64,000 nucleotides of DNA, taken from the NCBI RefSeq assembly GCF_004216695.1, contig NZ_SGXC01000003.1, positions 868,001 to 932,000 on the forward strand, in the 5' to 3' direction. This document shows positions 1-64,000 of the stretch, piece after piece; position 1 is the stretch's first letter; every line of letters starts with the position of its first letter. The DNA comes from Pigmentiphaga kullae. Lineage in GTDB: Bacteria > Pseudomonadota > Gammaproteobacteria > Burkholderiales > Burkholderiaceae_B. Under the pieces are notes generated by a model, which did no database searches, was not told the DNA's origin, and saw only the letters and a list, made by a program, of their open reading frames with translations. A program made the position numbers and the translations under genes.

Positions 1-418
1 CCTGGCTCAGATGGCTGGCCAGTTGTTCGGCCAGTTCGGGGGTAATGTATTTCTTGCCGCGCGCGACGGTCCGGATGGCCGCGATCACGGTTTCGGGCGG
101 GGAGTTCTTGTGCAGGTAGCCGGCGGCGCCGGCCTTGACGCTGCGCACCGCGTATTGGTCCTCGGGATACATGCTGAGCATGAGCACGGCGATGCGCGGC
201 CAGCGCTCGCGCACCTGCTTGAGTCCTTCCAGCCCGTTCTTGCCGGGCATGGAAATGTCCATCAGTACGACGTCGGCCTCGGTCTTGCGCAGCACGTCGA
301 GCAGGTCGCCGCAGTCGGCCGCTTCTCCCACCACCGAGATGCCTTCCTCGGCCTGCGCGATCTGCCGCAGGCCCGAGCGCACGATGGCGTGATCGTCGGC
401 GAGCACCAGACGGATCAT
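1..418 (-). CDS. NarL/LuxR-type response regulator, N-terminal part (runs off the window)
   Basis: Receives phosphate from a sensor kinase and would act as a transcription factor. The 139 visible codons encode a receiver domain: the acidic pair in LADDHAIVRSG near residue 8, the phospho-acceptor Asp in VLMDISMPG, and the conserved Lys in YLHKNSPPE. The C-terminal helix-turn-helix lies beyond position 1, so assignment to the NarL class rests on the receiver sequence and the partner kinase. Its ATG overlaps the stop codon of the upstream kinase gene as ATGA, so the two are translationally coupled and almost certainly a cognate pair. The signal and targets are not visible here. Confidence 0.9.
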   Translation of the reverse strand, partial: MIRLVLADDHAIVRSGLRQIAQAEEGISVVGEAADCGDLLDVLRKTEADVVLMDISMPGKNGLEGLKQVRERWPRIAVLMLSMYPEDQYAVRSVKAGAAGYLHKNSPPETVIAAIRTVARGKKYITPELAEQLASHLSQ

Positions 419-2037
419 TCCTGATCCTCCGGTTCGTGGTGGGGGGATTTGCCTCCCGGCAGGGACAGGGTGGGGGGATTCAACGGTATCGAAATCATGA
501 GTGTGGTTCCTCGGAAAGGCGGCGTGCCCGTCTGGGGCGAGCCGCCTATGTCCATCCAGCCGCCCAGGCCGTGGACGCGTTCCATCATGCCGCGCAGGCC
601 GAACGAGGTGCGCTTGCGCAGTGCATCGGACGACAGGCCGATGCCGTTGTCGCGGACTTCCAGGCTGAGCGTGCTGTCGTCGGCGAAGAGGTCGACGTCC
701 ACGCGCGTGGCTTGCGCGTGCTTGAACACGTTGGTCAGCGCTTCCTGGAAGATGCGGAAGACGGCGATGGATTGTTCCAGTTCGAGCGCGAGGTCGTCCT
801 GGTTGGTATGGACGTTGACGGTGATGCCCGTGTGCTGCGCGAAATCGCGCGCCTGCCACTCGATCGCGGCGACGATGCCGAAATCGAGCACCGGCGGCCG
901 CATGGCACGGGCGATGCGGGAAATGGCCTCGCCCAGCGAGGCGACCATCTGTTCGGCTTCGTCCAGCAGTTGCGCCGTTTCCTTTTCGCGGGAACGGCGG
1001 CGGGCCAGCGCGAGGTCGGCGCGTATCCGCGTGACCAGGGCGCCCAGGTCGTCGTGGATCTCGCGCGCGAGTTCGGCCCGTTCGTTTTCCCGCAAGCGCT
1101 CGGTGTGGCGGGAGAGTTCGCGCAACTGGCTTTCGGAGCGGCTGAGTTCGGCCTGCGCGTGGGCCAGGTGGGTGACGTCGGACAGCGCGACCACGCAGCC
1201 CGAAGGCGGAGAGCCGCTGAGCGGGCTGGCCGACACCAGCAGTTCGCGGTTTTCCCCCTTGGTTTCTATGCTGAACGGCAGGCCGCGTACTTCGGTGCCG
1301 TCCAGCGCGGGCGCGATCAGCGTCAGCAGCTTCCAGGTGTCGGGCTGCGAGGGCAGGGCGAATGAACGGGACAGCGTGTCGGCCGAACCCAGTCCGGTCA
1401 GGTCTTCGCAGGCCGGGCTCCACATGGTGACGGTGCGTTCGCGCGAGATGGCGAACAGCGCGACCGGCGTGGCCGAGAAGACGGCGTTCAACTGGTCGTG
1501 GGCCGAGGCCAGCGCCGTCTCGGCCCGCTGCCGCTGGTCGCGGGTCTGCACTTCGCGCAGGCCGCGTTCCAGCGCGGGGGGGAGCCGGCGCATGTTGTTC
1601 TTCATCACGTAGTCGTCGGCGCCGGCCCGCATCGCCTCGACCGCGGTTTCTTCGCCGATGGCGCCCGACACGATCAGGAAGGGGCCGCGGAAACCCACTT
1701 CCTTGGCCACCTTCAGCGCGCGCAGGCCGCTGAAGGTGGGCAGGGAGTGATCGCTGATGATGGCGTCCCACGTGCGTTCGGCCAGGGCCTGCCGCATGGT
1801 GGCTTCCGTGTCGACGCATTGGGCGGTGACATTCAGCCCCGCGTCGACCAGCACGGCGCGCATCAACGTGAAATCGGCCAGCGAATCCTCGATGAAGAGG
1901 ATGGCGAGCTGGGCAGCCTCGCGCGCGTCGGCGCCCAGTCCGGCCGAAGCCTGGCCGGGCGCCGTCGTCATGAAGCGAGGCAGCCCGGCCGATGCGGGGC
2001 TGGCGTTCTGCACGGAGACGGGGCCGCGATTGAACAT
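415..2037 (-). CDS. Hybrid sensor histidine kinase (receiver-PAS-HisKA_3-HATPase)
   Basis: A 540-residue cytoplasmic sensor kinase of the NarX/DegS class. In order: an N-terminal receiver domain (about residues 45-155, phospho-acceptor D96 in IISDHSLP, Lys146), a PAS-like domain (about 180-290), a HisKA_3 dimerisation segment with phospho-accepting H328 in REIHDDLGA, and a HATPase with N436, the DNGIGL box (463-468) and SFGLRGM (478-484). No transmembrane segment is seen, so the stimulus is cytoplasmic or relayed through the receiver. A receiver placed before the kinase core is unusual and suggests input from another kinase. It overlaps the response regulator by 4 bp and is divergent from cheR. 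Confidence 0.9.
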   Translation of the reverse strand: MFNRGPVSVQNASPASAGLPRFMTTAPGQASAGLGADAREAAQLAILFIEDSLADFTLMRAVLVDAGLNVTAQCVDTEATMRQALAERTWDAIISDHSLPTFSGLRALKVAKEVGFRGPFLIVSGAIGEETAVEAMRAGADDYVMKNNMRRLPPALERGLREVQTRDQRQRAETALASAHDQLNAVFSATPVALFAISRERTVTMWSPACEDLTGLGSADTLSRSFALPSQPDTWKLLTLIAPALDGTEVRGLPFSIETKGENRELLVSASPLSGSPPSGCVVALSDVTHLAHAQAELSRSESQLRELSRHTERLRENERAELAREIHDDLGALVTRIRADLALARRRSREKETAQLLDEAEQMVASLGEAISRIARAMRPPVLDFGIVAAIEWQARDFAQHTGITVNVHTNQDDLALELEQSIAVFRIFQEALTNVFKHAQATRVDVDLFADDSTLSLEVRDNGIGLSSDALRKRTSFGLRGMMERVHGLGGWMDIGGSPQTGTPPFRGTTLMISIPLNPPTLSLPGGKSPHHEPEDQE

Positions 2038-2111
2038 TGCTTAATGAATCAGTGACTGTTGCCGATAATCCCATCAATGATAGCGTGGGGGCTTTTCCTT
2101 TAGGGCCGAGC

Positions 2112-2990
2112 GTGACATCCAGAACCAGCCTCCTGGCCATGACCGACGCGATGCCGGGCACGGCCGACCCCCTCGTCGGGACCGAATTCGCCTTCAGCGG
2201 CCAGGATTTCGACCGGATACGGACCTTGTTGCGGCAGCACACCGGCATTTCGCTGTCGGACGCCAAGCGCAGCATGGTCTACAGCCGGCTGGCCCGGCGG
2301 CTGCGCGCCACGGGCCGGCCGTCCTTCAGCGCCTACCTGGAGGGGCTGCGCGCCGGCGCGCCCGAATGGGAATACTTCGTCAACGCGCTGACCACCAATC
2401 TGACGTATTTCTACCGCGAGAACCACCATTTCCAGATCCTGGCCGCCCACCTGAAGCGGCTGGCGGCCGAGCGTCCGGGCCAGACCCTGCAACTCTGGTG
2501 CGCCGCCGCTTCCACGGGCGAAGAGGCTTGGACCCTGGCCATCACGGCCGCCGAGGTGTTCGGCACCCTGGCGCCGCCGGTGCGCATCCTGGCGAGCGAC
2601 CTGGACACCCACGTGCTGGCCACGGCCCGGCAGGCCGTGTACCGGCGCGACCAGTTGGCCAAGGTGCCCGACCAACAGGCGCGCCGCTATTTCGTCGAGG
2701 AGGCCGAAGGCCGGTACGGCGTGCGGCCCGAACTGAGGGCGCTGGTGAACTTCCGCCAGTTGAACCTGCTGGACCCCGCCTGGCCGGTGCGCGGGCCGCT
2801 CGACGCGGTGTTCTGCCGCAACGTCCTGATCTACTTCGACCGGCCCACGCAATTGCGGGTCGTCGAGCGCATGGCCGGGCTGATGCCGCCCGGGGCCCTG
2901 CTGTTCGTCGGCCATTCCGAGAGTTTTTCCCAGGGGCAGCAGCGCTTCGTGCTCCAGGGGCGCACCGTCTACGCCAGGCAGCCGGGCTGA
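2112..2990 (+). CDS. cheR: CheR-type protein-glutamate O-methyltransferase
   Basis: Transfers methyl groups from S-adenosylmethionine to glutamates of chemoreceptor-like proteins. The CheR N-terminal helical domain (FDRIRTLLRQHTGISL) is followed by the SAM domain with WCAAASTGEEAW and the FCRNVLIYFD motif. A GTG at 2112, six bases after AGGG, gives 292 residues, close to the usual CheR length of about 286. An in-frame TTG at 2037 would run into the kinase start and has no ribosome-binding site; ATGs at 2139 and 2151 are alternatives with poor sites. No receptor, CheA or CheW is nearby; the only partners are cheB (8 bp downstream) and the divergent two-component system. Confidence 0.88.
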   Translation: MTSRTSLLAMTDAMPGTADPLVGTEFAFSGQDFDRIRTLLRQHTGISLSDAKRSMVYSRLARRLRATGRPSFSAYLEGLRAGAPEWEYFVNALTTNLTYFYRENHHFQILAAHLKRLAAERPGQTLQLWCAAASTGEEAWTLAITAAEVFGTLAPPVRILASDLDTHVLATARQAVYRRDQLAKVPDQQARRYFVEEAEGRYGVRPELRALVNFRQLNLLDPAWPVRGPLDAVFCRNVLIYFDRPTQLRVVERMAGLMPPGALLFVGHSESFSQGQQRFVLQGRTVYARQPG

Positions 2991-2998
2991 GCGTATCC

Positions 2999-3655
2999 AT
3001 GAACGACGAGCAATCCCGGCCCGCCGACGGCCGCGCGTCCCCGCCATCCCGGTACGACCGCAGGCTGCTGGTCGCCATCGGCGCGTCCACCGGCGGCACC
3101 GAGGCGCTGCGCGAACTGCTGGAGGCGCTGCCCGCCGACCTGCCGCCCATCGTCATCACCCAGCACATGCCGCCCGGCTTCACGCGCAGCTTCGCCGAGC
3201 GCCTGGACAAGCACACGCCGCTGCACGTGAAGGAAGCGGAGCACAACGAACGGCTGTACCCGGGGCACGTCTACGTGGCCCCCGGCCACGCCCACCTGTC
3301 GGTGCGGCCGCTGCCGCTGCTGGGCTACCACGCGCAATTGTCCGAGGGCGAACCGGTCAACCGCCACCGTCCCTCGGTCGAGGTCCTGTTCCTGTCGGCC
3401 GCCCGCGCGGCCGGGGCAGGCACCGTGGCCATCATGTTGACCGGCATGGGCAAGGACGGCGCGCGGGCCATGCTGGCGCTGCGCGAGGCAGGCGCCTACA
3501 ACCTCGCCCAGGACGAGGCATCGAGCGTGGTCTTCGGCATGCCCCGCGAAGCCATCGCCCTGGGCGCCGTCCACGAAATCGTCCCGCTCCCCCAGATGGC
3601 CCAACGCCTGATCATCGCCGTAGAAGCCAAAAACAAGGCCATCAACGGCCCCTGA
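2999..3655 (+). CDS. cheB: CheB-type methylesterase catalytic domain, stand-alone
   Basis: Removes methyl groups from (or deamidates) receptor glutamates, opposing CheR. The 218-residue protein is only the CheB catalytic domain: nucleophile Ser in AIGASTGGTEAL, His in ITQHMPPGF and Asp in LTGMGKDGA. The usual N-terminal receiver domain (CheB is about 350 residues) is absent; a short disordered leader precedes the domain. The ATG at 2999 follows the cheR stop by 8 bp, so both are one transcript. Without a receiver its activity cannot be set by CheA phosphotransfer. The pair resembles an unfused version of CheB-CheR-PAS-kinase proteins, placed next to a PAS kinase. Confidence 0.88.
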   Translation: MNDEQSRPADGRASPPSRYDRRLLVAIGASTGGTEALRELLEALPADLPPIVITQHMPPGFTRSFAERLDKHTPLHVKEAEHNERLYPGHVYVAPGHAHLSVRPLPLLGYHAQLSEGEPVNRHRPSVEVLFLSAARAAGAGTVAIMLTGMGKDGARAMLALREAGAYNLAQDEASSVVFGMPREAIALGAVHEIVPLPQMAQRLIIAVEAKNKAINGP

Positions 3656-3685
3656 AAAACAGAACGGCCCCATACGAGGCCGTTC
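3655..3685 (-). terminator. Intrinsic terminator for the dapB-side transcript
   Basis: A perfect 8-bp stem (GAACGGCC at 3662-3669 with GGCCGTTC at 3678-3685) and an 8-nt loop. Read on the minus strand it is followed by CTGTTTTT, a U-tract, so it terminates transcription arriving from bamE-dapB. It also sits just past the cheB stop and may work weakly in that direction, where no T-run follows. Confidence 0.65.
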
Positions 3686-3690
3686 CAGCA

Positions 3691-3770
3691 GTTGCCAGGG
3701 CGCCGCGGATCCGGCTTTGCCGGTCCGCCAGCGCCGCCCCCTTGAGGGGGCGCCCGAAGGGCGTAGGGGG
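3691..3770 (+). repeat. Intergenic hairpin repeat, copy 1
   Basis: An 80-bp member of a family found six times in this window. It begins with TTGCCAGGG, then GGATCCGGC-TTT-GCCGGTCC (hairpin), GCCGCCCCC-TTGA-GGGGGCG (hairpin) and a third small hairpin ending in GTAGGGGG. It lies between the convergent cheB and dapB genes. There is no coding potential and no transposase nearby. It looks like a REP-type element; its function is unknown. Confidence 0.7.
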
Positions 3771-3782
3771 TGAGCCTTCCCT

Positions 3783-4601
3783 TCAGCGCGTAGGGGCGGG
3801 TCTCAGATTCAGCACATCCTGCATGTCATACAACCCGGCCGGCTTGTCCGCCAGGTAGCGGGCGGCGCGCAGGCTGCCTTCGGCGTAGTTGACGCGGCTG
3901 TTCGACCGATGGGTAACTTCGATGCGCTCGCCCGGGCCGCAGAAGAAGACGGTGTGGTCGCCCACCACGTCGCCGCCGCGGGCCGAGGAAAAGCCGATGG
4001 TGCCGTGCTTGCGGGCGCCGGTGTCGCCGTGGCGGGCCCATTCGGCCACCTCGGACAGCGGCTTGCCCCAGGCCTGCGCCACGGTCTCGCCCATTTTCAG
4101 CGCGGTGCCCGAGGGCGCATCCACCTTGTGCTTGTGGTGGACCTCGAACACTTCCACGTCATAGTCTTCCTTCAGGATGCGGGCGGCGATGTCCAGTAGC
4201 TTGAGGGTGACGTTCACGCCCACGCTCATGTTGGGGGCGAAGACCACGCCCACCTTGTCGGCGGCCGCCGCGATCGCGGCCTTGCCGGCCTCGTCGAAGC
4301 CGGTGGTGCCGATCACCAGCTTGACGCCGTGGCGCCGGCAGGCTTCCAGGTGGGCCAGCGTGGCTTCGGGGCGGGTGAAGTCGATCAGGCAGTCGGCCTG
4401 CGCAAGGGCGTCGAGATCGTCGGTGATCATGACCTTGCTTTGCTTGCCCAGGAATTCGGCGGCATCGTGGCCGATGGCGGGGCTGCCGGCGCGGTCCAGC
4501 GCGACGGCGAGTTCCAGGTCGGGGGCGGCGAGCACGGCTTCGATCAGCATGTGGCCCATGCGGCCGGTCGCCCCGGCAATGGCGATACGCATCGAGGTCA
4601 T
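3783..4601 (-). CDS. dapB: 4-hydroxy-tetrahydrodipicolinate reductase
   Basis: Reduces 4-hydroxy-tetrahydrodipicolinate with NAD(P)H in lysine and diaminopimelate synthesis, in the cytoplasm. The Rossmann motif GATGRMG lies at the N-terminus and the catalytic signature [15 protein letters not shown] in the C-terminal half; 272 residues matches the family. The ATG at 4601 overlaps the bamE stop (ATGA). A second in-frame ATG at 4592 sits 9 nt after AAGGA and gives the classical N-terminus [10 protein letters not shown], so it may be the true start. Gene order bamE-dapB on one strand suggests co-transcription. Confidence 0.97.
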
Positions 4602-5209
4602 TCCTTGGTATTCGTGGCGGGTTGAGCGGGGGCCTCGTCGCCCGAGGGCGCCGTGGCGGGAGGAGCGACCGGCGCGACGGGCGTGGCGACGGCGGGGGCC
4701 GAGCCGGGATCCAGGCTGGGGGAGGAGGCATTGCCATCGACCGTCAACGGCGCCGCGTTCGGGGCCTGCTGGGCCGGTTGCGTGGCGGCGCCCAGGGCCT
4801 TGCGCGTGTCCTTCTGCTGGAACGGCTGGCGGGCGGGCTGTTCATCGCCGGTCCAGCGCTCGAGCCGGTCGTTGGCGAAATAGACGGTGAACCGCCGTTC
4901 CTCGGTCTGCCCGTGGCCGGGCGTGAACAGGTACGGATAGTCCCAGCGGTCCGAATGGAAAATGCTGGTCAGGGTGGGGCTGCCCAGGGCGAAACGCACC
5001 TGTTCGCGGGTCATGCCGGGGCGCAGCAGTTCCACTTGTTCCTGGGTCAGCCAGTTGCCCTGCTGGACGTCGGCCCGGTAGGGCTTGACGAAGTTCGGGA
5101 CGTAGTTGTTGACCGAGCTGCATGCCGCCAGGCCCAGCAGCGCGGCCGGGGCCAGCCGCCGCAGGGTGCCGGCGTGGCCGTGGATGAAGGAAATCAGAGC
5201 GTTTGGCAC
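4598..5209 (-). CDS. bamE: Outer-membrane assembly lipoprotein BamE (SmpA/OmlA)
   Basis: Lipoprotein subunit of the BAM complex, which inserts beta-barrel proteins into the outer membrane. From the GTG at 5209 the product is 203 residues with an n-region Arg pair, a hydrophobic stretch and a lipobox LAAC with lipidated Cys30. The BamE fold follows ([18 protein letters not shown], then [10 protein letters not shown]). The last 80 or so residues are a Pro/Ala/Gln-rich tail not found in the 113-residue E. coli protein. No ATG exists in frame near the signal peptide, so GTG is the best start, although its ribosome-binding site is weak. It is divergent from fur. Confidence 0.92.
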
Positions 5210-5484
5210 AGATCCGCACTCGTCTTGATTGGGGAAACCGTTATCATAAAGCCCTCGGGGATTGCCTGGGCTTTTCCGGAGTTTTCCCGGCACTGCCGGG
5301 CGGCTGCCGCGGGACGGGCAACGGGTGCACCGGGGCGTGCCGTTTCGCCGCCTGCCATGCCGGGGCCGCGCCTTGCGGGCGCAGCGCGCCCGACGGCCGA
5401 CTGGGCCTGAAGATCCAGCACCCACGCCGGATCCTGCCGTTTCGCGGGATCCGACACACGAAACCGCTTTCAGAAAGGACCATC

Positions 5485-5904
5485 ATGACAGATCAAAGCG
5501 AACTCAAAAGTATAGGCCTGAAAGCGACCTTCCCCCGGCTCAAGATCCTGGATGTCTTTCGCAAGGCCGAAGTGCGCCACATGAGCGCCGAGGACGTCTA
5601 CCGGGCCCTGATCGGCGAAAGCGTCGAGATCGGGCTGGCCACCGTCTATCGCGTGCTGACGCAGTTCGAGCAGGCCGGGCTGCTGGTCCGCAGCCAGTTC
5701 GACAGCGGCAAGGCCGTGTTCGAGCTGAACGAGGGCGACCACCACGACCACCTGGTCTGCACCAATTGTGGCAAGGTCGAGGAGTTCTTCGACGCGGAAA
5801 TCGAGAAACGCCAGCAGAAGATCGCCAAGGACCACAATTTCGTGCTGACCGGGCACGCGCTGTCGCTGTACGGCATCTGCCAGAACTGCGCCAAGAGCCG
5901 CTGA
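5485..5904 (+). CDS. fur: Ferric uptake regulator Fur
   Basis: Fe(II)-dependent repressor of iron uptake genes. 139 residues: an N-terminal winged helix ([14 protein letters not shown] through [17 protein letters not shown]) and a C-terminal metal-binding dimerisation domain with the HHDH cluster and two CxxC pairs (CTNCG and CQNC). The ATG is preceded by AAAGGA at 5474-5479. It is divergent from bamE. A possible target site lies at 35413-35431 in this window. Confidence 0.97.
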
Positions 5905-5913
5905 GGCCGCAGG

Positions 5914-5932
5914 GGCGGGCCGGCGGCCCGCC
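5914..5932. terminator. Hairpin between convergent fur and recN
   Basis: GGCGGGCC (5914-5921) pairs perfectly with GGCCCGCC (5925-5932) around a 3-nt loop and directly abuts the recN stop codon. No U-tract follows on either strand, so it may be a weak or factor-assisted bidirectional terminator, or an mRNA 3' end stabiliser. Confidence 0.4.
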
Positions 5933-7576
5933 TCAGTTGTTGCCTATCATTTCCCGCGCATGCTTGCGCGTCGTGGCGGTGATCTCTATGCCGCCCAGCA
6001 TCCGGGCGATCTCGTCCACCCGTCCCCCCCTGTCCAGCTGATTGACCGTGGAGATCGCCGCGCCTTTCTCCTGGCGCTTGTCGACCCGCAGGTGCGTGTT
6101 GCCGCAGGCGGCCACCTGGGGCAGGTGGGTGACGCACAATACTTGATGCAGGCTTCCTAGTTCGCGCAGCAGCCGGCCGACGACCTCGGCCACCGCGCCG
6201 CCTATGCCCGTGTCGACCTCGTCGAAGATCAGGGTCGGGACCCGCGCGGCGCGGCTGGCGATGACCGACAGGGCCAGCGAGATCCGCGCCAGTTCGCCCC
6301 CGGAAGCCACCTTGGCCAGCGGGCGGGGCGTGGTGCCGGCGTGGCCGGCGACGCGGAACTCGATGGCCTCGGACCCGTGGACCCCGGGGTCGGCCGGCTC
6401 GACCGCGACCTCGAAGCGCCCGCCGCCCATGGCCAGCGTCTGCATGGCCTGGGTCACCGCCTTGGACAGCGAGCCCGCCGCCTTCTTGCGGGCCCGGCCG
6501 AGCTTGCCGGCGGCGGTGTCGTAGGCCGTCTTGGCGGCCTCGACCTTGGCGCGCAGGGCCTGGACGTCCTCGGCTTCCTTCAGGGTTTCCAGTTGCGCCA
6601 GCAGCATGGCGTGGCGTTCGACCAGTTCCTCGGGTTGCAGGCGGAATTTGCGCGCGGTGTCGAATACCGCCTGCAGGCGGCCTTCGACTTCGCCCAGGCG
6701 CTGCGGATCGAGTTCCAGGCGCCCCAGGTAGCTGTTCAGGTCGGAGACGGCTTCCTGCAGCGCGATGCGGGCCGATTCCAGCGCCTCGGACACCGGTGCC
6801 AGCGCCGCGTCGTGCGCGGCCAGCTGGCCGATGCGCTGGGCGGCGGCGGCCAGGCGGGCATGGGCGGCGTCATCGTCCTCTTCCAGGGCGGCGATGGTCT
6901 GGCTGGCGCCGTCTATGAGCGACTGGGCATGGGCCAGCCTGCCATGTTCGGCCTGGAGATGGTCCCATTCGCCGTCCTTCAGCGCCAGCCGGTCGAGTTC
7001 GTCGGCCTGCCATTGCAGGCGCTCGCGCTCCTGCTGCAGCGAAGCGGCGTCGCGCTCCACCGCCTCGAGCTTGCGCGCCAGTTCGCGCCAGGCCTTCCAC
7101 GCCTGCGCCACGTCGCGCCGCAGCGCGCCGTGATCGCCATGGTCGTCCAGCATGTCGCGCTGGGAGTCGGTCTTGAGCAGGCTCTGGTGCGCATGCTGGC
7201 CATGGATGTCGACCAGGTGTTCGCCCAGTTCGCGCAGCTGGGTCAGGGTGGCGGGCACGCCATTGATGTAGCCGCGGCTGCGCCCCTGGGCGTCGATGAC
7301 CCGTCGCAGTACCAGGCTGTCGGTGTCCAGTTCGCGCTCGGCCAGCCAGTCAAGCAGCGCCGGTGGCACGTCGAACACCGCGCTGACCTCGGCCCGGCTG
7401 GCGCCTTCCCGCAGCACCGAGGCATCGGCGCGTTCGCCCAGGGCCAGGGCCAGCGCGTCGATCAGGATCGACTTGCCGGCGCCCGTTTCACCGGAAAAGA
7501 CGGTGAAGCCTGGGCCGAATTCGACCTCGGTCTGGTCGACGATCACGAAATCGTTGATGTGCAGGGCGCGCAGCAT
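5933..7576 (-). CDS. recN: DNA repair protein RecN
   Basis: SMC-like ATPase acting in recombinational repair of double-strand breaks. 547 residues: Walker A GETGAGKS (29-36), a long central coiled coil (about 150-370, rich in Glu, Ala and Arg heptads), an ABC-type signature around ASGGELARISLAL, and Walker B TLIFDEVDTGIGG. The length is normal (E. coli 553). nadK lies upstream on the same strand with a 33-bp gap, so the two are probably one transcript. No clear LexA box was recognised ahead of it. Confidence 0.96.
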   Translation of the reverse strand: MLRALHINDFVIVDQTEVEFGPGFTVFSGETGAGKSILIDALALALGERADASVLREGASRAEVSAVFDVPPALLDWLAERELDTDSLVLRRVIDAQGRSRGYINGVPATLTQLRELGEHLVDIHGQHAHQSLLKTDSQRDMLDDHGDHGALRRDVAQAWKAWRELARKLEAVERDAASLQQERERLQWQADELDRLALKDGEWDHLQAEHGRLAHAQSLIDGASQTIAALEEDDDAAHARLAAAAQRIGQLAAHDAALAPVSEALESARIALQEAVSDLNSYLGRLELDPQRLGEVEGRLQAVFDTARKFRLQPEELVERHAMLLAQLETLKEAEDVQALRAKVEAAKTAYDTAAGKLGRARKKAAGSLSKAVTQAMQTLAMGGGRFEVAVEPADPGVHGSEAIEFRVAGHAGTTPRPLAKVASGGELARISLALSVIASRAARVPTLIFDEVDTGIGGAVAEVVGRLLRELGSLHQVLCVTHLPQVAACGNTHLRVDKRQEKGAAISTVNQLDRGGRVDEIARMLGGIEITATTRKHAREMIGNN

Positions 7577-7609
7577 ACGAATGGAGCCGGTGAAAGGGGC
7601 GGGGAAAGG

Positions 7610-8506
7610 CTAGTCGATCGCGGTGCCGGAAATCTGATTCCAGTGCAGCTTGCGCCGCAGGGTGGAAAAATAACTGTATCCGGCCGGGTGAAGGAAGCGG
7701 ATGGTATGTTCGGCGCGTTTCACCAGGACGCGGTCGCCTTCCTGCAGCGACGACCAGCTCTGCATGTCGAAGTGCACGCTGGCGCTTTCGTCGCGGCCGC
7801 CGGGAGAGCGGGTGAGGGTGATTTCTATCGTGCAGTCGTCCGGGATGGCGATCGGCCGGTTGGACAGCGCCTGCGGCGCCACCGGCACCAGCACCAGCCC
7901 GCGCAGCGACGGGTGCAGGATGGGGCCGTTGGCCGACAGCGCATAGGCCGTCGACCCCGTGGGCGTGGCGATGATCAGGCCGTCGGCGCGCTGCTTGGAC
8001 ATGTACAGCCCGTCCACCTGCACGGTGACTTCCAGCATGCCGCCCAGGCCGGCGCGGCTCAGCACCACGTCGTTCAGCGCCAGCGCCGATACCAGCGTGG
8101 TCTCGCCCCGGATGACGCTGCAGGACAGCAGGGTGCGGGTTTCCGACTCGAACTGGCCGTCGAGGATGCCGGCGATGGCGGTGCAGGCGTCTTCGATGGG
8201 GACGTCGGTGATGAATCCCAGCCGGCCGTGGTTGATGCCCACCACGGGCACGTCCCAGGGCGCCAGTTGCCGCGCCACCCCAAGCATCGTGCCGTCGCCC
8301 CCCATGACGATGGCCAGCGACGCGCGCTGCCCGATCTCCTCGACGGTGGCCGCGGGGTAGTCCAGGACGCCGATATTGGTGGCGGTGTCCTTCTCGAACA
8401 CGACCTCGCGCCCGGCATCGCGCAGCATCTGCGCGACCGCGCGCAACGGCGCGGCGATGCCGGTATCGTGGTATTTGCCGACGAGGGCGACGATGGGAAA
8501 ATGCAT
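7610..8506 (-). CDS. nadK: NAD kinase
   Basis: Phosphorylates NAD+ to NADP+ in the cytoplasm. 298 residues starting at MHFPIVALVGKYHD, with the catalytic GGDG motif at 69-72 (VMGGDGTMLG) and the conserved TPTGSTAYALSANGP segment. The open frame extends further upstream but runs into an intergenic repeat, and MHFP is the typical family start. It lies upstream of recN and is divergent from hrcA, across a 224-bp spacer holding repeat copy 2. Confidence 0.96.
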   Translation of the reverse strand: MHFPIVALVGKYHDTGIAAPLRAVAQMLRDAGREVVFEKDTATNIGVLDYPAATVEEIGQRASLAIVMGGDGTMLGVARQLAPWDVPVVGINHGRLGFITDVPIEDACTAIAGILDGQFESETRTLLSCSVIRGETTLVSALALNDVVLSRAGLGGMLEVTVQVDGLYMSKQRADGLIIATPTGSTAYALSANGPILHPSLRGLVLVPVAPQALSNRPIAIPDDCTIEITLTRSPGGRDESASVHFDMQSWSSLQEGDRVLVKRAEHTIRFLHPAGYSYFSTLRRKLHWNQISGTAID

Positions 8507-8637
8507 GCAGGCATTATATGAGGGGAGACCTCCCAACGGGGCCCCATGTGGTCCTTTTTGCCATTCCCAACACCCAATCCGTTCACCCACCTTGAACGCC
8601 GTTCCTCTAAAGAACTCCGGCCCCTGGCAGCCCGGTA

Positions 8638-8719
8638 GTTGCCAGGGCACCGCGGATCCGGCTCCGCCGGTCCGCCAGTGCCGCCCCCCTGGGGGGGCGC
8701 GCGTAGCGCGTAGGGGGGG
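8638..8719 (+). repeat. Intergenic hairpin repeat, copy 2, abutting hrcA
   Basis: Same family as 3691-3770: TTGCCAGGG, then GGATCCGGC-TCC-GCCGGTCC, CCGCCCCCC/GGGGGGGCG and GCGCGTAGCGCG, ending in TAGGGGGGG. The terminal A/G-run lies 5 nt before an in-frame TTG (8725) and 11 nt before the ATG (8731) of hrcA, so the repeat supplies the only purine-rich sequence available as a ribosome-binding site. Confidence 0.7.
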
Positions 8720-8730
8720 TACAATTGGCT

Positions 8731-9735
8731 ATGGACGATCGCGCACGTACATTGTTGAAAGCTCTCATCGAGCGTTACATCACAGACGGACAACCTGTCG
8801 GTTCGCGCACGCTCTCCAAGGTCTTCGACCTGTCGCCGGCCACGATACGCAACGTCATGGCCGATCTCGAGGACCATGGCCTGATCCACAGTCCCCACAC
8901 TTCCGCCGGCCGCGTCCCCACTCCCCGGGGCTACCGGATGTTCGTCGATTCCCTGCTGACGGTGCAGCCCTACGAAGTGTCCGAGGCCAGCCACATCCAG
9001 ACCCTGCTGCCTTCGGCGGAACCCCAGCGCGTCATCGCGGCCGCGGCCTCGCTGCTGTCCAAGCTGACCCAGTTCGCCGGCGTAGTGATGTCGCCCAAGC
9101 GCAGCCAGATGTTCCGGCAGATCGAATTCATCCGGCTGTCCGACACGCGGGTGCTGCTGATCATCGTGACGCCCGAAGGCGACGTGCAGAACCGCATGCT
9201 GATGGTCCAGCGCGACTATTCCTCGGCCGAACTGACCGAGGCGGCCAATTTCTTCAACCAGCATTTCAGCGGCAAGTCGTTCGAAGACGTCCGCCAGATC
9301 CTCCAGCAGGAACTCAGCCAGTTGCGCCAGGACATCTCCAGGCTGATGGAACTGGCGGTGGACGCCAGCGCCGAGGCCGCCACCGAGGACGACAGCGTCG
9401 TCATCTCGGGCGAATTGAACCTGCTGGGCGTCTCGGACATCACGGCCGACATGGACAAGCTGCGCCGGATGTTCGAACTGTTCGAGAAGAAGACCGACCT
9501 GATGCAGTTGCTGGACGTGTCCAGCCGGGCGCATGGCGTCCAGATCTACATCGGCGGCGACTCGCAGCTGGTGCCGGTGGAAGAGGTCAGCGTCATCACG
9601 GCGCCCTACGGGGTGGACGGCAAGGTCGTCGGGACCCTGGGCGTGATCGGTCCCACCCGGATGTCGTACGAGCGGGTGATTCCCATCGTCGACATCACCG
9701 CGCGGCTGCTGTCGAACGCGCTGAGCCACCATTGA
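8731..9735 (+). CDS. hrcA: Heat-inducible transcription repressor HrcA
   Basis: Represses class I heat-shock genes by binding CIRCE operators, with GroEL as co-factor. 334 residues from [20 protein letters not shown], with the N-terminal winged helix ([28 protein letters not shown]), the [19 protein letters not shown] signature, and a GAF-like C-terminal domain ending in [21 protein letters not shown] at 8725 would add two residues and is better spaced from the G-run of the adjoining repeat. No CIRCE inverted repeat was seen before grpE or dnaK here, so its targets (probably groESL) lie elsewhere. Confidence 0.96.
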
Positions 9736-9818
9736 GCCGGCGTCCGCCGGCAGCGGCGGACGGCCCTCCCGCCCGCCGCCGTTTCCCCTGTCATTCCTGA
9801 GTCCGGAAAACGCCACGC

Positions 9819-10928
9819 ATGCGCTTCCTTCCCGAGCCGTCGCCGTCCTCCCATCATCCCACCCGCACCGGCCTGCTGCTGGTCAACCTGGGTACGCCCG
9901 ACGCGCCCACCGCCTCCGCCGTGCGGCGCTACCTGGCCGAGTTCCTGTCCGATCCCCGCGTGGTCGAGATTCCCCGCCTGGTCTGGCTGCCCATCCTGTA
10001 TGGCCTGGTCCTGACGCTGCGTCCCCGCGACGCGGCGGCGCGCTACGCCTCGGTGTGGACGTCCGAGGGCTCCCCGCTCCTGGCCTGGAGCCGCCGCCAG
10101 GCCGAGGGGCTGTCGCGCGAACTGTCCGACCGCGGGCTGGGCGTGGAAGTGGCGCTGGCCATGCGCTATGGCAATCCGTCGCTCGAGGCGGGCATCGCCG
10201 CGTTGCGCGAGAACGGCTGCGAGCGCATCCTGGTCCTGCCGCTCTATCCGCAGTACGCGGCCAGCACGACCGCCGCGGTATCCGACGCCGTGGGCGCCTG
10301 CCTGGCGCGGCTGCGCAACGTGCCCGAGATCCGGTACGTGCGCGATTTCCACGCCGACCCGGGCTATATCGAGGCGATGGCCGTCCGCATCCTGGATTTC
10401 TGGCGCGACAAGGGCCGGGGCCGGAAACTGGTGCTGAGCTTCCATGGCCTGCCCAAGCGTTCCATCGCGCTGGGGGATCCGTATCACCAGCAATGCCTGG
10501 AAACCGGCCGCCTGCTGGCCGAGCGGCTGAGCCTGTACGCCGAGCAGGTCGAGGTGACCTTCCAGAGCCGCTTCGGCGCGGCCGAATGGCTCCAGCCGTA
10601 TACTGAGCCCAGGCTCAAGGAACTGGCCAAAAGCGGCGTGTCCGACGTGGACGTGTTCTGCCCCGGTTTCGTCGCCGACTGCATCGAAACCCTGGAAGAG
10701 ATCGCGGTACAGGGCAAGGAAGCATTCCTGCTGGCGGGGGGCCGGCAGCTACGCTATATCGACGCGCTGAACGATTCCGCCGCCTGGATGAAGGCCCTGG
10801 CCAACCTGGCCGAGCGCCACATGCAAGGCTGGATCACCCGCCCCGTGGCCCGCCAGCCGGCCGACGCGGCGCACGCAGCCGTCTTGTTGCAACGCAAAAA
10901 CGACACGACGCCGGCCACGGACCAGTAA
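9819..10928 (+). CDS. hemH: Ferrochelatase
   Basis: Inserts Fe(II) into protoporphyrin IX, the last step of protoheme synthesis. 369 residues; the family core starts at TGLLLVNLGTPDAPT, with the metal-binding His in LVLSFHGLPKRS and the Glu in CPGFVADCIETLEEI. The C-terminal 30 or so residues are a non-conserved tail. It starts 83 bp after hrcA and is followed by hslR after 4 bp, so hemH-hslR are one unit, possibly with hrcA. Confidence 0.96.
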   Translation: MRFLPEPSPSSHHPTRTGLLLVNLGTPDAPTASAVRRYLAEFLSDPRVVEIPRLVWLPILYGLVLTLRPRDAAARYASVWTSEGSPLLAWSRRQAEGLSRELSDRGLGVEVALAMRYGNPSLEAGIAALRENGCERILVLPLYPQYAASTTAAVSDAVGACLARLRNVPEIRYVRDFHADPGYIEAMAVRILDFWRDKGRGRKLVLSFHGLPKRSIALGDPYHQQCLETGRLLAERLSLYAEQVEVTFQSRFGAAEWLQPYTEPRLKELAKSGVSDVDVFCPGFVADCIETLEEIAVQGKEAFLLAGGRQLRYIDALNDSAAWMKALANLAERHMQGWITRPVARQPADAAHAAVLLQRKNDTTPATDQ

Positions 10929-10932
10929 CGGG

Positions 10933-11313
10933 ATGGAAGAACTACGTATCGATAAGTGGCTCTGGGCGGCGCGCTTCTACAAGACCCGCACGTTGGCCCG
11001 GGAGGCGGTCGAGGCAGGGCAGGTGAAGGTGTCCGGCGAACGGGTCAAGCCTTCGCGCGCCGTGCGCCCCGGCGACATCCTGCTGATCCGCGCCGGCGAG
11101 CAGGAGTGGGAGGTCCTGGTCCGCGCCCTGTCTTCCCAGCGCGGCCCCGCCGTTTTCGCGCGCACCCTGTACGACGAAACCCAGCAAGGCCTCAAACGCC
11201 GCCTGGAAGCCATCGAACTGCGCCGCCAGAACGCCGACCCCGCCGCAAACCTGAAAGGCCGCCCCACCAAGCAAGACCGCCGCAATATTGACAGATTGAG
11301 GACCCCCAATTGA
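10933..11313 (+). CDS. hslR: Heat-shock ribosome-associated S4-domain protein Hsp15
   Basis: Binds free 50S subunits carrying nascent chains after heat shock and helps recycle them. 126 residues: an S4 RNA-binding domain at the N-terminus (RIDKWLWAARFYKTRTLA, then VKVSGERVKPSRAVRPGDIL) followed by a basic tail (LKGRPTKQDRRNIDRL). It follows hemH by 4 bp. Its position before grpE-dnaK-dnaJ fits a heat-shock role. The gene ends 3 bp before a large palindrome. Confidence 0.93.
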   Translation: MEELRIDKWLWAARFYKTRTLAREAVEAGQVKVSGERVKPSRAVRPGDILLIRAGEQEWEVLVRALSSQRGPAVFARTLYDETQQGLKRRLEAIELRRQNADPAANLKGRPTKQDRRNIDRLRTPN

Positions 11314-11316
11314 GGA

Positions 11317-11564
11317 CCCCCCCTACGCGCTGACGCGCGCCCCCCCAGGGGGCGATGCGGGTGGACCGGCAAAGCCGGATCCACCGCATCCTGGGTCTAG
11401 TGGGACCATCTTGGGTCGTGGCACGGTTGCTACCGCGGGCAGCCAGCGATAGCAACCGTGCTTCAGTCCAAGATCGTTTCCCTAGACCCAGGAAACCGCG
11501 GATCCGGCTTTGCCGGTCCGCCGGTTTCGCCCCCTGGGGGGCGCGCGTCAGCGCGTAGGGGGGG
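11317..11564. repeat. 248-bp palindrome made of two head-to-head hairpin repeats (copies 3 and 4)
   Basis: This fills most of the 342-bp gap between hslR and grpE. The left arm (11317-about 11400) is the family repeat on the minus strand, beginning CCCCCCCTACGCGC; the right arm (about 11482-11564) is the plus-strand copy ending GCGCGTAGGGGGGG. Between them CTGGGTCTAG faces CTAGACCCAG, and the core GCACGGTTGCTA (11421-11432) pairs perfectly with TAGCAACCGTGC (11450-11461). Outer and inner arms share one centre near 11441. No ORF or transposase lies inside. Extruded or as RNA it would form a very long imperfect hairpin. Confidence 0.85.
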
Positions 11565-11571
11565 AGATATA

Positions 11572-11599
11572 CTTGAAAGCGCGGATTTAGTCCCCATTT
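11572..11599 (+). promoter_or_regulatory. Sigma-32 (RpoH) heat-shock promoter for grpE
   Basis: CTTGAAA at 11572-11578, a 13-nt spacer, then CCCCATTT at 11592-11599: an essentially exact match to the RpoH consensus CTTGAAA/CCCCAT-T. It begins 7 bp after the G-run of repeat copy 4 and 57 nt before the grpE ATG. It should make grpE, and possibly dnaK, heat-inducible. Confidence 0.85.
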
Positions 11600-11655
11600 C
11601 GCAGATAGAGTTCAAGCAAGTCGCTGATTTATTTTGGTTTTTCATGGAGGCACCA

Positions 11656-12222
11656 ATGTCGGCTGAGCACAAGCCTGGCGACCAACCCAATCTGGATCCC
11701 GAAAACGTGAACCCGAACCCGGCGGCGGAAACGCCCGAGGCCGCGGGCAGCGAGGATCCCATCGTCGCGCTGCAGGCCCAGCTGGCCGCGGCCCAGGCCG
11801 AGGCCAAGGACAATTACGATGCCATGCTGCGCGCCCGCGCCGAAGCGGACAATGTCCGCCGGCGCGCCCAGGAGGAAGTCTCCAAGGCGCAGAAATTCGG
11901 TATCGAGGCATTCGCGGAAAACCTGTTGCCGGTGAAAGACAGCCTGGAGGCCGCCCTGGCCCAGGAAAACCAGTCCATAGACAGCCTGCGCGAAGGCGTG
12001 GACGTCACCCTCAAGCAACTGGTCGGCGCCTTCGAGCGCAACAAACTGGTCGAGATCGCCCCGGTTCCGGGCGACAAATTCAATCCGCACCACCACCAGG
12101 CCATTGCGTCGGTTCCGTCGGACGAGCCGGCCAACACGGTCCTGCAGACCCTGCAGAAGGGTTACATGATCGTCGATCGAGTACTGCGTCCGGCACTGGT
12201 AACGGTCGCGGCCGCCAAATAG
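11656..12222 (+). CDS. grpE: Nucleotide exchange factor GrpE
   Basis: Releases ADP from DnaK during the chaperone cycle. 188 residues: an acidic disordered N-terminus (to about 35), a long coiled-coil dimer region (ALQAQLAAAQAEAKDNYD to about 90), and the four-helix/beta-wing domain with PVPGDKFNPHHHQAIASVPS and GYMIVDRVLRPALVTV. The ATG is preceded by GGAGG at 11646-11650 with ideal spacing; an upstream in-frame ATG at 11644 overlaps that site and is rejected. It is driven by the RpoH-type promoter at 11572. Confidence 0.96.
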   Translation: MSAEHKPGDQPNLDPENVNPNPAAETPEAAGSEDPIVALQAQLAAAQAEAKDNYDAMLRARAEADNVRRRAQEEVSKAQKFGIEAFAENLLPVKDSLEAALAQENQSIDSLREGVDVTLKQLVGAFERNKLVEIAPVPGDKFNPHHHQAIASVPSDEPANTVLQTLQKGYMIVDRVLRPALVTVAAAK

Positions 12223-12256
12223 GGCCCGCCGCGATCGAAAGAAGCTATCGCAGGCA

Positions 12257-12284
12257 TTGAAATAACGAAATTCCTACCTATTTA
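12257..12284 (+). promoter_or_regulatory. Possible weak heat-shock promoter before dnaK
   Basis: TTGAAA (12257-12262), a 14-nt spacer, then CCTATTTA (12277-12284) loosely match the RpoH consensus in the 105-bp grpE-dnaK spacer, which is much more A/T-rich than its surroundings. The match at -10 is poor, so dnaK may simply be read from the grpE promoter. Confidence 0.3.
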
Positions 12285-12327
12285 TTGATCAAGCGAATTT
12301 TTCTGATTTCTTTCAGGAACAAGGATT

Positions 12328-14271
<1,944 letters not shown>

Positions 14272-14281
14272 GCAGTACCCG

Positions 14282-14317
14282 CGGAGCGGCCTACAACGTG
14301 GGCCGCTCCGGTTTTCG
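14282..14317 (+). terminator. Intrinsic terminator after dnaK
   Basis: A perfect 10-bp stem (CGGAGCGGCC at 14282-14291 with GGCCGCTCCG at 14301-14310), a 9-nt loop, then GTTTTCGTCTT. It lies 10 bp after the dnaK stop, so a share of grpE-dnaK transcripts should end before dnaJ. Confidence 0.8.
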
Positions 14318-14348
14318 TCTTGACTGCACAGGCGCAGGCACCGGTGCA

Positions 14349-14403
14349 GGGTTTGGGTAGGCCCCCTGGCTGCTCCACAAAGCGAGGGGGCCTACCCAAA
14401 CCC
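14349..14403. repeat. Perfect 19-bp inverted repeat between dnaK and dnaJ
   Basis: Left arm GGGTTTGGGTAGGCCCCCT (14349-14367) and right arm 14385-14403 are exact reverse complements around a 17-nt loop. No T-run follows, so it is not a classical terminator. It sits 72 nt before the dnaJ ATG and 32 nt after the dnaK terminator. As RNA it would be an extremely stable hairpin in the dnaJ leader; as DNA it could be a remnant of a small mobile repeat. Confidence 0.85.
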
Positions 14404-14474
14404 GTCAATAGCACACGACCGCTATTCACCAGAGATATTAGGCCCCCTGAAAACAGGCCACCGAAGAAAGAACC

Positions 14475-15596
14475 ATGTCCACCAAACGCGATCTGTACGA
14501 AGTCCTTGGCGTTGCCCGCACCGCCACCGAGGAAGAAATCAAGAAGGCCTACCGCAAGCTGGCCATGAAGTACCACCCCGACCGCAACCCCGACTCCAAG
14601 GAAGCGGAAGAGAAGTTCAAAGAGGTCAAGTACGCCTACGAGATCCTCTGCGAAGCCGAGAAACGCGACGCCTACGACCGCTACGGCCATGCCGGCGTCG
14701 ACGCGGCGGCCGCGGGCGGCATGGGCGGCGGGGCGGGGGGCTTCGCCGACGCGTTCGGCGACATCTTCGGCGAGATCTTCGGCGGTGGCCGCCAGCGCGG
14801 CGGCGCCCAGATGTACCGCGGCGCCGACCTGAAATACAGCATGGAGATCACGCTGGAGCAGGCCGCCACCGGCTTCGACACCGAGATCCGCGTTCCCAGC
14901 TGGGACAACTGCGACACCTGCCACGGCTCCGGCGCCAAGCCCGGCACCCAGCCCAAGACCTGCCACACCTGCGGCGGCACCGGCGCGGTGCGCATGCAGC
15001 AGGGCTTCTTCAGCGTCCAGCAGACCTGCCCGACCTGCCACGGCACCGGCAAGGTCATCCCCGAGCCCTGCTCGGCCTGCGACGGCGTCGGCAAGGTCCG
15101 CCGCAACAAGACCCTGCAGGTCAAGATTCCCGCCGGCATCGACGACGGCATGCGCATCCGCTCGTCCGGCAATGGCGAACCCGGCGTCAACGGCGGCCCC
15201 TCCGGCGACCTGTACGTCGAGATCCACATCAAGCAGCACGGCATCTTCCAGCGCGACGGCGACGACCTGCACTGCGAACTGACCATTCCCTTCACCACGG
15301 CGGCGCTGGGCGGCGACCTGGAAGTGCCGACGCTGGGCGGCCGCGGCGAGATCAGCATCCCCGAAGGCACGCAGTCGGGCAAGGTCTTCCGCCTGCGCGG
15401 CAAGGGCATACGAGGCGTGCGCTCCAGCTACCCGGGCGACCTCTATTGCCACGTCGTGCTCGAGACCCCGGTGCGCCTGAACGACAGGCAGAAACAGATG
15501 CTGCGCGACTTCGAGGCCTCGCTGAGCGAAGGCGGCGACAAGCATTCGCCGCAGAGCAAGTCGTGGACGGATCGGGTGAAGGAGTTCTTCAGCTGA
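14475..15596 (+). CDS. dnaJ: Co-chaperone DnaJ (Hsp40)
   Basis: Stimulates DnaK ATP hydrolysis and delivers substrates. 373 residues: J domain with HPD in [11 protein letters not shown], a Gly/Phe-rich linker (about 75-115), a zinc-finger domain with four CxxCxGxG repeats ([32 protein letters not shown]), and C-terminal substrate-binding beta domains. The length matches type I DnaJ. It is separated from dnaK by a 203-bp spacer with a terminator and a long hairpin, unlike the tight dnaK-dnaJ spacing of many bacteria. Confidence 0.97.
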
Positions 15597-15626
15597 TACC
15601 GGATCGGGCGCCGCGCATCGGGTGCC

Positions 15627-16592
15627 TTACCGCACCCGGTTGCGCAGGCCGGCCCGGTCGCCGCTGGCCCACGCCCGCACGTTGTGGGCGACCAGCGGCA
15701 GCACCTGATCGGCATAACGATCCGATTCGCCGCCTATGTGCGGCGTGATCAGCAGCTTCGGCACCGACCACAGCGGGTCGTCTTCAGGCAAGGGTTCGCG
15801 TTCGAACACGTCCAGGGCGGCGCCGGCCAGCCTGTCGCCGTGCAAGGCGTCCACCAGCGCCGTGGTATCGCACAGACCCGCGCGCGCCAGGTTGACGAGG
15901 TAGGCGCCGGGTTTCATCGCCGCCAGCACGGCGGCATCCACCAGCCCCTGGGTCGATGGCGTCAGGGGAGCCAGCAGCACCAGGAAATCCGCCTGCGCGG
16001 CCACGTCGCGCAGCATGCCGCGCGCATGCACCTGATCGAAGCCCGCCACCGGCCGGGGGCTGGACGAGACCGCCAGCGTACGCATGCCCAGTGCTTGGCA
16101 TTTGCTTGCCAGTTCGCTGGCGATCATGCCCGTCCCCAGCACGGCAAGCGTCTTGCCGTGCAGCAGCGGCTGGCGTCGGCGCCGCCAATGGCGTGCGCGC
16201 TGGTCCGCCAGGATGGCGGGCAGATCGCGCGCCAGCGCGAGCATCATCGTCAACGCCATTTCCGAGACCGCGGGGCCGTGGATGCCGTGCGCCGACGTCA
16301 ACGCCACGTCCGGCGGCAGGTCGGTGTGGTCGGCGATGCCATCGACCCCGGAGGACAAGGCCTGAAGCCACTCCAGCCGGGGCAGGGCACGCAGCAGGCC
16401 ATTGTTCAACGCACTCGCGAAACACGCCAGCGCGGTGGCCTGCCGCGCCGAGTCCGTCAGCGGCTGGTCCGGGCGGATCCAGTCGAAAGCCAGATCGGGC
16501 AGGCTGCGCGCCAGCTCCCGCGCATAGTGCTCGCCATCGGCATTGACGATGAGCAGCCGGAAATCTTTCCCAAGTGCCGAGGTCGCCCGCAT
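15627..16592 (-). CDS. D-2-hydroxyacid dehydrogenase, NAD-binding
   Basis: A cytoplasmic oxidoreductase of the D-isomer 2-hydroxyacid dehydrogenase family, interconverting a 2-hydroxy acid and a 2-keto acid (possibly glyoxylate/hydroxypyruvate type). 321 residues: N-terminal substrate domain, then the NAD domain with LAVLGTGMIAS, and the catalytic triad Arg in NLARAGL, Glu in FEREPLPEDDPLW and His in TPHIGGESDRY. It starts 4 bp after a Bug binding-protein gene and is third in an aldolase-Bug-dehydrogenase operon, which suggests catabolism of an imported hydroxy or keto acid. Confidence 0.88.
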   Translation of the reverse strand: MRATSALGKDFRLLIVNADGEHYARELARSLPDLAFDWIRPDQPLTDSARQATALACFASALNNGLLRALPRLEWLQALSSGVDGIADHTDLPPDVALTSAHGIHGPAVSEMALTMMLALARDLPAILADQRARHWRRRRQPLLHGKTLAVLGTGMIASELASKCQALGMRTLAVSSSPRPVAGFDQVHARGMLRDVAAQADFLVLLAPLTPSTQGLVDAAVLAAMKPGAYLVNLARAGLCDTTALVDALHGDRLAGAALDVFEREPLPEDDPLWSVPKLLITPHIGGESDRYADQVLPLVAHNVRAWASGDRAGLRNRVR

Positions 16593-16596
16593 GGTG

Positions 16597-17568
16597 TCAG
16601 TCCGTGCTGATCTTGGCTGCCGAGATCAGCGGCCCGTAGGACCGCTGTTCGCTTTCGATGCGGGCGCGTACGGCGTCGGCGGTGGACGGCGCGGCTTCCT
16701 GGCCGAGCGCGGCCAGCGCCTGCCTGGCTTCCGGCGTGGCGAGCCATGTCCGGATCTCGCCGCCGAGTTTTTCGATGATCGCGTTCGGCGTGCGCGCCGG
16801 GGCGTAGAGCGCGAACCAGGTTTCCAGCTCATAGCCGGGGAAGCCCAGTTCAGCCAGGGTGGGCACGTCCGGATACATGCTGGAACGCTGCTGCGACGTG
16901 GCGGCCAGCACCTTGATGCGGCCCGACTTGCCGAATCCGCCCAACGCGGCCTGGTCCAGCATGGCCAGCGGCGTGCGCCCCGACACCACGTCGGCGATGG
17001 CGGGCGCGAAGCCCTTGTAGGGCACGTGGTTGAGCTTCACGTCGGCCCGCTGGGCGAGCAGTTCCATGCCGAGATGGGCGGAGCCGCCGATGGCATTGGA
17101 GGCGTACGACAGCGCGCCAGGCCTGGCCCGCGCCATCGCGAGCACCTCGTCCAGCGTATTGGCGCCGAGTTCAGCCGATACGCACAGCAGGTACGGTCCC
17201 TTGGACAGCATGCCGATGGGGGCGAAGTCGGCGCGGACGTCGTAGGGTACCTGCTTGCTGGTAAGCGGGATCAGGGACATGGTCGACCCGCCGGTCATCA
17301 GCAGCGTGTAGCCGTCGGGGGCGGCCCGCGCGACCGCCTGCGCGGCAATCACGGTGTTGCCGCCGGCGCGCGACTCCACCAGCACGGCCTGGCCCAGGGT
17401 CTTTTCCAGGCGCTGGGCGAGCAGGCGCGACAAGCCATCGGCGCCGCCTCCCGGTGCGTAGGGAATGATGATGCGTATCGGCTTGTCGGGATACGCGTGG
17501 GCGGGTCCGGCCGCCAGGGCCAGCGCGGCGGCCATGCCGGCGAACAGATTGCGGCAACGATGGAACAT
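16597..17568 (-). CDS. Bug-type (TctC) periplasmic solute-binding protein
   Basis: A tripartite tricarboxylate transporter receptor. 323 residues from MFHRCRNLFAGM, with a signal peptide cleaved after AGPAHA, then the family core YPDKPIRIIIPYAPGGGADG, VESRAGGNTVIAA and a conserved PTLAELGFPGYE region. AAGGAG lies 7 nt before this ATG; a longer upstream reading lacks support. No TctA or TctB genes adjoin it, so it must use membrane subunits encoded elsewhere, perhaps those at 23192-25172. Bug ligands are usually carboxylates; the operon partners suggest a hydroxy or keto acid. Confidence 0.92.
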   Translation of the reverse strand: MFHRCRNLFAGMAAALALAAGPAHAYPDKPIRIIIPYAPGGGADGLSRLLAQRLEKTLGQAVLVESRAGGNTVIAAQAVARAAPDGYTLLMTGGSTMSLIPLTSKQVPYDVRADFAPIGMLSKGPYLLCVSAELGANTLDEVLAMARARPGALSYASNAIGGSAHLGMELLAQRADVKLNHVPYKGFAPAIADVVSGRTPLAMLDQAALGGFGKSGRIKVLAATSQQRSSMYPDVPTLAELGFPGYELETWFALYAPARTPNAIIEKLGGEIRTWLATPEARQALAALGQEAAPSTADAVRARIESEQRSYGPLISAAKISTD

Positions 17569-17638
17569 GCCTGTCTCCTTGCGCGCGGCTCTTGCCGCGC
17601 TGCGTCTTGTCATGGGGCCGGCTTGCGCCGGTGGCGGG

Positions 17639-18430
17639 TCAAGTGCGATAGGACGGATCCTTGCGGTCCAGCATGCGCAGAAGCGCGGGCCATTCGAGAT
17701 TGCCCAGGGGGCTGACGGTGCCGTCCGAGCGCAGCGTGCCGGGAGGCCGGAAGCCGGCCGAGGAAATCCTGTCGGCCAGGGCGGAGTCGGGAAGGGTCAG
17801 TTCCTGGCCGCTGGCCAGCGCATCGACCTGGGCCTGCATCGCCATTTCCAGGTGCCACATCATCGCGAAGGCCTGGCCGATGCTTGCTCCTGCCACCAGC
17901 GTGCCGTGGTTGCGCAATATCATGACCGGCTTGTCGCCCAGGTCGGCGGTCAGGCGTTCGCGTTCGGATAGCTGGTTGGCCAGCCCCTCGCTGTCGTGGT
18001 AGGCGACTTTGCCGTGGAACAGCATGGCGTGCTGGGTCAGCGGCAGAAGCCCGCACTTCATCGCCGATACGGCCATGCCGGCCCGGGTATGGGCATGGAT
18101 GACGCAGCGCGCATCCGGACGCGCGGCGTGGACGGCGCTGTGGATGACGAACCCGGCGCGATGGATGGGGTGCTGCGTGGGTTCCACGACGTTGCCGTCG
18201 ATGTCGATCTTGACGAGATTGGAAGCGCAGACTTCATCGAACATCAGCCCGAAGGGGTTGAGCAGAAAATGTTCCTCGGCACCCGGCACGCGCGCCGAGA
18301 TGTGCGTGTAGATGAGATCGGTCCACCCGTAGTGGGCATGGAGCCGGTAACAGGCGGCCAGGTCCACGCGCATCTGCCATTCTTCGGTGCGCGATGCGGG
18401 ACGGGAAGAGGCGGAAGGATCGGTCTGCAT
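17639..18430 (-). CDS. Class II aldolase/adducin family protein
   Basis: A zinc-dependent aldolase or decarboxylase-fold enzyme of 263 residues starting MQTDPSASS after AGGA. Family hallmarks: GWTDLIYTHISARVPG near the N-terminus, the metal-binding HxH in CVIHAHTRAG, and the third His in LRNHGTLVAG. It is the first gene of the aldolase-Bug-dehydrogenase operon and is divergent from a LysR gene 145 bp away. Possible reactions are retro-aldol cleavage of a hydroxylated acid or decarboxylation; the sequence does not settle which. Confidence 0.88.
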   Translation of the reverse strand: MQTDPSASSRPASRTEEWQMRVDLAACYRLHAHYGWTDLIYTHISARVPGAEEHFLLNPFGLMFDEVCASNLVKIDIDGNVVEPTQHPIHRAGFVIHSAVHAARPDARCVIHAHTRAGMAVSAMKCGLLPLTQHAMLFHGKVAYHDSEGLANQLSERERLTADLGDKPVMILRNHGTLVAGASIGQAFAMMWHLEMAMQAQVDALASGQELTLPDSALADRISSAGFRPPGTLRSDGTVSPLGNLEWPALLRMLDRKDPSYRT

Positions 18431-18575
18431 GAATTCCTGAGCGTGTTCAATATGGTGAGGCGCATGGGGCGCGCTTGGGGTAGAGTGTTTCGCGGCGCCG
18501 CCCTGCGTACATTGAATCGCCCGGCCACGCCAAAGCCAATCAAAACATTCTGTTCGAAACTTGAGAAAAATCTGA

Positions 18576-19496
18576 ATGAGCATCGAGACCCAGTTGAGCC
18601 TGCGGCAACTGCGGGCTTTCGTCGCCGTCTACCGCCTCGGCAAGCTGGCGACCGCCGCAAGCCGCCTTTCCGTGACCGAGTCGGCCGTCAGCACCATGCT
18701 CAGGCAGATGGAGTCCACGTTGAACCTGCGGCTGTTCGACCGCACCTCACGGTCGCTGGTGCCGACCCAGGCCGCCCAGGAAATCGTCGAGAGGGCCGAG
18801 CGCATACTGGGCGACGTGGCGTGGCTCGGTACGCGGATGGAAGACCTGGGCGACCGCCGCATCGGCCGCGTCCACGTGGCCGTCACCGCCACCGTGGGCA
18901 GTGTCCTGATGCCGGGCGTGGTGCGGCGTTTTCGCGATGCCTATCCTGGCGTGCAACTGGTGCTGGACGATTGCGCGCCGGACCAGTTCCTGGCCAGGGT
19001 ATCGTCCGAGCCCGTGGATTTCGGCATCGGCACACCGGAGCGCGAGGACGCCTTGCTGGTGTCCCGGCTGCTGCTGCGCGACCACCTGTGCCTGGTATGC
19101 GCGACCGACCATCCATTGGCGGGCCGCCGCCAGGTGCGTTGGCGTGAACTCGCGAAGGAGCCGGTCATCGCCGTGCGGCAGGGGCTGGCCTATGGCATGC
19201 GCGGCCGGATGGAGGCGGCCGCGGCCAGCGCCGGCATCGCGCTCAACGTCGTGCACGAGGTCAACTTCCTGTCATCGGCATTCTGGATGGCGGCCAGCGG
19301 GCTGGGCGTGTCGATCTGGGCATCGGCGCTGGCGGGGCGCATGCACTACGAGAATCTGACGCGCTGCCGGCTGGTCGGCCCGCGGGTACCCATGGATTTT
19401 TCGCTGGTGCACAAACGGGGACGAAGCCTGTCGCCCGCCGCCGAAGCCTTCGTGGAAATCGCCCGCGACGAACTCGCGGGCATGGACATTCTTTAG
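18576..19496 (+). CDS. LysR-family transcriptional regulator
   Basis: 306 residues with an N-terminal winged HTH (LRQLRAFVAVYRLGKLATAASRLSVTESAVS, then NLRLFDRTSRSLVPT) and a periplasmic-binding-protein-like effector domain. It is divergent from the aldolase-Bug-dehydrogenase operon and presumably activates it in response to a pathway intermediate. Its 3' end overlaps the next, convergent LysR gene by 4 bp, so the two transcripts are antisense at their ends. Confidence 0.92.
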   Translation: MSIETQLSLRQLRAFVAVYRLGKLATAASRLSVTESAVSTMLRQMESTLNLRLFDRTSRSLVPTQAAQEIVERAERILGDVAWLGTRMEDLGDRRIGRVHVAVTATVGSVLMPGVVRRFRDAYPGVQLVLDDCAPDQFLARVSSEPVDFGIGTPEREDALLVSRLLLRDHLCLVCATDHPLAGRRQVRWRELAKEPVIAVRQGLAYGMRGRMEAAAASAGIALNVVHEVNFLSSAFWMAASGLGVSIWASALAGRMHYENLTRCRLVGPRVPMDFSLVHKRGRSLSPAAEAFVEIARDELAGMDIL

Positions 19497-20371
19497 GCAC
19501 CGCTTCCGCCGCGCAGGTCCAGCGGCCGCAAGGTCGACTTCAATCCGTCGTAGACCTGGCGCAGCACCGGGTTCAGCGAATCCGGACGCATCCACAGGTA
19601 GTAGCTCACGTCGGGCAGCCGGGGCAGGCCGTCCTTTTCGCCCAGCACGCGCATGTCGGGCCCCAGCAGTTCCACCGAACGGGCGGTGACGCCCAGGCCG
19701 GCCCGTATCGCCGCCTTGATCCCTATCATGTGCGGCGCGAGGTAGGCCGTGCGCCACGACATCCGCGCCGAATCGAGCGCGGTCAGCGCGATGCGGCGAT
19801 ACAGGCTGTGTTCGTCCGCGATGATCAGCGGCACCGGCTTGCCGGGTTCGAAGACGTAGTCCGCCGCGCACAACCAGACCGTGGGCGAGGTGCGCAGCAC
19901 CATGCCTTCCAGCGCCGGGTCCTCGCGCGTCGATACCGTCAGGTCCAGTTCGCCCACGCGCAGCGACTCCATCAGGAACGGGCTGCGCCCCACGTGGATT
20001 TCCATCTGCAGCCTGGGGGAGAGGCGCGCGATGTTCGCCAGCAGCGGCGGCAGGATGCTGTCCGCCACGTCCTGCGGCGAGCCCACGCGCAGCGAGCCCG
20101 TCAGCTCGCGGTCCTTCAGCGCCCGCCAGGCCTCGTCGTTGATGGCGATCATGTGCTTGGCGTAATCCAGCAGCCGGCGCCCGTGCGCCGTCAGGCGCCT
20201 GTAGCGTCCCGCCTTCTCGAACAGCGGCACGCCCGCCTGGGCTTCCAGGCGTTGCATCTGCTGGGTCAGCGCGGCCTGCGTGCGGTGCGTCTTTTCGGCG
20301 GCCGCGACGTAGGTCTCGTGCTCCGCGATCGCCACCAGGGTGCGCAACTGTGTCAGGTCGAAATTCTTCAT
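19493..20371 (-). CDS. LysR-family transcriptional regulator
   Basis: 292 residues, N-terminal HTH (LTQLRTLVAIAEHETYVAAAEKTHRTQAALTQQ is its core region) and a LysR substrate domain with GSLRVGSPQDVADSILPPLL. It is divergent from the rhodanese-TctCBA operon and is its probable regulator. A 19-bp palindrome overlaps its own start codon (20370-20388), consistent with autoregulation. Confidence 0.92.
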   Translation of the reverse strand: MKNFDLTQLRTLVAIAEHETYVAAAEKTHRTQAALTQQMQRLEAQAGVPLFEKAGRYRRLTAHGRRLLDYAKHMIAINDEAWRALKDRELTGSLRVGSPQDVADSILPPLLANIARLSPRLQMEIHVGRSPFLMESLRVGELDLTVSTREDPALEGMVLRTSPTVWLCAADYVFEPGKPVPLIIADEHSLYRRIALTALDSARMSWRTAYLAPHMIGIKAAIRAGLGVTARSVELLGPDMRVLGEKDGLPRLPDVSYYLWMRPDSLNPVLRQVYDGLKSTLRPLDLRGGSGA

Positions 20372-20388
20372 ATAAGAGATTCTTATAT
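20370..20388. promoter_or_regulatory. Palindromic LysR-type operator at the lysR start codon
   Basis: ATATAAGA-GAT-TCTTATAT: perfect 8-bp arms with a 3-nt spacer, carrying the T-N11-A pattern of LysR-type boxes. It covers the first bases of the lysR gene and faces the rhodanese operon 149 bp away, in an A/T-rich patch of an otherwise G/C-rich region. Confidence 0.55.
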
Positions 20389-20536
20389 TTTAGGGGTCGA
20401 TTTCTAAATTGTGCTGGGAGGTTCCGCTACATAGACTGTGGATCGGCCAATGAAATTATAAGTTTCCACGATAGTTTTATCGATGTCACTCCAGGCCGGA
20501 AGCGATGGCGACCGGCTTCATCCACAGATACCTCCC

Positions 20537-22114
20537 ATGAGCAAAACCATCACCGCAGGGCAAGCGAAACAATGGCTGGACGAAGGCGGCGAGATCGCCT
20601 TCCTGGACGTGCGAGAGCATGGGCAGTACGGCGAAGAGCATCCCTTCTTCGTCGTGTCTGTCCCCTACAGCAGGCTGGAGCTGGACGCCGAGCGCCTGGT
20701 GCCGCGCAAGCGCGTGTCCGTCGTGCTGCTGGACGAGGGCGATGGCGTGGCCGAACGCGCGGCCGCGCGGCTCGAAGCGCTGGGCTACGGCCAGGTGCAC
20801 GTGCTGCGGGGCGGCGTGGCAGCCTGGAAGGCGGAGGGCTACGGGATGTTCCAGGGCGTGCACCTGCCGTCCAAGACCTTCGGCGAACTGGTCGAGCATG
20901 CGTATCACACGCCCCGTCTCCAGGCGCAGGAACTGGCCGCCATGCAGGCACGGGGGGAGGCGGTGGTGGTCCTGGACGGCCGCCCGGTGGACGAGTTCCG
21001 CAAGATGAACATCCCGGGCGCGGTCTGCTGCCCCAACGGCGAGCTGGCGCTGCGCATCCACGCGCTGGTGCCGGACGACGCCACGCCCGTGGTGGTCAAT
21101 TGCGCCGGCCGCACTCGCAGCATCATCGGCGCGCAGACCTTGATCAACATCGGCATCCCGAATCCCGTCTACGCGCTGGAGAACGGCACGCAGGGCTGGT
21201 ACCTGAACGACCTGGCGCTGGAGCACGGCAACGACCGGCGCTATCCGCAGGTGGACGCGGCGGCGCCGGCCTTGCAGGCGCGACGCGACAAGGCACGCGA
21301 ACTTGCCGGCCGGCACGGCGTCGGCGACGTCGACGCGGCGACGCTGGCCGGCTGGATGCGCCAGGAGGACCGCACCACCTTCCTGCTGGACGTGCGCACG
21401 GGCGAGGAGTTCGCCGCCGGCACGCTGCCCGGCGCGCAGCACGCGCCGGGCGGACAGCTCCTGCAGGGCACGGACCTGTACGTGGGAGTCAAGGGCGCCC
21501 GCCTGGTGGTGGCGGACGACGACGGCATCCGCGCCCGGGTGGTGGCGAGCTGGCTGGCCCAGATGGGGCGTGAGATCCACGTGCTGCCCGCGGAGGAATG
21601 GGCCCGGGCGCGCGCGGAGCTGCCGGCGCCGGTGCCGGCCACCGCCGTGCCCGGCCTGCCGGTGATCGAGCCCGCGGAACTGGCCGGCCTGATGGCCGCG
21701 GGCGCGGTGCAGATCCTGGACGTCCGCGCCAGCATGGCTTATCGCCAGGCGCACATCGCGGGCGCGCGCTGGGCCATCCGGCCGCGCATGGCGGGCCAGG
21801 CGCAGGCGGGCGGGCTGGTGTTCGTGGCGACCAGCGCCGAATTGGCCGCGCTGGCCGCGAGCGAGCTGCCGGACGAGATCCGCGCCGGCGCGCGCGTGCT
21901 GGTCGCGCCCGTCGCGCGGTGGCGGGAGGCGGGGCTGGCCATCGAGGCCACGCCCGATACGCCGGCCGATGCGGACTGCATCGATTTTCTGTTTTTCGTC
22001 CACGACAGGCACGACGGCAACAAGGAGGCCGCCCGGCGCTATCTCGCCTGGGAAACGGGCCTGATCGGACAACTCGACGCAAGAGAGCGGGGCGCATATC
22101 GCATCTCGCCATGA
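20537..22114 (+). CDS. Four-domain rhodanese-like protein with one catalytic cysteine
   Basis: A predicted cytoplasmic sulfurtransferase-like protein of 525 residues with no signal peptide. Four rhodanese folds are visible: about 5-110 (FLDVREHGQYG), 125-230 (VLDGRPVDEFRKMNIPGA), 265-360 (LLDVRTGEEFAAGTLPGA) and 375-470 (ILDVRASMAYRQAHIAGA). Only the second has an active-site loop with cysteine, NCAGRTRS with Cys189. The equivalent loops in the others read LLDEGDG, VADDDG and VATSAE, so they cannot carry a persulfide. It begins the operon with TctCBA (17 bp upstream of tctC), linking a sulfur-transfer enzyme to a carboxylate transporter. Start MSKTITAG was chosen because upstream codons do not belong to the fold. 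Confidence 0.87.
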   Translation: MSKTITAGQAKQWLDEGGEIAFLDVREHGQYGEEHPFFVVSVPYSRLELDAERLVPRKRVSVVLLDEGDGVAERAAARLEALGYGQVHVLRGGVAAWKAEGYGMFQGVHLPSKTFGELVEHAYHTPRLQAQELAAMQARGEAVVVLDGRPVDEFRKMNIPGAVCCPNGELALRIHALVPDDATPVVVNCAGRTRSIIGAQTLINIGIPNPVYALENGTQGWYLNDLALEHGNDRRYPQVDAAAPALQARRDKARELAGRHGVGDVDAATLAGWMRQEDRTTFLLDVRTGEEFAAGTLPGAQHAPGGQLLQGTDLYVGVKGARLVVADDDGIRARVVASWLAQMGREIHVLPAEEWARARAELPAPVPATAVPGLPVIEPAELAGLMAAGAVQILDVRASMAYRQAHIAGARWAIRPRMAGQAQAGGLVFVATSAELAALAASELPDEIRAGARVLVAPVARWREAGLAIEATPDTPADADCIDFLFFVHDRHDGNKEAARRYLAWETGLIGQLDARERGAYRISP

Positions 22115-22131
22115 AACCTGAGGAGGAAAGC

Positions 22132-23136
22132 ATGAAGACCAAGAACACGAAGCGGGGTGACAGGGCGTCGACGTCCGGCCTGGTTCTGGCCGCCGCGTTG
22201 GCCGCGGCCTGGGCGGGCCCCGGGCAGGCGGCCGATGCGGGCGCGTTCCCGGCCAAGACGGTCCGGATGGTGGTGCCGGTATCGGCCGGCGGCAGCACCG
22301 ACAAGATCGCCCGCCTGCTGGCGGAAAAATTGAATGCCAAGTGGGGCCAGGCCGTGGTGGTGGAGAACGTCACCGGGGCCGGCGGTTCGATCGGGGCGGC
22401 GCAGGTGGCCAAGGCGGCGCCCGATGGCTATACCCTGCTGCTGCACAGCGACGCCGTGGTGCTGAACACCGCGCTGCTCAAGAAGCCGCCCTATACGCTC
22501 AAGGATTTTTCCGGCGTGGTGCGCGCCATCGCCAATCCGCAGATCCTGGTGGTCCGGCCCACGCTGGGCGTCAAGACCTTCCAGCAATACCTGGCGCTGG
22601 CGAAGAAGTCTCCGGGCCAGGTGACGGTGGGCCTGCCGACCAGCGGCGGCATCGCCCACATCGCGCACGAGATGATCCAGGCGCAGACCGGCATCGACGT
22701 CAACTACATTCCCTATCCCGGGGGCGGTCCGGCCGCGGTCGACGTCATGGGCGGGCACATCGACGCCACCATGATCACCATGGCAGCCGTCACCGAGTTC
22801 ATCAAGGCCGGACGTCTCGTGCCGCTGGCCGTCACGACCTCCTACCGTTCCGCCGCGCTGCCCGACGTGCCCACCGTGGCGGAATCCGGCGTGCCCGGCT
22901 TCGACGTCGAGTCCTGGCAGGGCATCCTGGCGCCGGCCAGGACGCCTGCGGCCGTGGTCGAGAAGATCAACCGCGACGTGATGGAGATCCTGCGCCAGCC
23001 CGACATCAAGGCACAGGTCGAGAGCATGGGATACGGCGTCGCGGGCGGCACGCCGGCCGAGTTCGACAAGTCGCTGCGCCAGGACCTGGAGCGCTATTCC
23101 AAGGTCATCAAGGACGCGCGCATCACCCTGCAGTAA
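22132..23136 (+). CDS. tctC: Tripartite tricarboxylate transporter solute-binding protein
   Basis: Periplasmic receptor of 334 residues. Signal peptide to about residue 34 (cleavage near GQAADA), then FPAKTVRMVVPVSAGGSTDKIA, VVENVTGAGGSIGAAQ and ALPDVPTVAESGVPGFDVES, the Bug family landmarks. GAGGAGG precedes the ATG. It is followed by tctB and tctA, so unlike the other three Bug genes in this window it has its own membrane partners. The ligand is unknown; the rhodanese upstream suggests a sulfur-containing carboxylate (inference). Confidence 0.94.
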   Translation: MKTKNTKRGDRASTSGLVLAAALAAAWAGPGQAADAGAFPAKTVRMVVPVSAGGSTDKIARLLAEKLNAKWGQAVVVENVTGAGGSIGAAQVAKAAPDGYTLLLHSDAVVLNTALLKKPPYTLKDFSGVVRAIANPQILVVRPTLGVKTFQQYLALAKKSPGQVTVGLPTSGGIAHIAHEMIQAQTGIDVNYIPYPGGGPAAVDVMGGHIDATMITMAAVTEFIKAGRLVPLAVTTSYRSAALPDVPTVAESGVPGFDVESWQGILAPARTPAAVVEKINRDVMEILRQPDIKAQVESMGYGVAGGTPAEFDKSLRQDLERYSKVIKDARITLQ

Positions 23137-23191
23137 CCGGGGCGCGGGCCATCGTGCCCGCGGCACCGACCGACAAGACCAAGAGGGGACC

Positions 23192-23650
23192 ATGTATCCG
23201 CGTAGTGAAAAAAGGCTGGCCACGGGCCTGCTGTATCTATTGCTCGGGGCCGGTACGGCGCTGCTCGCCTCGGGCTATCCCATGGGCACGCCCGCGCGCA
23301 TCGGGCCCGGCTATTTCCCGTTCTGGCTGGGGCTCCTGCTTGCGGCTCTGGGCCTGTCCATCACCGTGCGGGCGTACGCGGCGCGGGCGCCGCGGGAAAA
23401 GCTGGAGCGCTGGGACTTCAAGTCGCTGTCCTGGATGACCGGGTCGGTGGTGCTGTTCGGCGTCATGCTCAAGCCCCTGGGACTGGTGCTGGCGATCGCC
23501 ACGCTGGTCGTCGTCGCCAGTCGCGCCAGCCATGAATTCACGTGGCGCGGCGCGCTGGCCAACGCGGCCGTGATGGTGGCGCTGATCGTCGGCGCGTTCG
23601 TCTACGGGCTGGGGTTGCCGTTCAGCCTGTGGCCCGCTTTCCTGGACTGA
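23192..23650 (+). CDS. tctB: Tripartite tricarboxylate transporter small membrane subunit TctB
   Basis: 152 residues with four predicted transmembrane helices (LATGLLYLLLGAGTALLAS, FPFWLGLLLAALGLSITV, the GSVVLFGVMLKPLGLVLAIA block, and NAAVMVALIVGAFVYGLG). This is the TctB topology; the GPGYFPFWLG motif is typical. It starts 55 bp after tctC and 10 bp before tctA. Confidence 0.93.
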   Translation: MYPRSEKRLATGLLYLLLGAGTALLASGYPMGTPARIGPGYFPFWLGLLLAALGLSITVRAYAARAPREKLERWDFKSLSWMTGSVVLFGVMLKPLGLVLAIATLVVVASRASHEFTWRGALANAAVMVALIVGAFVYGLGLPFSLWPAFLD

Positions 23651-23660
23651 GGAGCGCTGA

Positions 23661-25172
23661 ATGGAATTGCTGGACCATCTGGCGCTGGGCTTCGCCACCG
23701 CGCTTTCATGGCAGAACCTCGCCTATGCCTTCACGGGCTGCCTGCTGGGCACCCTGATCGGCGTCCTGCCGGGCCTGGGGCCGGTGCCGACCATCGCGAT
23801 GCTGCTGCCCATCACCTACGCGCTGCCGCCCACGTCGGCGCTCATCATGCTCGCCAGCATCTACTACGGCGCGCAATACGGCGGGTCGACCACCGCGATC
23901 CTGGTGAAGCTGCCGGGCGAGTCGTCGTCGGCCGTCACGCTGATAGACGGCCACGCCATGGCCACGCAGGGCAGGGCGGGACCGGCCCTCGCCACCGCCG
24001 CCATCGCGTCCTTCTTCGCCGGCTGCGTCGGCGTGCTGCTGCTGGCCGCGTTCGCCGCGCCGCTGGCCGAGATGGCGTTCAAGTTCGGGCCGGCGGAGTA
24101 TTTCTCGCTCATGCTGCTGGGGTTGGTCGGCGCGGTGGCGCTGTCTTCCGAGTCGCTGGACGTGTCGCTGGGCATGATCGCCATCGGCATCATCCTCGGT
24201 CTGGTCGGGACCGACGTGAACAGCGGCACGGTGCGGCTGGCCTTCGAGATTCCACAGCTGATGGAAGGCATCGAGTTCACCTGCCTGGCCATGGGCCTGT
24301 TCGGCGTGGCCGAGATCGTGGCGAACCTGGAGATGCAGAAGACCACCGGGACGACGGCCGTGGCGCCCATCGCCAGCCTGATGCCCACCCGGGAGGATGT
24401 CCGGCGGATGGCGCCTTCCATCGTCCGGGGCACCGCGCTTGGGTCGGCGCTCGGCATCCTGCCGGGCGCGGGCGTGACCATCTCCGCCTTCTCGGCCTAC
24501 ACGCTGGAGAAGAAGCTGTCGGCGCGGTCGGCGCAAATGGGGCATGGCGCCATCGAAGGCGTCGCCGCGCCCGAGGCCGCCAACAACGCCGCCGCGCAGA
24601 CCAACTTCATCCCGCTGCTGACGCTGGGCGTTCCCGGCAGCGCCGTCATGGCGCTGATGCTGGGCGCGATGACCATCCACAACATCCAGCCGGGGCCGCA
24701 GGTCATGACCAGCCACCCCGCGCTGTTCTGGGGACTGATCGCCTCGATGTGGATCGGCAACCTGATCCTGGTGGTCCTGAACCTGCCGCTGATCGGGCTG
24801 TGGGTGCGCCTGCTCAAGGTGCCGTACCGCCTGCTGTATCCGGCCATCCTGGTGTTCTGCTGCGTTGGCGTCTATTCGATCCAGAACTCGGTGGCGGACG
24901 TGTTCCTGATCGCCGGCTTCGGCGTGGCCGGCTACCTGTTCGGCAAGCTGTCGATCTCGCCGGTACCGCTGCTGCTGGGCTTCGTGCTGGGGCCGATGAT
25001 GGAAACGAGCTTCCGGCGCACGCTCATGGTGGCGCGCGGCGATTTCTCGGTGTTCGTCACGCGGCCCATCTCGCTGGGGCTGCTGATCGCCACGGCGCTG
25101 CTGATCGTGCTGGCGCTTGCGCCGGCCATCCGGCGCAAGCGGGCCGTGGTGCTGGCCGAGGCGCAAGCCTAG
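23661..25172 (+). CDS. tctA: Tripartite tricarboxylate transporter large permease TctA
   Basis: Ion-coupled permease of 503 residues with about 12 transmembrane helices. The N-terminal motif GVLPGLGPVPTIAMLLP and the internal repeat LGILPGAGVTISAF are the signature paired sequences of TctA; YYGAQYGGSTTAILVKLPGE is also typical. It forms the transporter with the TctB and TctC encoded just upstream. It may also serve orphan binding proteins in this genome. Confidence 0.95.
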   Translation: MELLDHLALGFATALSWQNLAYAFTGCLLGTLIGVLPGLGPVPTIAMLLPITYALPPTSALIMLASIYYGAQYGGSTTAILVKLPGESSSAVTLIDGHAMATQGRAGPALATAAIASFFAGCVGVLLLAAFAAPLAEMAFKFGPAEYFSLMLLGLVGAVALSSESLDVSLGMIAIGIILGLVGTDVNSGTVRLAFEIPQLMEGIEFTCLAMGLFGVAEIVANLEMQKTTGTTAVAPIASLMPTREDVRRMAPSIVRGTALGSALGILPGAGVTISAFSAYTLEKKLSARSAQMGHGAIEGVAAPEAANNAAAQTNFIPLLTLGVPGSAVMALMLGAMTIHNIQPGPQVMTSHPALFWGLIASMWIGNLILVVLNLPLIGLWVRLLKVPYRLLYPAILVFCCVGVYSIQNSVADVFLIAGFGVAGYLFGKLSISPVPLLLGFVLGPMMETSFRRTLMVARGDFSVFVTRPISLGLLIATALLIVLALAPAIRRKRAVVLAEAQA

Positions 25173-25262
25173 CGTTGCTGGCATGGAGGCGGGGCCCGCC
25201 GATTCGATCGCGCGGGCCGGTGCCTCTACAATGGCTGGGCGCCAGCCAGGAAGCCTGCCATC

Positions 25263-25856
25263 ATGCCTCTACCGGAACCCTCCGCCCGCCGCTCCGTCCA
25301 TCACCGCGTCATCGACATGCAGACCTACGCCCGCGAAGACGGTCTGTACGACGTGGAAGCCCGGCTGGTCGACCGCAAGCCCTTTCCCTTCCAACTCATG
25401 AGTTCGGACGACCCGCTGCCCGCGGGAGAAGCGCTCCACGACCTGTGGATACGCCTGACGGTGGACGACGCGTATGTGATCCGGGACATCGTGGCGGCGT
25501 CGGATTCGACGCCCTGGCCGCTATGCAAGGAAGCCACGGACACGCTGCGCGTGCTGGTCGGCGAGCGCATCGCCCGGGGCTGGACGGCCATGGTCAAGGA
25601 CCGGTTGCGAGGCGCGGCCAGCTGTACCCACTTGATGGAAATGCTGGTGCCGATGGCCACCACGGCCTTGCAGGGCATACGCGGATTGCAGCGCGACACG
25701 CCCCTGCTGATGGGCGAGGAGCGGGCGCGGGAGAAGATCGATTCCTGTTTCGCCTACGGCCGCGATCGGGAAGTGGTGAAAATGCTGTGGCCGCGGCATG
25801 CGGCCGGGAGGCCCGACGGCGACGGGCCTCCCGAGGGTACGCGGACTACGGTTTGA
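25263..25856 (+). CDS. DUF2889 family protein
   Basis: A 197-residue soluble protein of unknown function. The family pattern is visible: RSVHHRVIDMQTYAREDGLYDVEARLVD (start of domain), DLWIRLTVDDAYVIRDIVAASD and ASCTHLMEMLVPMATTALQ, with conserved Cys and His. Its stop lies 10 bp inside the 3' end of the convergent peptidase gene. Neighbours give no clear functional hint. Confidence 0.8.
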   Translation: MPLPEPSARRSVHHRVIDMQTYAREDGLYDVEARLVDRKPFPFQLMSSDDPLPAGEALHDLWIRLTVDDAYVIRDIVAASDSTPWPLCKEATDTLRVLVGERIARGWTAMVKDRLRGAASCTHLMEMLVPMATTALQGIRGLQRDTPLLMGEERAREKIDSCFAYGRDREVVKMLWPRHAAGRPDGDGPPEGTRTTV

Positions 25857-28629
25857 ACGTCCCCGCCACCGCGGTGCTGAAGTCTTCGGGCTTGAAGTAC
25901 TTGCGCAGCGCCGCGTTGACCTGTTCGGCGGTCAGCGCTTTGAGCTTGCGGTCGGATTCGGCCGCGAAGGCGAAGGTGCGGTCCAGGTCCAGGTAGTCCG
26001 ACCAGGCTCCCACCAGCCGCCGGTCCTGCGCGCGGGCCAGGTGGCGCAGGTTCATCAGCGAATCGATGCCGTCCTTGACCTCCGCCGCGGTGAAGCCCTC
26101 GCGCAGCACGCGCTCGGATTCCTCCTTGATGGCCGTCTCCAGCCGCGCCCGGTTGCTGGGCGCGTAGATGGCGTACAGCGTCCACTGGCCCGAGGGCTCG
26201 TAGGACGAGGCCGACAGCTGGCTGCGCACGTTGTACGACAGGCCTTCGCGTTCGCGCACCCGCATCCACAGCCGCGAGGTCTCGGAACTGCCCAGCAGGT
26301 AGTTCGCCAGCATGGCCGCCGGATAGTCCGCATCGGTGTCCTGCAGCTTGATCGGCAGGGTCGACAGGTAGAAGGCGTTGGCCTTGTCGGGCAGCGAGAC
26401 GTCGAAACGCTTGGCCGGCACCGCATGGTACGGGTCGTCCACGCGGGTATAGGTCGGCGCCTGCTTCCAGCCTTGCAGGCCCTTGCTCAGGGACTGCTCG
26501 ACCGCGGCGGGGTCGAAGTCGCCCACGGCGGCCAGCCGTACGCGGCCCGCGCCGTAGAAGCGGTCATGGAACTGCACCAGCGCGTCGCGCGTCAGCGCCT
26601 TGTAGGCGGCTTCCTGTTCGTCGAAGCTCGGGGTGTAGCGCAGGTCGTCGGCCGGCCACGGATTGTCGTGCCGAGCCAGGGTCTGCTGCGCGACCGCCGT
26701 GGGCTCCTGGCGGGCGCTTTGCACCGAGGCCAGGCCGCGGCGGCGGTATTCGTCCAGCTGGTCCTCGGGGAAGCTGGCGTTGCGCAGCACGTCCAGCACC
26801 AGTTCCAGCGTGGCGGGCAGGTTGTCGCGGGTGGTCGAGATGTCGACCACCGCGCTGGTGCCGCTGCCGCCGAAGCCGACGTCCGCCCGCAGGGCATCGA
26901 AGCGGTCCTCGATCTGCTGGCGCGTCATCGTGGCGGTGCCGTTGTCGAGCAGGGCGCCCACGGCGCGCGAGACCTCGCGCTGGCCGCGCAGCGTCTCGGC
27001 ATCGCCGAACTGCACCACCAGGCGGGCGTTGACCAGGTGGCCGCGGGTCGACTTGGGCAGCAGCGCCAGCTTGACCGGCCCGTTGGGCAGATCCAGCGTC
27101 TTGCGCTGGGTGCGAGCGTCGATGTTGGCCGGCGTGGCGTCGAAGGCCTCGGCCTGCACGAAGTCGGTGTCGCCCTTGTAGCCCTTCAACTCGGCCTGCA
27201 GGTCCAGGGGCTGCGGCGCGGGCGCGCGCTGGGGGCCGTCGGTCGGGATGTAGGTGCCCAGCGTGCGGTTCGATTGCAGCAGGTAGCTTTCCGCCACGCG
27301 CTGCACGTCGGCCAGCTTCAGGTCGCGGACGCGGTCGCGGGTCACGAAGAACAGGCGCCAGTCGCCCTGGGCAATGCTTTCGGACAGCGACACGCCCACC
27401 TTCTGCGGATCGCTGTAGGCCATGTCCCAGTCCTTGAGCCAGCGGGTGCGCGCGCGCTCCAGCTCTTCGCTGGTGATCGGCTGCGCCTTGATGGACTCGA
27501 TGGTCTCCAGCATCTTGTCGCGCGCGGCATCCAGACTGGCGCCGGGCTGCAGCTGGGCGCCCATCATGATCATGCCCGGATCGTACATGCCGAAGGTGAA
27601 GCCGAAGGTGGAGGCGGCCAGCTTGGTTTCCACCAGCGACTTGTACAACCGGCCCGAGGGCGCGTCGCCCAGGATGCTGGCCAGCATTTCCATGGCAGCG
27701 GAATCGGCCGCGCCGCCCTGCGGCGTGTGGTACATGGCGGCGACCATGGGCGAACCGCCGGCGCGGCGCAGCGTGACGCTACGCTCGCCGTCCTGGACCG
27801 GTTCCTCGGTGTACAGGCGCGGCAGGGTGCGCTTGGGCTTGGGAATCTTGCCGAAGGTGCGGGCGATGACCGCCAGCGTCTTGGCCTCGTCGAACTGGCC
27901 CGAGACGATCAGCACGGCGTTGTCCGGCTGGTAGTAAGTGCGGTAGAAGGCCTGCAGGCGGCCGATGTCGACGTTCTCGACGTCCGAGCGCGCGCCTATG
28001 GTGGTCTTGCCGTAGTTGTGCCACTGGTAGGCCGTGGCCATCATCTTGCTCATCAGCACGCGGAACGGGTTGTTCTCGCCGCTTTCCATCTCGTTGCGCA
28101 CCACGGTCATTTCCGAGTCCAGGTCCTTGCGCGCGATCAGCGAGTTGACCATGGCGTCGGCCTGCCAGCCCAGGTACCAGTCCAGGTTGGCCTCGTTGGC
28201 GGCGAAGCTGGCGAAATAGTTCGTGCGGTCGGTCCAGGTGCTGCCGTTGGCCTGCAGGCCGCGGCGCGAGAACTCGGCCAGCGCGTTGCGCATCGTGGGC
28301 GTGCCCTTGAACAGCATGTGTTCCAGCAGGTGCGCCATGCCGGTCTCGCCGTAGTTCTCCTGGCGGGAGCCCACGAGATAGGTCATGTTGACGGTGGTGG
28401 TCGGCTTGGACTGGTCGGGCGCAAGCAGGATGCGCAAGCCGTTGTTCAGCCGGTATTCGTTGATGCCTTCGACCGAGGTGAGCTTCTGCACGCCGGCAGG
28501 GACGGCTACCTGCGTCTGGGCCTGGGCGGCATGGGTGGCCGGCGGCAGCAGGGTGGCCGCGGACAGGGCCACGCAGGCGAAGGCCCGGCCCAGGAGACCG
28601 GAGCGGTTGGCGGTGAGCGATGATGGCAT
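25846..28629 (-). CDS. M16-family (insulinase-like) zinc metallopeptidase
   Basis: A double-length M16 peptidase, 927 residues from MPSSLTANRSG, exported by a signal peptide (hydrophobic LLGRAFACVALSAATLLPP, cleavage after THAA). The inverted zinc motif HLLEH (H100, E103, H104) sits in the first half, with the downstream Glu in NEANLDWYL. The second half lacks the motif and is the usual inactive partner domain. A TTG 17 codons upstream has no better ribosome-binding site. Probable periplasmic peptide degradation. It is convergent and slightly overlapping with the DUF2889 gene. Confidence 0.9.
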   Translation of the reverse strand: MPSSLTANRSGLLGRAFACVALSAATLLPPATHAAQAQTQVAVPAGVQKLTSVEGINEYRLNNGLRILLAPDQSKPTTTVNMTYLVGSRQENYGETGMAHLLEHMLFKGTPTMRNALAEFSRRGLQANGSTWTDRTNYFASFAANEANLDWYLGWQADAMVNSLIARKDLDSEMTVVRNEMESGENNPFRVLMSKMMATAYQWHNYGKTTIGARSDVENVDIGRLQAFYRTYYQPDNAVLIVSGQFDEAKTLAVIARTFGKIPKPKRTLPRLYTEEPVQDGERSVTLRRAGGSPMVAAMYHTPQGGAADSAAMEMLASILGDAPSGRLYKSLVETKLAASTFGFTFGMYDPGMIMMGAQLQPGASLDAARDKMLETIESIKAQPITSEELERARTRWLKDWDMAYSDPQKVGVSLSESIAQGDWRLFFVTRDRVRDLKLADVQRVAESYLLQSNRTLGTYIPTDGPQRAPAPQPLDLQAELKGYKGDTDFVQAEAFDATPANIDARTQRKTLDLPNGPVKLALLPKSTRGHLVNARLVVQFGDAETLRGQREVSRAVGALLDNGTATMTRQQIEDRFDALRADVGFGGSGTSAVVDISTTRDNLPATLELVLDVLRNASFPEDQLDEYRRRGLASVQSARQEPTAVAQQTLARHDNPWPADDLRYTPSFDEQEAAYKALTRDALVQFHDRFYGAGRVRLAAVGDFDPAAVEQSLSKGLQGWKQAPTYTRVDDPYHAVPAKRFDVSLPDKANAFYLSTLPIKLQDTDADYPAAMLANYLLGSSETSRLWMRVREREGLSYNVRSQLSASSYEPSGQWTLYAIYAPSNRARLETAIKEESERVLREGFTAAEVKDGIDSLMNLRHLARAQDRRLVGAWSDYLDLDRTFAFAAESDRKLKALTAEQVNAALRKYFKPEDFSTAVAGTFKP

Positions 28630-28705
28630 GGGCGGACTCGAACCGTTCAGGAAGTGGATTGGAGTGCCGGGCCGCGACAACGTTCCCGCCGCGCGGCCCG
28701 GGGTA

Positions 28706-29878
28706 TTACTTGGACAGCAGCCGCATGGCCTGTTCCAGGCCGTTCAGCGTGACCGGATACATGCGGCCCTGCATCAGTTTCCGGATGATGTCGGTGGATT
28801 GGCGGTAGGGCCACAGGCCCTCCGGCTCGGGATTGAGCCAGGCGAAACGGGGAAAGGCCGCGGCCATGCGCTGCAGCCAGACCGCGCCGGCCTCGGTGTT
28901 GTGGTATTCCACCGAACCGCCCGGCTGCAGGATCTCGTAGGGGCTCATGGTGGCGTCGCCGACGAAGATCAGGCGCCAGTCCGGGTTGTACTTGCGCAGC
29001 ACGTCCCAGGTGTGGGCGCGCTCGGCGTGGCGGCGGCGATTGCTTTGCCAGACCCAGTCGTACAGGCAGTTGTGGAAATAATAGACTTCCAGGTGCTTGA
29101 ACTCGCTGCGCGCGGCCGAGAACAATTCCTCGATCCGCTGGATGTGGCTGTCCATCGTGCCGCCCACGTCCAGCATCATCAGCACCTTCACCGTGTTGTG
29201 CCGCTCGGGCACCATGCGGATGTCCAGGTGCCCCGCGTTGCGCGCGGTGCTGCGTATCGTGTCGTCCAGGTCCAGTTCCAGGTCGGCGCCTTCGCGGGCG
29301 AAGCGGCGCAGCCGCCGCAGGGCCACCTTGATGTTGCGCGTGCCCAGCTCCACCTGGTCGTCGTAGTCGCGGAAGCTGCGCATGTCCCAGGCCTTGACCG
29401 CGCTGTGGTTGCCGGCGCTGTCCTGGCCGATGCGGATGCCCTCGGGGTGGTAGCCGCCGCTGCCGAAAGGCGAGGTGCCGCCCGTGCCTATCCACTTGCT
29501 GCCGCCCTCGTGGCGTTCCTTCTGTTCCTCCAGCCGCTGGCGGAACAGTTCCATCAGCTTGTCCCAGCCCAGTTTCTCGATCGCGGCCTTGTCCTCGGGC
29601 GACAGCTCGCGCATGAAGCGCCGCACCAGCCATTCGGCCGGGATCTCCTTGCCGGGCGGAAAGGCCGCCTCGATGCCCTTGTAGTAGCTGGCGAAAGCCC
29701 GGTCGTAGCGGTCGAACTGGCTCTCGTCCTTCACCAGCGTCATCCGGGCCAGCAGATAGAACTCGTCCACCGAAGGCGCGATCACCCGGCGCGACAGCGC
29801 CTCCAGCAGCGTCAGGTACTCGTTGATCGAGACCGGCAACTGGTGCTTGCGCAGGTGATAGAAGAAATCAATGAGCAT
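28706..29878 (-). CDS. VWA domain-containing protein (CoxE-like), MoxR partner
   Basis: 390 residues starting MLIDFFYHLRKHQLPVS. The N-terminal half is helical; the C-terminal VWA domain has a MIDAS-like sequence MLDVGGTMDSH followed by KHLEVYYFHNCLYDWVW and WRLIFVGDATMSPYE. The MIDAS is non-canonical (DxGGT rather than DxSxS). Such proteins act with a MoxR AAA+ ATPase as chaperones for metal-cofactor insertion or complex assembly, and a moxR gene lies just upstream on the same strand, 117 bp away across a repeat. Confidence 0.85.
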   Translation of the reverse strand: MLIDFFYHLRKHQLPVSINEYLTLLEALSRRVIAPSVDEFYLLARMTLVKDESQFDRYDRAFASYYKGIEAAFPPGKEIPAEWLVRRFMRELSPEDKAAIEKLGWDKLMELFRQRLEEQKERHEGGSKWIGTGGTSPFGSGGYHPEGIRIGQDSAGNHSAVKAWDMRSFRDYDDQVELGTRNIKVALRRLRRFAREGADLELDLDDTIRSTARNAGHLDIRMVPERHNTVKVLMMLDVGGTMDSHIQRIEELFSAARSEFKHLEVYYFHNCLYDWVWQSNRRRHAERAHTWDVLRKYNPDWRLIFVGDATMSPYEILQPGGSVEYHNTEAGAVWLQRMAAAFPRFAWLNPEPEGLWPYRQSTDIIRKLMQGRMYPVTLNGLEQAMRLLSK

Positions 29879-29914
29879 GGTTGTATGTTTGACGCCAGGC
29901 CGGTGTCTTTCCAT

Positions 29915-29990
29915 CCAGGGCACAGCGGATCCGGCTTTGCCGGTCCGCCAGTGCCGCCCCCTTGAGGGGGCGCGCGAAGCGCGTAGGGGG
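29915..29990 (+). repeat. Intergenic hairpin repeat, copy 5
   Basis: Same family as 3691-3770, nearly identical in the GGATCCGGCTTTGCCGGTCC and CCGCCCCCTTGAGGGGGCG parts and ending GCGCGAAGCGCGTAGGGGG. It lies inside what would otherwise be a moxR-VWA operon, 6 bp after the moxR stop. Confidence 0.7.
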
Positions 29991-29995
29991 TGGGT

Positions 29996-30859
29996 TCATC
30001 TTCTGGCCATGAGGACGAGGCGTTCGAACAGGTGGACGTCTTGTTCGTTTTTCAGCAGCGCGCCGTGCAGCGGGGGTACGGCGGCTTCGCGGTCGTTGCT
30101 TTTCAGGGCTTCAGGCGGGATGTCTTCGGCCAGCAGGACCTTGAGCCAGTCCAGCAGCTCGGACGTGGACGGTTTCTTTTTCAGGCCCGGGGTTTCGCGC
30201 AGCTGGAAGAAGCTGTCCAGCGCCGCCGACAGCAGTTCCTTCTTCAGGCCGGGGTAGTGGACCCCGACGATGCGCTCCATGGTCTCCTTCTCGGGAAACC
30301 GGATGTAGTGGAAGAAGCAGCGCCGCAGGAAGGCGTCGGGCAGGTCCTTCTCGTTGTTGGAGGTGATGATGACCAGCGGCCGGTGCACGGCGCGCACGGT
30401 TTCCCGCGTCTCGTACACGTGGAATTCCATGCGGTCCAGCTCGCGCAGCAGGTCGTTGGGGAATTCGATGTCGGCCTTGTCGATCTCGTCGATCAGCAGC
30501 ACCACCGGCTCGGGCGAGGCGAAGGCCTGCCACAGCACCCCGCGCACGATGTAGTTCGTGATGTCGCGCACCTTCTCGTCGCCCAACTGCGAATCGCGCA
30601 GGCGCGAGACCGCGTCGTACTCGTACAGTCCCTGGTGCGCCTTGGTGGTGGACTTGATGTGCCATTGCAGCAGCGGCCGCCCCAGCGCCCGGGCCACTTC
30701 CTCTGCCAGCATGGTCTTGCCGGTGCCGGGTTCGCCCTTGATCAGCAGTGGGCGCTCCAGCGTGAGCGCGGCATTGACGGCAAGCGTCAGGTCGTCGGTG
30801 GCGACGTAGGTGTCGGTGCCCTGGAAGCGGGCGGCGGACGGCGAGACGGACTGGGGCAT
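29996..30859 (-). CDS. MoxR-family AAA+ ATPase
   Basis: A 287-residue AAA+ chaperone starting MPQSVSPSAARFQGT. Walker A GEPGTGKTMLAEEVA, Walker B VVLLIDEIDKAD, sensor 1 IITSNNEKDLPDAFLRRCF. MoxR ATPases work with VWA proteins to mature enzyme complexes; the partner VWA gene is directly downstream. An in-frame GTG/ATG extension exists upstream but does not resemble the family, so the internal Met was preferred. Confidence 0.93.
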   Translation of the reverse strand: MPQSVSPSAARFQGTDTYVATDDLTLAVNAALTLERPLLIKGEPGTGKTMLAEEVARALGRPLLQWHIKSTTKAHQGLYEYDAVSRLRDSQLGDEKVRDITNYIVRGVLWQAFASPEPVVLLIDEIDKADIEFPNDLLRELDRMEFHVYETRETVRAVHRPLVIITSNNEKDLPDAFLRRCFFHYIRFPEKETMERIVGVHYPGLKKELLSAALDSFFQLRETPGLKKKPSTSELLDWLKVLLAEDIPPEALKSNDREAAVPPLHGALLKNEQDVHLFERLVLMARR

Positions 30860-31148
30860 GGTCGGGCTGGCGGTAGGGCCCCGCAGGGGCGAAGCACCCA
30901 GTATAAGAAAAGTCCGGACGGGCAGGGGGCGCCGGCGCCCGTCCATGCAAGCGGGCGGCGGGCGAAGGCGCTTCCTGATGTATCATTAGGGGTTAAATAA
31001 AGACGGAAACCGGACTTCAGTACAACAATACGGTTTCCCGATGGGATAAAACGGAGACGCTTCGTTGGCCTGTGGGGGCCGGGCGTTGCCGCTCAGTCGT
31101 TTCGCCGCCCGGTATCGGGATTTCTCTTGATTCTGATAGAGCGTTCTA
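30860..31148 (+). other. 289-bp intergenic region before the cytochrome pair
   Basis: Between divergent moxR and the first cytochrome gene. A TATCAT hexamer at 30981-30986 could be a -10 element for the cytochromes, giving a leader of about 150 nt. An 8-bp inverted repeat (GGAAACCG at 31005-31012 with CGGTTTCC at 31031-31038) lies in that leader. Nothing else was recognised. Confidence 0.3.
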
Positions 31149-31508
31149 ATGAAGTTGAGCATAACGAAGCGGGCGCTGCCCGTATTGGCCGCCCTGGCCG
31201 CCTGTGCGGTCGTCGGCTCGGCCGCGGCCCAATCCGCCCCGCCGGCCACCGTCACGGGCAATGCCGATGCCGCCCGTGACAAGAATTCCATGTGCATAGG
31301 CTGCCATGGCATTCCGGGCTACAAGTCCAGCTTTCCCGAGGTCTATCACGTGCCGATGATTGCTGGGCAGAACGCCAAGTACATCGAGGCGGCGCTGAAG
31401 GAATACGCCAGCGGCGCCCGGACGCATCCTTCCATGGTTGGCATCGCCAAGAGCCTGTCCGAGCAGGACATCGCCGATCTGGCCGCCTATTACTCCAGCC
31501 TGAAGTGA
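31149..31508 (+). CDS. Class I c-type cytochrome
   Basis: A 119-residue periplasmic monoheme cytochrome. Signal peptide to about residue 28 (VVGSAAAQ), heme-binding CIGCH at residues 49-53, and candidate axial Met in the VPMIAGQNAKY or HPSMVGIAK segments; the C-terminus LSEQDIADLAAYYSSLK is typical of c553/c4-type folds. It is followed after 11 bp by a second cytochrome, so both probably form an electron-transfer pair. The partner oxidase or reductase is not in the immediate neighbourhood. Confidence 0.92.
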   Translation: MKLSITKRALPVLAALAACAVVGSAAAQSAPPATVTGNADAARDKNSMCIGCHGIPGYKSSFPEVYHVPMIAGQNAKYIEAALKEYASGARTHPSMVGIAKSLSEQDIADLAAYYSSLK

Positions 31509-31519
31509 GCCGTCCGACC

Positions 31520-31888
31520 ATGAAGACCACCCTGCGCCTTTCCTTCCTCGTCGGCAGCGCCTTGCTCTCGCTGTCGGCCGCCCAGGCCGCCGGCGACATC
31601 GCCGCGGGCAAAGCGGTATTCGATCGCATCAACTGTGCGTCGTGCCACGGGGCCGATGCCAAGACCTCCATCGATCCCAGCTATCCCCAGCTGGCGGGCC
31701 AGCATCCCGACTACCTCGCGCATGCGCTCAAGGCCTATCGCCGCGGCCAGTCCAACGCCGCGCCGTCGGCCAACATCCGCAAGAATCCCATCATGGGCGC
31801 TTTCGCCGTCCAGTTGTCCGACAAGGACATCGAGGATGTGGCGGCCTACCTATCCAGCCTGCCGGGCAACCTGGCTGTACGGAAGTAG
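31520..31888 (+). CDS. Class I c-type cytochrome, second of a pair
   Basis: 122 residues with a signal peptide (LSFLVGSALLSLSAAQAA), heme motif CASCH at 39-43, YPQLAGQHPDYLAHALKAY and the axial Met in NPIMGAFAVQLSDKDIEDVAAYLSSL. This pattern matches cytochrome c553/c4 single domains. It is co-transcribed with the cytochrome at 31149; each would be one half of a diheme c4-like unit, encoded as separate proteins. Confidence 0.92.
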   Translation: MKTTLRLSFLVGSALLSLSAAQAAGDIAAGKAVFDRINCASCHGADAKTSIDPSYPQLAGQHPDYLAHALKAYRRGQSNAAPSANIRKNPIMGAFAVQLSDKDIEDVAAYLSSLPGNLAVRK

Positions 31889-31894
31889 TAGGGT

Positions 31895-32048
31895 CCCCCC
31901 TACGCGCTGACGCGCGCCCAGAATAGTGGGGCCCCAGCCGCTATGCGGCAGCCCCCAAGGGGCCGGGACCCGCCTTGGGGCGGCCCGGCGCCGGCTCCCG
32001 AGGGGCGATGCGGGTGGACCGGCGGAGCCGGATCCACAGTATTCCAGG
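31895..32048 (-). repeat. Intergenic hairpin repeat, copy 6, interrupted by extra sequence
   Basis: On the minus strand relative to copy 1. The outer part CCCCCCTACGCGCTGACGCG (31895-31914) and the inner part GGGCGATGCGGGTGGACCGG with GGATCCAC match copy 3, but about 80 bp of different G/C-rich sequence with its own short palindromes lies between them. It starts 7 bp after the cytochrome stop and ends before the convergent DUF1841 gene. Confidence 0.6.
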
Positions 32049-32115
32049 TCTGCGTAGGATCTCTCGGTGCGGAGCGCCGCGTTTTTGCGTTGGGTCGGGT
32101 TTTTCCGTTGGGGAC

Positions 32116-32538
32116 TTACACCCGTTTTTTGATCAGGTCGATGTAGGCATCGGTATCGAGCGGCGTGCCCAGGCGCTGCGCTTCCCATACGACGCGGCCC
32201 AGGCATTCCATGATTTCGTGCGCGGCGTCGTGGGCGCCCTTGCGCTGGGCGAGCCGTTGGTAGGCGTCGCGGATGCCGGGGGGGTGGTCGATCGACAGCT
32301 GCTCGGCGATCGCCAGGTGCATGGACAGGTGCAGGAAGGGGTTGGTGCGGCCGGCCTCGACGCTGTAGTCGGCCTGGGCGGCCTCGGGGTTTTCGAGGTC
32401 GCCGTGGTATTCGGGGTGTTCCAGGATCCAGTCCAGCGCGGTCGCTTCCAGCGGCGTCAGGACTTCGCCGGCGCGATGCTTGCGCCAGGTCTCGGCGAAG
32501 AACTGGCGGACCTGGTCTCGGGTAGGGTTGAACATCAT
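32116..32538 (-). CDS. DUF1841 family protein
   Basis: A 140-residue (or 139 if the second Met is used) soluble protein starting MMFNPTRDQVRQFFAETWRK, the standard DUF1841 opening. Other family landmarks are HPEYHGDLENP, NPFLHLSMHLAIAEQ and AAHEIMECLGRVVWEAQR. The function is unknown; the family is common in betaproteobacteria. It is divergent from icd across 133 bp. Longer upstream readings enter the icd promoter region and are rejected. Confidence 0.88.
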   Translation of the reverse strand: MMFNPTRDQVRQFFAETWRKHRAGEVLTPLEATALDWILEHPEYHGDLENPEAAQADYSVEAGRTNPFLHLSMHLAIAEQLSIDHPPGIRDAYQRLAQRKGAHDAAHEIMECLGRVVWEAQRLGTPLDTDAYIDLIKKRV

Positions 32539-32671
32539 CCGGAGATTGTACCCGCCGCGCCGGGCTGTCCCGTCGCCGCCCGCGTGCGCCGCCGGGCCGA
32601 ATACGGGATAATCCACCGAATGTGCCAGGGCCGCGACGCGGCTTGCTTCAACGATCGTTCGGAAACGTCGC

Positions 32672-33931
32672 ATGTCTTCCTACAAGCATATCCAGGTGCC
32701 CGCCCAGGGCAGCCGCATCACCGTCAACGCCGATTTCTCCCTCAACGTGCCCGACCAGCCCGTCGTCGCATATATCGAGGGCGACGGTACCGGGCGCGAC
32801 ATCACGCCGGTGGCGCTCAAGGTGATCGACGCGGCCGTGGCCAAGGCCTATGGCGAGGCCCGCCGCATCCACTGGATGGAAATCTACGCCGGGCGCAAGG
32901 CGACCACGCTATATGGCGAAGGCGTCTGGCTGCCGGACGAGACCGTGGCGGCGTTGCGCGAGTTCGTCGTCGCGATCAAGGGCCCGCTGGGCACGCCGCC
33001 GGGGGGCGGCTTCCGGTCGCTGAACGTGATGATGCGGCAGGCGCTGGACCTGTACGTCTGCCTGCGGCCCATCCAGTACCTGCGCGGCGTGCCGTCGCCG
33101 CTCAAGCAGCCCGAGAAGACCAACATGGTCATCTTCCGCGAGAACTCCGAGGACATCTACGCCGGGATCGAATACGCCGCGGGTTCGCCCGAGGCGGTGG
33201 AACTGATCACGGTGCTGGAGGAAAAGCTCGGCGCCAAGCACCTGCGCTTCCCGGCCACCTCCGGCATCGGCATCAAGCCGGTATCGCGCGAGGGCACCGA
33301 GCGCCTGGTGCGCAAGGCCATCCAGTACGCCCTGGACCATGACCGCCGCTCGGTCACGCTGGTGCACAAGGGCAACATCATGAAGTACACCGAAGGCGCG
33401 TTCCGCGACTGGGGGTACGAGATCGCCCGCCGCGAATTCGCCGCCGAGACCATCGACGCGGGGCCGTTCTGCCGCATCCGCAATCCGCGCACCGGCCGGG
33501 ACATCCTGATCAAGGACTGCCTGATCGACGCGTTCTCGCAGACCATGCTGCTGCGTCCTGTCGAGTTCGACGTGATCGCCACGCCCAACCTGAACGGCGA
33601 TTATCTGTCGTCGGCGCTGGCCGCCCAGGTCGGAGGCGCCGGCATCGCCCCGGGCGCCAACATGAGCGATTCGGTGGCCGTGTTCGAGGCCACCCACGGT
33701 ACGTCCGCCAAGTACGCCGGCAAGGATTACGTCAATCCAAGCTCCGAGATCCTGTCGGGTCGCATGATGCTGCAGCACATGGGCTGGCACGAGGCGGCCG
33801 ACCTGATCCTGCCGGCCATGGAGCGCACCATCGAATCCAAGCGCGTGACCTACGATTTCGCGCGGCAGATGGAAGGCGCGACCCAGGTGTCGTGCTCGGG
33901 ATTCGGGGAATCGGTCATCGCCAACATGTAG
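32672..33931 (+). CDS. icd: NADP-dependent isocitrate dehydrogenase
   Basis: TCA-cycle enzyme converting isocitrate to 2-oxoglutarate and CO2 with NADP+. 419 residues, homologous along its length to E. coli Icd (416). The substrate loop [13 protein letters not shown] carries Ser116, equivalent to the regulatory phosphoserine 113 of E. coli; [14 protein letters not shown] and the NADP-specific segment [15 protein letters not shown] are present. No aceK kinase is nearby. Monocistronic, divergent from the DUF1841 gene. Confidence 0.97.
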
Positions 33932-33976
33932 GCGACGAGCCCGCGACCATCGTGTCGCGCTCCGCGGGTGGGCGGA

Positions 33977-35113
33977 TTACGCCGACACCGTGGCCTGCTT
34001 GCGCCGTGCCGTTGTGGCGGGTTGCCGTTTCCTGAGCCAGAGGTACAGGCCGCTGCCAAGCACGATGATGGTCGCGATGTCCAGCAGGGCCCAGATGATC
34101 TGCATGGGCAGTCCGCCGTAGTCGCCGAAGTGCAAGGGCTGCGAGACCAGGAGCGCCGTCAGGTACCAGGGCAGCCTGGGCGTCGCGGTGACCTCGGCGG
34201 TCTTGGCGTCGACCAGCACCGGCTGCAGCAGCTTGGAGGTGAGTGGTTCGTTGCCGGCCAGGAAGAAGGTGTTGTGGTGGGGGCTGGAGAACGCCGTGCC
34301 GGGGAAGGCGATGAACGACAGGCGGGTGCCGGGCGCGGCAGCCTTGGCGGCTTCCATGGACCGCTGCAGCGAGGCCCGCTCGGCTGCTGGCGTCAGGGGC
34401 TGGCCCTGGTAGGGCGCGAGCAGGGTGCTGAGCTGGTCGTATTGCCAATACTTGATCATCAGGTCGGCCCAGGTGTTTATCATGCCCGTGCCGCCGACGA
34501 CGAAGGCCCAGACCAGAGTCACGATGCCCAGCAGATTGTGCAGGTCCAGCCATTTCACGCGCTTGGTGCGATGGCGGCGGATCTCGCCGAAGTCCAGCTT
34601 TTTCGTGAAGGGGCCGTACAGGACGGTGCCGCTGATAATGGCGATGAGCAGCAGCAGGCCCATGAAACCCAGGAACAGCTTGCCGGCCAGGCCAGCGAAC
34701 AGGTCGACGTGCAGCTTGAGCATCACATACATGAAGCCTTCGTCGAAGCGCGGCTCGGCCAGGATCTCGCCGGTGCGCGCATCCACTGCCACGGAACGGA
34801 AGTCGTCGGTAGGGGCGGGCGTGGGGGTAAGTGTGACGAACCAGATGCGCTCGTCATCCTCGTCTTGCGAGGCGAACTGGATGACTCGTTCGGGGTAGCG
34901 CGCATGCGCGACTTCCAGGACGCGGTCCAGGCTGACCCGGGCGCCGTCGTTCTGCATGGCGGGCGCTTCGACCTCGGTGCCCAGCAGGTGGCCGATTTCG
35001 TGGTGGAAGATCAGCGGCAGCCCAGTCAGGCACAGCAGCAGCATGAACACCGTGCAGACCAGGCTGCTCCATTTGTGCAGCCAGGCCCAGGTCTTGAGCG
35101 AGCGGGTGGACAT
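33977..35113 (-). CDS. PepSY-associated transmembrane protein
   Basis: An inner-membrane protein of 378 residues with about four transmembrane helices: WAWLHKWSSLVCTVFMLLLCLTG near the N-terminus with a heme-ligand-like His, FLGFMGLLLLIAIISGTVLYG, LLGIVTLVWAFVVGGTGM and a C-terminal helix before LWLRKRQ. The periplasmic PepSY segment lies between helices 1 and 2. Relatives are often encoded beside siderophore receptors and are thought to act in ferric-siderophore reduction. It is downstream of a small membrane protein and a Fur-box-like sequence, supporting iron control. Confidence 0.85.
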   Translation of the reverse strand: MSTRSLKTWAWLHKWSSLVCTVFMLLLCLTGLPLIFHHEIGHLLGTEVEAPAMQNDGARVSLDRVLEVAHARYPERVIQFASQDEDDERIWFVTLTPTPAPTDDFRSVAVDARTGEILAEPRFDEGFMYVMLKLHVDLFAGLAGKLFLGFMGLLLLIAIISGTVLYGPFTKKLDFGEIRRHRTKRVKWLDLHNLLGIVTLVWAFVVGGTGMINTWADLMIKYWQYDQLSTLLAPYQGQPLTPAAERASLQRSMEAAKAAAPGTRLSFIAFPGTAFSSPHHNTFFLAGNEPLTSKLLQPVLVDAKTAEVTATPRLPWYLTALLVSQPLHFGDYGGLPMQIIWALLDIATIIVLGSGLYLWLRKRQPATTARRKQATVSA

Positions 35114-35117
35114 GCGG

Positions 35118-35177
35118 TCAGTCCTTCGTGGAGGTTATGGCGCCGCTGGCGTCGGCGAAGCGGGGCGGGACGTTCAT
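35118..35177 (-). CDS. Possible 19-residue ORF between two membrane genes
   Basis: ATG at 35177 overlaps the stop of the upstream small membrane protein as ATGA, and the ORF (MNVPPRFADASGAITSTKD) ends 4 bp before the PepSY gene start. Translational coupling is the only argument; there is no homology to judge by. It may be a spacer that merely keeps ribosomes moving to the next gene. Confidence 0.2.
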   Translation of the reverse strand: MNVPPRFADASGAITSTKD

Positions 35178-35383
35178 GAGCGGTGGTGCGATCCATGGAC
35201 GCGAGCCCGGACGGGATGGCGGCGCAATCCGAACCAGAGCATGACAGCGACTGGCGCGCCCAGGCCGACCCAGGACCAAGCGTCGCCCCAGGTATCGGAC
35301 ACGAGGGCGCTGAGCAGTCCGGTGATGGTGAGGATGCCAAGCGCGAGCGGCCAGGCCCAGATGCGGAGTGTCAGGGTCGACAT
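35174..35383 (-). CDS. Small two-helix inner-membrane protein
   Basis: 69 residues starting MSTLTLRIWAWPLALG, preceded by GGAGGACC. Two predicted transmembrane helices (WPLALGILTITGLLSALVSD and WVGLGAPVAVMLWFGL) flank a short polar loop DTWGDAWS; the tail is basic with several His. No function is known to me; similar small proteins accompany PepSY membrane proteins in iron loci. It is the first gene of the unit and lies 30 bp from a Fur-box-like sequence. Confidence 0.75.
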   Translation of the reverse strand: MSTLTLRIWAWPLALGILTITGLLSALVSDTWGDAWSWVGLGAPVAVMLWFGLRRHPVRARVHGSHHRS

Positions 35384-35412
35384 CGGTCCTCCATGGAAAC
35401 CGGAAAAAGAAG

Positions 35413-35431
35413 AATAATAATGATTTTTATT
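35413..35431 (-). promoter_or_regulatory. Possible Fur box
   Basis: AATAATAATGATTTTTATT matches 13 of 19 positions of the Fur consensus GATAATGATAATCATTATC. It is in a sharply A/T-rich 35-bp island 30 bp upstream of the small membrane protein and PepSY genes, which have iron-related relatives. Confidence 0.5.
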
Positions 35432-35558
35432 TAAAAAATAAACCGCGCAGATGGGGCGCAATTGCAATCCGGGCGGGGAGGCTTCGCCGGGATGGGGCGG
35501 GAGGGGCGAAGCGGGGTGGGAGGGCGGTGTGGGGATGGCCCTCCGGCCGGACGGGCGG

Positions 35559-36539
35559 TTACTTGTTCTTGTCGCGCTTGTCCAGCAGCGGATCGATCTT
35601 GTTCCGTTCCTCAGTGAGGAATCTGGCGAAGCTGGCCGCGCCGGGGTCCATGGCGCTGGCGCCGGCATCGATGAAGATCCTGTCCACCTTGGGATCGGCC
35701 AGCGCCTTGCCGACGGCTTGTTCGAGGCGGGCGATGACCGCGGGCGGGGTGCCCTTGGGCGCGAACAGGCCAAACCAGCCGTTGAAGTCGAAGTCGGGCA
35801 GGTTCAGCGCTTCGGCCACGGTCGGCACGTCGGGCAGTAGCGGCGATCGGGTCCTGGATGTGACAGCCAGCGCGCGCAGGCGGCCCTCCTTGAGGAACGG
35901 GGCCGCCACGGGGGTGTTGACGAATCCCATCTGCAGCGTGCCGCCCAGGAGGTCGGTCATGGCCTGGGCGTTGCCGCGATAGGGGGTGTGGGTGAATCGG
36001 GCGCCGGTCCGGGCCGACAGCATTTCGCCCGCGATGTGGCTGGAGGTGCCTTCGCCGGGCGAGCCGTACACGAACCGGTCCGGCGATTTCCTGGCTTCGG
36101 CCACCAGCTCGGGCAGCGATTTGACCGGCACCGATGCGTTGACCGTGATGACGTTGGTCATCTTGGCGACCCCCGAGATCGGAACCAGGTCGGTCGCGGG
36201 ATTGAAGCCCAGGTCCGGGAAAAGGTGGGGGTTGGCCACGATGGGCAAGCCGTTGATGAGGATGGTGTAGCCGTCCGGCTTGGCGCGCACGACGTATTCG
36301 GTGCCGATGTTCGTGCCGGCTCCAGGCTTGTACTCGACGATGATGGGTTGTCCGAGTGTCGACGCCATGTGGTCGCCGATGGCGCGCGCAAAGACGTCCG
36401 AGGATCCCCCCGCTGCGCCGCCGATGATCATCCTGATCGGTCGGGTGGGGTAGGCATTCTCCGGTTGGGCCGCGTGGGCGCCGCCAGACATGGCGACCAT
36501 GAGTGCGAAGCAGCAGGCCTTGAGTCGTGTATTACGCAT
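35559..36539 (-). CDS. Bug-type (TctC) periplasmic solute-binding protein
   Basis: 326 residues with a signal peptide (CCFALMVAMSGGAHAA), then YPTRPIRMIIGGAAGGSSDVFAR, VEYKPGAGTNIGTEYV and LLPDVPTVAEALNLPDFDF. Second of two tandem Bug genes transcribed away from the catabolic operon at 37902-45896; 101 bp downstream of the first. The two share the same GAGTNxG ligand-loop pattern and are probably duplicates with related ligands. No TctAB genes adjoin. Confidence 0.92.
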   Translation of the reverse strand: MRNTRLKACCFALMVAMSGGAHAAQPENAYPTRPIRMIIGGAAGGSSDVFARAIGDHMASTLGQPIIVEYKPGAGTNIGTEYVVRAKPDGYTILINGLPIVANPHLFPDLGFNPATDLVPISGVAKMTNVITVNASVPVKSLPELVAEARKSPDRFVYGSPGEGTSSHIAGEMLSARTGARFTHTPYRGNAQAMTDLLGGTLQMGFVNTPVAAPFLKEGRLRALAVTSRTRSPLLPDVPTVAEALNLPDFDFNGWFGLFAPKGTPPAVIARLEQAVGKALADPKVDRIFIDAGASAMDPGAASFARFLTEERNKIDPLLDKRDKNK

Positions 36540-36640
36540 GGTACGTATTCTCCTGGCGTTGTCCGCCGGTCCACCGTTGGATGCCCGGCGCGAGGCAGGT
36601 CACGGTTCCCTGCTCGAGCATCCTGTTTTCTCGGGGCGGT

Positions 36641-37615
36641 TTATTTGTTGGCGGATGCGCCTGATTGCTTCACCAATTCCGTCAGGCGCTCGGTGTCCGC
36701 GCGCAGTGTGCGCGCGAAGTCTGCGCTCGATCCGCCAACCACCTCGGCGCCCGCCTTCACGATCGTCTCGCGCGAGGAAGGATCTGCCAGTGCCTGGGCC
36801 GAAGCCTTGTGCAGCGTGGCGATGATGTCGTTGGGCGTGCCGGCCGGGGCCAGCAGGCCGAACCAGCCTGTGAGTTCATAGTCGATGCTCAGTGCCTCGG
36901 CCACCGTGGGTACATCGGGCAGCAGCGACGAACGGGTCGCGGACGTGACCGCCAGCGGTCTCAGCTTGCCGGATTTCACGAACGGCAAGGCCACGGGCAG
37001 GTTGACGAAGCCGACTTCCAGCAATCCTGCCAGGTGATCGTTCGTTGCCTGGGCGTTGCCTTGGTAGGCCACGTGCGTCAGCTTGGCGCCTGTCTTCATT
37101 TCGAGCAGTTGGCCGGACAGGCTGGCGGAGCTGCCGAAACCGGGCGAGCCGTAGTTGTACTTGCCGGGGTTCTTCTTTGCCAGTGCTATCAGTTCCTTCA
37201 GGCTGTGGACTGGTAGCTGGGGGTTGACCGTGATCACGTTGGACATGGCCGCGGCTTCGATGATCGGCGTCAGGTCTTTCAGCGGGTTATACGGCAGGTC
37301 CGGATACAACACCTGGCTGGTTGCCATCGAGATGCCATTGAGCAGCAGCGTGTAGCCGTCCGGTGCCGCCTTGGCCACGTAGTCGCTGCCGAGGTTGGTG
37401 CCGGCGCCGGCCTTGTATTCCACGATGAAGGGCTTGCCCATGGACTCTTGCAGCTTCATCGCAAGCAGCCGAGCAACGATGTCCGAAGTGCCTCCGGCCG
37501 CAGCCGGAACGATGATCCGGACCGGTTTGCTGGGGTAGGGCTGCGCGTTGGCCGTTGCGGGAAGGATCGCGGCGGCGGCCACGATGTGCAAAGAGGCTAG
37601 AAGAGGTCGAAGCAT
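36641..37615 (-). CDS. Bug-type (TctC) periplasmic solute-binding protein
   Basis: 324 residues: signal peptide (LLASLHIVAAAAILPATANA), then YPSKPVRIIVPAAAGGTSDIVAR, VEYKAGAGTNLGSDYVAKAAPDGY and LLPDVPTVAEALSIDYELTG. It is divergent from the flavin monooxygenase gene; a copy of the 13-bp operator lies 66 bp upstream of its start. This placement suggests it captures the substrate of the adjacent pathway, presumably a carboxylate. Confidence 0.92.
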   Translation of the reverse strand: MLRPLLASLHIVAAAAILPATANAQPYPSKPVRIIVPAAAGGTSDIVARLLAMKLQESMGKPFIVEYKAGAGTNLGSDYVAKAAPDGYTLLLNGISMATSQVLYPDLPYNPLKDLTPIIEAAAMSNVITVNPQLPVHSLKELIALAKKNPGKYNYGSPGFGSSASLSGQLLEMKTGAKLTHVAYQGNAQATNDHLAGLLEVGFVNLPVALPFVKSGKLRPLAVTSATRSSLLPDVPTVAEALSIDYELTGWFGLLAPAGTPNDIIATLHKASAQALADPSSRETIVKAGAEVVGGSSADFARTLRADTERLTELVKQSGASANK

Positions 37616-37680
37616 GGTGGTTCCTCGGTTGTGTTCGAGAGGGCGGCAACCGCCGCGTCGGCATCCTGAGGATGTCTTGT

Positions 37681-37693
37681 TTTGTACACAATC
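37681..37693 (-). promoter_or_regulatory. GntR-type operator before the tandem Bug genes
   Basis: TTTGTACACAATC, containing TTGT-AC-ACAA, which fits the yGT-N2-ACr pattern of GntR/FadR-class operators. It is the exact reverse complement of 37877-37889. It lies 66 bp upstream of the Bug gene start, in the promoter zone. Confidence 0.6.
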
Positions 37694-37876
37694 AAATCCT
37701 AATACTTATTTTGTCGATTGGTTCATTGTTCTGGTGAAAACCCTGATGAAATTCGTGGATTCACCATTTTGGCGTTTGTTTATGAGGCTTTGCGCTTCAT
37801 TGGTGCATGGAGGGGGAAGTTATAAGAGGAACTGAAGGCTGGACTAGTGCTTTCCTTTGGATCATAATTTTTCCAA

Positions 37877-37889
37877 GATTGTGTACAAA
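37877..37889 (+). promoter_or_regulatory. GntR-type operator before the catabolic operon
   Basis: GATTGTGTACAAA, the exact reverse complement of 37681-37693, ending 12 bp before the monooxygenase ATG. In this position a bound repressor would block transcription or initiation. The GntR/FCD regulator encoded at 45878-46624 is the obvious candidate. Confidence 0.6.
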
Positions 37890-37901
37890 GTGAGAAAAAG
37901 G

Positions 37902-39098
37902 ATGTCCAAAGCTAGAGTGCTGGTGGCCGGGGCTGGCCCGGTGGGCCTGGTCAGTGCCATGGTGCTGGCCGATGCCGGGATCGAAGTCGAGTTGTTCGAG
38001 CGCAATGCCAGCGTGATGGAAGACCTGCGCGCCTCGACCTTTCATCCGCCCACCCTCGATATGCTCGATCGCTATGGCATTGCCGACCCCCTGGTCGAGG
38101 CCGGCCTGAAGGCGCGCTACACCCAGCAGCGTGATCGCCGCAAGGGATTGATCGCCGAGTTCGATCTGTCGCGGCTGACCGGCAGCACCAAGTACCCGTT
38201 CCGGTTGCAATGTGAGCAATGGAAGCTCAACGATGAACTGGTCAGGAAGCTGGCCAGCTATCCGAATGCCAGGGTGCGGTTCGGCTGCGCGGTCGAGTCG
38301 GTGCGGCAGGACGAAGGCGGCGTTACGGTGCAATTGCGCACGGCCGATGGCACCGAGACCGCCCGCGGCGACTTTCTCATCGGCGCGGACGGCGCCTGGA
38401 GCTCGGTGCGCAACAGCGTCGGTATCGATTTCGAGGGCTACACCTATCCCGAGCGTTTCCTGGTGGTGTCGACGCAGTTCCCGTTCGAGCAGCACTTCGA
38501 GAACTTGTCGCTGGTGAACTACATCTCGGATCCGGAGGAATGGTGCGTGCTGCTCAAGGTGCCATCGCTGTGGCGCGTGCTGTTTCCCACGCCCGAGCAT
38601 GAGTCCGACGAGCAGGTCCTCTCGGATGCCGTCATCGAGCGACGCCTGCAAGGCCTGTTGCCCCAGCCGCAGCCCTACCAGATCGTCCACCGCACGCTGT
38701 ACAAGGTGCACCAGCGCGTGGCCGCGCAGTTCCGCAAGGGACGGGTACTGCTGGCGGGAGATGCCGCGCACATCAACAATCCGCTGGGCGGCATGGGCAT
38801 GAATGGCGGCGTGCACGACGCTTTCAACCTGACCGGCAAGCTGATCGAGGTCCTGGCCGGGCGCGCGCCCATCGAACTGCTCGATTTGTACGAGCGCCAG
38901 CGCCGCACCGTCGCGATCGAATACATCAACGCCAACACCGCGCGCAACAAGAAGATGATCGAAGAGCGCGACGAGACCGCGCGCACCCGTATTCACGACG
39001 AGCTGCGCGCGACCGCGACCGACCCGGCAGCGTCGCTGGACTATATCCGCAAGACCTCGATGTTCGACGCGCTGGAGCGCGCGGCGGAAATTGCATGA
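37902..39098 (+). CDS. FAD-dependent aromatic-ring-type monooxygenase
   Basis: A class A flavoprotein hydroxylase (PHBH fold) of 398 residues, expected to use NAD(P)H and O2 to hydroxylate a cyclic substrate. FAD-binding GAGPVG at residues 10-15, the DG motif in LIGADGAWSSVRNS, and the GD motif with D287 in LAGDAAHINNPLGGMGMNGG. Start MSKARVLVAG was chosen over an upstream TTG because the operator lies between them. First gene of an operon; its stop overlaps an ATG (ATGA) 18 bp before the hydrolase start. The substrate is not deducible; 6-hydroxynicotinate- or pyridoxate-type hydroxylases are relatives by fold. Confidence 0.88.
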   Translation: MSKARVLVAGAGPVGLVSAMVLADAGIEVELFERNASVMEDLRASTFHPPTLDMLDRYGIADPLVEAGLKARYTQQRDRRKGLIAEFDLSRLTGSTKYPFRLQCEQWKLNDELVRKLASYPNARVRFGCAVESVRQDEGGVTVQLRTADGTETARGDFLIGADGAWSSVRNSVGIDFEGYTYPERFLVVSTQFPFEQHFENLSLVNYISDPEEWCVLLKVPSLWRVLFPTPEHESDEQVLSDAVIERRLQGLLPQPQPYQIVHRTLYKVHQRVAAQFRKGRVLLAGDAAHINNPLGGMGMNGGVHDAFNLTGKLIEVLAGRAPIELLDLYERQRRTVAIEYINANTARNKKMIEERDETARTRIHDELRATATDPAASLDYIRKTSMFDALERAAEIA

Positions 39099-39115
39099 CC
39101 CAAAGGGGGAATGAC

Positions 39116-39730
39116 ATGGATGAGCTGGATATCTACCAGCGTCAGGGCCTGGGGCACGAAAGCGGCGTGGGACGCCAGTGCGGGCTGGTGCTGGTCGATT
39201 TCATCAACGGTTTCGTCGATCCGGCGCTGCTCGGAGGCGCGCACGTTAGCGAGGCGGCGCAACGTACGCAGGGCCTGTTGCATGCCTTTCGTGAGCGCAA
39301 CTGGCCAGTGGCGCATGCGCGGATGGTGTATGCGGAGGACGGCAGCGACCACAACGTCTTCTGCCGCAAGACGCCGAGCCTGACCCGGTTCACCGAAACA
39401 GCCGATTGTTCGCAGATCGTCCCAGGGCTCGCGCCAATCTCCGGCGAATACATCGTGCGCAAGCAAGGCGCCTCGGCTTTTTTCGCGACAGGCCTGGCCG
39501 ACTGGCTGCGCGGCAAGGGCGTCGATACCGCCGTGGTGGTTGGCTGCACCACCAGCGGCTGCGTGCGCGCCACGGCGCTCGATGCCATGCAGCACAACTT
39601 CCTGACCGTGGTGGTGGCCGATTGCGTGGGCGACCGCGCGGTGGGCCCGCACCGGGCCAGCCTGTTCGACATGGGACAGAAGTATGCGGACGTTATGGAT
39701 CGCGACGAGCTGATTTCACTTTTTTCTTGA
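39116..39730 (+). CDS. Isochorismatase-family cysteine hydrolase
   Basis: A 204-residue amidohydrolase-type enzyme of the isochorismatase superfamily, which includes maleamate amidase NicF and N-carbamoylsarcosine amidase. The catalytic triad is in place: D28 (VLVDFINGF), K116 (IVRKQGASAFF) and C149 (CTTSGCVRATALDA), with the expected cis-peptide region before the Cys. AAAGGGGGA lies 5 nt before the ATG at 39116; a coupled ATG at 39095 is the alternative. Following a flavin monooxygenase and preceding a racemase-fold protein, it mirrors part of the nicotinate pathway, suggesting it releases ammonia from an amide intermediate. Confidence 0.87.
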   Translation: MDELDIYQRQGLGHESGVGRQCGLVLVDFINGFVDPALLGGAHVSEAAQRTQGLLHAFRERNWPVAHARMVYAEDGSDHNVFCRKTPSLTRFTETADCSQIVPGLAPISGEYIVRKQGASAFFATGLADWLRGKGVDTAVVVGCTTSGCVRATALDAMQHNFLTVVVADCVGDRAVGPHRASLFDMGQKYADVMDRDELISLFS

Positions 39731-39740
39731 GGAGCAAGCC

Positions 39741-40481
39741 ATGGATCACCTGGGTTATCGGATGAAGTTCGGCGTGATTGGGCCGTCGACCAATACCATC
39801 GTGCAACCGGATTTCGACGACATGCGTCCGGTGGGCGTCACCAACCACTACAGCCGCATCGAGATTCCCGACTTCAAGGTCGACAGCGACGAAAGCTTCG
39901 TGCACATGATGGAGTCGATCTCGGGCAACACCATGCAAGCGGCCAGTGTGCTCAAGACCTGCGAGATGCAATATCTGATCATGGGCATGTCGGCGGTGAT
40001 GTTCTGGGGAGGCAAGAAAGGAGCGCAGGCGTATCTGGATAAGATGCGTGAACACGTGGGGGTGGAGGTGAGCTGCGGTTCGTTCGCGTTGGAGGCAGCG
40101 TTGAATGCCTACGGCGCGCGCAGGATTGCCTTTCTTTCTCCCTACTACCCCGTGGCGAACGCGGAGGCGCGGCAGTTTTTCGAGGATTGCGGCTTCACGG
40201 TCGTGCGCGACATCTGCCTGCGCCGTCCGAGCCCGGTCCAGATCGCGCATACCACCGATCAGATGTGCCGCGACGCGATCAACGAGCTCAATGGCGATGA
40301 CGTCGACGCCATCGTGCAGCTCGGCACCAACCTGTCCATGGTCCGGCTGGCCGCCGCTGCCGAGCTCTTTCTGGACAAGCCCATCATCGCGATCAATACC
40401 GCCACGTACTGGCACGCGCTGCGCCAGTGCGGCATCCAGGACAAGGTCCAGGGCCTGGGACGTTTGTTGTCGCATTACTGA
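39741..40481 (+). CDS. Asp/Glu-racemase-fold protein (maleate isomerase/arylmalonate decarboxylase-like) without catalytic cysteines
   Basis: 246 residues of the Asp/Glu racemase superfamily. The opening KFGVIGPSTNTIVQPDF and the C-terminal half SMVRLAAAAELFLDKPIIAINTATYW match maleate cis-trans isomerase and arylmalonate decarboxylase. The first catalytic position is Gly82 (LIMGMSAVMFWGG), as in arylmalonate decarboxylase, but the second, normally Cys, is Gly195 (VQLGTNLSM). Both cysteines of maleate isomerase are thus missing, so a standard thiolate mechanism is not possible. It may use different chemistry or bind rather than convert a ligand. It is 10 bp after the hydrolase gene. Confidence 0.82.
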   Translation: MDHLGYRMKFGVIGPSTNTIVQPDFDDMRPVGVTNHYSRIEIPDFKVDSDESFVHMMESISGNTMQAASVLKTCEMQYLIMGMSAVMFWGGKKGAQAYLDKMREHVGVEVSCGSFALEAALNAYGARRIAFLSPYYPVANAEARQFFEDCGFTVVRDICLRRPSPVQIAHTTDQMCRDAINELNGDDVDAIVQLGTNLSMVRLAAAAELFLDKPIIAINTATYWHALRQCGIQDKVQGLGRLLSHY

Positions 40482-40499
40482 GCAAGGCCAGGAGATTTC

Positions 40500-41822
40500 A
40501 TGATTCGCTATCTCAAGCGCGGCCGTGACGTCCAGGCCCGTGCCAACGACGACGCCGCCGTCCGCAATACCGTCGAGGGCATCATCCGCGACATCGAAGC
40601 GCGCGGCGATGAAGCCGTTCGCGCATACAGCAAGAAATTCGACAACTGGGATCCGCAGGACTTCCGCCTGTCGCAGCCGGCCATCGAGCGGGCGATGAAG
40701 AGCCTGTCGTCCGGCGAGCTGGACGATATCCGCTTCGCTCAAACGCAAGTGCGCAACTTCGCCCGGATCCAGCGCGAATCCATGCTGGACGTGGAGGTCG
40801 AAACCCGTCCCGGCGTATTTCTGGGGCACCGCCACATTCCGCTCAACGCGGTCGGCTGCTACATCCCCGGCGGCAAGTATCCGCTGCTGGCATCGGCGCA
40901 CATGAGCGTGTTGACAGCGAAGGTGGCGGGCGTGAAGCGGGTGGTGGCGACCGCGCCACCGTTCCATGGCGAGCCGCATCCGGCCATCGTCGCCGCCATG
41001 CATATGGCGGGCGCGGACGAGATCCTGGTGCTGGGCGGCGTGCAGGCCGTGGTGGCGATGGCGGTCGGCACGTCATCCATCGCGCCGGTGGACATGCTGG
41101 TCGGCCCGGGCAACATGTTCGTGGCGGAAGCCAAGCGCCAACTGTTCGGCCGCGTGGGCATCGACCTGTTCGCCGGCCCCACCGAAACCCTGGTCATCGC
41201 GGACGACTCGGTGGACGGCGAAATCTGCGCGGTCGACCTGCTTGGACAGGCAGAACATGGACCGACCTCGCCGGCCGTGCTGCTGACCGACAGCGAAGCG
41301 CTGGCGCGCGCCACCATGGCCGAAGTGGAACGGCAGCTCGAGCGCCTGCCTACCGCCGAAGTCGCGGCGCGTTCGTGGGTGGAGTTCGGCGAGGTCATCG
41401 TCTGCGATACGCGGGAAGAAATGCTGCAGAAGGCGGATGAGCTGGCCTCGGAGCACGTGCAGGTGATGACCCGCGATCCGGACTGGTTCCTGCAAAACAT
41501 GACCAACTATGGCGCGCTGTTCCTGGGGCCGCGCACCAATGTCGCCTTCGGCGACAAGGTGATCGGCACCAACCACACGCTGCCCACCAACAAGGCGGCG
41601 CGTTACACCGGCGGCCTGTGGGTCGGCAAGTTCCTGAAGACCTGCACCTTCCAGCGCGTGACGACCGATGCGGCCAGCGCCGAGATCGGCGAATATTGCT
41701 CGCGCCTGTGCCACATGGAGAATTTCGCCGGACATGGCGAGCAGGCCAACATCCGTGTGCGCCGCTATGGCAACCGGCCGGAACTGCCGTGGTACGAGCC
41801 CGTGCCGGCCTCGCAGCCATGA
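40500..41822 (+). CDS. Histidinol-dehydrogenase-like NAD-dependent dehydrogenase (not HisD)
   Basis: 440 residues of the HisD family. Zn ligands appear kept: Q250 and H253 ([11 protein letters not shown]), Asp in [15 protein letters not shown] and His in [11 protein letters not shown]; the catalytic Glu-His pair is in LASEHVQVM. The context (no his genes; monooxygenase, hydratase and lyase neighbours) and the [14 protein letters not shown] segment point to the HpsN-like branch that oxidises a primary alcohol to an acid in catabolism. AGGAG precedes the ATG; its stop overlaps leuC (ATGA). Confidence 0.88.
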
Positions 41823-43222
41823 CCACTCTATTCGACAAGATCTGGGCAGAACACACGGTCGCCCGCAATGATTCCGGCGAAGACCTGATCTACATCGACC
41901 GGCACCTGGTGCAGGAGGTGTCCAGCCCGCAAGCCTTCGCAGGCATGGCCGAGGGCGGCCACGCGCTGCGCTCGCCGCGGCGGCACATCGCGGTGCAGGA
42001 TCACAACGTGCCCACCACGGCCGACCGGCTGTCGAACATTCCCAATGCGGAAAGCCGGGAGCAGATCGCCACGCTGCGGCGCAATACCCGGAGCACGGGC
42101 ATGCGCCTGTTCGACCTCGACCATCCGCTGCAAGGCATCGTGCACGTGATCGCACCGGAGCTCGGCTACGTGTTGCCGGGCAGCACCGTGGTCTGCGGCG
42201 ATTCGCACAGCGCCACGCTGGGCGCGCTGGGCGCGGTAGCATGGGGTATAGGCACCTCGGAAGTGGGCCATGTCATGAGCACCCAGAGCCTATGGATGCG
42301 CAAGCCGGAAACGATGGGCGTCTCGATGACGGGGCAATTGTCGGCGGGGGTCTATGCCAAGGATCTGGCATTGGCCCTGATCCATCACATCGGCACCAGC
42401 GGCGGAAATGGCCATGGCATCGAATACCTGGGACCGCTGGTGCGGGCGCTGTCGATGGAGGCGCGGCTCACGCTGTGCAATATGACCATCGAGGCCGGGT
42501 CGCGTTTCGGCCTGGTCGCACCAGATGCCACTACGCTGGCTTATCTGCGCGAGCGGGTCCAGGGCGCGGCGCGCGAACATTTCGAGCAGGCGGCGCAGGC
42601 CTGGGCCGCGCTGCGCACCGATGACACGGCTGACTACGACCGTTATGTCGAGTTCGACGCGAATGCGGTCACGCCGCTCGTGACCTGGGGTACCAGGCCG
42701 GCCGACAGCGCCCCGTTCTCGGGCCGCGTGGGCGACGGTGCCGCGCCCAGGGACGGCGCCGATCTCGACCGCTTGCGGGAAAGCCTGGCCTATATGGGCC
42801 TTGAGCACGGCCAGCCGCTCGCTTCGGTGCCCATCGACGTGGCCTTCATCGGCTCGTGCACCAACGGTCGCCTGGAAGACCTGCGCGCCGCTGCGCAGGT
42901 GGCGCGCGGCCGCCGCGTCGCCGCAGGCGTGCGCGCGCTGGTGGTGCCGGGCTCGACCAGTGTCAAGCGCGCGGCCGAGGCCGAAGGCCTGGCGCAGGTT
43001 TTCGTCGACGCGGGATTCGAGTGGCGCGAGTCGGGCTGTTCCATGTGCATAGGCATGAACGGCGACAGCCTGATGCCGGGCCAGCGCTGCGCGTCCACCT
43101 CCAACCGCAATTTCGAGAACCGGCAGGGGCAGGGGGGGCGCACTCACCTGATGAGCCCCGCCGCGGTCGCGGCATCAGCCCTCCGGGGCCGCCTGGCCGA
43201 TCCTCGGGAGTACCTGGCATGA
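41819..43222 (+). CDS. leuC: LeuC-like large subunit of an aconitase-family (de)hydratase/isomerase
   Basis: 467 residues with the [4Fe-4S] ligands C347 (FIGSCTNGR), C407 and C410 ([10 protein letters not shown]), the same numbering as E. coli LeuC, and QDHNVPTT and [14 protein letters not shown] motifs. With the small subunit just downstream it forms a heteromeric hydro-lyase. It may be a leucine-pathway isopropylmalate isomerase, but no leuB or leuA is present and the neighbours are catabolic, so a citraconate- or dimethylmaleate-hydratase-like role is more likely (inference). It overlaps both flanking genes by 4 bp. Confidence 0.88.
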
Positions 43223-43824
43223 AAGCCGTCACAGCAGAAGTCCATGGCCGTGCCGTCCTGTTGGCGCGCGACGACATCGATACGGATGCCCTGTTTCCCG
43301 GCCGCTTCCTGCGCGCGGTGCACCGCACGGGGCTGGGGGCGCACCTGTTCGCCGACTGGCGGGCCGAAGGCCGGCCCGAGGTGGCCTTCATGGAGCAGGC
43401 CGCGCCGCCCCGCGTGCTGGTAGCGCTTTCCAACTTCGGCTGCGGATCGTCGCGCGAACATGCGGTCTGGGCGCTGGCGGACTATGGCGTACAGGCGGTG
43501 GTGGCGCTTTCCTTCGGTGACATCTTCCGCAACAACTGCGTCAAGAACGGTCTGCTGCCCGCCACGGTGACGCCGGCCGACCACCAGCGCCTGGTGCGCG
43601 CGTTGGCGGGGCTGACCGAGCCCATCCTGCACCTGCGGGTGGCGCAGCGTAGCCTGACGCTCCCGGATGGCGGCGCGATCCCGATCGCACTGGCCGACGG
43701 CCATGCGGAACAACTGCTTTCCGCCGAGGACGAGGTGGACCGCACCTTGCGCCATGACGCGGCGCTGCGTGCCCACGAAGCCCGCATCCAGCGCGACCAG
43801 CCCTGGCTGGCGTCCATGGACTGA
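43219..43824 (+). CDS. leuD: LeuD-like small subunit of an aconitase-family (de)hydratase/isomerase
   Basis: 201 residues: the swivelling domain with [19 protein letters not shown]-type opening ([13 protein letters not shown]) and the substrate loop [16 protein letters not shown], followed by [16 protein letters not shown]. It pairs with the LeuC-like subunit (ATGA overlap). As for its partner, the catabolic neighbourhood argues against a leucine-synthesis role, although sequence alone cannot exclude it. Confidence 0.88.
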
Positions 43825-43858
43825 ATTCAATTCTTTTTCTTCGCTTAGTGGAACCCGC

Positions 43859-44722
43859 ATGGCCAACCCGATTCTCAGACAAAAACTCTCCAGCGGCGAA
43901 TTCATCGTCATCCCGGGCGTGCAGGACATGATCGCCACCATCATGACTGCCAAGGTCGGCTTCGACATCGTCTACGGGTCGGGCTATTGGCTCACGGCCT
44001 CCAACCTGGGCCTGCCGGACGCCGGCATCGCCACCTATACCCAGATGGTGGACCGCATGCGAACCATCGCGCGCACCACCTCGGCGGCATTGATCGCCGA
44101 CGCGGACACCGGCTATGGCGGCCTGCTCAATGTGCACCACACCGTGCGCGGCTACGAAGAAGCCGGCGTCACCGCCATCCAGCTGGAAGACCAGGAGTTT
44201 CCCAAAAAATGCGGCCACACGCCCAACAAGCGTTGCGTGCCGATCGAGGACATGGTCGACAAGATCAAGGTCGCCTGCGATGCCCGGCAAGACAAGGAGA
44301 ACTTCCTCATCATCGCCCGCACCGATGCGCGCGCCAGCCTGGGGGTGGACGCCGCCATGCGCCGCATGGAAGCCTATGCAAGAGCCGGCGCCGATATCCT
44401 GTTCTTCGAGGCCCCCCAGAGCGAAGAGGAAATGCGCCGCGTTTGCCAAGCCTTCGACCTGCCCATGATCGCCAACATGGCCGACGGCGGCAAGACCCCG
44501 ATCCTGCCGGCCCACGTGCTCAAGGAAATCGGCTTCTCGCTCGCGATCTTTCCGGCCATGACCAGCCTGGTCGCGGCCGCTGCGATGGAAAAGGCGCTGC
44601 GTCACCTCAAGGAGACGGGCACCAGCCTGTCGCCCGACATCCCCATGGCCGATTTCAGGGAGTTCTGCGAACTGATCGGCTTCAAGGAAGTGTGGGATTT
44701 CGAGAGGCGCTGGGCGCGCTGA
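43859..44722 (+). CDS. Isocitrate lyase/PEP mutase superfamily C-C lyase
   Basis: A 287-residue (beta/alpha)8 enzyme. The active-site loop EFPKKCGH (KKCGH at 116-120, catalytic Cys118) and the Mg-binding DADTGYGG (81-88) place it with 2-methylisocitrate lyase and 2,3-dimethylmalate lyase rather than PEP mutase. It would cleave a 2-hydroxysuccinate-type acid into pyruvate or glyoxylate plus a second acid. The LeuCD-like hydratase directly upstream parallels the DmdAB-Dml pair of anaerobic nicotinate breakdown. Gap to leuD is 34 bp. Confidence 0.87.
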   Translation: MANPILRQKLSSGEFIVIPGVQDMIATIMTAKVGFDIVYGSGYWLTASNLGLPDAGIATYTQMVDRMRTIARTTSAALIADADTGYGGLLNVHHTVRGYEEAGVTAIQLEDQEFPKKCGHTPNKRCVPIEDMVDKIKVACDARQDKENFLIIARTDARASLGVDAAMRRMEAYARAGADILFFEAPQSEEEMRRVCQAFDLPMIANMADGGKTPILPAHVLKEIGFSLAIFPAMTSLVAAAAMEKALRHLKETGTSLSPDIPMADFREFCELIGFKEVWDFERRWAR

Positions 44723-44741
44723 CGCCGTCGGGAGTCCGAAC

Positions 44742-45896
44742 GTGGACAGGTTCGAGTTTTCCACCGTACCGCAATTGATCGTGGAACGCGGCGCTGCGCG
44801 TCGCCTGGGGCGGTTGCTGCGGGCCCGTCATACCGCCGTGCGCCTGTGCCTGGTCACGGACCGCTTTCTGCACGCCAGCGGTTTGCTGGCGCCCGCGCTG
44901 GCCGATTTGCGGGACCAGGGCTGGGAGGTCACCGTCATCGACGACGTGGTGGCGGACCCGCCCGATCATGTGGTGGCGAAAGCGGCTGATCGTGCCCGCG
45001 AAGCCAGGGCGCAGGTCGTGCTGGGCCTGGGCGGTGGATCGTCGATGGACGTGGCCAAGCTCATCGCTGTGCTTTGCGGCTCGACCCAGCCCCTGGCCGA
45101 GATGTATGGCATAGGAAAGGTGGCCGGTCCGCGCCTGCCGTTGGTCCTGATGCCCACCACGGCGGGCACGGGTTCCGAAGTGACGGCGATCTCGATCGTG
45201 ACGACGGGCGAGACCAGCAAGAGCGGAGTCGTTTCGCCGATGCTGATGGCGGACCTGGCCATCCTGGATGCCGAGCTGACGGTGGCGCTGCCCATCGCCG
45301 CGACGGCGGCGACGGGCATAGACGCCATGGTGCATGCGATCGAGGCCTATACGTCGGCGCGATTGAAGAATCCGCTGTCCGACATGCTGGCCACGCGCGC
45401 CCTGAAGTTGCTGTCGAAGCATCTGCTGCTTGCCTGCCGCGAGCCCTCGAATCTCGGCGCGCGCGAGGCCATGCTGCTCGGCGCCATGTTGGCCGGGCAG
45501 GCATTCTCTAACGCACCTGTCGCGGCGGTGCATGCATTGGCCTATCCCCTGGGTGGGCATTTCCACGTGCCGCACGGATTATCGAATGCCCTGGTTCTGA
45601 ATCACGTGCTGCGCTTCAATCTTCCCGCCGCGCGGCCGATGTACGCGCAACTGGCGCGCGTGACGCTGGGAGAGGGCGCGGGTGCCGATGATGGGGCGGC
45701 CGACGGCTTCATCCATCATATGGAAGAGCTGGTGCGTGCGACGGGCATTCCTCGCCGTTTGCGGGAAGTCGGCGTGGCGCGGGTTGACCTTGCCATGCTC
45801 GCGCGCGATGCCATGCAGCAGCAGCGGCTGCTGGTCAACAATCCACGGCCGGTGTCGGAAGCCGACGCCCTGGCCATTTACCGAGCAGCGTTCTGA
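44742..45896 (+). CDS. Iron-containing (group III) alcohol dehydrogenase
   Basis: 384 residues of the Fe-ADH family: the dinucleotide motif LGLGGGSSMDVAK, PTTAGTGSEVT, and metal ligands in TGIDAMVHAIEAY (Asp, His), HALAYPLGGHF and VPHGLSNAL. It would interconvert an alcohol and an aldehyde with NAD(P)H; the metal ligands argue for a FucO-like alcohol dehydrogenase rather than a maleylacetate reductase. Start is GTG at 44742, seven bases after GGGAG. Last gene of the operon; it overlaps the convergent GntR gene by 19 bp. Confidence 0.88.
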   Translation: MDRFEFSTVPQLIVERGAARRLGRLLRARHTAVRLCLVTDRFLHASGLLAPALADLRDQGWEVTVIDDVVADPPDHVVAKAADRAREARAQVVLGLGGGSSMDVAKLIAVLCGSTQPLAEMYGIGKVAGPRLPLVLMPTTAGTGSEVTAISIVTTGETSKSGVVSPMLMADLAILDAELTVALPIAATAATGIDAMVHAIEAYTSARLKNPLSDMLATRALKLLSKHLLLACREPSNLGAREAMLLGAMLAGQAFSNAPVAAVHALAYPLGGHFHVPHGLSNALVLNHVLRFNLPAARPMYAQLARVTLGEGAGADDGAADGFIHHMEELVRATGIPRRLREVGVARVDLAMLARDAMQQQRLLVNNPRPVSEADALAIYRAAF

Positions 45897-46624
45897 TCCG
45901 TAGGGGGCGAGGAGCGTTCGAGCAGCGCGAACTGGGCCGACCTCAAATGGCCGTGCATGACCGCGCGCGCCCATTCCGGGTCGCGTGAGGTAAAGGCATC
46001 GATCAGTTCCCGATGATGCTGGAAGGTGCGCGCAAGGCGGGCGCGGTCGTAGCTGCGCCGCGTCAGCAGAATGATCTTGATGTCCACGCCCTTGGTGCGC
46101 ATGGCCAGCAGCCGCGCGTTGCCGGCGGATTCGGAGATGCGCGCGTGGAAGTTCCGGTTCAGCGGGGCGATGCGATCCAGGTTGGAGGCACTGATGTCCG
46201 GGCCGCGTGATTCCATCTCGTCCTGGATCTCGTGCAGTTCGGCCAGCGTGGCCGGGCTCATGCGGGTCGCGGCCAGGGCGGCCAGTTCCGATTCGATCAG
46301 GATGCGCACCGCGTAGAGATCCCGGATCTCCTGGGTGGTCCAGGTCCGTACGGTGGCGCCCGCATTGGCGCGCAGGATCAGCAGGCCATCGGCCACCAGC
46401 AGCCTGAGCCCTTCGCGCACCGGCGTGCGCGACAATCCCAGCGCTTCCGAGACTTCTTTCTCCGTGATGCGCGCGCCTTCGGGAAACCTGCCGGAGATGA
46501 TGCCGTCCCGCACGTACGCGTAGGCTTGTTGGACGGACGAGGCCCGCGTGGTCAAGTCGGAGGACAGCGAGTACGTATCGGACGAGAGCGTCGGCACGGA
46601 CGAAGTTTTCGAAGTAGGGGGCAT
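45878..46624 (-). CDS. GntR-family (FCD domain) transcriptional regulator
   Basis: 248 residues: a disordered 30-residue leader, an N-terminal winged HTH (QQAYAYVRDGIISGRFPEGARI, EALGLSRTPVREGLRLL) and an all-helical FCD ligand domain with the metal-binding Asp/His set (NRNFHARI, HHRELIDAF, MHGHLRSAQ). It adjoins and faces the catabolic operon, whose two divergent promoters share a GntR-like operator, so it is the likely repressor, released by a carboxylate intermediate. A TTG at 46639 would add five residues. Confidence 0.9.
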   Translation of the reverse strand: MPPTSKTSSVPTLSSDTYSLSSDLTTRASSVQQAYAYVRDGIISGRFPEGARITEKEVSEALGLSRTPVREGLRLLVADGLLILRANAGATVRTWTTQEIRDLYAVRILIESELAALAATRMSPATLAELHEIQDEMESRGPDISASNLDRIAPLNRNFHARISESAGNARLLAMRTKGVDIKIILLTRRSYDRARLARTFQHHRELIDAFTSRDPEWARAVMHGHLRSAQFALLERSSPPTDQNAAR

Positions 46625-46675
46625 ACGCGCGGCAGCCAAGCTTGGTGCGACAACTATAGCGGATATGCCGCCTGG

Positions 46676-47278
46676 CTAGGTCGCGCGCCGGCCCACGTAG
46701 CGCGTGACGAAGGCCGGCCCGCGGTGTCCTTCCCCTTCGTCCAGTTCCACCTCGCCTTCCCAGCCCTGTACTTCCTCGAGCAGGCCGGCGAAGTCCGCGC
46801 GTATCGTGGCGAGGTCGCTCAACATGTCGACGTCGCGCGGGCCGCCGCTCTGGTAGCCCAACTGGCGCGGATGGAAGGACTCCAGGACCAGCCAGCCGCC
46901 GGGCGCCAGCGCGCCCGCCAGGCGCCGGTGGGCGTCGGCGCGGAAGCTGCCGGGCAGGTGGACGTAGATCAGGACGACCGCGGCACAGGTGGCGGGAGGC
47001 GGCGCCCAGGCCGCCAGGTCCGCGTTCAGCGTGGTGATGGTGACGCCGCGGTTCGCGGCCAGGGCCAGTGCCTTGTCCAGCCCGACCTGCGAATTGTCGA
47101 CCGCCAGCACCTGGTGCCCGCGCTCTGCCAGCCACACGCTGTTGCGGCCTTCGCCGTCGCCGGGCAGCAGCACCCGGCTACCGGCCGGCAGGCGTGGCTC
47201 CTGCTCGGCCAGGAAGCGGTTGGGCGCGGTTCCGTACTTGTAGCCAGGTTCGGAAAAGCGTTGATCCCAGGTCTTCAT
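46676..47278 (-). CDS. Class I SAM-dependent methyltransferase
   Basis: 200 residues. SAM motif I is LLPGDGEGRNSVWLAERGH, followed by VLAVDNSQVGLDKAL; this LPGDGEGRN variant is typical of TehB/thiopurine-methyltransferase-like proteins of unknown substrate. The opening WDQRFSEPGYKYGTAPNRFL is also characteristic. The ATG is 27 bp downstream of cydX on the same strand, so it may be read through from the cytochrome bd operon. The substrate is unknown. Confidence 0.82.
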   Translation of the reverse strand: MKTWDQRFSEPGYKYGTAPNRFLAEQEPRLPAGSRVLLPGDGEGRNSVWLAERGHQVLAVDNSQVGLDKALALAANRGVTITTLNADLAAWAPPPATCAAVVLIYVHLPGSFRADAHRRLAGALAPGGWLVLESFHPRQLGYQSGGPRDVDMLSDLATIRADFAGLLEEVQGWEGEVELDEGEGHRGPAFVTRYVGRRAT

Positions 47279-47305
47279 ACTGCTCGATATCTCCGATAGG
47301 GGGAC

Positions 47306-47401
47306 TTACTCGTCTTGTTCCCTCAGTTCGTACCACATGGCGTTCAGGACGGCGAAGGTCGCCGCCAGGCCCAAACCCAGTATCCAGGAAAAGTACCACA
47401 T
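47306..47401 (-). CDS. cydX: Cytochrome bd oxidase small subunit CydX
   Basis: A 31-residue single-helix protein, MWYFSWILGLGLAATFAVLN to ELREQDE. CydX stabilises the hemes of CydAB; the MWYFSWILG opening and short acidic tail are the family signature. GGGAG lies 8 nt before the ATG, 20 bp after the cydB stop. It is too short for routine gene finding but its position and sequence make the call secure. Confidence 0.92.
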   Translation of the reverse strand: MWYFSWILGLGLAATFAVLNAMWYELREQDE

Positions 47402-47421
47402 GCTTGTTTCTCCCAGGTGCG

Positions 47422-48576
47422 TCAGTAGGCGTGATTGCCGGGGTCCTTCACGGCCGCCTCGTCGACCTTGCCCCACAGGACCCGGTAGACCCAGGACGTG
47501 TAGGCGACGATGAGCGGGATGAAGATTCCCGATGCGACCAGCATGATGAACAGCGTCAGGTGGCTGGACGAGGCATCCCAGACCGTCAGGCTGGCTCGCG
47601 GGTCGGCGGACGAGGGCAGCAGGAACGGGAAGATCGAGACCCCCACGGACAGGATGATGCCCAGTATGGCCAGCGAGCTGGCCAGCAGCGCGCCGATCTC
47701 GCTGCGCAGCCGCAGCAGCAGCAGGGCCAGCGCCGAGCCGGCCAGGCCGGCGGCCGGCGCCAGCATCAGCCACGGGTGGGCCGCGTAGTTGTCGAACCAG
47801 GCGCCCGCGGCGATCTCGGCGGTCTTGCGCAGCGGATTGGACGGGCCCAGCGTGTCGATGGCGCTGGTGACGCGATAGCCGTCCACCCAGGCCCACAGCG
47901 CGATGCCGCCCAGCGCGAACAGCAGCAGGGTCAGGAACGCCGCCGCGCTGCCGTAGCTGCGGGCGCGCTCGGCCACGTCGCCGCGCGTCTTCAGGACCAG
48001 CCAGCACGCGCCCTGCGTGGCCAGCATCGTGACCGACACCAGGCCGCACAGCAGCGCGAAGGGGGACAGCAGTCCGAAGAAGGTCCCGTCGTAGAAGATG
48101 CGCAGGTCGCCGTCGAGCCGGAACGGCACGCCCAGCAGCACGTTGCCCACCGCCACGCCCAGGATCAGCGAGGGCACCAGGCCACCGACGAACAGCGCCC
48201 AGTCCCAGGCCGTGCGCCAGCGCGTGCTTTCGCGCTTGCTGCGGTACTTGAAGCCCACCGGCCGCAGGATCAGCGCGAACAGGATGGCGAACATCGCCAG
48301 GTAGAAGCTGGAGAAGGACACCGCGTACAGCGGCGGCCAGGCGGCGAAGATCGCGCCGCCGCCCAGGATCAGCCAGACCTGGTTGCCTTCCCACACCGGA
48401 CCGATGGTGTTGATGACCACGCGCCGTTCGACGTCGGTGCGGCCGACGAAGGGCAGCAGCATGCCCGTGCCCAGGTCGAAGCCGTCGGTCAGCGCGAAGG
48501 CGATCAGCAGGACGCCCAGCAGCGCCCACCAGATCAGGCGCAGCACGTCGTAGTCGATGAGTGTGTGCAGAATCAT
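47422..48576 (-). CDS. cydB: Cytochrome bd ubiquinol oxidase subunit II
   Basis: A 384-residue membrane protein with about nine helices (E. coli CydB is 379). Characteristic segments: DYDVLRLIWWALLGVLLIAFA at the N-terminus, FDLGTGMLLPFVGR, NTIGPVWEGNQVWLILGGGA, and the C-terminal PLIVAYTSWVYRVLWGKV. It forms the oxidase with CydA, reducing O2 with quinol at low oxygen. It is 3 bp after the cydA stop in cydDCABX. Confidence 0.96.
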   Translation of the reverse strand: MILHTLIDYDVLRLIWWALLGVLLIAFALTDGFDLGTGMLLPFVGRTDVERRVVINTIGPVWEGNQVWLILGGGAIFAAWPPLYAVSFSSFYLAMFAILFALILRPVGFKYRSKRESTRWRTAWDWALFVGGLVPSLILGVAVGNVLLGVPFRLDGDLRIFYDGTFFGLLSPFALLCGLVSVTMLATQGACWLVLKTRGDVAERARSYGSAAAFLTLLLFALGGIALWAWVDGYRVTSAIDTLGPSNPLRKTAEIAAGAWFDNYAAHPWLMLAPAAGLAGSALALLLLRLRSEIGALLASSLAILGIILSVGVSIFPFLLPSSADPRASLTVWDASSSHLTLFIMLVASGIFIPLIVAYTSWVYRVLWGKVDEAAVKDPGNHAY

Positions 48577-48579
48577 GGA

Positions 48580-50169
48580 TTACTCCTGGGCGGTCAGGCG
48601 TTGGGACAGGTGCGGGGCCACGAGCCGCACTTCCGGGTCGGGGTCGGGCTCCACGCCCTTGCGGATGGCGCGCAGCATCAGGCCCATCTCGACGATGAAC
48701 AGCACGGTGTAGAGTGCGGTGAAGCCCAGTATGGTCATCAGCACCGTGCCCGCGCCCAGGTCGGAGACGGCCGCGGCGGTGGGCAGCACGCCCTCGATCA
48801 CCCACGGCTGGCGGCCGAACTCGGCGACGATCCAGCCCATCTCGGCCGCGATCCAGGGCAGGGGGATGGCGAACACCGCCACTTTCAGCAGCCAGCGGTG
48901 CGCATCGAGCCGGCGGCGGGCCGACAGGATGAAGAACGTCGCCGTCAGCAGGATGAAGAAGAAGCCCAGGCCGACCATGATGCGGAACGACCAGAACAGC
49001 GGCAGGACCATGGGCACGGTGTCCCAGGCGGCCTGGTCGATCTGCTGCGGCGTGGCCTGGCGCGGGTCGTCCAGGTAGCGCTTGAGCAGCAGGGCATAGC
49101 CCAGATCGGCGCCATGCTGTTCGAAGGCCTCGCGGTCGGCCGGCGCGATGGCGGCGGAGCTGCCCGCCGCGCGGATGCGCTGCAAGGCGTCGAAGGCGAC
49201 GATGCCGCTGCCTATGCGCTCGCGCGCGTGGTCGACCAGCGTGGTGATGCCGGGGATCTCGGTGGTGAGCGAGCGCGTGCCGATCAGGCCCATGACGGCC
49301 GGGACGCGGACGGCGTAGTGGGTCTCGCGCGCCTGCTGGTCGGGAATGCCGACGATGGTGAAGGGCGCGGGCGCGGGCTCGGTTTCCCACATGCCTTCGA
49401 TGGCGGCCAGCTTCATCTTCTGGTGCTCGGTCGACAGGTAGCCGCTTTCGTCGCCCAGCACCACCACCGACAGCGCCGAGGCCAGCCCGAACGAGGCGGC
49501 CACCGTCATCGAGCGCTTGGCCACGTCGATGTGCCGGCCCTTGAGCAGGTACCAGGCCGACACGCCCAGCACGAACACCGATGCGGTTACGTAGCCGGCC
49601 GATACCGTGTGCACGAACTTGGCCTGCGCCACCGGGTTCGTCAGCACGGCGAAGAAATCGGTGACTTCCATGCGCATGGTCTCGGGGTTGAAGGCCGAGC
49701 CCACGGGGTTCTGCATCCACCCGTTGGCGATCAGGATCCACAGCGCCGAGAAGTTCGAGCCCAGCGCCACGCACCAGGTCGCCACCAGGTGTCCGACGCG
49801 CGACAGCTTGTTCCAGCCGAAGAAGAACAGGCCGACGAAGGTCGCCTCCAGGAAGAAGGCCATCAGGCCTTCCAGCGCCAGCGGCGCGCCGAAGATGTCG
49901 CCCACGTAGTGGCTGTAGTAGCTCCAGTTCATGCCGAACTGGAACTCCATTACCAGGCCGGTGGCCACGCCCAGCACGAAATTGATGCCGAACAGCGTGC
50001 CCCAGAACTTGGTCATCTGGCGCCAGATCTTGCGCCCGGTCATGACGTAGACCGTCTCCATGATGGCGATGACGACCGACAGGCCCAGCGTGAGCGGGAC
50101 GAAAAGGAAGTGGTAGAGCGCCGTCAGTGCGAACTGCAGGCGCGAGAGTGAAACGATGTCGAGGTCCAT
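48580..50169 (-). CDS. cydA: Cytochrome bd ubiquinol oxidase subunit I
   Basis: Heme-bearing catalytic subunit, 529 residues. Heme b595 ligand H20 (LTALYHFLFVPLTLGL), heme b558 ligands H187 (AKFVHTVSAGYV) and the Met in FWSFRIMVGLG; the proton-channel region includes MNWSYYSHYVGDIFG and FFLEATFVGLFFFGW. The quinol-binding loop lies around residues 250-380. It starts 16 bp after cydC and just ahead of cydB. Expected to be induced in microaerobic conditions. Confidence 0.97.
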   Translation of the reverse strand: MDLDIVSLSRLQFALTALYHFLFVPLTLGLSVVIAIMETVYVMTGRKIWRQMTKFWGTLFGINFVLGVATGLVMEFQFGMNWSYYSHYVGDIFGAPLALEGLMAFFLEATFVGLFFFGWNKLSRVGHLVATWCVALGSNFSALWILIANGWMQNPVGSAFNPETMRMEVTDFFAVLTNPVAQAKFVHTVSAGYVTASVFVLGVSAWYLLKGRHIDVAKRSMTVAASFGLASALSVVVLGDESGYLSTEHQKMKLAAIEGMWETEPAPAPFTIVGIPDQQARETHYAVRVPAVMGLIGTRSLTTEIPGITTLVDHARERIGSGIVAFDALQRIRAAGSSAAIAPADREAFEQHGADLGYALLLKRYLDDPRQATPQQIDQAAWDTVPMVLPLFWSFRIMVGLGFFFILLTATFFILSARRRLDAHRWLLKVAVFAIPLPWIAAEMGWIVAEFGRQPWVIEGVLPTAAAVSDLGAGTVLMTILGFTALYTVLFIVEMGLMLRAIRKGVEPDPDPEVRLVAPHLSQRLTAQE

Positions 50170-50185
50170 GGTGCCAGCTTCCTCC

Positions 50186-51871
50186 TCAGTCCGGGCGCAG
50201 GGTGTGAAGTCGATGTTCGAAGGCGGGGGTGCCGCGGCGCAGGTCGGCGGCCACGGTGCCGGCGGCCAGCACGACGATGCGGTCCGCCAGGGCGGCTTCC
50301 CGCCGGATGTGGGTGGCGATGAGCAGGGTCCGGCCGTGGGCCTGCCCGGCCAGCCGGGCGACCACGTCGCGCGCGGTCGGCGCGTCCAGTCCTTCCGTCG
50401 GTTCGTCCAGCAGCCACAATTGCGTGGGTCGCAGGAACAGCCGCGCCAGCGCGAGCCTGCGGGCCTGGCCGGCGGACAGGCCCAGGCCGCCTTCGCCCAG
50501 GCGCGTGTCCAGCCCGGCGGGCAGGGCGGCGATGGTCTGCTCCAGGCCCGCGGCCCGCAGCGCGGCCCACAAGGCGTCATCGCCGGCATCGATGCGGGCC
50601 AGGCGCAGGTTGTCGCGCACGCTGTCCTGGAACAGTTCGGTACGTTGGGTCAGCAGACAGGAGGCGGGGGCCAGGACCCGTCCGGTGGACGGCAGCCGTT
50701 CGCCCGCCACCAGCGCCAGCAGGGTCGATTTGCCGGCGCCGCTGGGGCCGACAACGGCCACGCGTTCGCCGGGCCGGATCGCCAGGGTGATGCCTTCCAG
50801 GGCCGCGTGGGCATGCAGGCCGGGCCGGTCGCCATGGTGCAGGCTGGCATGTTCGAGCAGGATGTCGCCCGAGGCGGCGGGGGCCGGGCCCGACTCCGGC
50901 GCCTCCAGCCGTGGCGCCAGGCGGCGGACGGCCAGGAGGGTGCGGCCCAGCTCCAGGGTTCCCCGCCGCAGCGGCGTCAGCGGCTCGGCGCTGGCCAGCA
51001 CGAGCAGCAGGGCCAGCGCCGCCACCGGCGCGCCGATGGCAGAGCCGGCCACCAGCAGGACACAGGCGGCCAGCGTGGCGGCCAGGGCCACGGTGCCCGC
51101 CACGGCCTGCAGGAAACCGCCTTGCGCGTCGGCGCGGTTGATGGCGTCGTCGGCGGTGGCCAGCCGGTGCTCGGTCCGCGCCAGTATCCGGCATTGCGCC
51201 GCCAGCCGGCCGGCCATGGCGAGTTCGGTCTGGCCCGAGACCAGGTCGATGGCCTGCGCGCGCAGGGCTTCGATCGCATACGCGCGGCGACAGGCGGCGC
51301 GGCGGCTGCGGCGCGCGGTCCAGGCCAGGATGCCGGCGCCCGTGGCCAGCAGCCACCCGGCCATGCCCAGGCCCAGCGGCAGGCTGATCGCGCCCAGCAT
51401 GACGCCGACCAGGGCGATGGCGGCACAGGCGGCCCCGGCGGGTACCAGCAGGCGCAGGTACAGCACGTCCAGGGCGTCGGCGTCGGCGGTCAGCCGGAAC
51501 AGCAGCCGGGCCGGCCGCGCCAGCAGCCGGCGCGCGGCCTCGGGCCGGGCCCAGCCCGCGAACAGCCGGGGACGCAGCGCGGCGATGACCGCGAGCGCCG
51601 CGTCGTGGGTGACGACCCGCTCGCCGTAGCGGGCGGCGGTGCGGACCAGGGCCAGCAACCGTATGCCGGCGCCGGGCGTGAACACGTCGAAGGCAAGGGC
51701 GGTGCCGGCGGCCAGCCCGGCCAGCGCGGTGGCGGTGATGAACCAGCCGGACAGGCCCAGCAGCCCCATGCCGGCGAAGACCGTCAGCGCGGCCAGCGCG
51801 ACGCCGCCCCACAGCAGGCGGCGCCGGTCGGCGAAGAAGAGCCGCAGCACGGCGTGGATGGAGGCTTTCAT
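50186..51871 (-). CDS. cydC: Glutathione/cysteine ABC exporter subunit CydC
   Basis: 561 residues: six transmembrane helices then an ABC domain with Walker A GPSGAGKST, signature LSAGQARRLALAR (Ala replaces Gly in LSGGQ) and Walker B LWLLDEPTEGLD. With CydD it forms a heterodimeric inner-membrane transporter exporting reduced thiols, needed for cytochrome bd assembly. Its start overlaps the cydD stop by 4 bp. The family's usual order cydDC before cydAB holds. Confidence 0.95.
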   Translation of the reverse strand: MKASIHAVLRLFFADRRRLLWGGVALAALTVFAGMGLLGLSGWFITATALAGLAAGTALAFDVFTPGAGIRLLALVRTAARYGERVVTHDAALAVIAALRPRLFAGWARPEAARRLLARPARLLFRLTADADALDVLYLRLLVPAGAACAAIALVGVMLGAISLPLGLGMAGWLLATGAGILAWTARRSRRAACRRAYAIEALRAQAIDLVSGQTELAMAGRLAAQCRILARTEHRLATADDAINRADAQGGFLQAVAGTVALAATLAACVLLVAGSAIGAPVAALALLLVLASAEPLTPLRRGTLELGRTLLAVRRLAPRLEAPESGPAPAASGDILLEHASLHHGDRPGLHAHAALEGITLAIRPGERVAVVGPSGAGKSTLLALVAGERLPSTGRVLAPASCLLTQRTELFQDSVRDNLRLARIDAGDDALWAALRAAGLEQTIAALPAGLDTRLGEGGLGLSAGQARRLALARLFLRPTQLWLLDEPTEGLDAPTARDVVARLAGQAHGRTLLIATHIRREAALADRIVVLAAGTVAADLRRGTPAFEHRLHTLRPD

Positions 51872-53595
51872 GAGGCCGCGCCCACGGCCGCCAGCGGGAC
51901 CGTTTCCGTATCGGCCGGCGCCGCGCGCGGCGCGGCAAGGTCGATCACGCGGTCCATGCGCGAGGCCAGTTCGGGGTCGTGCGTGGCGACGATCAGGGTC
52001 CTGCCCGCGGACTGGGCCAGCAGCCGGCGGGTGAGTTCCCGGGCCGTGGCTGCGTCCAGATGCGCGGTGGGTTCGTCGGCCAGCCACAGGTCGGTGCCGG
52101 GCGCCGCGGCCGCCCTGGCCATCGCCAGGCGCAGGCATTCGCCGCCGGACAGGCCGGTGCCGGATTCGCCCAGCGGCCGTCCTGCTTCGCGTCCCGCCAG
52201 TTGTTCCAGGGTCGCGGCCTCCAGGGCTCGGCCCACGGCCCGGGCATCCACGTCCGGGCGGCCCAGGGCGACATTGGCGCCCAGCGTGCCGGCGAATACG
52301 TGCGGCTTCTGCCCTATCCAGGCCATGCGCGCGCGCAGGCGCGGCGCGCTGTGGTCATCCAGCGCCACGCCGTCGATGACGACGGCGCCGGACCGGGCGG
52401 GCACCAGGCCGGCGATCAGCGCCAGCAGCGTCGACTTGCCCGAGCCGCTCGGCCCCATGATGGCCACCCGTTCGCCGGGCGCCACGCGCAGGTCGATGCC
52501 GTCGACGACCGGAGACGCCGCTTCGGCGTGGGCGAAGCGTAGCTGGACGAGTTCGACGGCGGGCGGCGGGCGGCGGGCGGGCGCGCCGCTGGCGGGCGGG
52601 AAGGGTGCGGCGCCGCCCACCAGCTTCGATGGCGCCGAGGACAGCGCGCGCAGCGCCTCCAGCGCCGCCCGGCCCGCGGCCCGGTCGTGCCAGGCCGTGG
52701 AGAGGTCGCGCAGCGGCTCGAAGAAGCTGGGCGCCAGCAGCAGGACGAAGAGCCCCTGGCCCAGGGTGAGAGGACCGCCCCAGGTGCCGAAGGGCAGGGT
52801 GCCCAGCAGGTGGAATCCTACGTAGACCGCGACCATGGCGACCCCGATGGCGGAAAACAATTCCAGCACCGCCGAGGACAGGAAGGCGATGCGCAGTACC
52901 GCCATGGTACGCGTACGCAGTGTTTGTGCAACATATGCCAGTCGTCCGGTGGTGGCGTCCACGGCATCCAGCGCCCGCAGCGTGGCCAGTCCGCGCAGTC
53001 GATCGAGCAGGAAGGCGTTCAGCGTGCCCATTTCCGCCAGGTGGGCCTGGCTGGCGCGCTGGGCGCGCCAGCCCACCAGCGCCATGAAAACCGGGATCAG
53101 CGGGGCCGAGGCCAGCAGGACCAGCGCCGCGATCCATGACAGCGGCGCGACGGCCGCCAGGATGGCCAGCGGCATGACCAGCATCTTCAACTGGATGGCG
53201 GGATAGCGGGCCAGATAGGGCTGCGCCGCATCGGCCTGTTCGGCCAGGACGCTGGCCGCCTGGCCCGCGGCGGGGCGCCGCTTGTCCAGCGGGGAGCCGT
53301 CCGCCAGCGCGTCGACGGCGGCGGCGCGCAGTGCCGACAGGCGGCGCCGCGCGACCTGGAAGCTCAGTCGCGCGCCCCACGCATCGCACGCCGCGCGCAG
53401 GACGCCGGCGAGCAGGAAGCAGGCGGCGGCCAGCAGGCCAGCGGCCACGTCGCCGGGATCCGCCGCCATGCGCTGCACCGCCGAGGCCAGGATGCCGGCC
53501 TGGACCAGCCACGTCAGCGATCCGGCCAGTTGCAGCCAGTCGCCGGGGGAAGGGCGGAGCGCGTCGCCGGAGCGCGCGGAGGCGGGGCGGGACAG
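51868..53595 (-). CDS. cydD: Glutathione/cysteine ABC exporter subunit CydD, probable CTG start
   Basis: ABC half-transporter with Walker A GPSGSGKST, signature LSGGECLRLAMAR and Walker B LWLADEPTAHLD, partner of CydC. The first conventional start in frame is a GTG at 53478, but it falls inside the first transmembrane helix (DWLQLAGSLTWLVQAGILAS precedes it) and lacks a ribosome-binding site. The frame is open to a CTG at 53595, which has GGGAG seven bases upstream and restores the helix, giving 575 residues. I therefore extend the gene to CTG. First gene of cydDCABX. Confidence 0.85.
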   Translation of the reverse strand: MSRPASARSGDALRPSPGDWLQLAGSLTWLVQAGILASAVQRMAADPGDVAAGLLAAACFLLAGVLRAACDAWGARLSFQVARRRLSALRAAAVDALADGSPLDKRRPAAGQAASVLAEQADAAQPYLARYPAIQLKMLVMPLAILAAVAPLSWIAALVLLASAPLIPVFMALVGWRAQRASQAHLAEMGTLNAFLLDRLRGLATLRALDAVDATTGRLAYVAQTLRTRTMAVLRIAFLSSAVLELFSAIGVAMVAVYVGFHLLGTLPFGTWGGPLTLGQGLFVLLLAPSFFEPLRDLSTAWHDRAAGRAALEALRALSSAPSKLVGGAAPFPPASGAPARRPPPAVELVQLRFAHAEAASPVVDGIDLRVAPGERVAIMGPSGSGKSTLLALIAGLVPARSGAVVIDGVALDDHSAPRLRARMAWIGQKPHVFAGTLGANVALGRPDVDARAVGRALEAATLEQLAGREAGRPLGESGTGLSGGECLRLAMARAAAAPGTDLWLADEPTAHLDAATARELTRRLLAQSAGRTLIVATHDPELASRMDRVIDLAAPRAAPADTETVPLAAVGAAS

Positions 53596-53659
53596 GGGCG
53601 TACTCCCGTTGTACGTTGGGGGCTACGCCTAAGGTATCAGTGCTCGGCCGGAGATGACA

Positions 53660-53673
53660 ATGATCTGCCGCAA
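53660..53673 (-). promoter_or_regulatory. Degenerate FNR/ANR-like box before cydD
   Basis: On the minus strand TTGCGGCAGATCAT matches TTGAT-N4-ATCAA at 7 of 10 defined positions, 65 bp upstream of the proposed cydD start. Oxygen control of this operon is expected, but the match is weak. Confidence 0.25.
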
Positions 53674-53711
53674 CTCGCGACATTCGGTCGCGCCCCCGGA
53701 TATGGTCGCCG

Positions 53712-53742
53712 GCAAAAGAAACGGCCCCGTGGAAGGGGCCGT
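53712..53742 (-). terminator. Intrinsic terminator after the small exported protein gene
   Basis: A perfect 8-bp stem (ACGGCCCC 53721-53728 with GGGGCCGT 53735-53742) followed on the minus strand by TTTCTTTTGCC. It lies 3 bp past the stop of the gene at 53746-54054 and separates it from the cyd operon. Confidence 0.75.
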
Positions 53743-53745
53743 CGT

Positions 53746-54054
53746 TCAGTCGCGGTAGCCGTGGCGCCGGTAGTAGCGCTCTTCCCGGTAGCGCTGCTGA
53801 CGCTCCCAGCGGCGTTCCTGTTCCCATCGGCGTTCGCGCCAATACGGATCATAGGGCACGTAGCCGACCGGCCCCGGCACCACCATGACGGGGGGCGGCA
53901 CATACACCGGCGCGGGGGCCATGTACACGGGAGGCGGACCATAGATGACACCGGGTATGCCGATGCCTATGGACACGCTCACGCGGGCCTGGGCCGTCGC
54001 GCTGATGGCCAAGAGGGCCGCGCCCAGCAGCCCTGCCATTGCCAGCCGTTTCAT
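53746..54054 (-). CDS. Small secreted Pro/Tyr/Arg-rich protein
   Basis: 102 residues with a clear signal peptide (MKRLAMAGLLGAALLAISAT, cleavage after AQA). The mature part has a short SVSIGIGIPG strand, a Pro-rich stretch (PPPVYMAPAPVYVPPP) and a C-terminus of Arg, Tyr, Trp and Gln repeats (RERRWEQERRWERQQRYREE). This layout is common among small periplasmic proteins of unknown function in betaproteobacteria. GGAGA precedes the ATG; a terminator follows. No function can be assigned. Confidence 0.8.
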   Translation of the reverse strand: MKRLAMAGLLGAALLAISATAQARVSVSIGIGIPGVIYGPPPVYMAPAPVYVPPPVMVVPGPVGYVPYDPYWRERRWEQERRWERQQRYREERYYRRHGYRD

Positions 54055-54192
54055 GCATATTCTCCGAGACTGCGATGGCCTCACTGTAGGGGCGATTCCC
54101 GGCCGGCGGTTTGTGCGGGTTGTTGCAATCGTCGCCACATGTAACGCCCCTGGGAGAGGCATCACGTTACGCGTTGCCCGGCCGCGACGCGC

Positions 54193-54804
54193 TCAGTAGC
54201 CCACGGTGAAGCGCCGGCCCGTATGCGCGGGTTTTTCCACTTCGTCCAGCATCGCGATGGCGAAGTCTTCCATGGAAATCCAGCTGCGGCCGTCCGCCGC
54301 GGTCAGCAGCGTATCGCCGCCCAGGCGGAACGTGCCCGTGCGCTCGCCCGGCACGAACAGCGCCGAAGGCGACAGGAAGGTCCAGTCCAGATCCTTTTCC
54401 GTGCGCAGGGCGTTCAGCCAGTCACGGCCGGCCAGCGCCTCGGGCTTGTACTCGGCCGGGAACGTGGGCGTGTCCACCAGGGCGGCGCCCGGGGCCACTT
54501 CCAGGCTGCCCGCGCCGCCCACCACCAGCAGCCGCCGCAGGCCGGCCTGCCTGACGGGGCCGAGGACGGCGGCAAGGGGCGACGTGGCGAAGCGGACGCT
54601 GCTGATGGCGGCGTCCTTGCCGCGCAGGGCCCCGGCCAGCTTCGCGCCGTCGGCCAGGTCGATGTCCAGCGTGTCCAGTCCGGGGCGCGCGGCCAGCCTG
54701 GAGGCGTGGCGGGCGATGGCGGTGACGTGGTGGCCGCGGGCCAGGGCTTCGTTGACGAGGCGGCTGCCGACATTGCCGGTGGCGCCGATGATGGCGATAT
54801 TCAT
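54193..54804 (-). CDS. NAD(P)-binding NmrA-like oxidoreductase
   Basis: 203 residues, atypical short-chain dehydrogenase fold. GATGNVGSRLVNEALARGH at the N-terminus is the dinucleotide-binding motif; RFATSPLAAVLGP, VVGGAGSLEV and DWTFLSPSALFVPGERTG match the NAD(P)H-binding (DUF/NmrA) family that often acts as redox sensors or flavin reductases. Monocistronic; upstream 285 bp separate it from the divergent egtD. Substrate unknown. Confidence 0.85.
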   Translation of the reverse strand: MNIAIIGATGNVGSRLVNEALARGHHVTAIARHASRLAARPGLDTLDIDLADGAKLAGALRGKDAAISSVRFATSPLAAVLGPVRQAGLRRLLVVGGAGSLEVAPGAALVDTPTFPAEYKPEALAGRDWLNALRTEKDLDWTFLSPSALFVPGERTGTFRLGGDTLLTAADGRSWISMEDFAIAMLDEVEKPAHTGRRFTVGY

Positions 54805-55089
54805 GGAAATTCCTCGATGATTGGGGGAGGACGGAAGCGTTCCGTCCCGACAGTCATCAGCTTAGTGGCTGGCCCATGAGGGAAAAACTGGGGTGGCCGC
54901 CATAGTTTGTTTCGGTTTACGGTCGAATCCCGCCCCTTTTGCAGCGCCGTAGGCAAGGGTTACATCCATTCCTGTTCCCCGGGAAGCGACGAGCGTATAG
55001 ATTGGGGCCATGTCCGACGGCCATGGTCAGGCATCGCGCTTGCTACGGCCGGGGGGAGGACGCTCTGCCGCTGTCCCAAGGAGCCCATA

Positions 55090-56118
55090 TTGACCACCAT
55101 GCTTCGAGGTCCCGCGCACAGGATGGCCGGGAACGACACCGCCTTTTCGATGGAAGGCGCACCGTCCCCCGGGCGGCGCGCCGATACCGCGCCGCTCGAC
55201 AATCGCGCGGCGGAACTGGCTGCCGGCCTGCGGGCCGCCCAGGCCCACATCGATCCGAAATTCCTTTACGACGCGCAGGGATGCGTGCTGTTCAACGCCA
55301 TTTGCGAACTCGAGGAGTACTACCCGACGCGCACCGAGCGGGCGATCTTCGAGGCCCATCGCGGCGCCATCGCCCGAGCCCTGCCGCGCCGCCTCCAATG
55401 GGTCGATCTGGGCTGCGGGGATTGCGCGAAGTCGCGCGCCTGGCTTGCCCACGTTGACGCCTGTCGGTACCTGGGCGTGGACATCGCCGCCGATTGCCTG
55501 CGGCACGAAGTGGCCGCGCTGGGGCGCAAGTTTCCCCAGGTCGACTGCGTGGCGGTGGAAGCGGATTTTTCGGCGGACCTGGATCTGAGCCGGCATCTGG
55601 CCGACATCCAGGAACATCCGCCGGTGTTCTTCTACCCCGGATCGTCCATCGGCAACTTCGATCCCGAGCGGGCCGTCGCGCTGATGGCCGCGATCGGCAG
55701 GCAGGCCGGCCCGCGCGGCAGCCTGCTGATCAGCGCCGATCTGCGCAAGGACAGGCGCGTGATGGAGCGCGCCTATGCCGATGACCTGGGGGTGACGGCG
55801 GCATTCAACCGTAACGTGCTGCGTGTGTGCAACCGTGTGCTGGGCAGCGATTTCCAGCCCGCCGAATTCGATCACGAGTCGCGTTTCGACGACGGCCACG
55901 GCCGTATCGAGATGCGGTTGCGGGCCAGGCAGCGGCAGCGCGTGCGCTGGGGATCGTCGGAGCGGGTCTTCGAGGCCGGCGAGGACATCGTGACCGAGCA
56001 TTCGTACAAGTACACGCCGGCTCAGTTCGACGCCATGCTGGCGCGGGCGGGTTTCTCGGTACGCGACATGTGGACCGATCCGCGTTCGTGGTTCGGCGTT
56101 TTCCTGGCGCAGCGATGA
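55090..56118 (+). CDS. egtD: L-histidine N-alpha-methyltransferase EgtD (TTG start)
   Basis: Trimethylates histidine to hercynine with three SAM molecules, the first step of ergothioneine synthesis. 342 residues: FLYDAQGCVLFNAICELEEYYPTRTE at the N-terminal substrate domain, SAM motif WVDLGCGDCAKSR, and FFYPGSSIGNFDP, all hallmarks of EgtD. AAGGAG (55078-55083) is six bases before a TTG at 55090 but 15 before the next in-frame ATG (55099), so TTG is preferred. Its stop overlaps egtB (ATGA). Confidence 0.93.
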   Translation: MTTMLRGPAHRMAGNDTAFSMEGAPSPGRRADTAPLDNRAAELAAGLRAAQAHIDPKFLYDAQGCVLFNAICELEEYYPTRTERAIFEAHRGAIARALPRRLQWVDLGCGDCAKSRAWLAHVDACRYLGVDIAADCLRHEVAALGRKFPQVDCVAVEADFSADLDLSRHLADIQEHPPVFFYPGSSIGNFDPERAVALMAAIGRQAGPRGSLLISADLRKDRRVMERAYADDLGVTAAFNRNVLRVCNRVLGSDFQPAEFDHESRFDDGHGRIEMRLRARQRQRVRWGSSERVFEAGEDIVTEHSYKYTPAQFDAMLARAGFSVRDMWTDPRSWFGVFLAQR

Positions 56119-57386
56119 ACGCGCGCGACGATGTGTTCGTTCCCGAGTTGCTGGCCCGCCGGGCGGCGGGCGTGCGCGCGGCCACGCTGGCGCTGCTGGA
56201 CGGGCTGACGCCCGAGGACTGCATGTTGCAGTCCATGCCCGAGGCCAGTCCGGTCAAGTGGCACGTCGGCCATGTCGCATGGTTCTTCGAGACCTTCGTG
56301 CTCGAGCCGTGGCAGCCGGGGTTCCGGCCCTTCGATCCGGCCTTCCGCGAGCTGTTCAACTCCTACTACGTGGGCGTGGGCGAGCGCCATCCGCGCGGGC
56401 AGCGGGGACTGCTCTCGCGTCCGTCGCTGGACCGGGTCATGGCCTACCAGCAGTCGGTGCTGGAACGCCTGCTCGAATGGATGGACGATGCCGCGCCGCC
56501 GCAGGCGCTGGCGCTGGTCGAACTGGGCCTGCACCACGAGCAGCAGCACCAGGAACTGATCGCGACCGACCTGAAGCATCACTTCTGGCACAACCCCTTG
56601 TTGCCCGGGTGGCGTCCGGCTCCGGCCGGGGAAGCGATGGCGGATCCCGGGCCGGCGGCGTTCCGACGCTACGACGCGGGGCTGGCGGACCTGGGGCATG
56701 CGGGCGACGGTTTCGCCTTCGACAACGAGGCGCCCCGGCATCGCGTCTGGGTGGAGGCGTTCGAGCTGGCGCAGCGCCCGGTTTCGAATGCGGAGTACCT
56801 GGCTTTCATCGAGGACGGCGGCTATGGCCGGCCGGACCTGTGGCTGTCCGACGGCTGGGATGCGCGCGTGCGAGGCGGTTGGGACATGCCGCTGTACTGG
56901 ATGCGGGACGACGGGCGATGGGCGTGCCATACGGCGGCCGGCCCGCTGCCCATGGATCCGGCCGAGCCCGTCTGCCACCTGAGCTACTACGAGGCCGATG
57001 CCTATGCCCGCTGGGCGGGCGCCCGGCTGCCGACCGAGCAGGAATGGGAGCGTGCCGCCGCGCAGGCCATGGCCGAGGGCGCCAGCCTGCCGGCCGACGG
57101 GGATTTCGCCGAGTCCGGGCTGCTGCACCCGGCGCGGCTGCGCGCGGACGCACCCGGTTTCCTGGGCGGTGTCTGGGAATGGACGCAGAGCGCTTACCTG
57201 CCGTATCCGGGGTTTCGCCCGGCCGCGGGCGCGGTGGGGGAATACAACGGCAAATTCATGATCAACCAGATGGTGCTGCGGGGCGGGTCCTGCGCCACGC
57301 CGCGCAGCCACATCCGCCACACCTACCGCAATTTCTTCGCGCCGGGTTCGCGCTGGCAGTATGCCGGCCTGAGGCTGGCGCGCTGA
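56115..57386 (+). CDS. egtB: Ergothioneine sulfoxide synthase EgtB
   Basis: Non-heme iron enzyme that couples hercynine and a thiol using O2. 423 residues: N-terminal DinB-like domain with the iron ligands H50 or H53 (WHVGHVAWFFE) and H141-x3-H145-x-E147 (HHEQQHQEL), then a C-terminal FGE-sulfatase domain with LPTEQEWERAAAQA and WEWTQSAYLPYPGF. The window has no egtA, egtC or egtE, so either cysteine is used directly (EgtB of the Burkholderiales type) or the C-S lyase is encoded elsewhere. Translationally coupled to egtD. Confidence 0.94.
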   Translation: MNARDDVFVPELLARRAAGVRAATLALLDGLTPEDCMLQSMPEASPVKWHVGHVAWFFETFVLEPWQPGFRPFDPAFRELFNSYYVGVGERHPRGQRGLLSRPSLDRVMAYQQSVLERLLEWMDDAAPPQALALVELGLHHEQQHQELIATDLKHHFWHNPLLPGWRPAPAGEAMADPGPAAFRRYDAGLADLGHAGDGFAFDNEAPRHRVWVEAFELAQRPVSNAEYLAFIEDGGYGRPDLWLSDGWDARVRGGWDMPLYWMRDDGRWACHTAAGPLPMDPAEPVCHLSYYEADAYARWAGARLPTEQEWERAAAQAMAEGASLPADGDFAESGLLHPARLRADAPGFLGGVWEWTQSAYLPYPGFRPAAGAVGEYNGKFMINQMVLRGGSCATPRSHIRHTYRNFFAPGSRWQYAGLRLAR

Positions 57387-57396
57387 GGAGCCTCGC

Positions 57397-57627
57397 ATGA
57401 AGGAACCCGAGAAGCGGCGGCCGGAGCGCACCCGCACCCAGGACGACCTGGGGAGGGGCGAGCCGCGGCTGCCCCACGAGCACGATGAATCGCACGACAG
57501 CCAGGAAAGCGCGCCGCGCAAGGTGATCGAGCAGGCTTACGAGGATGTGCAGTCGGGCCAGGAAGATACCGATCTTCGTTCCAGCGGCGGCCGGCGCGAG
57601 CCCAGCGTGCCGCGCAACGAGGACTGA
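57397..57627 (+). CDS. Small charged disordered protein
   Basis: 76 residues, 10 bp after egtB on the same strand, MKEPEKRRPERTRTQDD onwards. Almost entirely polar (Glu, Arg, Asp, Gln, Ser), with no hydrophobic core, cysteine or signal peptide. It is probably expressed with egtDB. I recognise no family; a stress or RNA-binding accessory role would be guesswork. Confidence 0.55.
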   Translation: MKEPEKRRPERTRTQDDLGRGEPRLPHEHDESHDSQESAPRKVIEQAYEDVQSGQEDTDLRSSGGRREPSVPRNED

Positions 57628-57642
57628 TCCGCCCGCTCGCGC

Positions 57643-59598
57643 TCAGCGCGCCTTGCCCTTGCCTTTGGGGGCGGGCGCGTCGGCGTTGCGGCGCGCCTCG
57701 CGCAGGTTCGACAACAGCCCCTGGCAGTCGGCATCGGTGCCCGGGCCGGTTTCGATCAGCGGGATCAGAGCGGCCAGGGGATTGATGAAGGCCAGTGCAA
57801 CGGAGGCGCCGGCGCGCGCGAACAGCGAGGCCTTGTCGATCTTGAAGTCGGGCGCGCCGAAGGTGCCGACGATGTCGATGGGCGAGCGCGCCACGAGGAT
57901 GCTCTTGTCCTTGGGGCGGGGTTCGAAGCGCAGCGCCAGGCGCTCGTTGCGCAGGTCTATGGTGCCGTGGCCGTCGATGCGGGTGTCGTCGGTGTCGATG
58001 ACCAGGGCCTGCGAGGTGGCGATGCCGTCCTTGACCCCGAAGGTGGCGACCGCGCAGCGCAGCCGTGTTTCCTTGTCCCCGCCGATCAGGAAGCCCAGCG
58101 CCTGGGAGGCGTCCAGGCCGATGGCCTCGACCAGCAGGTTGGAGATTTCGCCGCCGGTCACGGCCATGCCCACCGTGCCGTCGGCACGCCCCAGCATGGC
58201 TCGTATCGAATTGCCCGCCGTCTTGAGCTTTACGTCGGCGCCCAGCGTGCCCTCGCTTTTCTGCATCAGTTTCACGTCGGGGAACAGCCGGTTCAGGCGC
58301 GCCCGCTGCACGCCGATACGGGCATCGGTGCGTATCACCGGCTGGCGCGCGTCCAGCGTGATGTCCGAGCGCAGTTCGCCGCCCGCGTAGCCGAAGTTCA
58401 GCGGCACCAGCTTGAGCACGCCGTCGTGCAGGATGAGGTGGGCGGAGAAGTCGTCGAAGGCCCAGGGACCGCGCACGCGCACGTCGCCCGCGTCCAGCGT
58501 GACGTCGGCATCGATGGCGTTGAGCCGCTCCAGCCTGAATTCGGCATCGGGCAGGATGCGGCGGTCGACCGCGGGCCGCGGCGCGGCCTGCGTCTTCTGC
58601 GCAGGCGCATCGTCGCGTACGCCGATCAGCGGCCCCAGATCCTTCATGTCCAGCACGCGGCTCTTGAGCCTGGCACGCAGCATGGGCTTGTCGCCGCGCA
58701 TCTCGTAGCTGGCATCGCCGGAGATGTCGGTCGAGCCTATCGTGCCAGCCATGCCCGACAGGTCGAAGTTCATGCCGGCACGCTTCAGGCGGCCCTTGAT
58801 GCGGTAGGGCGGGGTGGTGGGCAGGGGCAGGTTGATGTACGGATACAGCGTGGAGAGGGTGGGCCCGGCGATGTCCAGCGCCACGTCCACCGTGGCGTCG
58901 CCGAACGGATCGCCCACCAGGCCTTCGGCCCGGATGCGGGTGGGGCCGCCCTTGGCGTCGATGAAGAAGGGGAAGGGCGTGCCCGAATCGCGCAGCGCCA
59001 GGATGCCGCCGGTGCGCGCCACGCCGCCGAACGCGGCGTCATGGTAGCGGCCGCCGAATTCCAGCTTCATGCCGTAGGCCGGCCCCGAGGCGGGCGTCTC
59101 CATGCTGTCGGCCTGCAGGTGCGCATCGGCCTTCAGCACGCGGTCGTCGTAGTTCACCTTCACGCGGTTCAAGGACAGCGCGCGCAGCACCACGTCGGGG
59201 GGCGGTCCGCCGTCGTCCTGCGTGGCCAGGGTCCAGTTGTTGGCGCCCGAGGCATCGCGGGCCAGGTGCGCCTGGGCGCCGTCCACCGACAGCAGGTCCA
59301 GCACGACGGCCCGCCGCAGCAGGGGCAGCAGCCGGACGTGGACCTCGATGGATTCGGCTTCCAGCATGCGTTCGGGCCTGGCGTCGGGAATGTTGTCCAC
59401 GGCCAGTCCGTGCAGCCGGATGCGGGTGACGGGCCGCAGCCGCATCCGGAAGTCCTCGAGCACCACCTGCCGTCCGAGCTTCTCGGTGGCCAGCCGTTCC
59501 ACCGGCCCCCGCAGGAAGCGCCAGTCGGTCAGCAGCGCGGCGGCAACCAGAAGGACGATGATTCCAACGACGGCGGCAAGAATTCTTTTTGTTCGCAT
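57643..59598 (-). CDS. AsmA-family protein
   Basis: 651 residues starting MRTKRILAAVVGIIVLLVAAA: one N-terminal membrane anchor, then a large periplasmic beta-rich region. The AsmA N-terminal domain (VERLATEKLGRQVVLEDFRMRL), repeated DIDL/ALDIAG segments, and the C-terminal AsmA_2 region (RNERLALRFEPRPKDKSILV, PIDIVGTFGAPDFKID) are recognisable. Such proteins influence outer-membrane lipid or protein transport (inference from the family). It is convergent with the egt operon and 49 bp downstream of rpoN on the same strand. Confidence 0.88.
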   Translation of the reverse strand: MRTKRILAAVVGIIVLLVAAALLTDWRFLRGPVERLATEKLGRQVVLEDFRMRLRPVTRIRLHGLAVDNIPDARPERMLEAESIEVHVRLLPLLRRAVVLDLLSVDGAQAHLARDASGANNWTLATQDDGGPPPDVVLRALSLNRVKVNYDDRVLKADAHLQADSMETPASGPAYGMKLEFGGRYHDAAFGGVARTGGILALRDSGTPFPFFIDAKGGPTRIRAEGLVGDPFGDATVDVALDIAGPTLSTLYPYINLPLPTTPPYRIKGRLKRAGMNFDLSGMAGTIGSTDISGDASYEMRGDKPMLRARLKSRVLDMKDLGPLIGVRDDAPAQKTQAAPRPAVDRRILPDAEFRLERLNAIDADVTLDAGDVRVRGPWAFDDFSAHLILHDGVLKLVPLNFGYAGGELRSDITLDARQPVIRTDARIGVQRARLNRLFPDVKLMQKSEGTLGADVKLKTAGNSIRAMLGRADGTVGMAVTGGEISNLLVEAIGLDASQALGFLIGGDKETRLRCAVATFGVKDGIATSQALVIDTDDTRIDGHGTIDLRNERLALRFEPRPKDKSILVARSPIDIVGTFGAPDFKIDKASLFARAGASVALAFINPLAALIPLIETGPGTDADCQGLLSNLREARRNADAPAPKGKGKAR

Positions 59599-59647
59599 CG
59601 ACAGATTCCGCGGGAAGGGCAATGCCCCATCCCCGCGTTTTAATGGC

Positions 59648-61090
59648 TCAGGGCTGTTTGCGCAATTCCGCGGGCGGCAGCTTCATCAGGTCGCGGTACT
59701 TGGTGACGGTGCGGCGCGCTACCACCACGCCCTGTTCGGCCAGCATCCGGGTCAGCGAGACATCGGACAGGGGGTCGCGCCGGTTCTCGGCGGCGATCAT
59801 GTCGCGGATCAGGGCGCGCACGGCCGCGGCGGAACACCGTCCGCCCGTTTCGGTGGCCAGTTCGCGCGAGAAGAAATGCTTGAACTCGAACACGCCGCGC
59901 GGCGTGGCCATGTACTTGTTGTTCGTCGCGCGCGAGACCGTGGACTCGTGCAGATCCAGTTCCTCGGCCACCTTGCGCAGCACCAGCGGCTTGAGCGCGA
60001 TCTCGCCGTAGTCGAAGAAGGTGCGCTGGTGCGCGACGATGGCCTCGGCCACGCGCTGGATGGTGGTGAAGCGCTGCTCGACGTTGCGTATCAGCCAGCG
60101 CGCCTCCTGCAGTTCCTGCGCCAGCGGCGCGCGGTCGTCGCAGCGCGCCTTGCGGAACAGGTTGGCGTAGGCCTGGTGCAGGCGGGCCTTGGGCATGACC
60201 GCCGGGTTGGTGGAGATCACCCACTTGTTGCGGATCTTGCGCACGATCACGTCGGGCACGATGTGATCGGTGCCTTCTTCCGAGAAGGCGAACCCCGGCC
60301 GTGGCGTCAGGCTGCGTATCAGCCGGCAGGCCACCGCCAATTCCTCGTCGTTGCAGCCCAGCCGGCGGCGCAGCTCCGCCGTCTCGCGGCGCGCCATCAG
60401 GTCCAGGTAGCGGTCGGCGATTGCCATTGCCAGCGCGCGCCCGGGGGTGGCTTCGCGCTGCGCCGCCAGTTGCAGGTGCAGGCATTCTCCCAGGCTGCGG
60501 GCGGCCAGCCCCGGCGAGTCCAGGTGCTGGACCAGCGTCAGCGCGACCATCCATTCGTCGTGCGTGGGCGCGGGCTGCACGGACAGCGTGGCTGCCAGGT
60601 CGTCGAAGTCCTGGCGCAGGTAGCCGTCCTCGTCCAGCGCCTCGATGATGATCTCGGCCAGCAGCCGGTCGCGGTCTCCCAGCCGGTAGCCGCACAACTG
60701 CTGGTGGAGGTAGTCGTGCAGCCCCATGGAACTGTGCGTCCATTGCCCGATGTCGGGCCGGTCCTCGCCATCGTCGTCGCGGGTCCGGGTGCCGGCGTAA
60801 CTGCCGCCGTAGGGCTCCGGGTCGAACGCGGGAGGAGGAGGCTCGGGTGTGCCGTCGGCCTCGTCCGGGCTGGCGGCATTGCGGTCCACCGGAAGAATCG
60901 ATTCGCCGGCCTGTGCCGCGGCCGAGGCGTCCTGGTCGTCTTCCTCCAGGAAGGGGTTGTTCGCGATGGCTTGCTGCAGCTCCTGTGTGAACTCGAGCGC
61001 GGACATCTGCAATAGCTTGACGGACTGCTGGAGCCTGGGCGTCAAGGACAGTTGCTGCCGCACGCGCATGTCGTAAGTAGCTTGAACCAA
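59648..61090 (-). CDS. rpoN: RNA polymerase sigma-54 factor RpoN (TTG start)
   Basis: 480 residues: Gln/Leu-rich activator region I (VRQQLSLTPRLQQSVKLLQM), an acidic linker (about 45-110), core-binding region, the HTH around VAEELDLHESTVSRATNNKY and the C-terminal RpoN box ARRTVTKYRD (458-467; consensus ARRTVAKYRE). The TTG at 61090 has GGGAG six bases upstream; the alternative ATG at 61069 would remove seven residues. A sigma-54 activator gene lies 1.7 kb away. Neighbouring genes often seen with rpoN (hpf, lptB, ptsN) are absent. Confidence 0.93.
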   Translation of the reverse strand: MVQATYDMRVRQQLSLTPRLQQSVKLLQMSALEFTQELQQAIANNPFLEEDDQDASAAAQAGESILPVDRNAASPDEADGTPEPPPPAFDPEPYGGSYAGTRTRDDDGEDRPDIGQWTHSSMGLHDYLHQQLCGYRLGDRDRLLAEIIIEALDEDGYLRQDFDDLAATLSVQPAPTHDEWMVALTLVQHLDSPGLAARSLGECLHLQLAAQREATPGRALAMAIADRYLDLMARRETAELRRRLGCNDEELAVACRLIRSLTPRPGFAFSEEGTDHIVPDVIVRKIRNKWVISTNPAVMPKARLHQAYANLFRKARCDDRAPLAQELQEARWLIRNVEQRFTTIQRVAEAIVAHQRTFFDYGEIALKPLVLRKVAEELDLHESTVSRATNNKYMATPRGVFEFKHFFSRELATETGGRCSAAAVRALIRDMIAAENRRDPLSDVSLTRMLAEQGVVVARRTVTKYRDLMKLPPAELRKQP

Positions 61091-61224
61091 TGCCGTCTCC
61101 CATGCTTGGCCGGACCGCCGGCCGTTGAATGTCGCAATCCCCCTACGTGCAAGCTTCGTGCCAATGCGAAGCCGTAGGCATGATGCGCGGGACAGTGGAA
61201 AATAGCGTGCAGCTCTTGCCGCTT

Positions 61225-61239
61225 CGGTAAGTTTTACCG
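61225..61239. promoter_or_regulatory. Small palindrome in the rpoN/cardiolipin-synthase-like spacer
   Basis: CGGTAA-GTT-TTACCG, perfect 6-bp arms, in the 219-bp divergent spacer between rpoN (61090) and the gene at 61310. It could be an operator or part of a promoter; no regulator is assigned. Confidence 0.25.
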
Positions 61240-61309
61240 GTGCAAACGCCGGCTGGACAGGGGCTATGTTCGACGCAACGGGTCTGTCTCGTAACAGAAT
61301 GAGAAAAAC

Positions 61310-62701
61310 ATGCGAAGTTTCCTGCGCGTTCTTCTGTACGGCCTGTGCGCGGTGCTGCTGTGCCGCTGCGCCAACCCGCTTCCCGATCCGGCCAGCGGCG
61401 CCGAGCCGCGGCGCAAGGTCCGCATCTCCAGCGAAACCGGTCTGCTGACCTACCGCGAGAGCCGCCGCGTCATCCAGCAACTGGACGCCCGGGGCCAGGC
61501 GGGCGATTTCCTGGCGCGGCACCTGCAGGTCGAGGAGGCGGTGACCGATGCGCCGCTGGTCGTCGGCAACGAAGTGCGGCTGTTCGGCGACGGTCCCAGC
61601 ACTTATCGAGCGATGGAGGAAGCCATCGGCGCCGCGCGCCGCTTCATCCATCTGGAAAGCTACATCTTCGAGGACGACCGGATCGGCAATCTCGTGGCCG
61701 AGATGCTGATCGCCAAGCGCGCGCAAGGCGTCGCCGTGGCCGTCATGGTGGACGACATCGGCACCTTGTCCGTGCCGCCCGATCTGTTCGACCGCATGCG
61801 GCAGGCGGGTGTCCAGGTGGTCTTCTTCAATCCCGTCAATCCGCTCAAGAGCCGGGGCAACTGGTCCATCAACGAGCGCAGCCACCGCAAGATCCTGGTG
61901 GTGGATGGCGAGGTCGCCTTCGTCGGCGGGATCAACCTGAGCGACGTCTACGCGTCCCGTCCGGTGGCAGGTTCGGCCCGGGCCCACGAGGCCGAGGGCC
62001 GGCAGGACGCGCCCTGGCGGGACACGCACATCAGCATCCGCGGTCCCGCCGTGCCCGACGTCGAGCGCGTGTTCCTGGAAGGCTGGCGCAGCCAGGGCGG
62101 GCCGCCGCTGGGCGATATCGATTTTCTGCCGCAACAGCCCAAGCGCGGGCCGCACGTGGTGCGCATCCTGGTCAACCGCCCCGGTTCGACCGACAACCAT
62201 GCCATCTACCTGACGCTGCTGTCGGCCATCAACAGCTCGCAGCGGTCGGTGCACATCACCATGGCCTACTTCGTGCCCGATCCGGGCTTCATCGCGGCAC
62301 TGGCCGACGCCGCCCGCCGCGGGGTGGACGTGACGCTGCTGTTGCCGGGGTTCAGCGATTTCTCGATCGTGCTGCATGCCGGCCGTTCCCACTACGAGGA
62401 ACTGCTCGAAGCCGGCGTGAAGATCTACGAACGCAAGGACGTGCTGCTGCACGCCAAGACCGCCGTGGTGGACGGCGTCTGGTCCACGGCCGGCTCCAGC
62501 AATCTCGATTGGCGCAGCTTCACCTTGAACCACGAGATCAATGCCGTGATCCTGGGGGCCGATTTCGGTTCCCAGATGGAGGCCCTGTTCGAGCGCGACC
62601 GGCAGGCGTCCGTCCCGGTCGCGCTCGAACAGTGGAAGAAGCGGCCGCTGTCGGACAGGCTAAAGGAATTCATGTCGCGCCTGCTGGAGCGCTGGCTGTA
62701 G
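61310..62701 (+). CDS. Phospholipase D/cardiolipin synthase-like protein
   Basis: 463 residues with a hydrophobic N-terminus ending LCAVLLCRCANP (imperfect lipobox, possibly a lipoprotein or membrane anchor) and two HKD catalytic motifs: SHRKILVVDGEVAFVGGIN and LLHAKTAVVDGVWSTAGSSNLDW. This is the cardiolipin-synthase/PLD arrangement: transfer of a phosphatidyl group between phospholipids in the inner membrane. It lacks the double-helix start of ClsA and resembles ClsB/C-like enzymes. Divergent from rpoN. Confidence 0.87.
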   Translation: MRSFLRVLLYGLCAVLLCRCANPLPDPASGAEPRRKVRISSETGLLTYRESRRVIQQLDARGQAGDFLARHLQVEEAVTDAPLVVGNEVRLFGDGPSTYRAMEEAIGAARRFIHLESYIFEDDRIGNLVAEMLIAKRAQGVAVAVMVDDIGTLSVPPDLFDRMRQAGVQVVFFNPVNPLKSRGNWSINERSHRKILVVDGEVAFVGGINLSDVYASRPVAGSARAHEAEGRQDAPWRDTHISIRGPAVPDVERVFLEGWRSQGGPPLGDIDFLPQQPKRGPHVVRILVNRPGSTDNHAIYLTLLSAINSSQRSVHITMAYFVPDPGFIAALADAARRGVDVTLLLPGFSDFSIVLHAGRSHYEELLEAGVKIYERKDVLLHAKTAVVDGVWSTAGSSNLDWRSFTLNHEINAVILGADFGSQMEALFERDRQASVPVALEQWKKRPLSDRLKEFMSRLLERWL

Positions 62702-62714
62702 CGGCGGCCGGACG

Positions 62715-62767
62715 CTAGGGCCTGTTTCCGGCCTGTGCGAGCTCCTTTTAGCGCGAACAGGTCCTAG
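62715..62767. repeat. Imperfect inverted repeat overlapping the activator gene stop
   Basis: CTAGGGCCTGTTT (62715-62727) and GAACAGGTCCTAG (62755-62767) form 13-bp arms with two mismatched positions around a 27-nt loop. It fills the convergent gap and its right arm includes the stop codon of the sigma-54 activator gene. It resembles the ends of a small repeat rather than a classical terminator; there is only a TTTT in the loop. Confidence 0.45.
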
Positions 62768-63825
62768 GCGTCGCCGCCGCCGTGCTTGTAGGCGTCCAGC
62801 CGGTTGTAGAGCGTCTTCAGGCTGATGCCCAGCGTGCTGGCGGTCTGCCGCTTGTCGCCGCCGAAGTGCGACAGCGTCGCGAGGATGAGTTCGCGCTGGG
62901 CGTCCGGCAGCGGGATGCCCACCGCCAGTTCCAGGCTGCCCTCGCGCCGGACCACCCGGCGGTTGCGCGGCGCGGGCTCGGGGCTCTGCACTTCGACCTC
63001 GTCGTCGGCCAGGATGAATGCCCGGTGCACGGCGTTCTTCAGTTCCCGCACGTTGCCCGGCCAGTGGTACTGTCGCAGGCCGTCCAGGGTGCCCCGCGCG
63101 AAGCGCTTGCGGGTCTTCTCGGTCGCGTTGAGCTGGTCCAGGAAACGCTGCGCCAGCAGATCGATGTCGGCGGGCCGTTCGCGCAGGGGCGGAACCCGGA
63201 GCGGGAACACCGCCAGCCGGTACAACAGGTCTTCCCGGAAGCGTCCTTCCTGGACCGCCATCTGGGGATCGCGGTTGGTCGCGGCAATGACCCGGACGTC
63301 GGTGGAGAGCTGTTCCGTCCCCCCGACGCGGTGGAAGGTGGAGGTCTCGAGCACGCGCAGCAGCTTGATCTGCATCTCCGGGGCCATTTCCGTGATCTCG
63401 TCCAGGAAAATGGTGCCGCCGGCGGCGCGCTCGAAATACCCCACGTGCTGTTGGATGGCGCCGGTGAAGCTGCCTTTTTCGTGCCCGAACAGTTCGCCCT
63501 CGATCAGCGTCCCGGGGATGGCGCCACAGTTGACCGGGATGAAGGGGCCGCCGCCGCGCGGGCTCTTCTCGTGCAGCGTGCGCGCGACCAGTTCCTTGCC
63601 GGTGCCGCTTTCGCCCACGATCAGCACCGTCAGCGCGGTGGGGGCCACCTTTTCGATCTGCTGGTACAACTCGCGCATGGGCCCGGAACTGCCATACAGC
63701 AGCCCGTAGTACTGGGGCGGGAGAGCCGGGCAAACGGGTTCGGCCGCGAGCGGCGCCGCGTGGCCGCCGGCCGTGTCGGGCGCATCGGTTTCCACTATCG
63801 GTGCCAAGGCTTCGTCAGGGCGCAT
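62764..63825 (-). CDS. Sigma-54-dependent transcriptional activator without receiver domain
   Basis: 353 residues: a short variable N-terminus (about 50 residues, no receiver, PAS or GAF), the AAA+ domain with Walker A GESGTGKE, the sigma-54-contact loop GSFTGA (GAFTGA with Ser), Walker B GGTIFLDEI and EDLLYRLAVFPLRVPPLRERP, then a Fis-type HTH (KRQTASTLGISLKTLYNRL). The absence of a sensor domain is like PspF, so activity must be set by a partner protein. The ATG at 63825 follows AAGGA by seven bases; an ATG at 63843 is the alternative. It acts with RpoN, encoded nearby. Confidence 0.9.
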   Translation of the reverse strand: MRPDEALAPIVETDAPDTAGGHAAPLAAEPVCPALPPQYYGLLYGSSGPMRELYQQIEKVAPTALTVLIVGESGTGKELVARTLHEKSPRGGGPFIPVNCGAIPGTLIEGELFGHEKGSFTGAIQQHVGYFERAAGGTIFLDEITEMAPEMQIKLLRVLETSTFHRVGGTEQLSTDVRVIAATNRDPQMAVQEGRFREDLLYRLAVFPLRVPPLRERPADIDLLAQRFLDQLNATEKTRKRFARGTLDGLRQYHWPGNVRELKNAVHRAFILADDEVEVQSPEPAPRNRRVVRREGSLELAVGIPLPDAQRELILATLSHFGGDKRQTASTLGISLKTLYNRLDAYKHGGGDA

Positions 63826-64000
63826 TGCCTGTTCCTTCCGCATGGATCTCCAGGGTGGGCCGAGGGCGGGAGTGCCCAAGGCGGGGCGGGAGCTTCATTC
63901 TAAGCAGGGTGCCCCGCATGCCGGAAGCCGGCCGCCGGGGGGATGGTAACGGGCTGTGGCAGGCCCCGCGCGCTGGTCAGGGGAATTTACAAGTTTTCAT

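Follow-up and report, generated by a model that had tools for sequence, protein, structure and literature searches.

A GntR/FCD-linked gene cluster of Pigmentiphaga kullae as a candidate unit for uptake and breakdown of a small N-heterocyclic acid or amide

Organization of the locus

The window, a 64,000-nucleotide stretch of the Pigmentiphaga kullae genome, contains a locus of ten structural genes and a regulator, 11 genes in all (Table 1). Two bug genes are divergent from a run of eight packed genes, and gntR converges on the run from its far end. Within the run, hisD/leuC and leuC/leuD overlap by 4 bases each and, with the starts used here, the remaining gaps are 17, 10, 18, 34 and 19 bases; the 3' ends of feADH and gntR share 19 bases (45878-45896). 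The monooxygenase start matches the congener starts in L040-L042.

A preliminary description of this DNA had named the gene families and strands, all of which were present with matches to the expected Pfam families. Its claim of tight packing holds, the gaps other than the two overlaps being 10-34 bases, as does that of a GntR/FCD regulator, for which Pfam found both a GntR HTH and an FCD domain. The sequence also supports its suggestion that the locus may be one regulated catabolic unit.

The operator-like sequence ATTGTGTACAA occurs exactly twice in the 6.22 Mb genome, both times between bug2 and the monooxygenase gene, and the pair is retained in five congener loci (L039-L043). Promoter-like and terminator-like sites were no commoner than in shuffled sequences (2 versus 2.0 and 8 versus 7.1, respectively). 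PepSY, Iso_dh, methyltransferase and cytochrome bd genes immediately flank the operon.

Table 1. Genes and operator-like sites of the locus, in window coordinates
Feature	Position	Strand	Evidence
bug1, TctC/Bug periplasmic binding protein	35559..36539	-	Pfam TctC 2.7e-73; same-site congener matches 77-95% identical
bug2, TctC/Bug periplasmic binding protein	36641..37615	-	Pfam TctC 1.1e-71
Operator-like site ATTGTGTACAA upstream of bug2	37682..37692	-	One of two exact genome copies; kept in L039-L043
Operator-like site ATTGTGTACAA, 13 bases before monooxygenase ATG	37878..37888	+	Second of two genome copies; kept in L039-L043
FAD monooxygenase (PnpA/HspB-like)	37902..39098	+	FAD_binding_3 5e-68; PDB best 6AIN PnpA, then 7DA9 HspB
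Isochorismatase-fold amidohydrolase, NicF-like	39116..39730	+	Isochorismatase 5e-40; 104/198 identical to 3OT4/3UAO
Maleate-isomerase/AMDase-fold protein without isomerase cysteines	39741..40481	+	Amdase 2.8e-12; Foldseek best 2XED, TM 0.87
HisD/HpsN-superfamily NAD dehydrogenase	40500..41822	+	Histidinol_dh 2.1e-137; best PDB HpsN 8V35
LeuC-like aconitase-family large subunit	41819..43222	+	Aconitase 1.4e-161
LeuD-like small subunit	43219..43824	+	Aconitase_C 1.6e-26
PEPM/ICL-superfamily C-C lyase, KKCGH motif	43859..44722	+	PEP_mutase 2e-42 (frame begun at 43844)
Iron-type alcohol dehydrogenase (Fe-ADH)	44742..45896	+	Fe-ADH 2.3e-43
GntR/FCD regulator, convergent with operon; start may be 46597	45878..46639	-	FCD 3e-23, GntR 2.3e-14

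Monooxygenase, amidohydrolase and isomerase-fold protein

Among solved structures the monooxygenase is closest to PnpA and then to HspB, a 6-hydroxy-3-succinoylpyridine 3-monooxygenase; both enzymes carry out ipso hydroxylation. The closest matches of the amidohydrolase, 3OT4/3UAO, we take to be the maleamate amidohydrolase NicF (the entry title says putative isochorismatase), and a NicF-like activity is predicted on that basis. These matches bear out the nicotinate-like front end proposed for the locus. The aerobic nicotinate (nic) pathway uses NicC/HspB, NicF and NicE, and the window cluster resembles it in having an FAD monooxygenase of the same superfamily, a NicF-like amidohydrolase and a maleate-isomerase fold. 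Unlike that pathway, it lacks a ring-cleaving dioxygenase and the isomerase cysteines, and adds HisD-type, LeuCD, lyase and ADH genes. The ring opening suggested in the preliminary description we count as unsupported because there is no ring-cleaving dioxygenase of the NicX type among the ten structural genes, all of which belong to other Pfam families.

The isomerase-fold protein gave an AF2 model with a pLDDT of 94.3, and its nearest folds by Foldseek were maleate isomerase (2XED) and arylmalonate decarboxylase. In a profile alignment to 4FQ7 and 2XED, which had low per-residue confidence at the first cysteine site, Met83 and Gly195 stand at the maleate-isomerase cysteine positions. None of 44 fold-protein sequences has a cysteine within residues 76-100 or 186-205, and no cysteine is invariant among the aligned sequences. 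A MAFFT alignment, on the contrary, paired the first isomerase cysteine with Cys74 (kept in 39 of the 44) and the second with a gap; we set this pairing aside because Cys74 precedes the strand in the AF2 model. Both cysteine motifs are present in L008, the NicE-like protein of this genome. Since the fold protein has no cysteine at either maleate-isomerase catalytic position, the proposed isomerase step loses its support, and we rejected a cysteine-dependent isomerase or racemase. The protein stays beside the monooxygenase in L127 and L130, loci without the amidohydrolase and lyase.

These observations bear on whether the locus encodes a hydroxypyridine pathway proper, in which the monooxygenase would open or hydroxylate a pyridine in the nicotinate manner and the later genes would handle a maleamate-like product. 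The PnpA and HspB matches, the NicF-like amidohydrolase and the presence of the maleate-isomerase fold all favor it; the missing ring-cleaving dioxygenase and isomerase cysteines count against it, as do the PuuE-like enzymes encoded in 12 of the 80 related loci, which point to a cyclic imide or lactam. We regard this pathway as rather improbable. The 4-hydroxypyridine kpi cluster of Arthrobacter IN13 likewise places an FAD_binding_3 monooxygenase first and hydrolases later, the ring being opened by KpiC and then KpiB, but LeuCD, HisD-type and C-C lyase steps are not named in the accessible part of that report (PMC7356986).

Dehydrogenase, hydratase and lyase

That the next protein is a HisD-like dehydrogenase was correct at the level of family (NCBIfam hisD score 447.3 versus a cut-off of 243.8) and can be refined, as its nearest solved structure is HpsN, a sulfopropanediol (DHPS-3-) dehydrogenase, which scored 1.7e-122 in the PDB search, ahead of HisD entries at 3.9e-75. 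The metal ligands and the Glu-His catalytic pair are kept relative to both HpsN and the genome's other HisD. According to the accessible part of the HpsN paper, His126 is the sulfonate-recognizing residue (PMC11382572). The window protein has Leu where HpsN has this residue (positions in the chain are numbered one higher than in the paper, as checked on Glu318/His319 in the same part of PMC11382572), and with His126 absent we rejected HpsN as its identity. We also set aside a role in histidine synthesis as unlikely, despite the passed cut-off, because another HisD match (35-39% identity) is found in all 11 genomes of the genus and the window type in only two, this genome included.

LeuC and LeuD likewise pass their NCBIfam cut-offs (leuC, 594.6 versus 560.25; leuD, 131.1 versus 116.25). 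Leucine synthesis seems an unlikely role for them because the genome has four other LeuC matches, making five with the window copy. Among the matches listed for the window proteins, the only NCBIfam models whose cut-offs were passed are hisD and those of the leuC/leuD type. The names with NCBIfam support are thus those that our best explanation sets aside, which we count against it.

The proposed back end of hydratase and C-C lyase stands, with the motif K-[KR]-C-G-H in all ten aligned lyases. For the lyase trees we dropped low-score, short-span or stop-containing matches, using 50 rows and then a hand-picked 24. Long rows met near the window lyase in the first tree; its clade, with L039, L060 and L205, was unchanged after their removal. 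Anaerobic nicotinate fermentation in Eubacterium barkeri employs a dimethylmaleate hydratase and a dimethylmalate lyase. At the level of the described pathways, the two systems share a LeuCD-type hydratase followed by a PEPM/ICL-type lyase, but the window has an oxygenase front end. The preliminary description's comparison with dimethylmalate breakdown is unproven because the lyase matches 4IQD, 1ZLP and methylisocitrate lyases ahead of 3FA3, the 2,3-dimethylmalate lyase, which ranks 11th of 18 matches (150.3 versus 199.9 bits for the best). The window lyase's prpB score, 262.5, lies below the NCBIfam cut-off of 354.4.

Related loci and a possible route

When the same gene set was sought in other genomes, the congener locus L039 was found to keep the cluster at 90-99% protein identity, and parts of it recur in many other loci. 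This conservation goes beyond chance. The complete ten-gene set is lineage-specific, the window-type HisD being present in 2 of the 11 genomes of the genus. Four congeners carry a shorter version at the same site: its lyase belongs to a different clade, HisD, LeuCD and Fe-ADH are missing there, and in L040 so is the amidohydrolase. By its flanking genes the window is closer to L041/L042 than to L039, whereas by the operon as a whole it is closer to L039, a pattern suggesting exchange of the operon as one block; on the same comparison we dropped a model of an inherited front end with a swapped back end. In the amidohydrolase tree, which like the monooxygenase and leuC trees was built on hand-picked loci, the site does not form one clade, and a very long row (L085) lies inside.

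Across Burkholderiales, the monooxygenase is repeatedly accompanied by the lyase, amidohydrolase and fold protein. The co-occurrence tally was limited to loci of at least 15 kb, 48 of the 80. Monooxygenase, amidohydrolase and lyase are all found in 18 of the 24 loci of at least 15 kb whose fold protein is at least 65% identical, and in only 4 of the 24 where it is less than 65%; overall the monooxygenase is present in 31 of 48, and the remainder have the fold protein without it. Gene order was read from tblastn because a simple gene caller picked wrong strands (e.g. L038, L044, L045, L049, L091 and L094). Other oxygenases also adjoin the amidohydrolase/fold-protein pair: HpaB in L049, and a luciferase-type enzyme in L116, a locus that has the FAD monooxygenase as well. 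A supposed oxoprolinase next to the fold protein in L113 was rejected, Pfam identifying it as DNA polymerase III alpha.

Might the locus simply house two independent modules, a front end for an N-heterocycle and an unrelated back end for a dicarboxylate? The congeners at the same site, with a front end and an other-clade lyase without the rest, would fit this idea, as would the restriction of the window-type HisD to 2 of 11 genomes. Against it, LeuC is accompanied by a lyase near the fold protein in all 11 LeuC-bearing loci among the 80 (8 of 8 at a stricter score), the genes overlap within one run, and L060 and the distant genome G924 combine nearly the same functions, making the idea unlikely. 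HisD-type and Fe-ADH proteins were found in none of the 80 named loci; L060 has an aldehyde dehydrogenase in place of HisD, and so has G924 (L205, L209), whose enzyme is 37% identical to the L060 counterpart. G924 otherwise carries nearly the same set: monooxygenase (48%), two isochorismatase-type proteins (30 and 38%), fold protein (52%), LeuC (46%), LeuD (37%), lyase (63%) and Fe-ADH (53%), together with PuuE-like proteins. Two distant LeuC types, at 46-75% and 31-33% identity, sit beside the same core.

The PuuE-like cyclic amidohydrolases of the 12 related loci are all accompanied by the monooxygenase, and five of these loci lack the amidohydrolase, a pattern that the opening of an imide or lactam would predict. 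The window cluster itself contains no PuuE-like gene; the genome's six matches, at 28-36% identity, are at other sites. Cyclic imides are degraded by an imidase and a half-amidase. The likeness here is the PuuE-like enzyme beside related clusters and the half-amidase-like enzyme in the window; the window cluster differs in having no imidase-like gene and in having an oxygenase.

Other partners recall vitamin B6 (pyridoxine) degradation via pyridoxolactone, with an SDR, a lactonase, a monooxygenase and then side-chain oxidation: an SDR occurs in 10 of the 80 loci and a metallo-beta-lactamase-fold hydrolase in 13. One representative of each partner from related loci scored far under the NCBIfam cut-offs (4-pyridoxolactonase, 44.8 versus 325; pyridoxal 4-dehydrogenase, 98.4 versus 325), and we rejected the route on these scores. 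The PepSY, Iso_dh, methyltransferase and cytochrome bd genes of the immediate flanks also speak against it, with no pyridoxolactonase or pyridoxal dehydrogenase among the window flanks examined; we consider it highly improbable.

The explanation we favor, with about an even chance of being right, is that the locus serves, under GntR/FCD control, to take up and break down a small N-heterocyclic acid or amide, the substrate and order of steps being inferred from the gene families. The operator-like pair, the recurrence of the core genes and the related functions assembled differently in other loci speak for this reading; the fold proteins without a monooxygenase, the missing PuuE-like gene in the cluster and the lack of HisD-type and Fe-ADH proteins in the 80 named loci count against it. 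Uptake would begin with a Bug protein that passes the compound to a membrane transporter whose genes lie elsewhere. The ring would then be hydroxylated by the FAD monooxygenase, possibly ipso, giving an imide-, lactam- or ring-opened amide, and the NicF-like enzyme would free ammonia from a maleamate-like half-amide. The fold protein may perform chemistry other than cysteine-based isomerization, with decarboxylation and hydration as candidates. The HisD-type enzyme could form a carboxylate by oxidizing an aldehyde or a primary alcohol (compare the aldehyde dehydrogenase in L060), LeuCD would add water to a substituted maleate to form a malate homologue, and the lyase would cleave this to pyruvate or glyoxylate and a second acid, with Fe-ADH dealing with a small aldehyde or alcohol by-product. 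Not every step would be needed at the locus itself, because four congeners run the shorter version and L040 does so without the amidohydrolase as well.

More speculatively, and here we are inclined to doubt, the locus may belong to an aerobic route for N-heterocycles of the pyrrole or imide type that is widespread in Proteobacteria but so far undescribed. In such a route the flavin monooxygenase would yield a substituted maleimide or hydroxylactam, an imidase and half-amidase would free ammonia, the cysteine-less fold enzyme would contribute new chemistry, and one C-C lyase would be fed by interchangeable modules, with a HisD-type enzyme or an aldehyde dehydrogenase for oxidation and several types of LeuCD for hydration. 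The enzyme families are known; among the open-access matches listed, judged by titles and the starts of abstracts, no operon with this set was described, nor did the listed matches include dimethylmaleate hydratase, dimethylmalate lyase or maleate hydratase.

If true, our proposal would explain what a gene set found repeatedly in Burkholderiales and Alphaproteobacteria does, one for which current family models supply only the names arylmalonate decarboxylase, 3-isopropylmalate dehydratase, histidinol dehydrogenase or methylisocitrate lyase-like. A chemistry could then be assigned to a maleate-isomerase-fold branch without catalytic cysteines and to a HisD-type dehydrogenase without the HpsN signature, and automatic leucine and histidine names on such paralogues would need correction.

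Gene content of the locus and a candidate operator

The gene inventory of the preliminary description is correct: two Bug (TctC) genes on the minus strand, a divergent run of enzyme genes on the plus strand and a GntR/FCD regulator gene are all present. The run consists of eight genes, encoding in order an FAD monooxygenase, an isochorismatase-fold amidohydrolase, an Amdase-family protein (hereafter the fold protein), a HisD-family dehydrogenase, LeuC, LeuD, a lyase of the PEPM/ICL family and an Fe-ADH, with which the GntR/FCD gene is convergent. leuC and leuD each overlap their upstream neighbour by 4 bases, and elsewhere in the run 10 to 34 bases separate adjacent genes. The genome comprises 6.22 Mb in five contigs.

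Exact copies of ATTGTGTACAA occur twice in the whole genome, one per strand and both inside the gap between bug2 and the monooxygenase gene, while a whole-genome search for the pattern read backwards returned none. With one mismatch allowed, a search of the window still found two, against 0.12 expected, and one of 100 shuffles reached two. Of the six congener loci occupying this site, five (L039-L043) retain both copies; neither is present in the sixth, L048, where a short contig holds part of the cluster. The pair has the TTGT..ACAA shape known for FCD regulators and is a candidate site for such a regulator.

Coordinates of features in the window, elsewhere in its genome and in related loci
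Feature	Location	Coordinates	Identity to window monooxygenase
Fold protein	window (+)	39741..40481	
HisD-type dehydrogenase	window (+)	40500..41822	
Monooxygenase paralogue	same genome, C1	1313806-1314990	61%
Monooxygenase paralogue	same genome, C3	226037-227209	54%
Monooxygenase paralogue	same genome, C4	92765-93961	48%
Second Amdase-family protein	related cluster L134	16654-17403	
Second Amdase-family protein	related cluster L163	14496-15380	
Fold protein and lyase with no amidohydrolase between	L040 (congener G191)	9129-11994	
Partial fold protein (152 aa) and adjoining bug gene	L048 (congener G198)	1601-3703	

Properties of the encoded enzymes

The closest solved structures to the monooxygenase are PnpA and HspB. 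Three more paralogues are encoded in the genome, the C1 copy being accompanied by a fold protein, a Bug and an amidohydrolase of its own, and the whole genome holds 18 LigB dioxygenase family matches above cut-off. The amidohydrolase is identical at 104 of 198 positions to 3OT4/3UAO, which we take to be the maleamate amidohydrolase NicF.

The structure model of the fold protein (pLDDT 94.3) resembles maleate isomerase (TM 0.87) and arylmalonate decarboxylase. In a profile alignment Met83 and Gly195 occupy the positions of the two maleate isomerase cysteines, the first with low per-residue confidence; regardless of how the register is set, all 44 relatives lack cysteine in both stretches, residues 76-100 and 186-205. 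Both cysteine motifs are present in a NicE-like protein of the same genome. Cys74 is kept in 39 of the 44, and a MAFFT alignment pairs it with the first isomerase cysteine. We think, as a matter of judgement, that it is not the equivalent residue, because it precedes a strand in the model. Some related clusters have a second Amdase-family protein, nearer EutA/AMDase models, beside the fold protein.

The HisD-type protein scores above the NCBIfam hisD cut-off, and LeuC and LeuD score above theirs. All 11 genomes of the genus contain a further HisD match (35-39% identical), and the window type is found in only two; LeuC matches in the window's own genome number five, the window copy included. 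The K-[KR]-C-G-H motif was found in all ten lyase sequences. The earlier comparison with dimethylmalate breakdown gains no support from the lyase, to which 4IQD, 1ZLP and methylisocitrate lyases are closer than the 2,3-dimethylmalate lyase 3FA3.

Variation at the same site and distribution of related clusters

At the same site, L041, L042 and L043 carry only bug, monooxygenase, lyase, amidohydrolase, fold protein and gntR genes, and L040 further lacks the amidohydrolase gene; the genes flanking these four are counterparts of those for cytochrome bd, a methyltransferase and Iso_dh in the window. The site's monooxygenases fall into a single clade (100/100). The lyases do not: that of the window groups with those of L039, the Xylophilus bin L060 and the distant genome G924 (100/99), and those of the other congeners group with other Burkholderiales. 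Flanking genes of L041 and L042 show identities to the window of 98-99% (Iso_dh), 99% (cydA) and 96% (cydB); for L039, the flanking genes that are there give 97% (cydA) and 93% (cydB). The operon proteins share 90-99% identity with L039, and only 71-83% with L041, counted over the genes in common except the lyase. In the window and in L039 the PepSY gene is the neighbour of bug1; in L041-L043 it is found at the gntR end. Since the flanks are nearest L041/L042, the operon is nearest L039 and the side of PepSY differs, the simplest account of these sequences is that the whole operon was exchanged as a block between congeners, and that the lyase was changed, and HisD, LeuCD and Fe-ADH were gained or lost, before this exchange. 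In L048 the partial fold protein directly adjoins a bug gene whose own match is broken into two, and the 6.6 kb contig has no monooxygenase, lyase or amidohydrolase match, by either decay or an assembly effect.

Counting the window's own genome in each case, fold-protein matches were found in 44 of 268 genomes of the bacterial family at E 1e-20 (many with distant paralogues only) and in 10 of 399 of the order at 1e-40, and monooxygenase matches in 5 of 398 of a phylum sample at 1e-80. The best 80 of at least 555 confirmed loci, chosen by fold protein alone, come mainly from metagenome bins of Comamonadaceae and further Burkholderiales, including Limnohabitans and Polaromonas, and from Alphaproteobacteria; many bins carry titles suggesting lake or pond samples. 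The title of bin L110 (Klebsiella pneumoniae) is probably wrong, its gene neighbourhood being like that of L105 (Gammaproteobacteria bacterium). At an 80-bit limit these 80 loci contain the monooxygenase (49), amidohydrolase (45), lyase (44), LeuC (11), a PuuE-like protein (12) and a metallo-beta-lactamase-fold hydrolase (13), and neither HisD-type nor Fe-ADH proteins. Under stricter scores, the 48 loci no shorter than 15 kb gave 31, 27, 27 and 6 for the first four. Monooxygenase, amidohydrolase and lyase occur together in 18 of the 24 such loci with a fold protein of at least 65% identity, and in 4 of the 24 below 65%.

L060 matches the window order from monooxygenase, amidohydrolase and fold protein through LeuC, LeuD and lyase, with an aldehyde dehydrogenase in the HisD place; its contig stops after the lyase, leaving Fe-ADH outside view. 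An aldehyde dehydrogenase is likewise present in L134, together with monooxygenase, fold protein, lyase and LeuCD. Within about 20 kb, G924 has LeuC, LeuD, lyase, Fe-ADH, monooxygenase, fold protein, PuuE-like proteins, an aldehyde dehydrogenase and two isochorismatase-type proteins (30 and 38%). A far more distant LeuC (31-33%) adjoins the core genes (monooxygenase, amidohydrolase, fold protein, lyase) in L101 and L121, and a PrpD-like protein is close to monooxygenase and fold protein in L054. Recurrent partners in some of the related clusters are PuuE-like proteins, lactamase-fold hydrolases, SDRs and branched-chain-type ABC transporters. Eight plasmid regions were surveyed out of 42 listed hits: in Novosphingobium and Thioclava the monooxygenase adjoins an annotated 'arylmalonate decarboxylase', in Roseomonas it accompanies isochorismatase-type hydrolases, LeuCD and an annotated 'oxaloacetate decarboxylase', and the other five each have only a few of the families.

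A proposed catabolic route

Searches of open-access papers listed none on an operon with this gene set, judged by titles and opening lines of abstracts; it may be described elsewhere. Its enzyme families are each known; their combination and at least two of the subfamilies appear uncharacterised. The most economical reading of the gene content is a route for an N-heterocycle, in which the flavin enzyme would oxidise the ring to an amide-bearing product, the NicF-like enzyme would free ammonia from it, the HisD-type enzyme would oxidise an aldehyde or alcohol, and LeuCD would hydrate the product for cleavage by the lyase. Candidate rings are a pyrrole, an imide or a pyridine, and the PuuE-like partners of related clusters speak for a stage with a cyclic imide or lactam.
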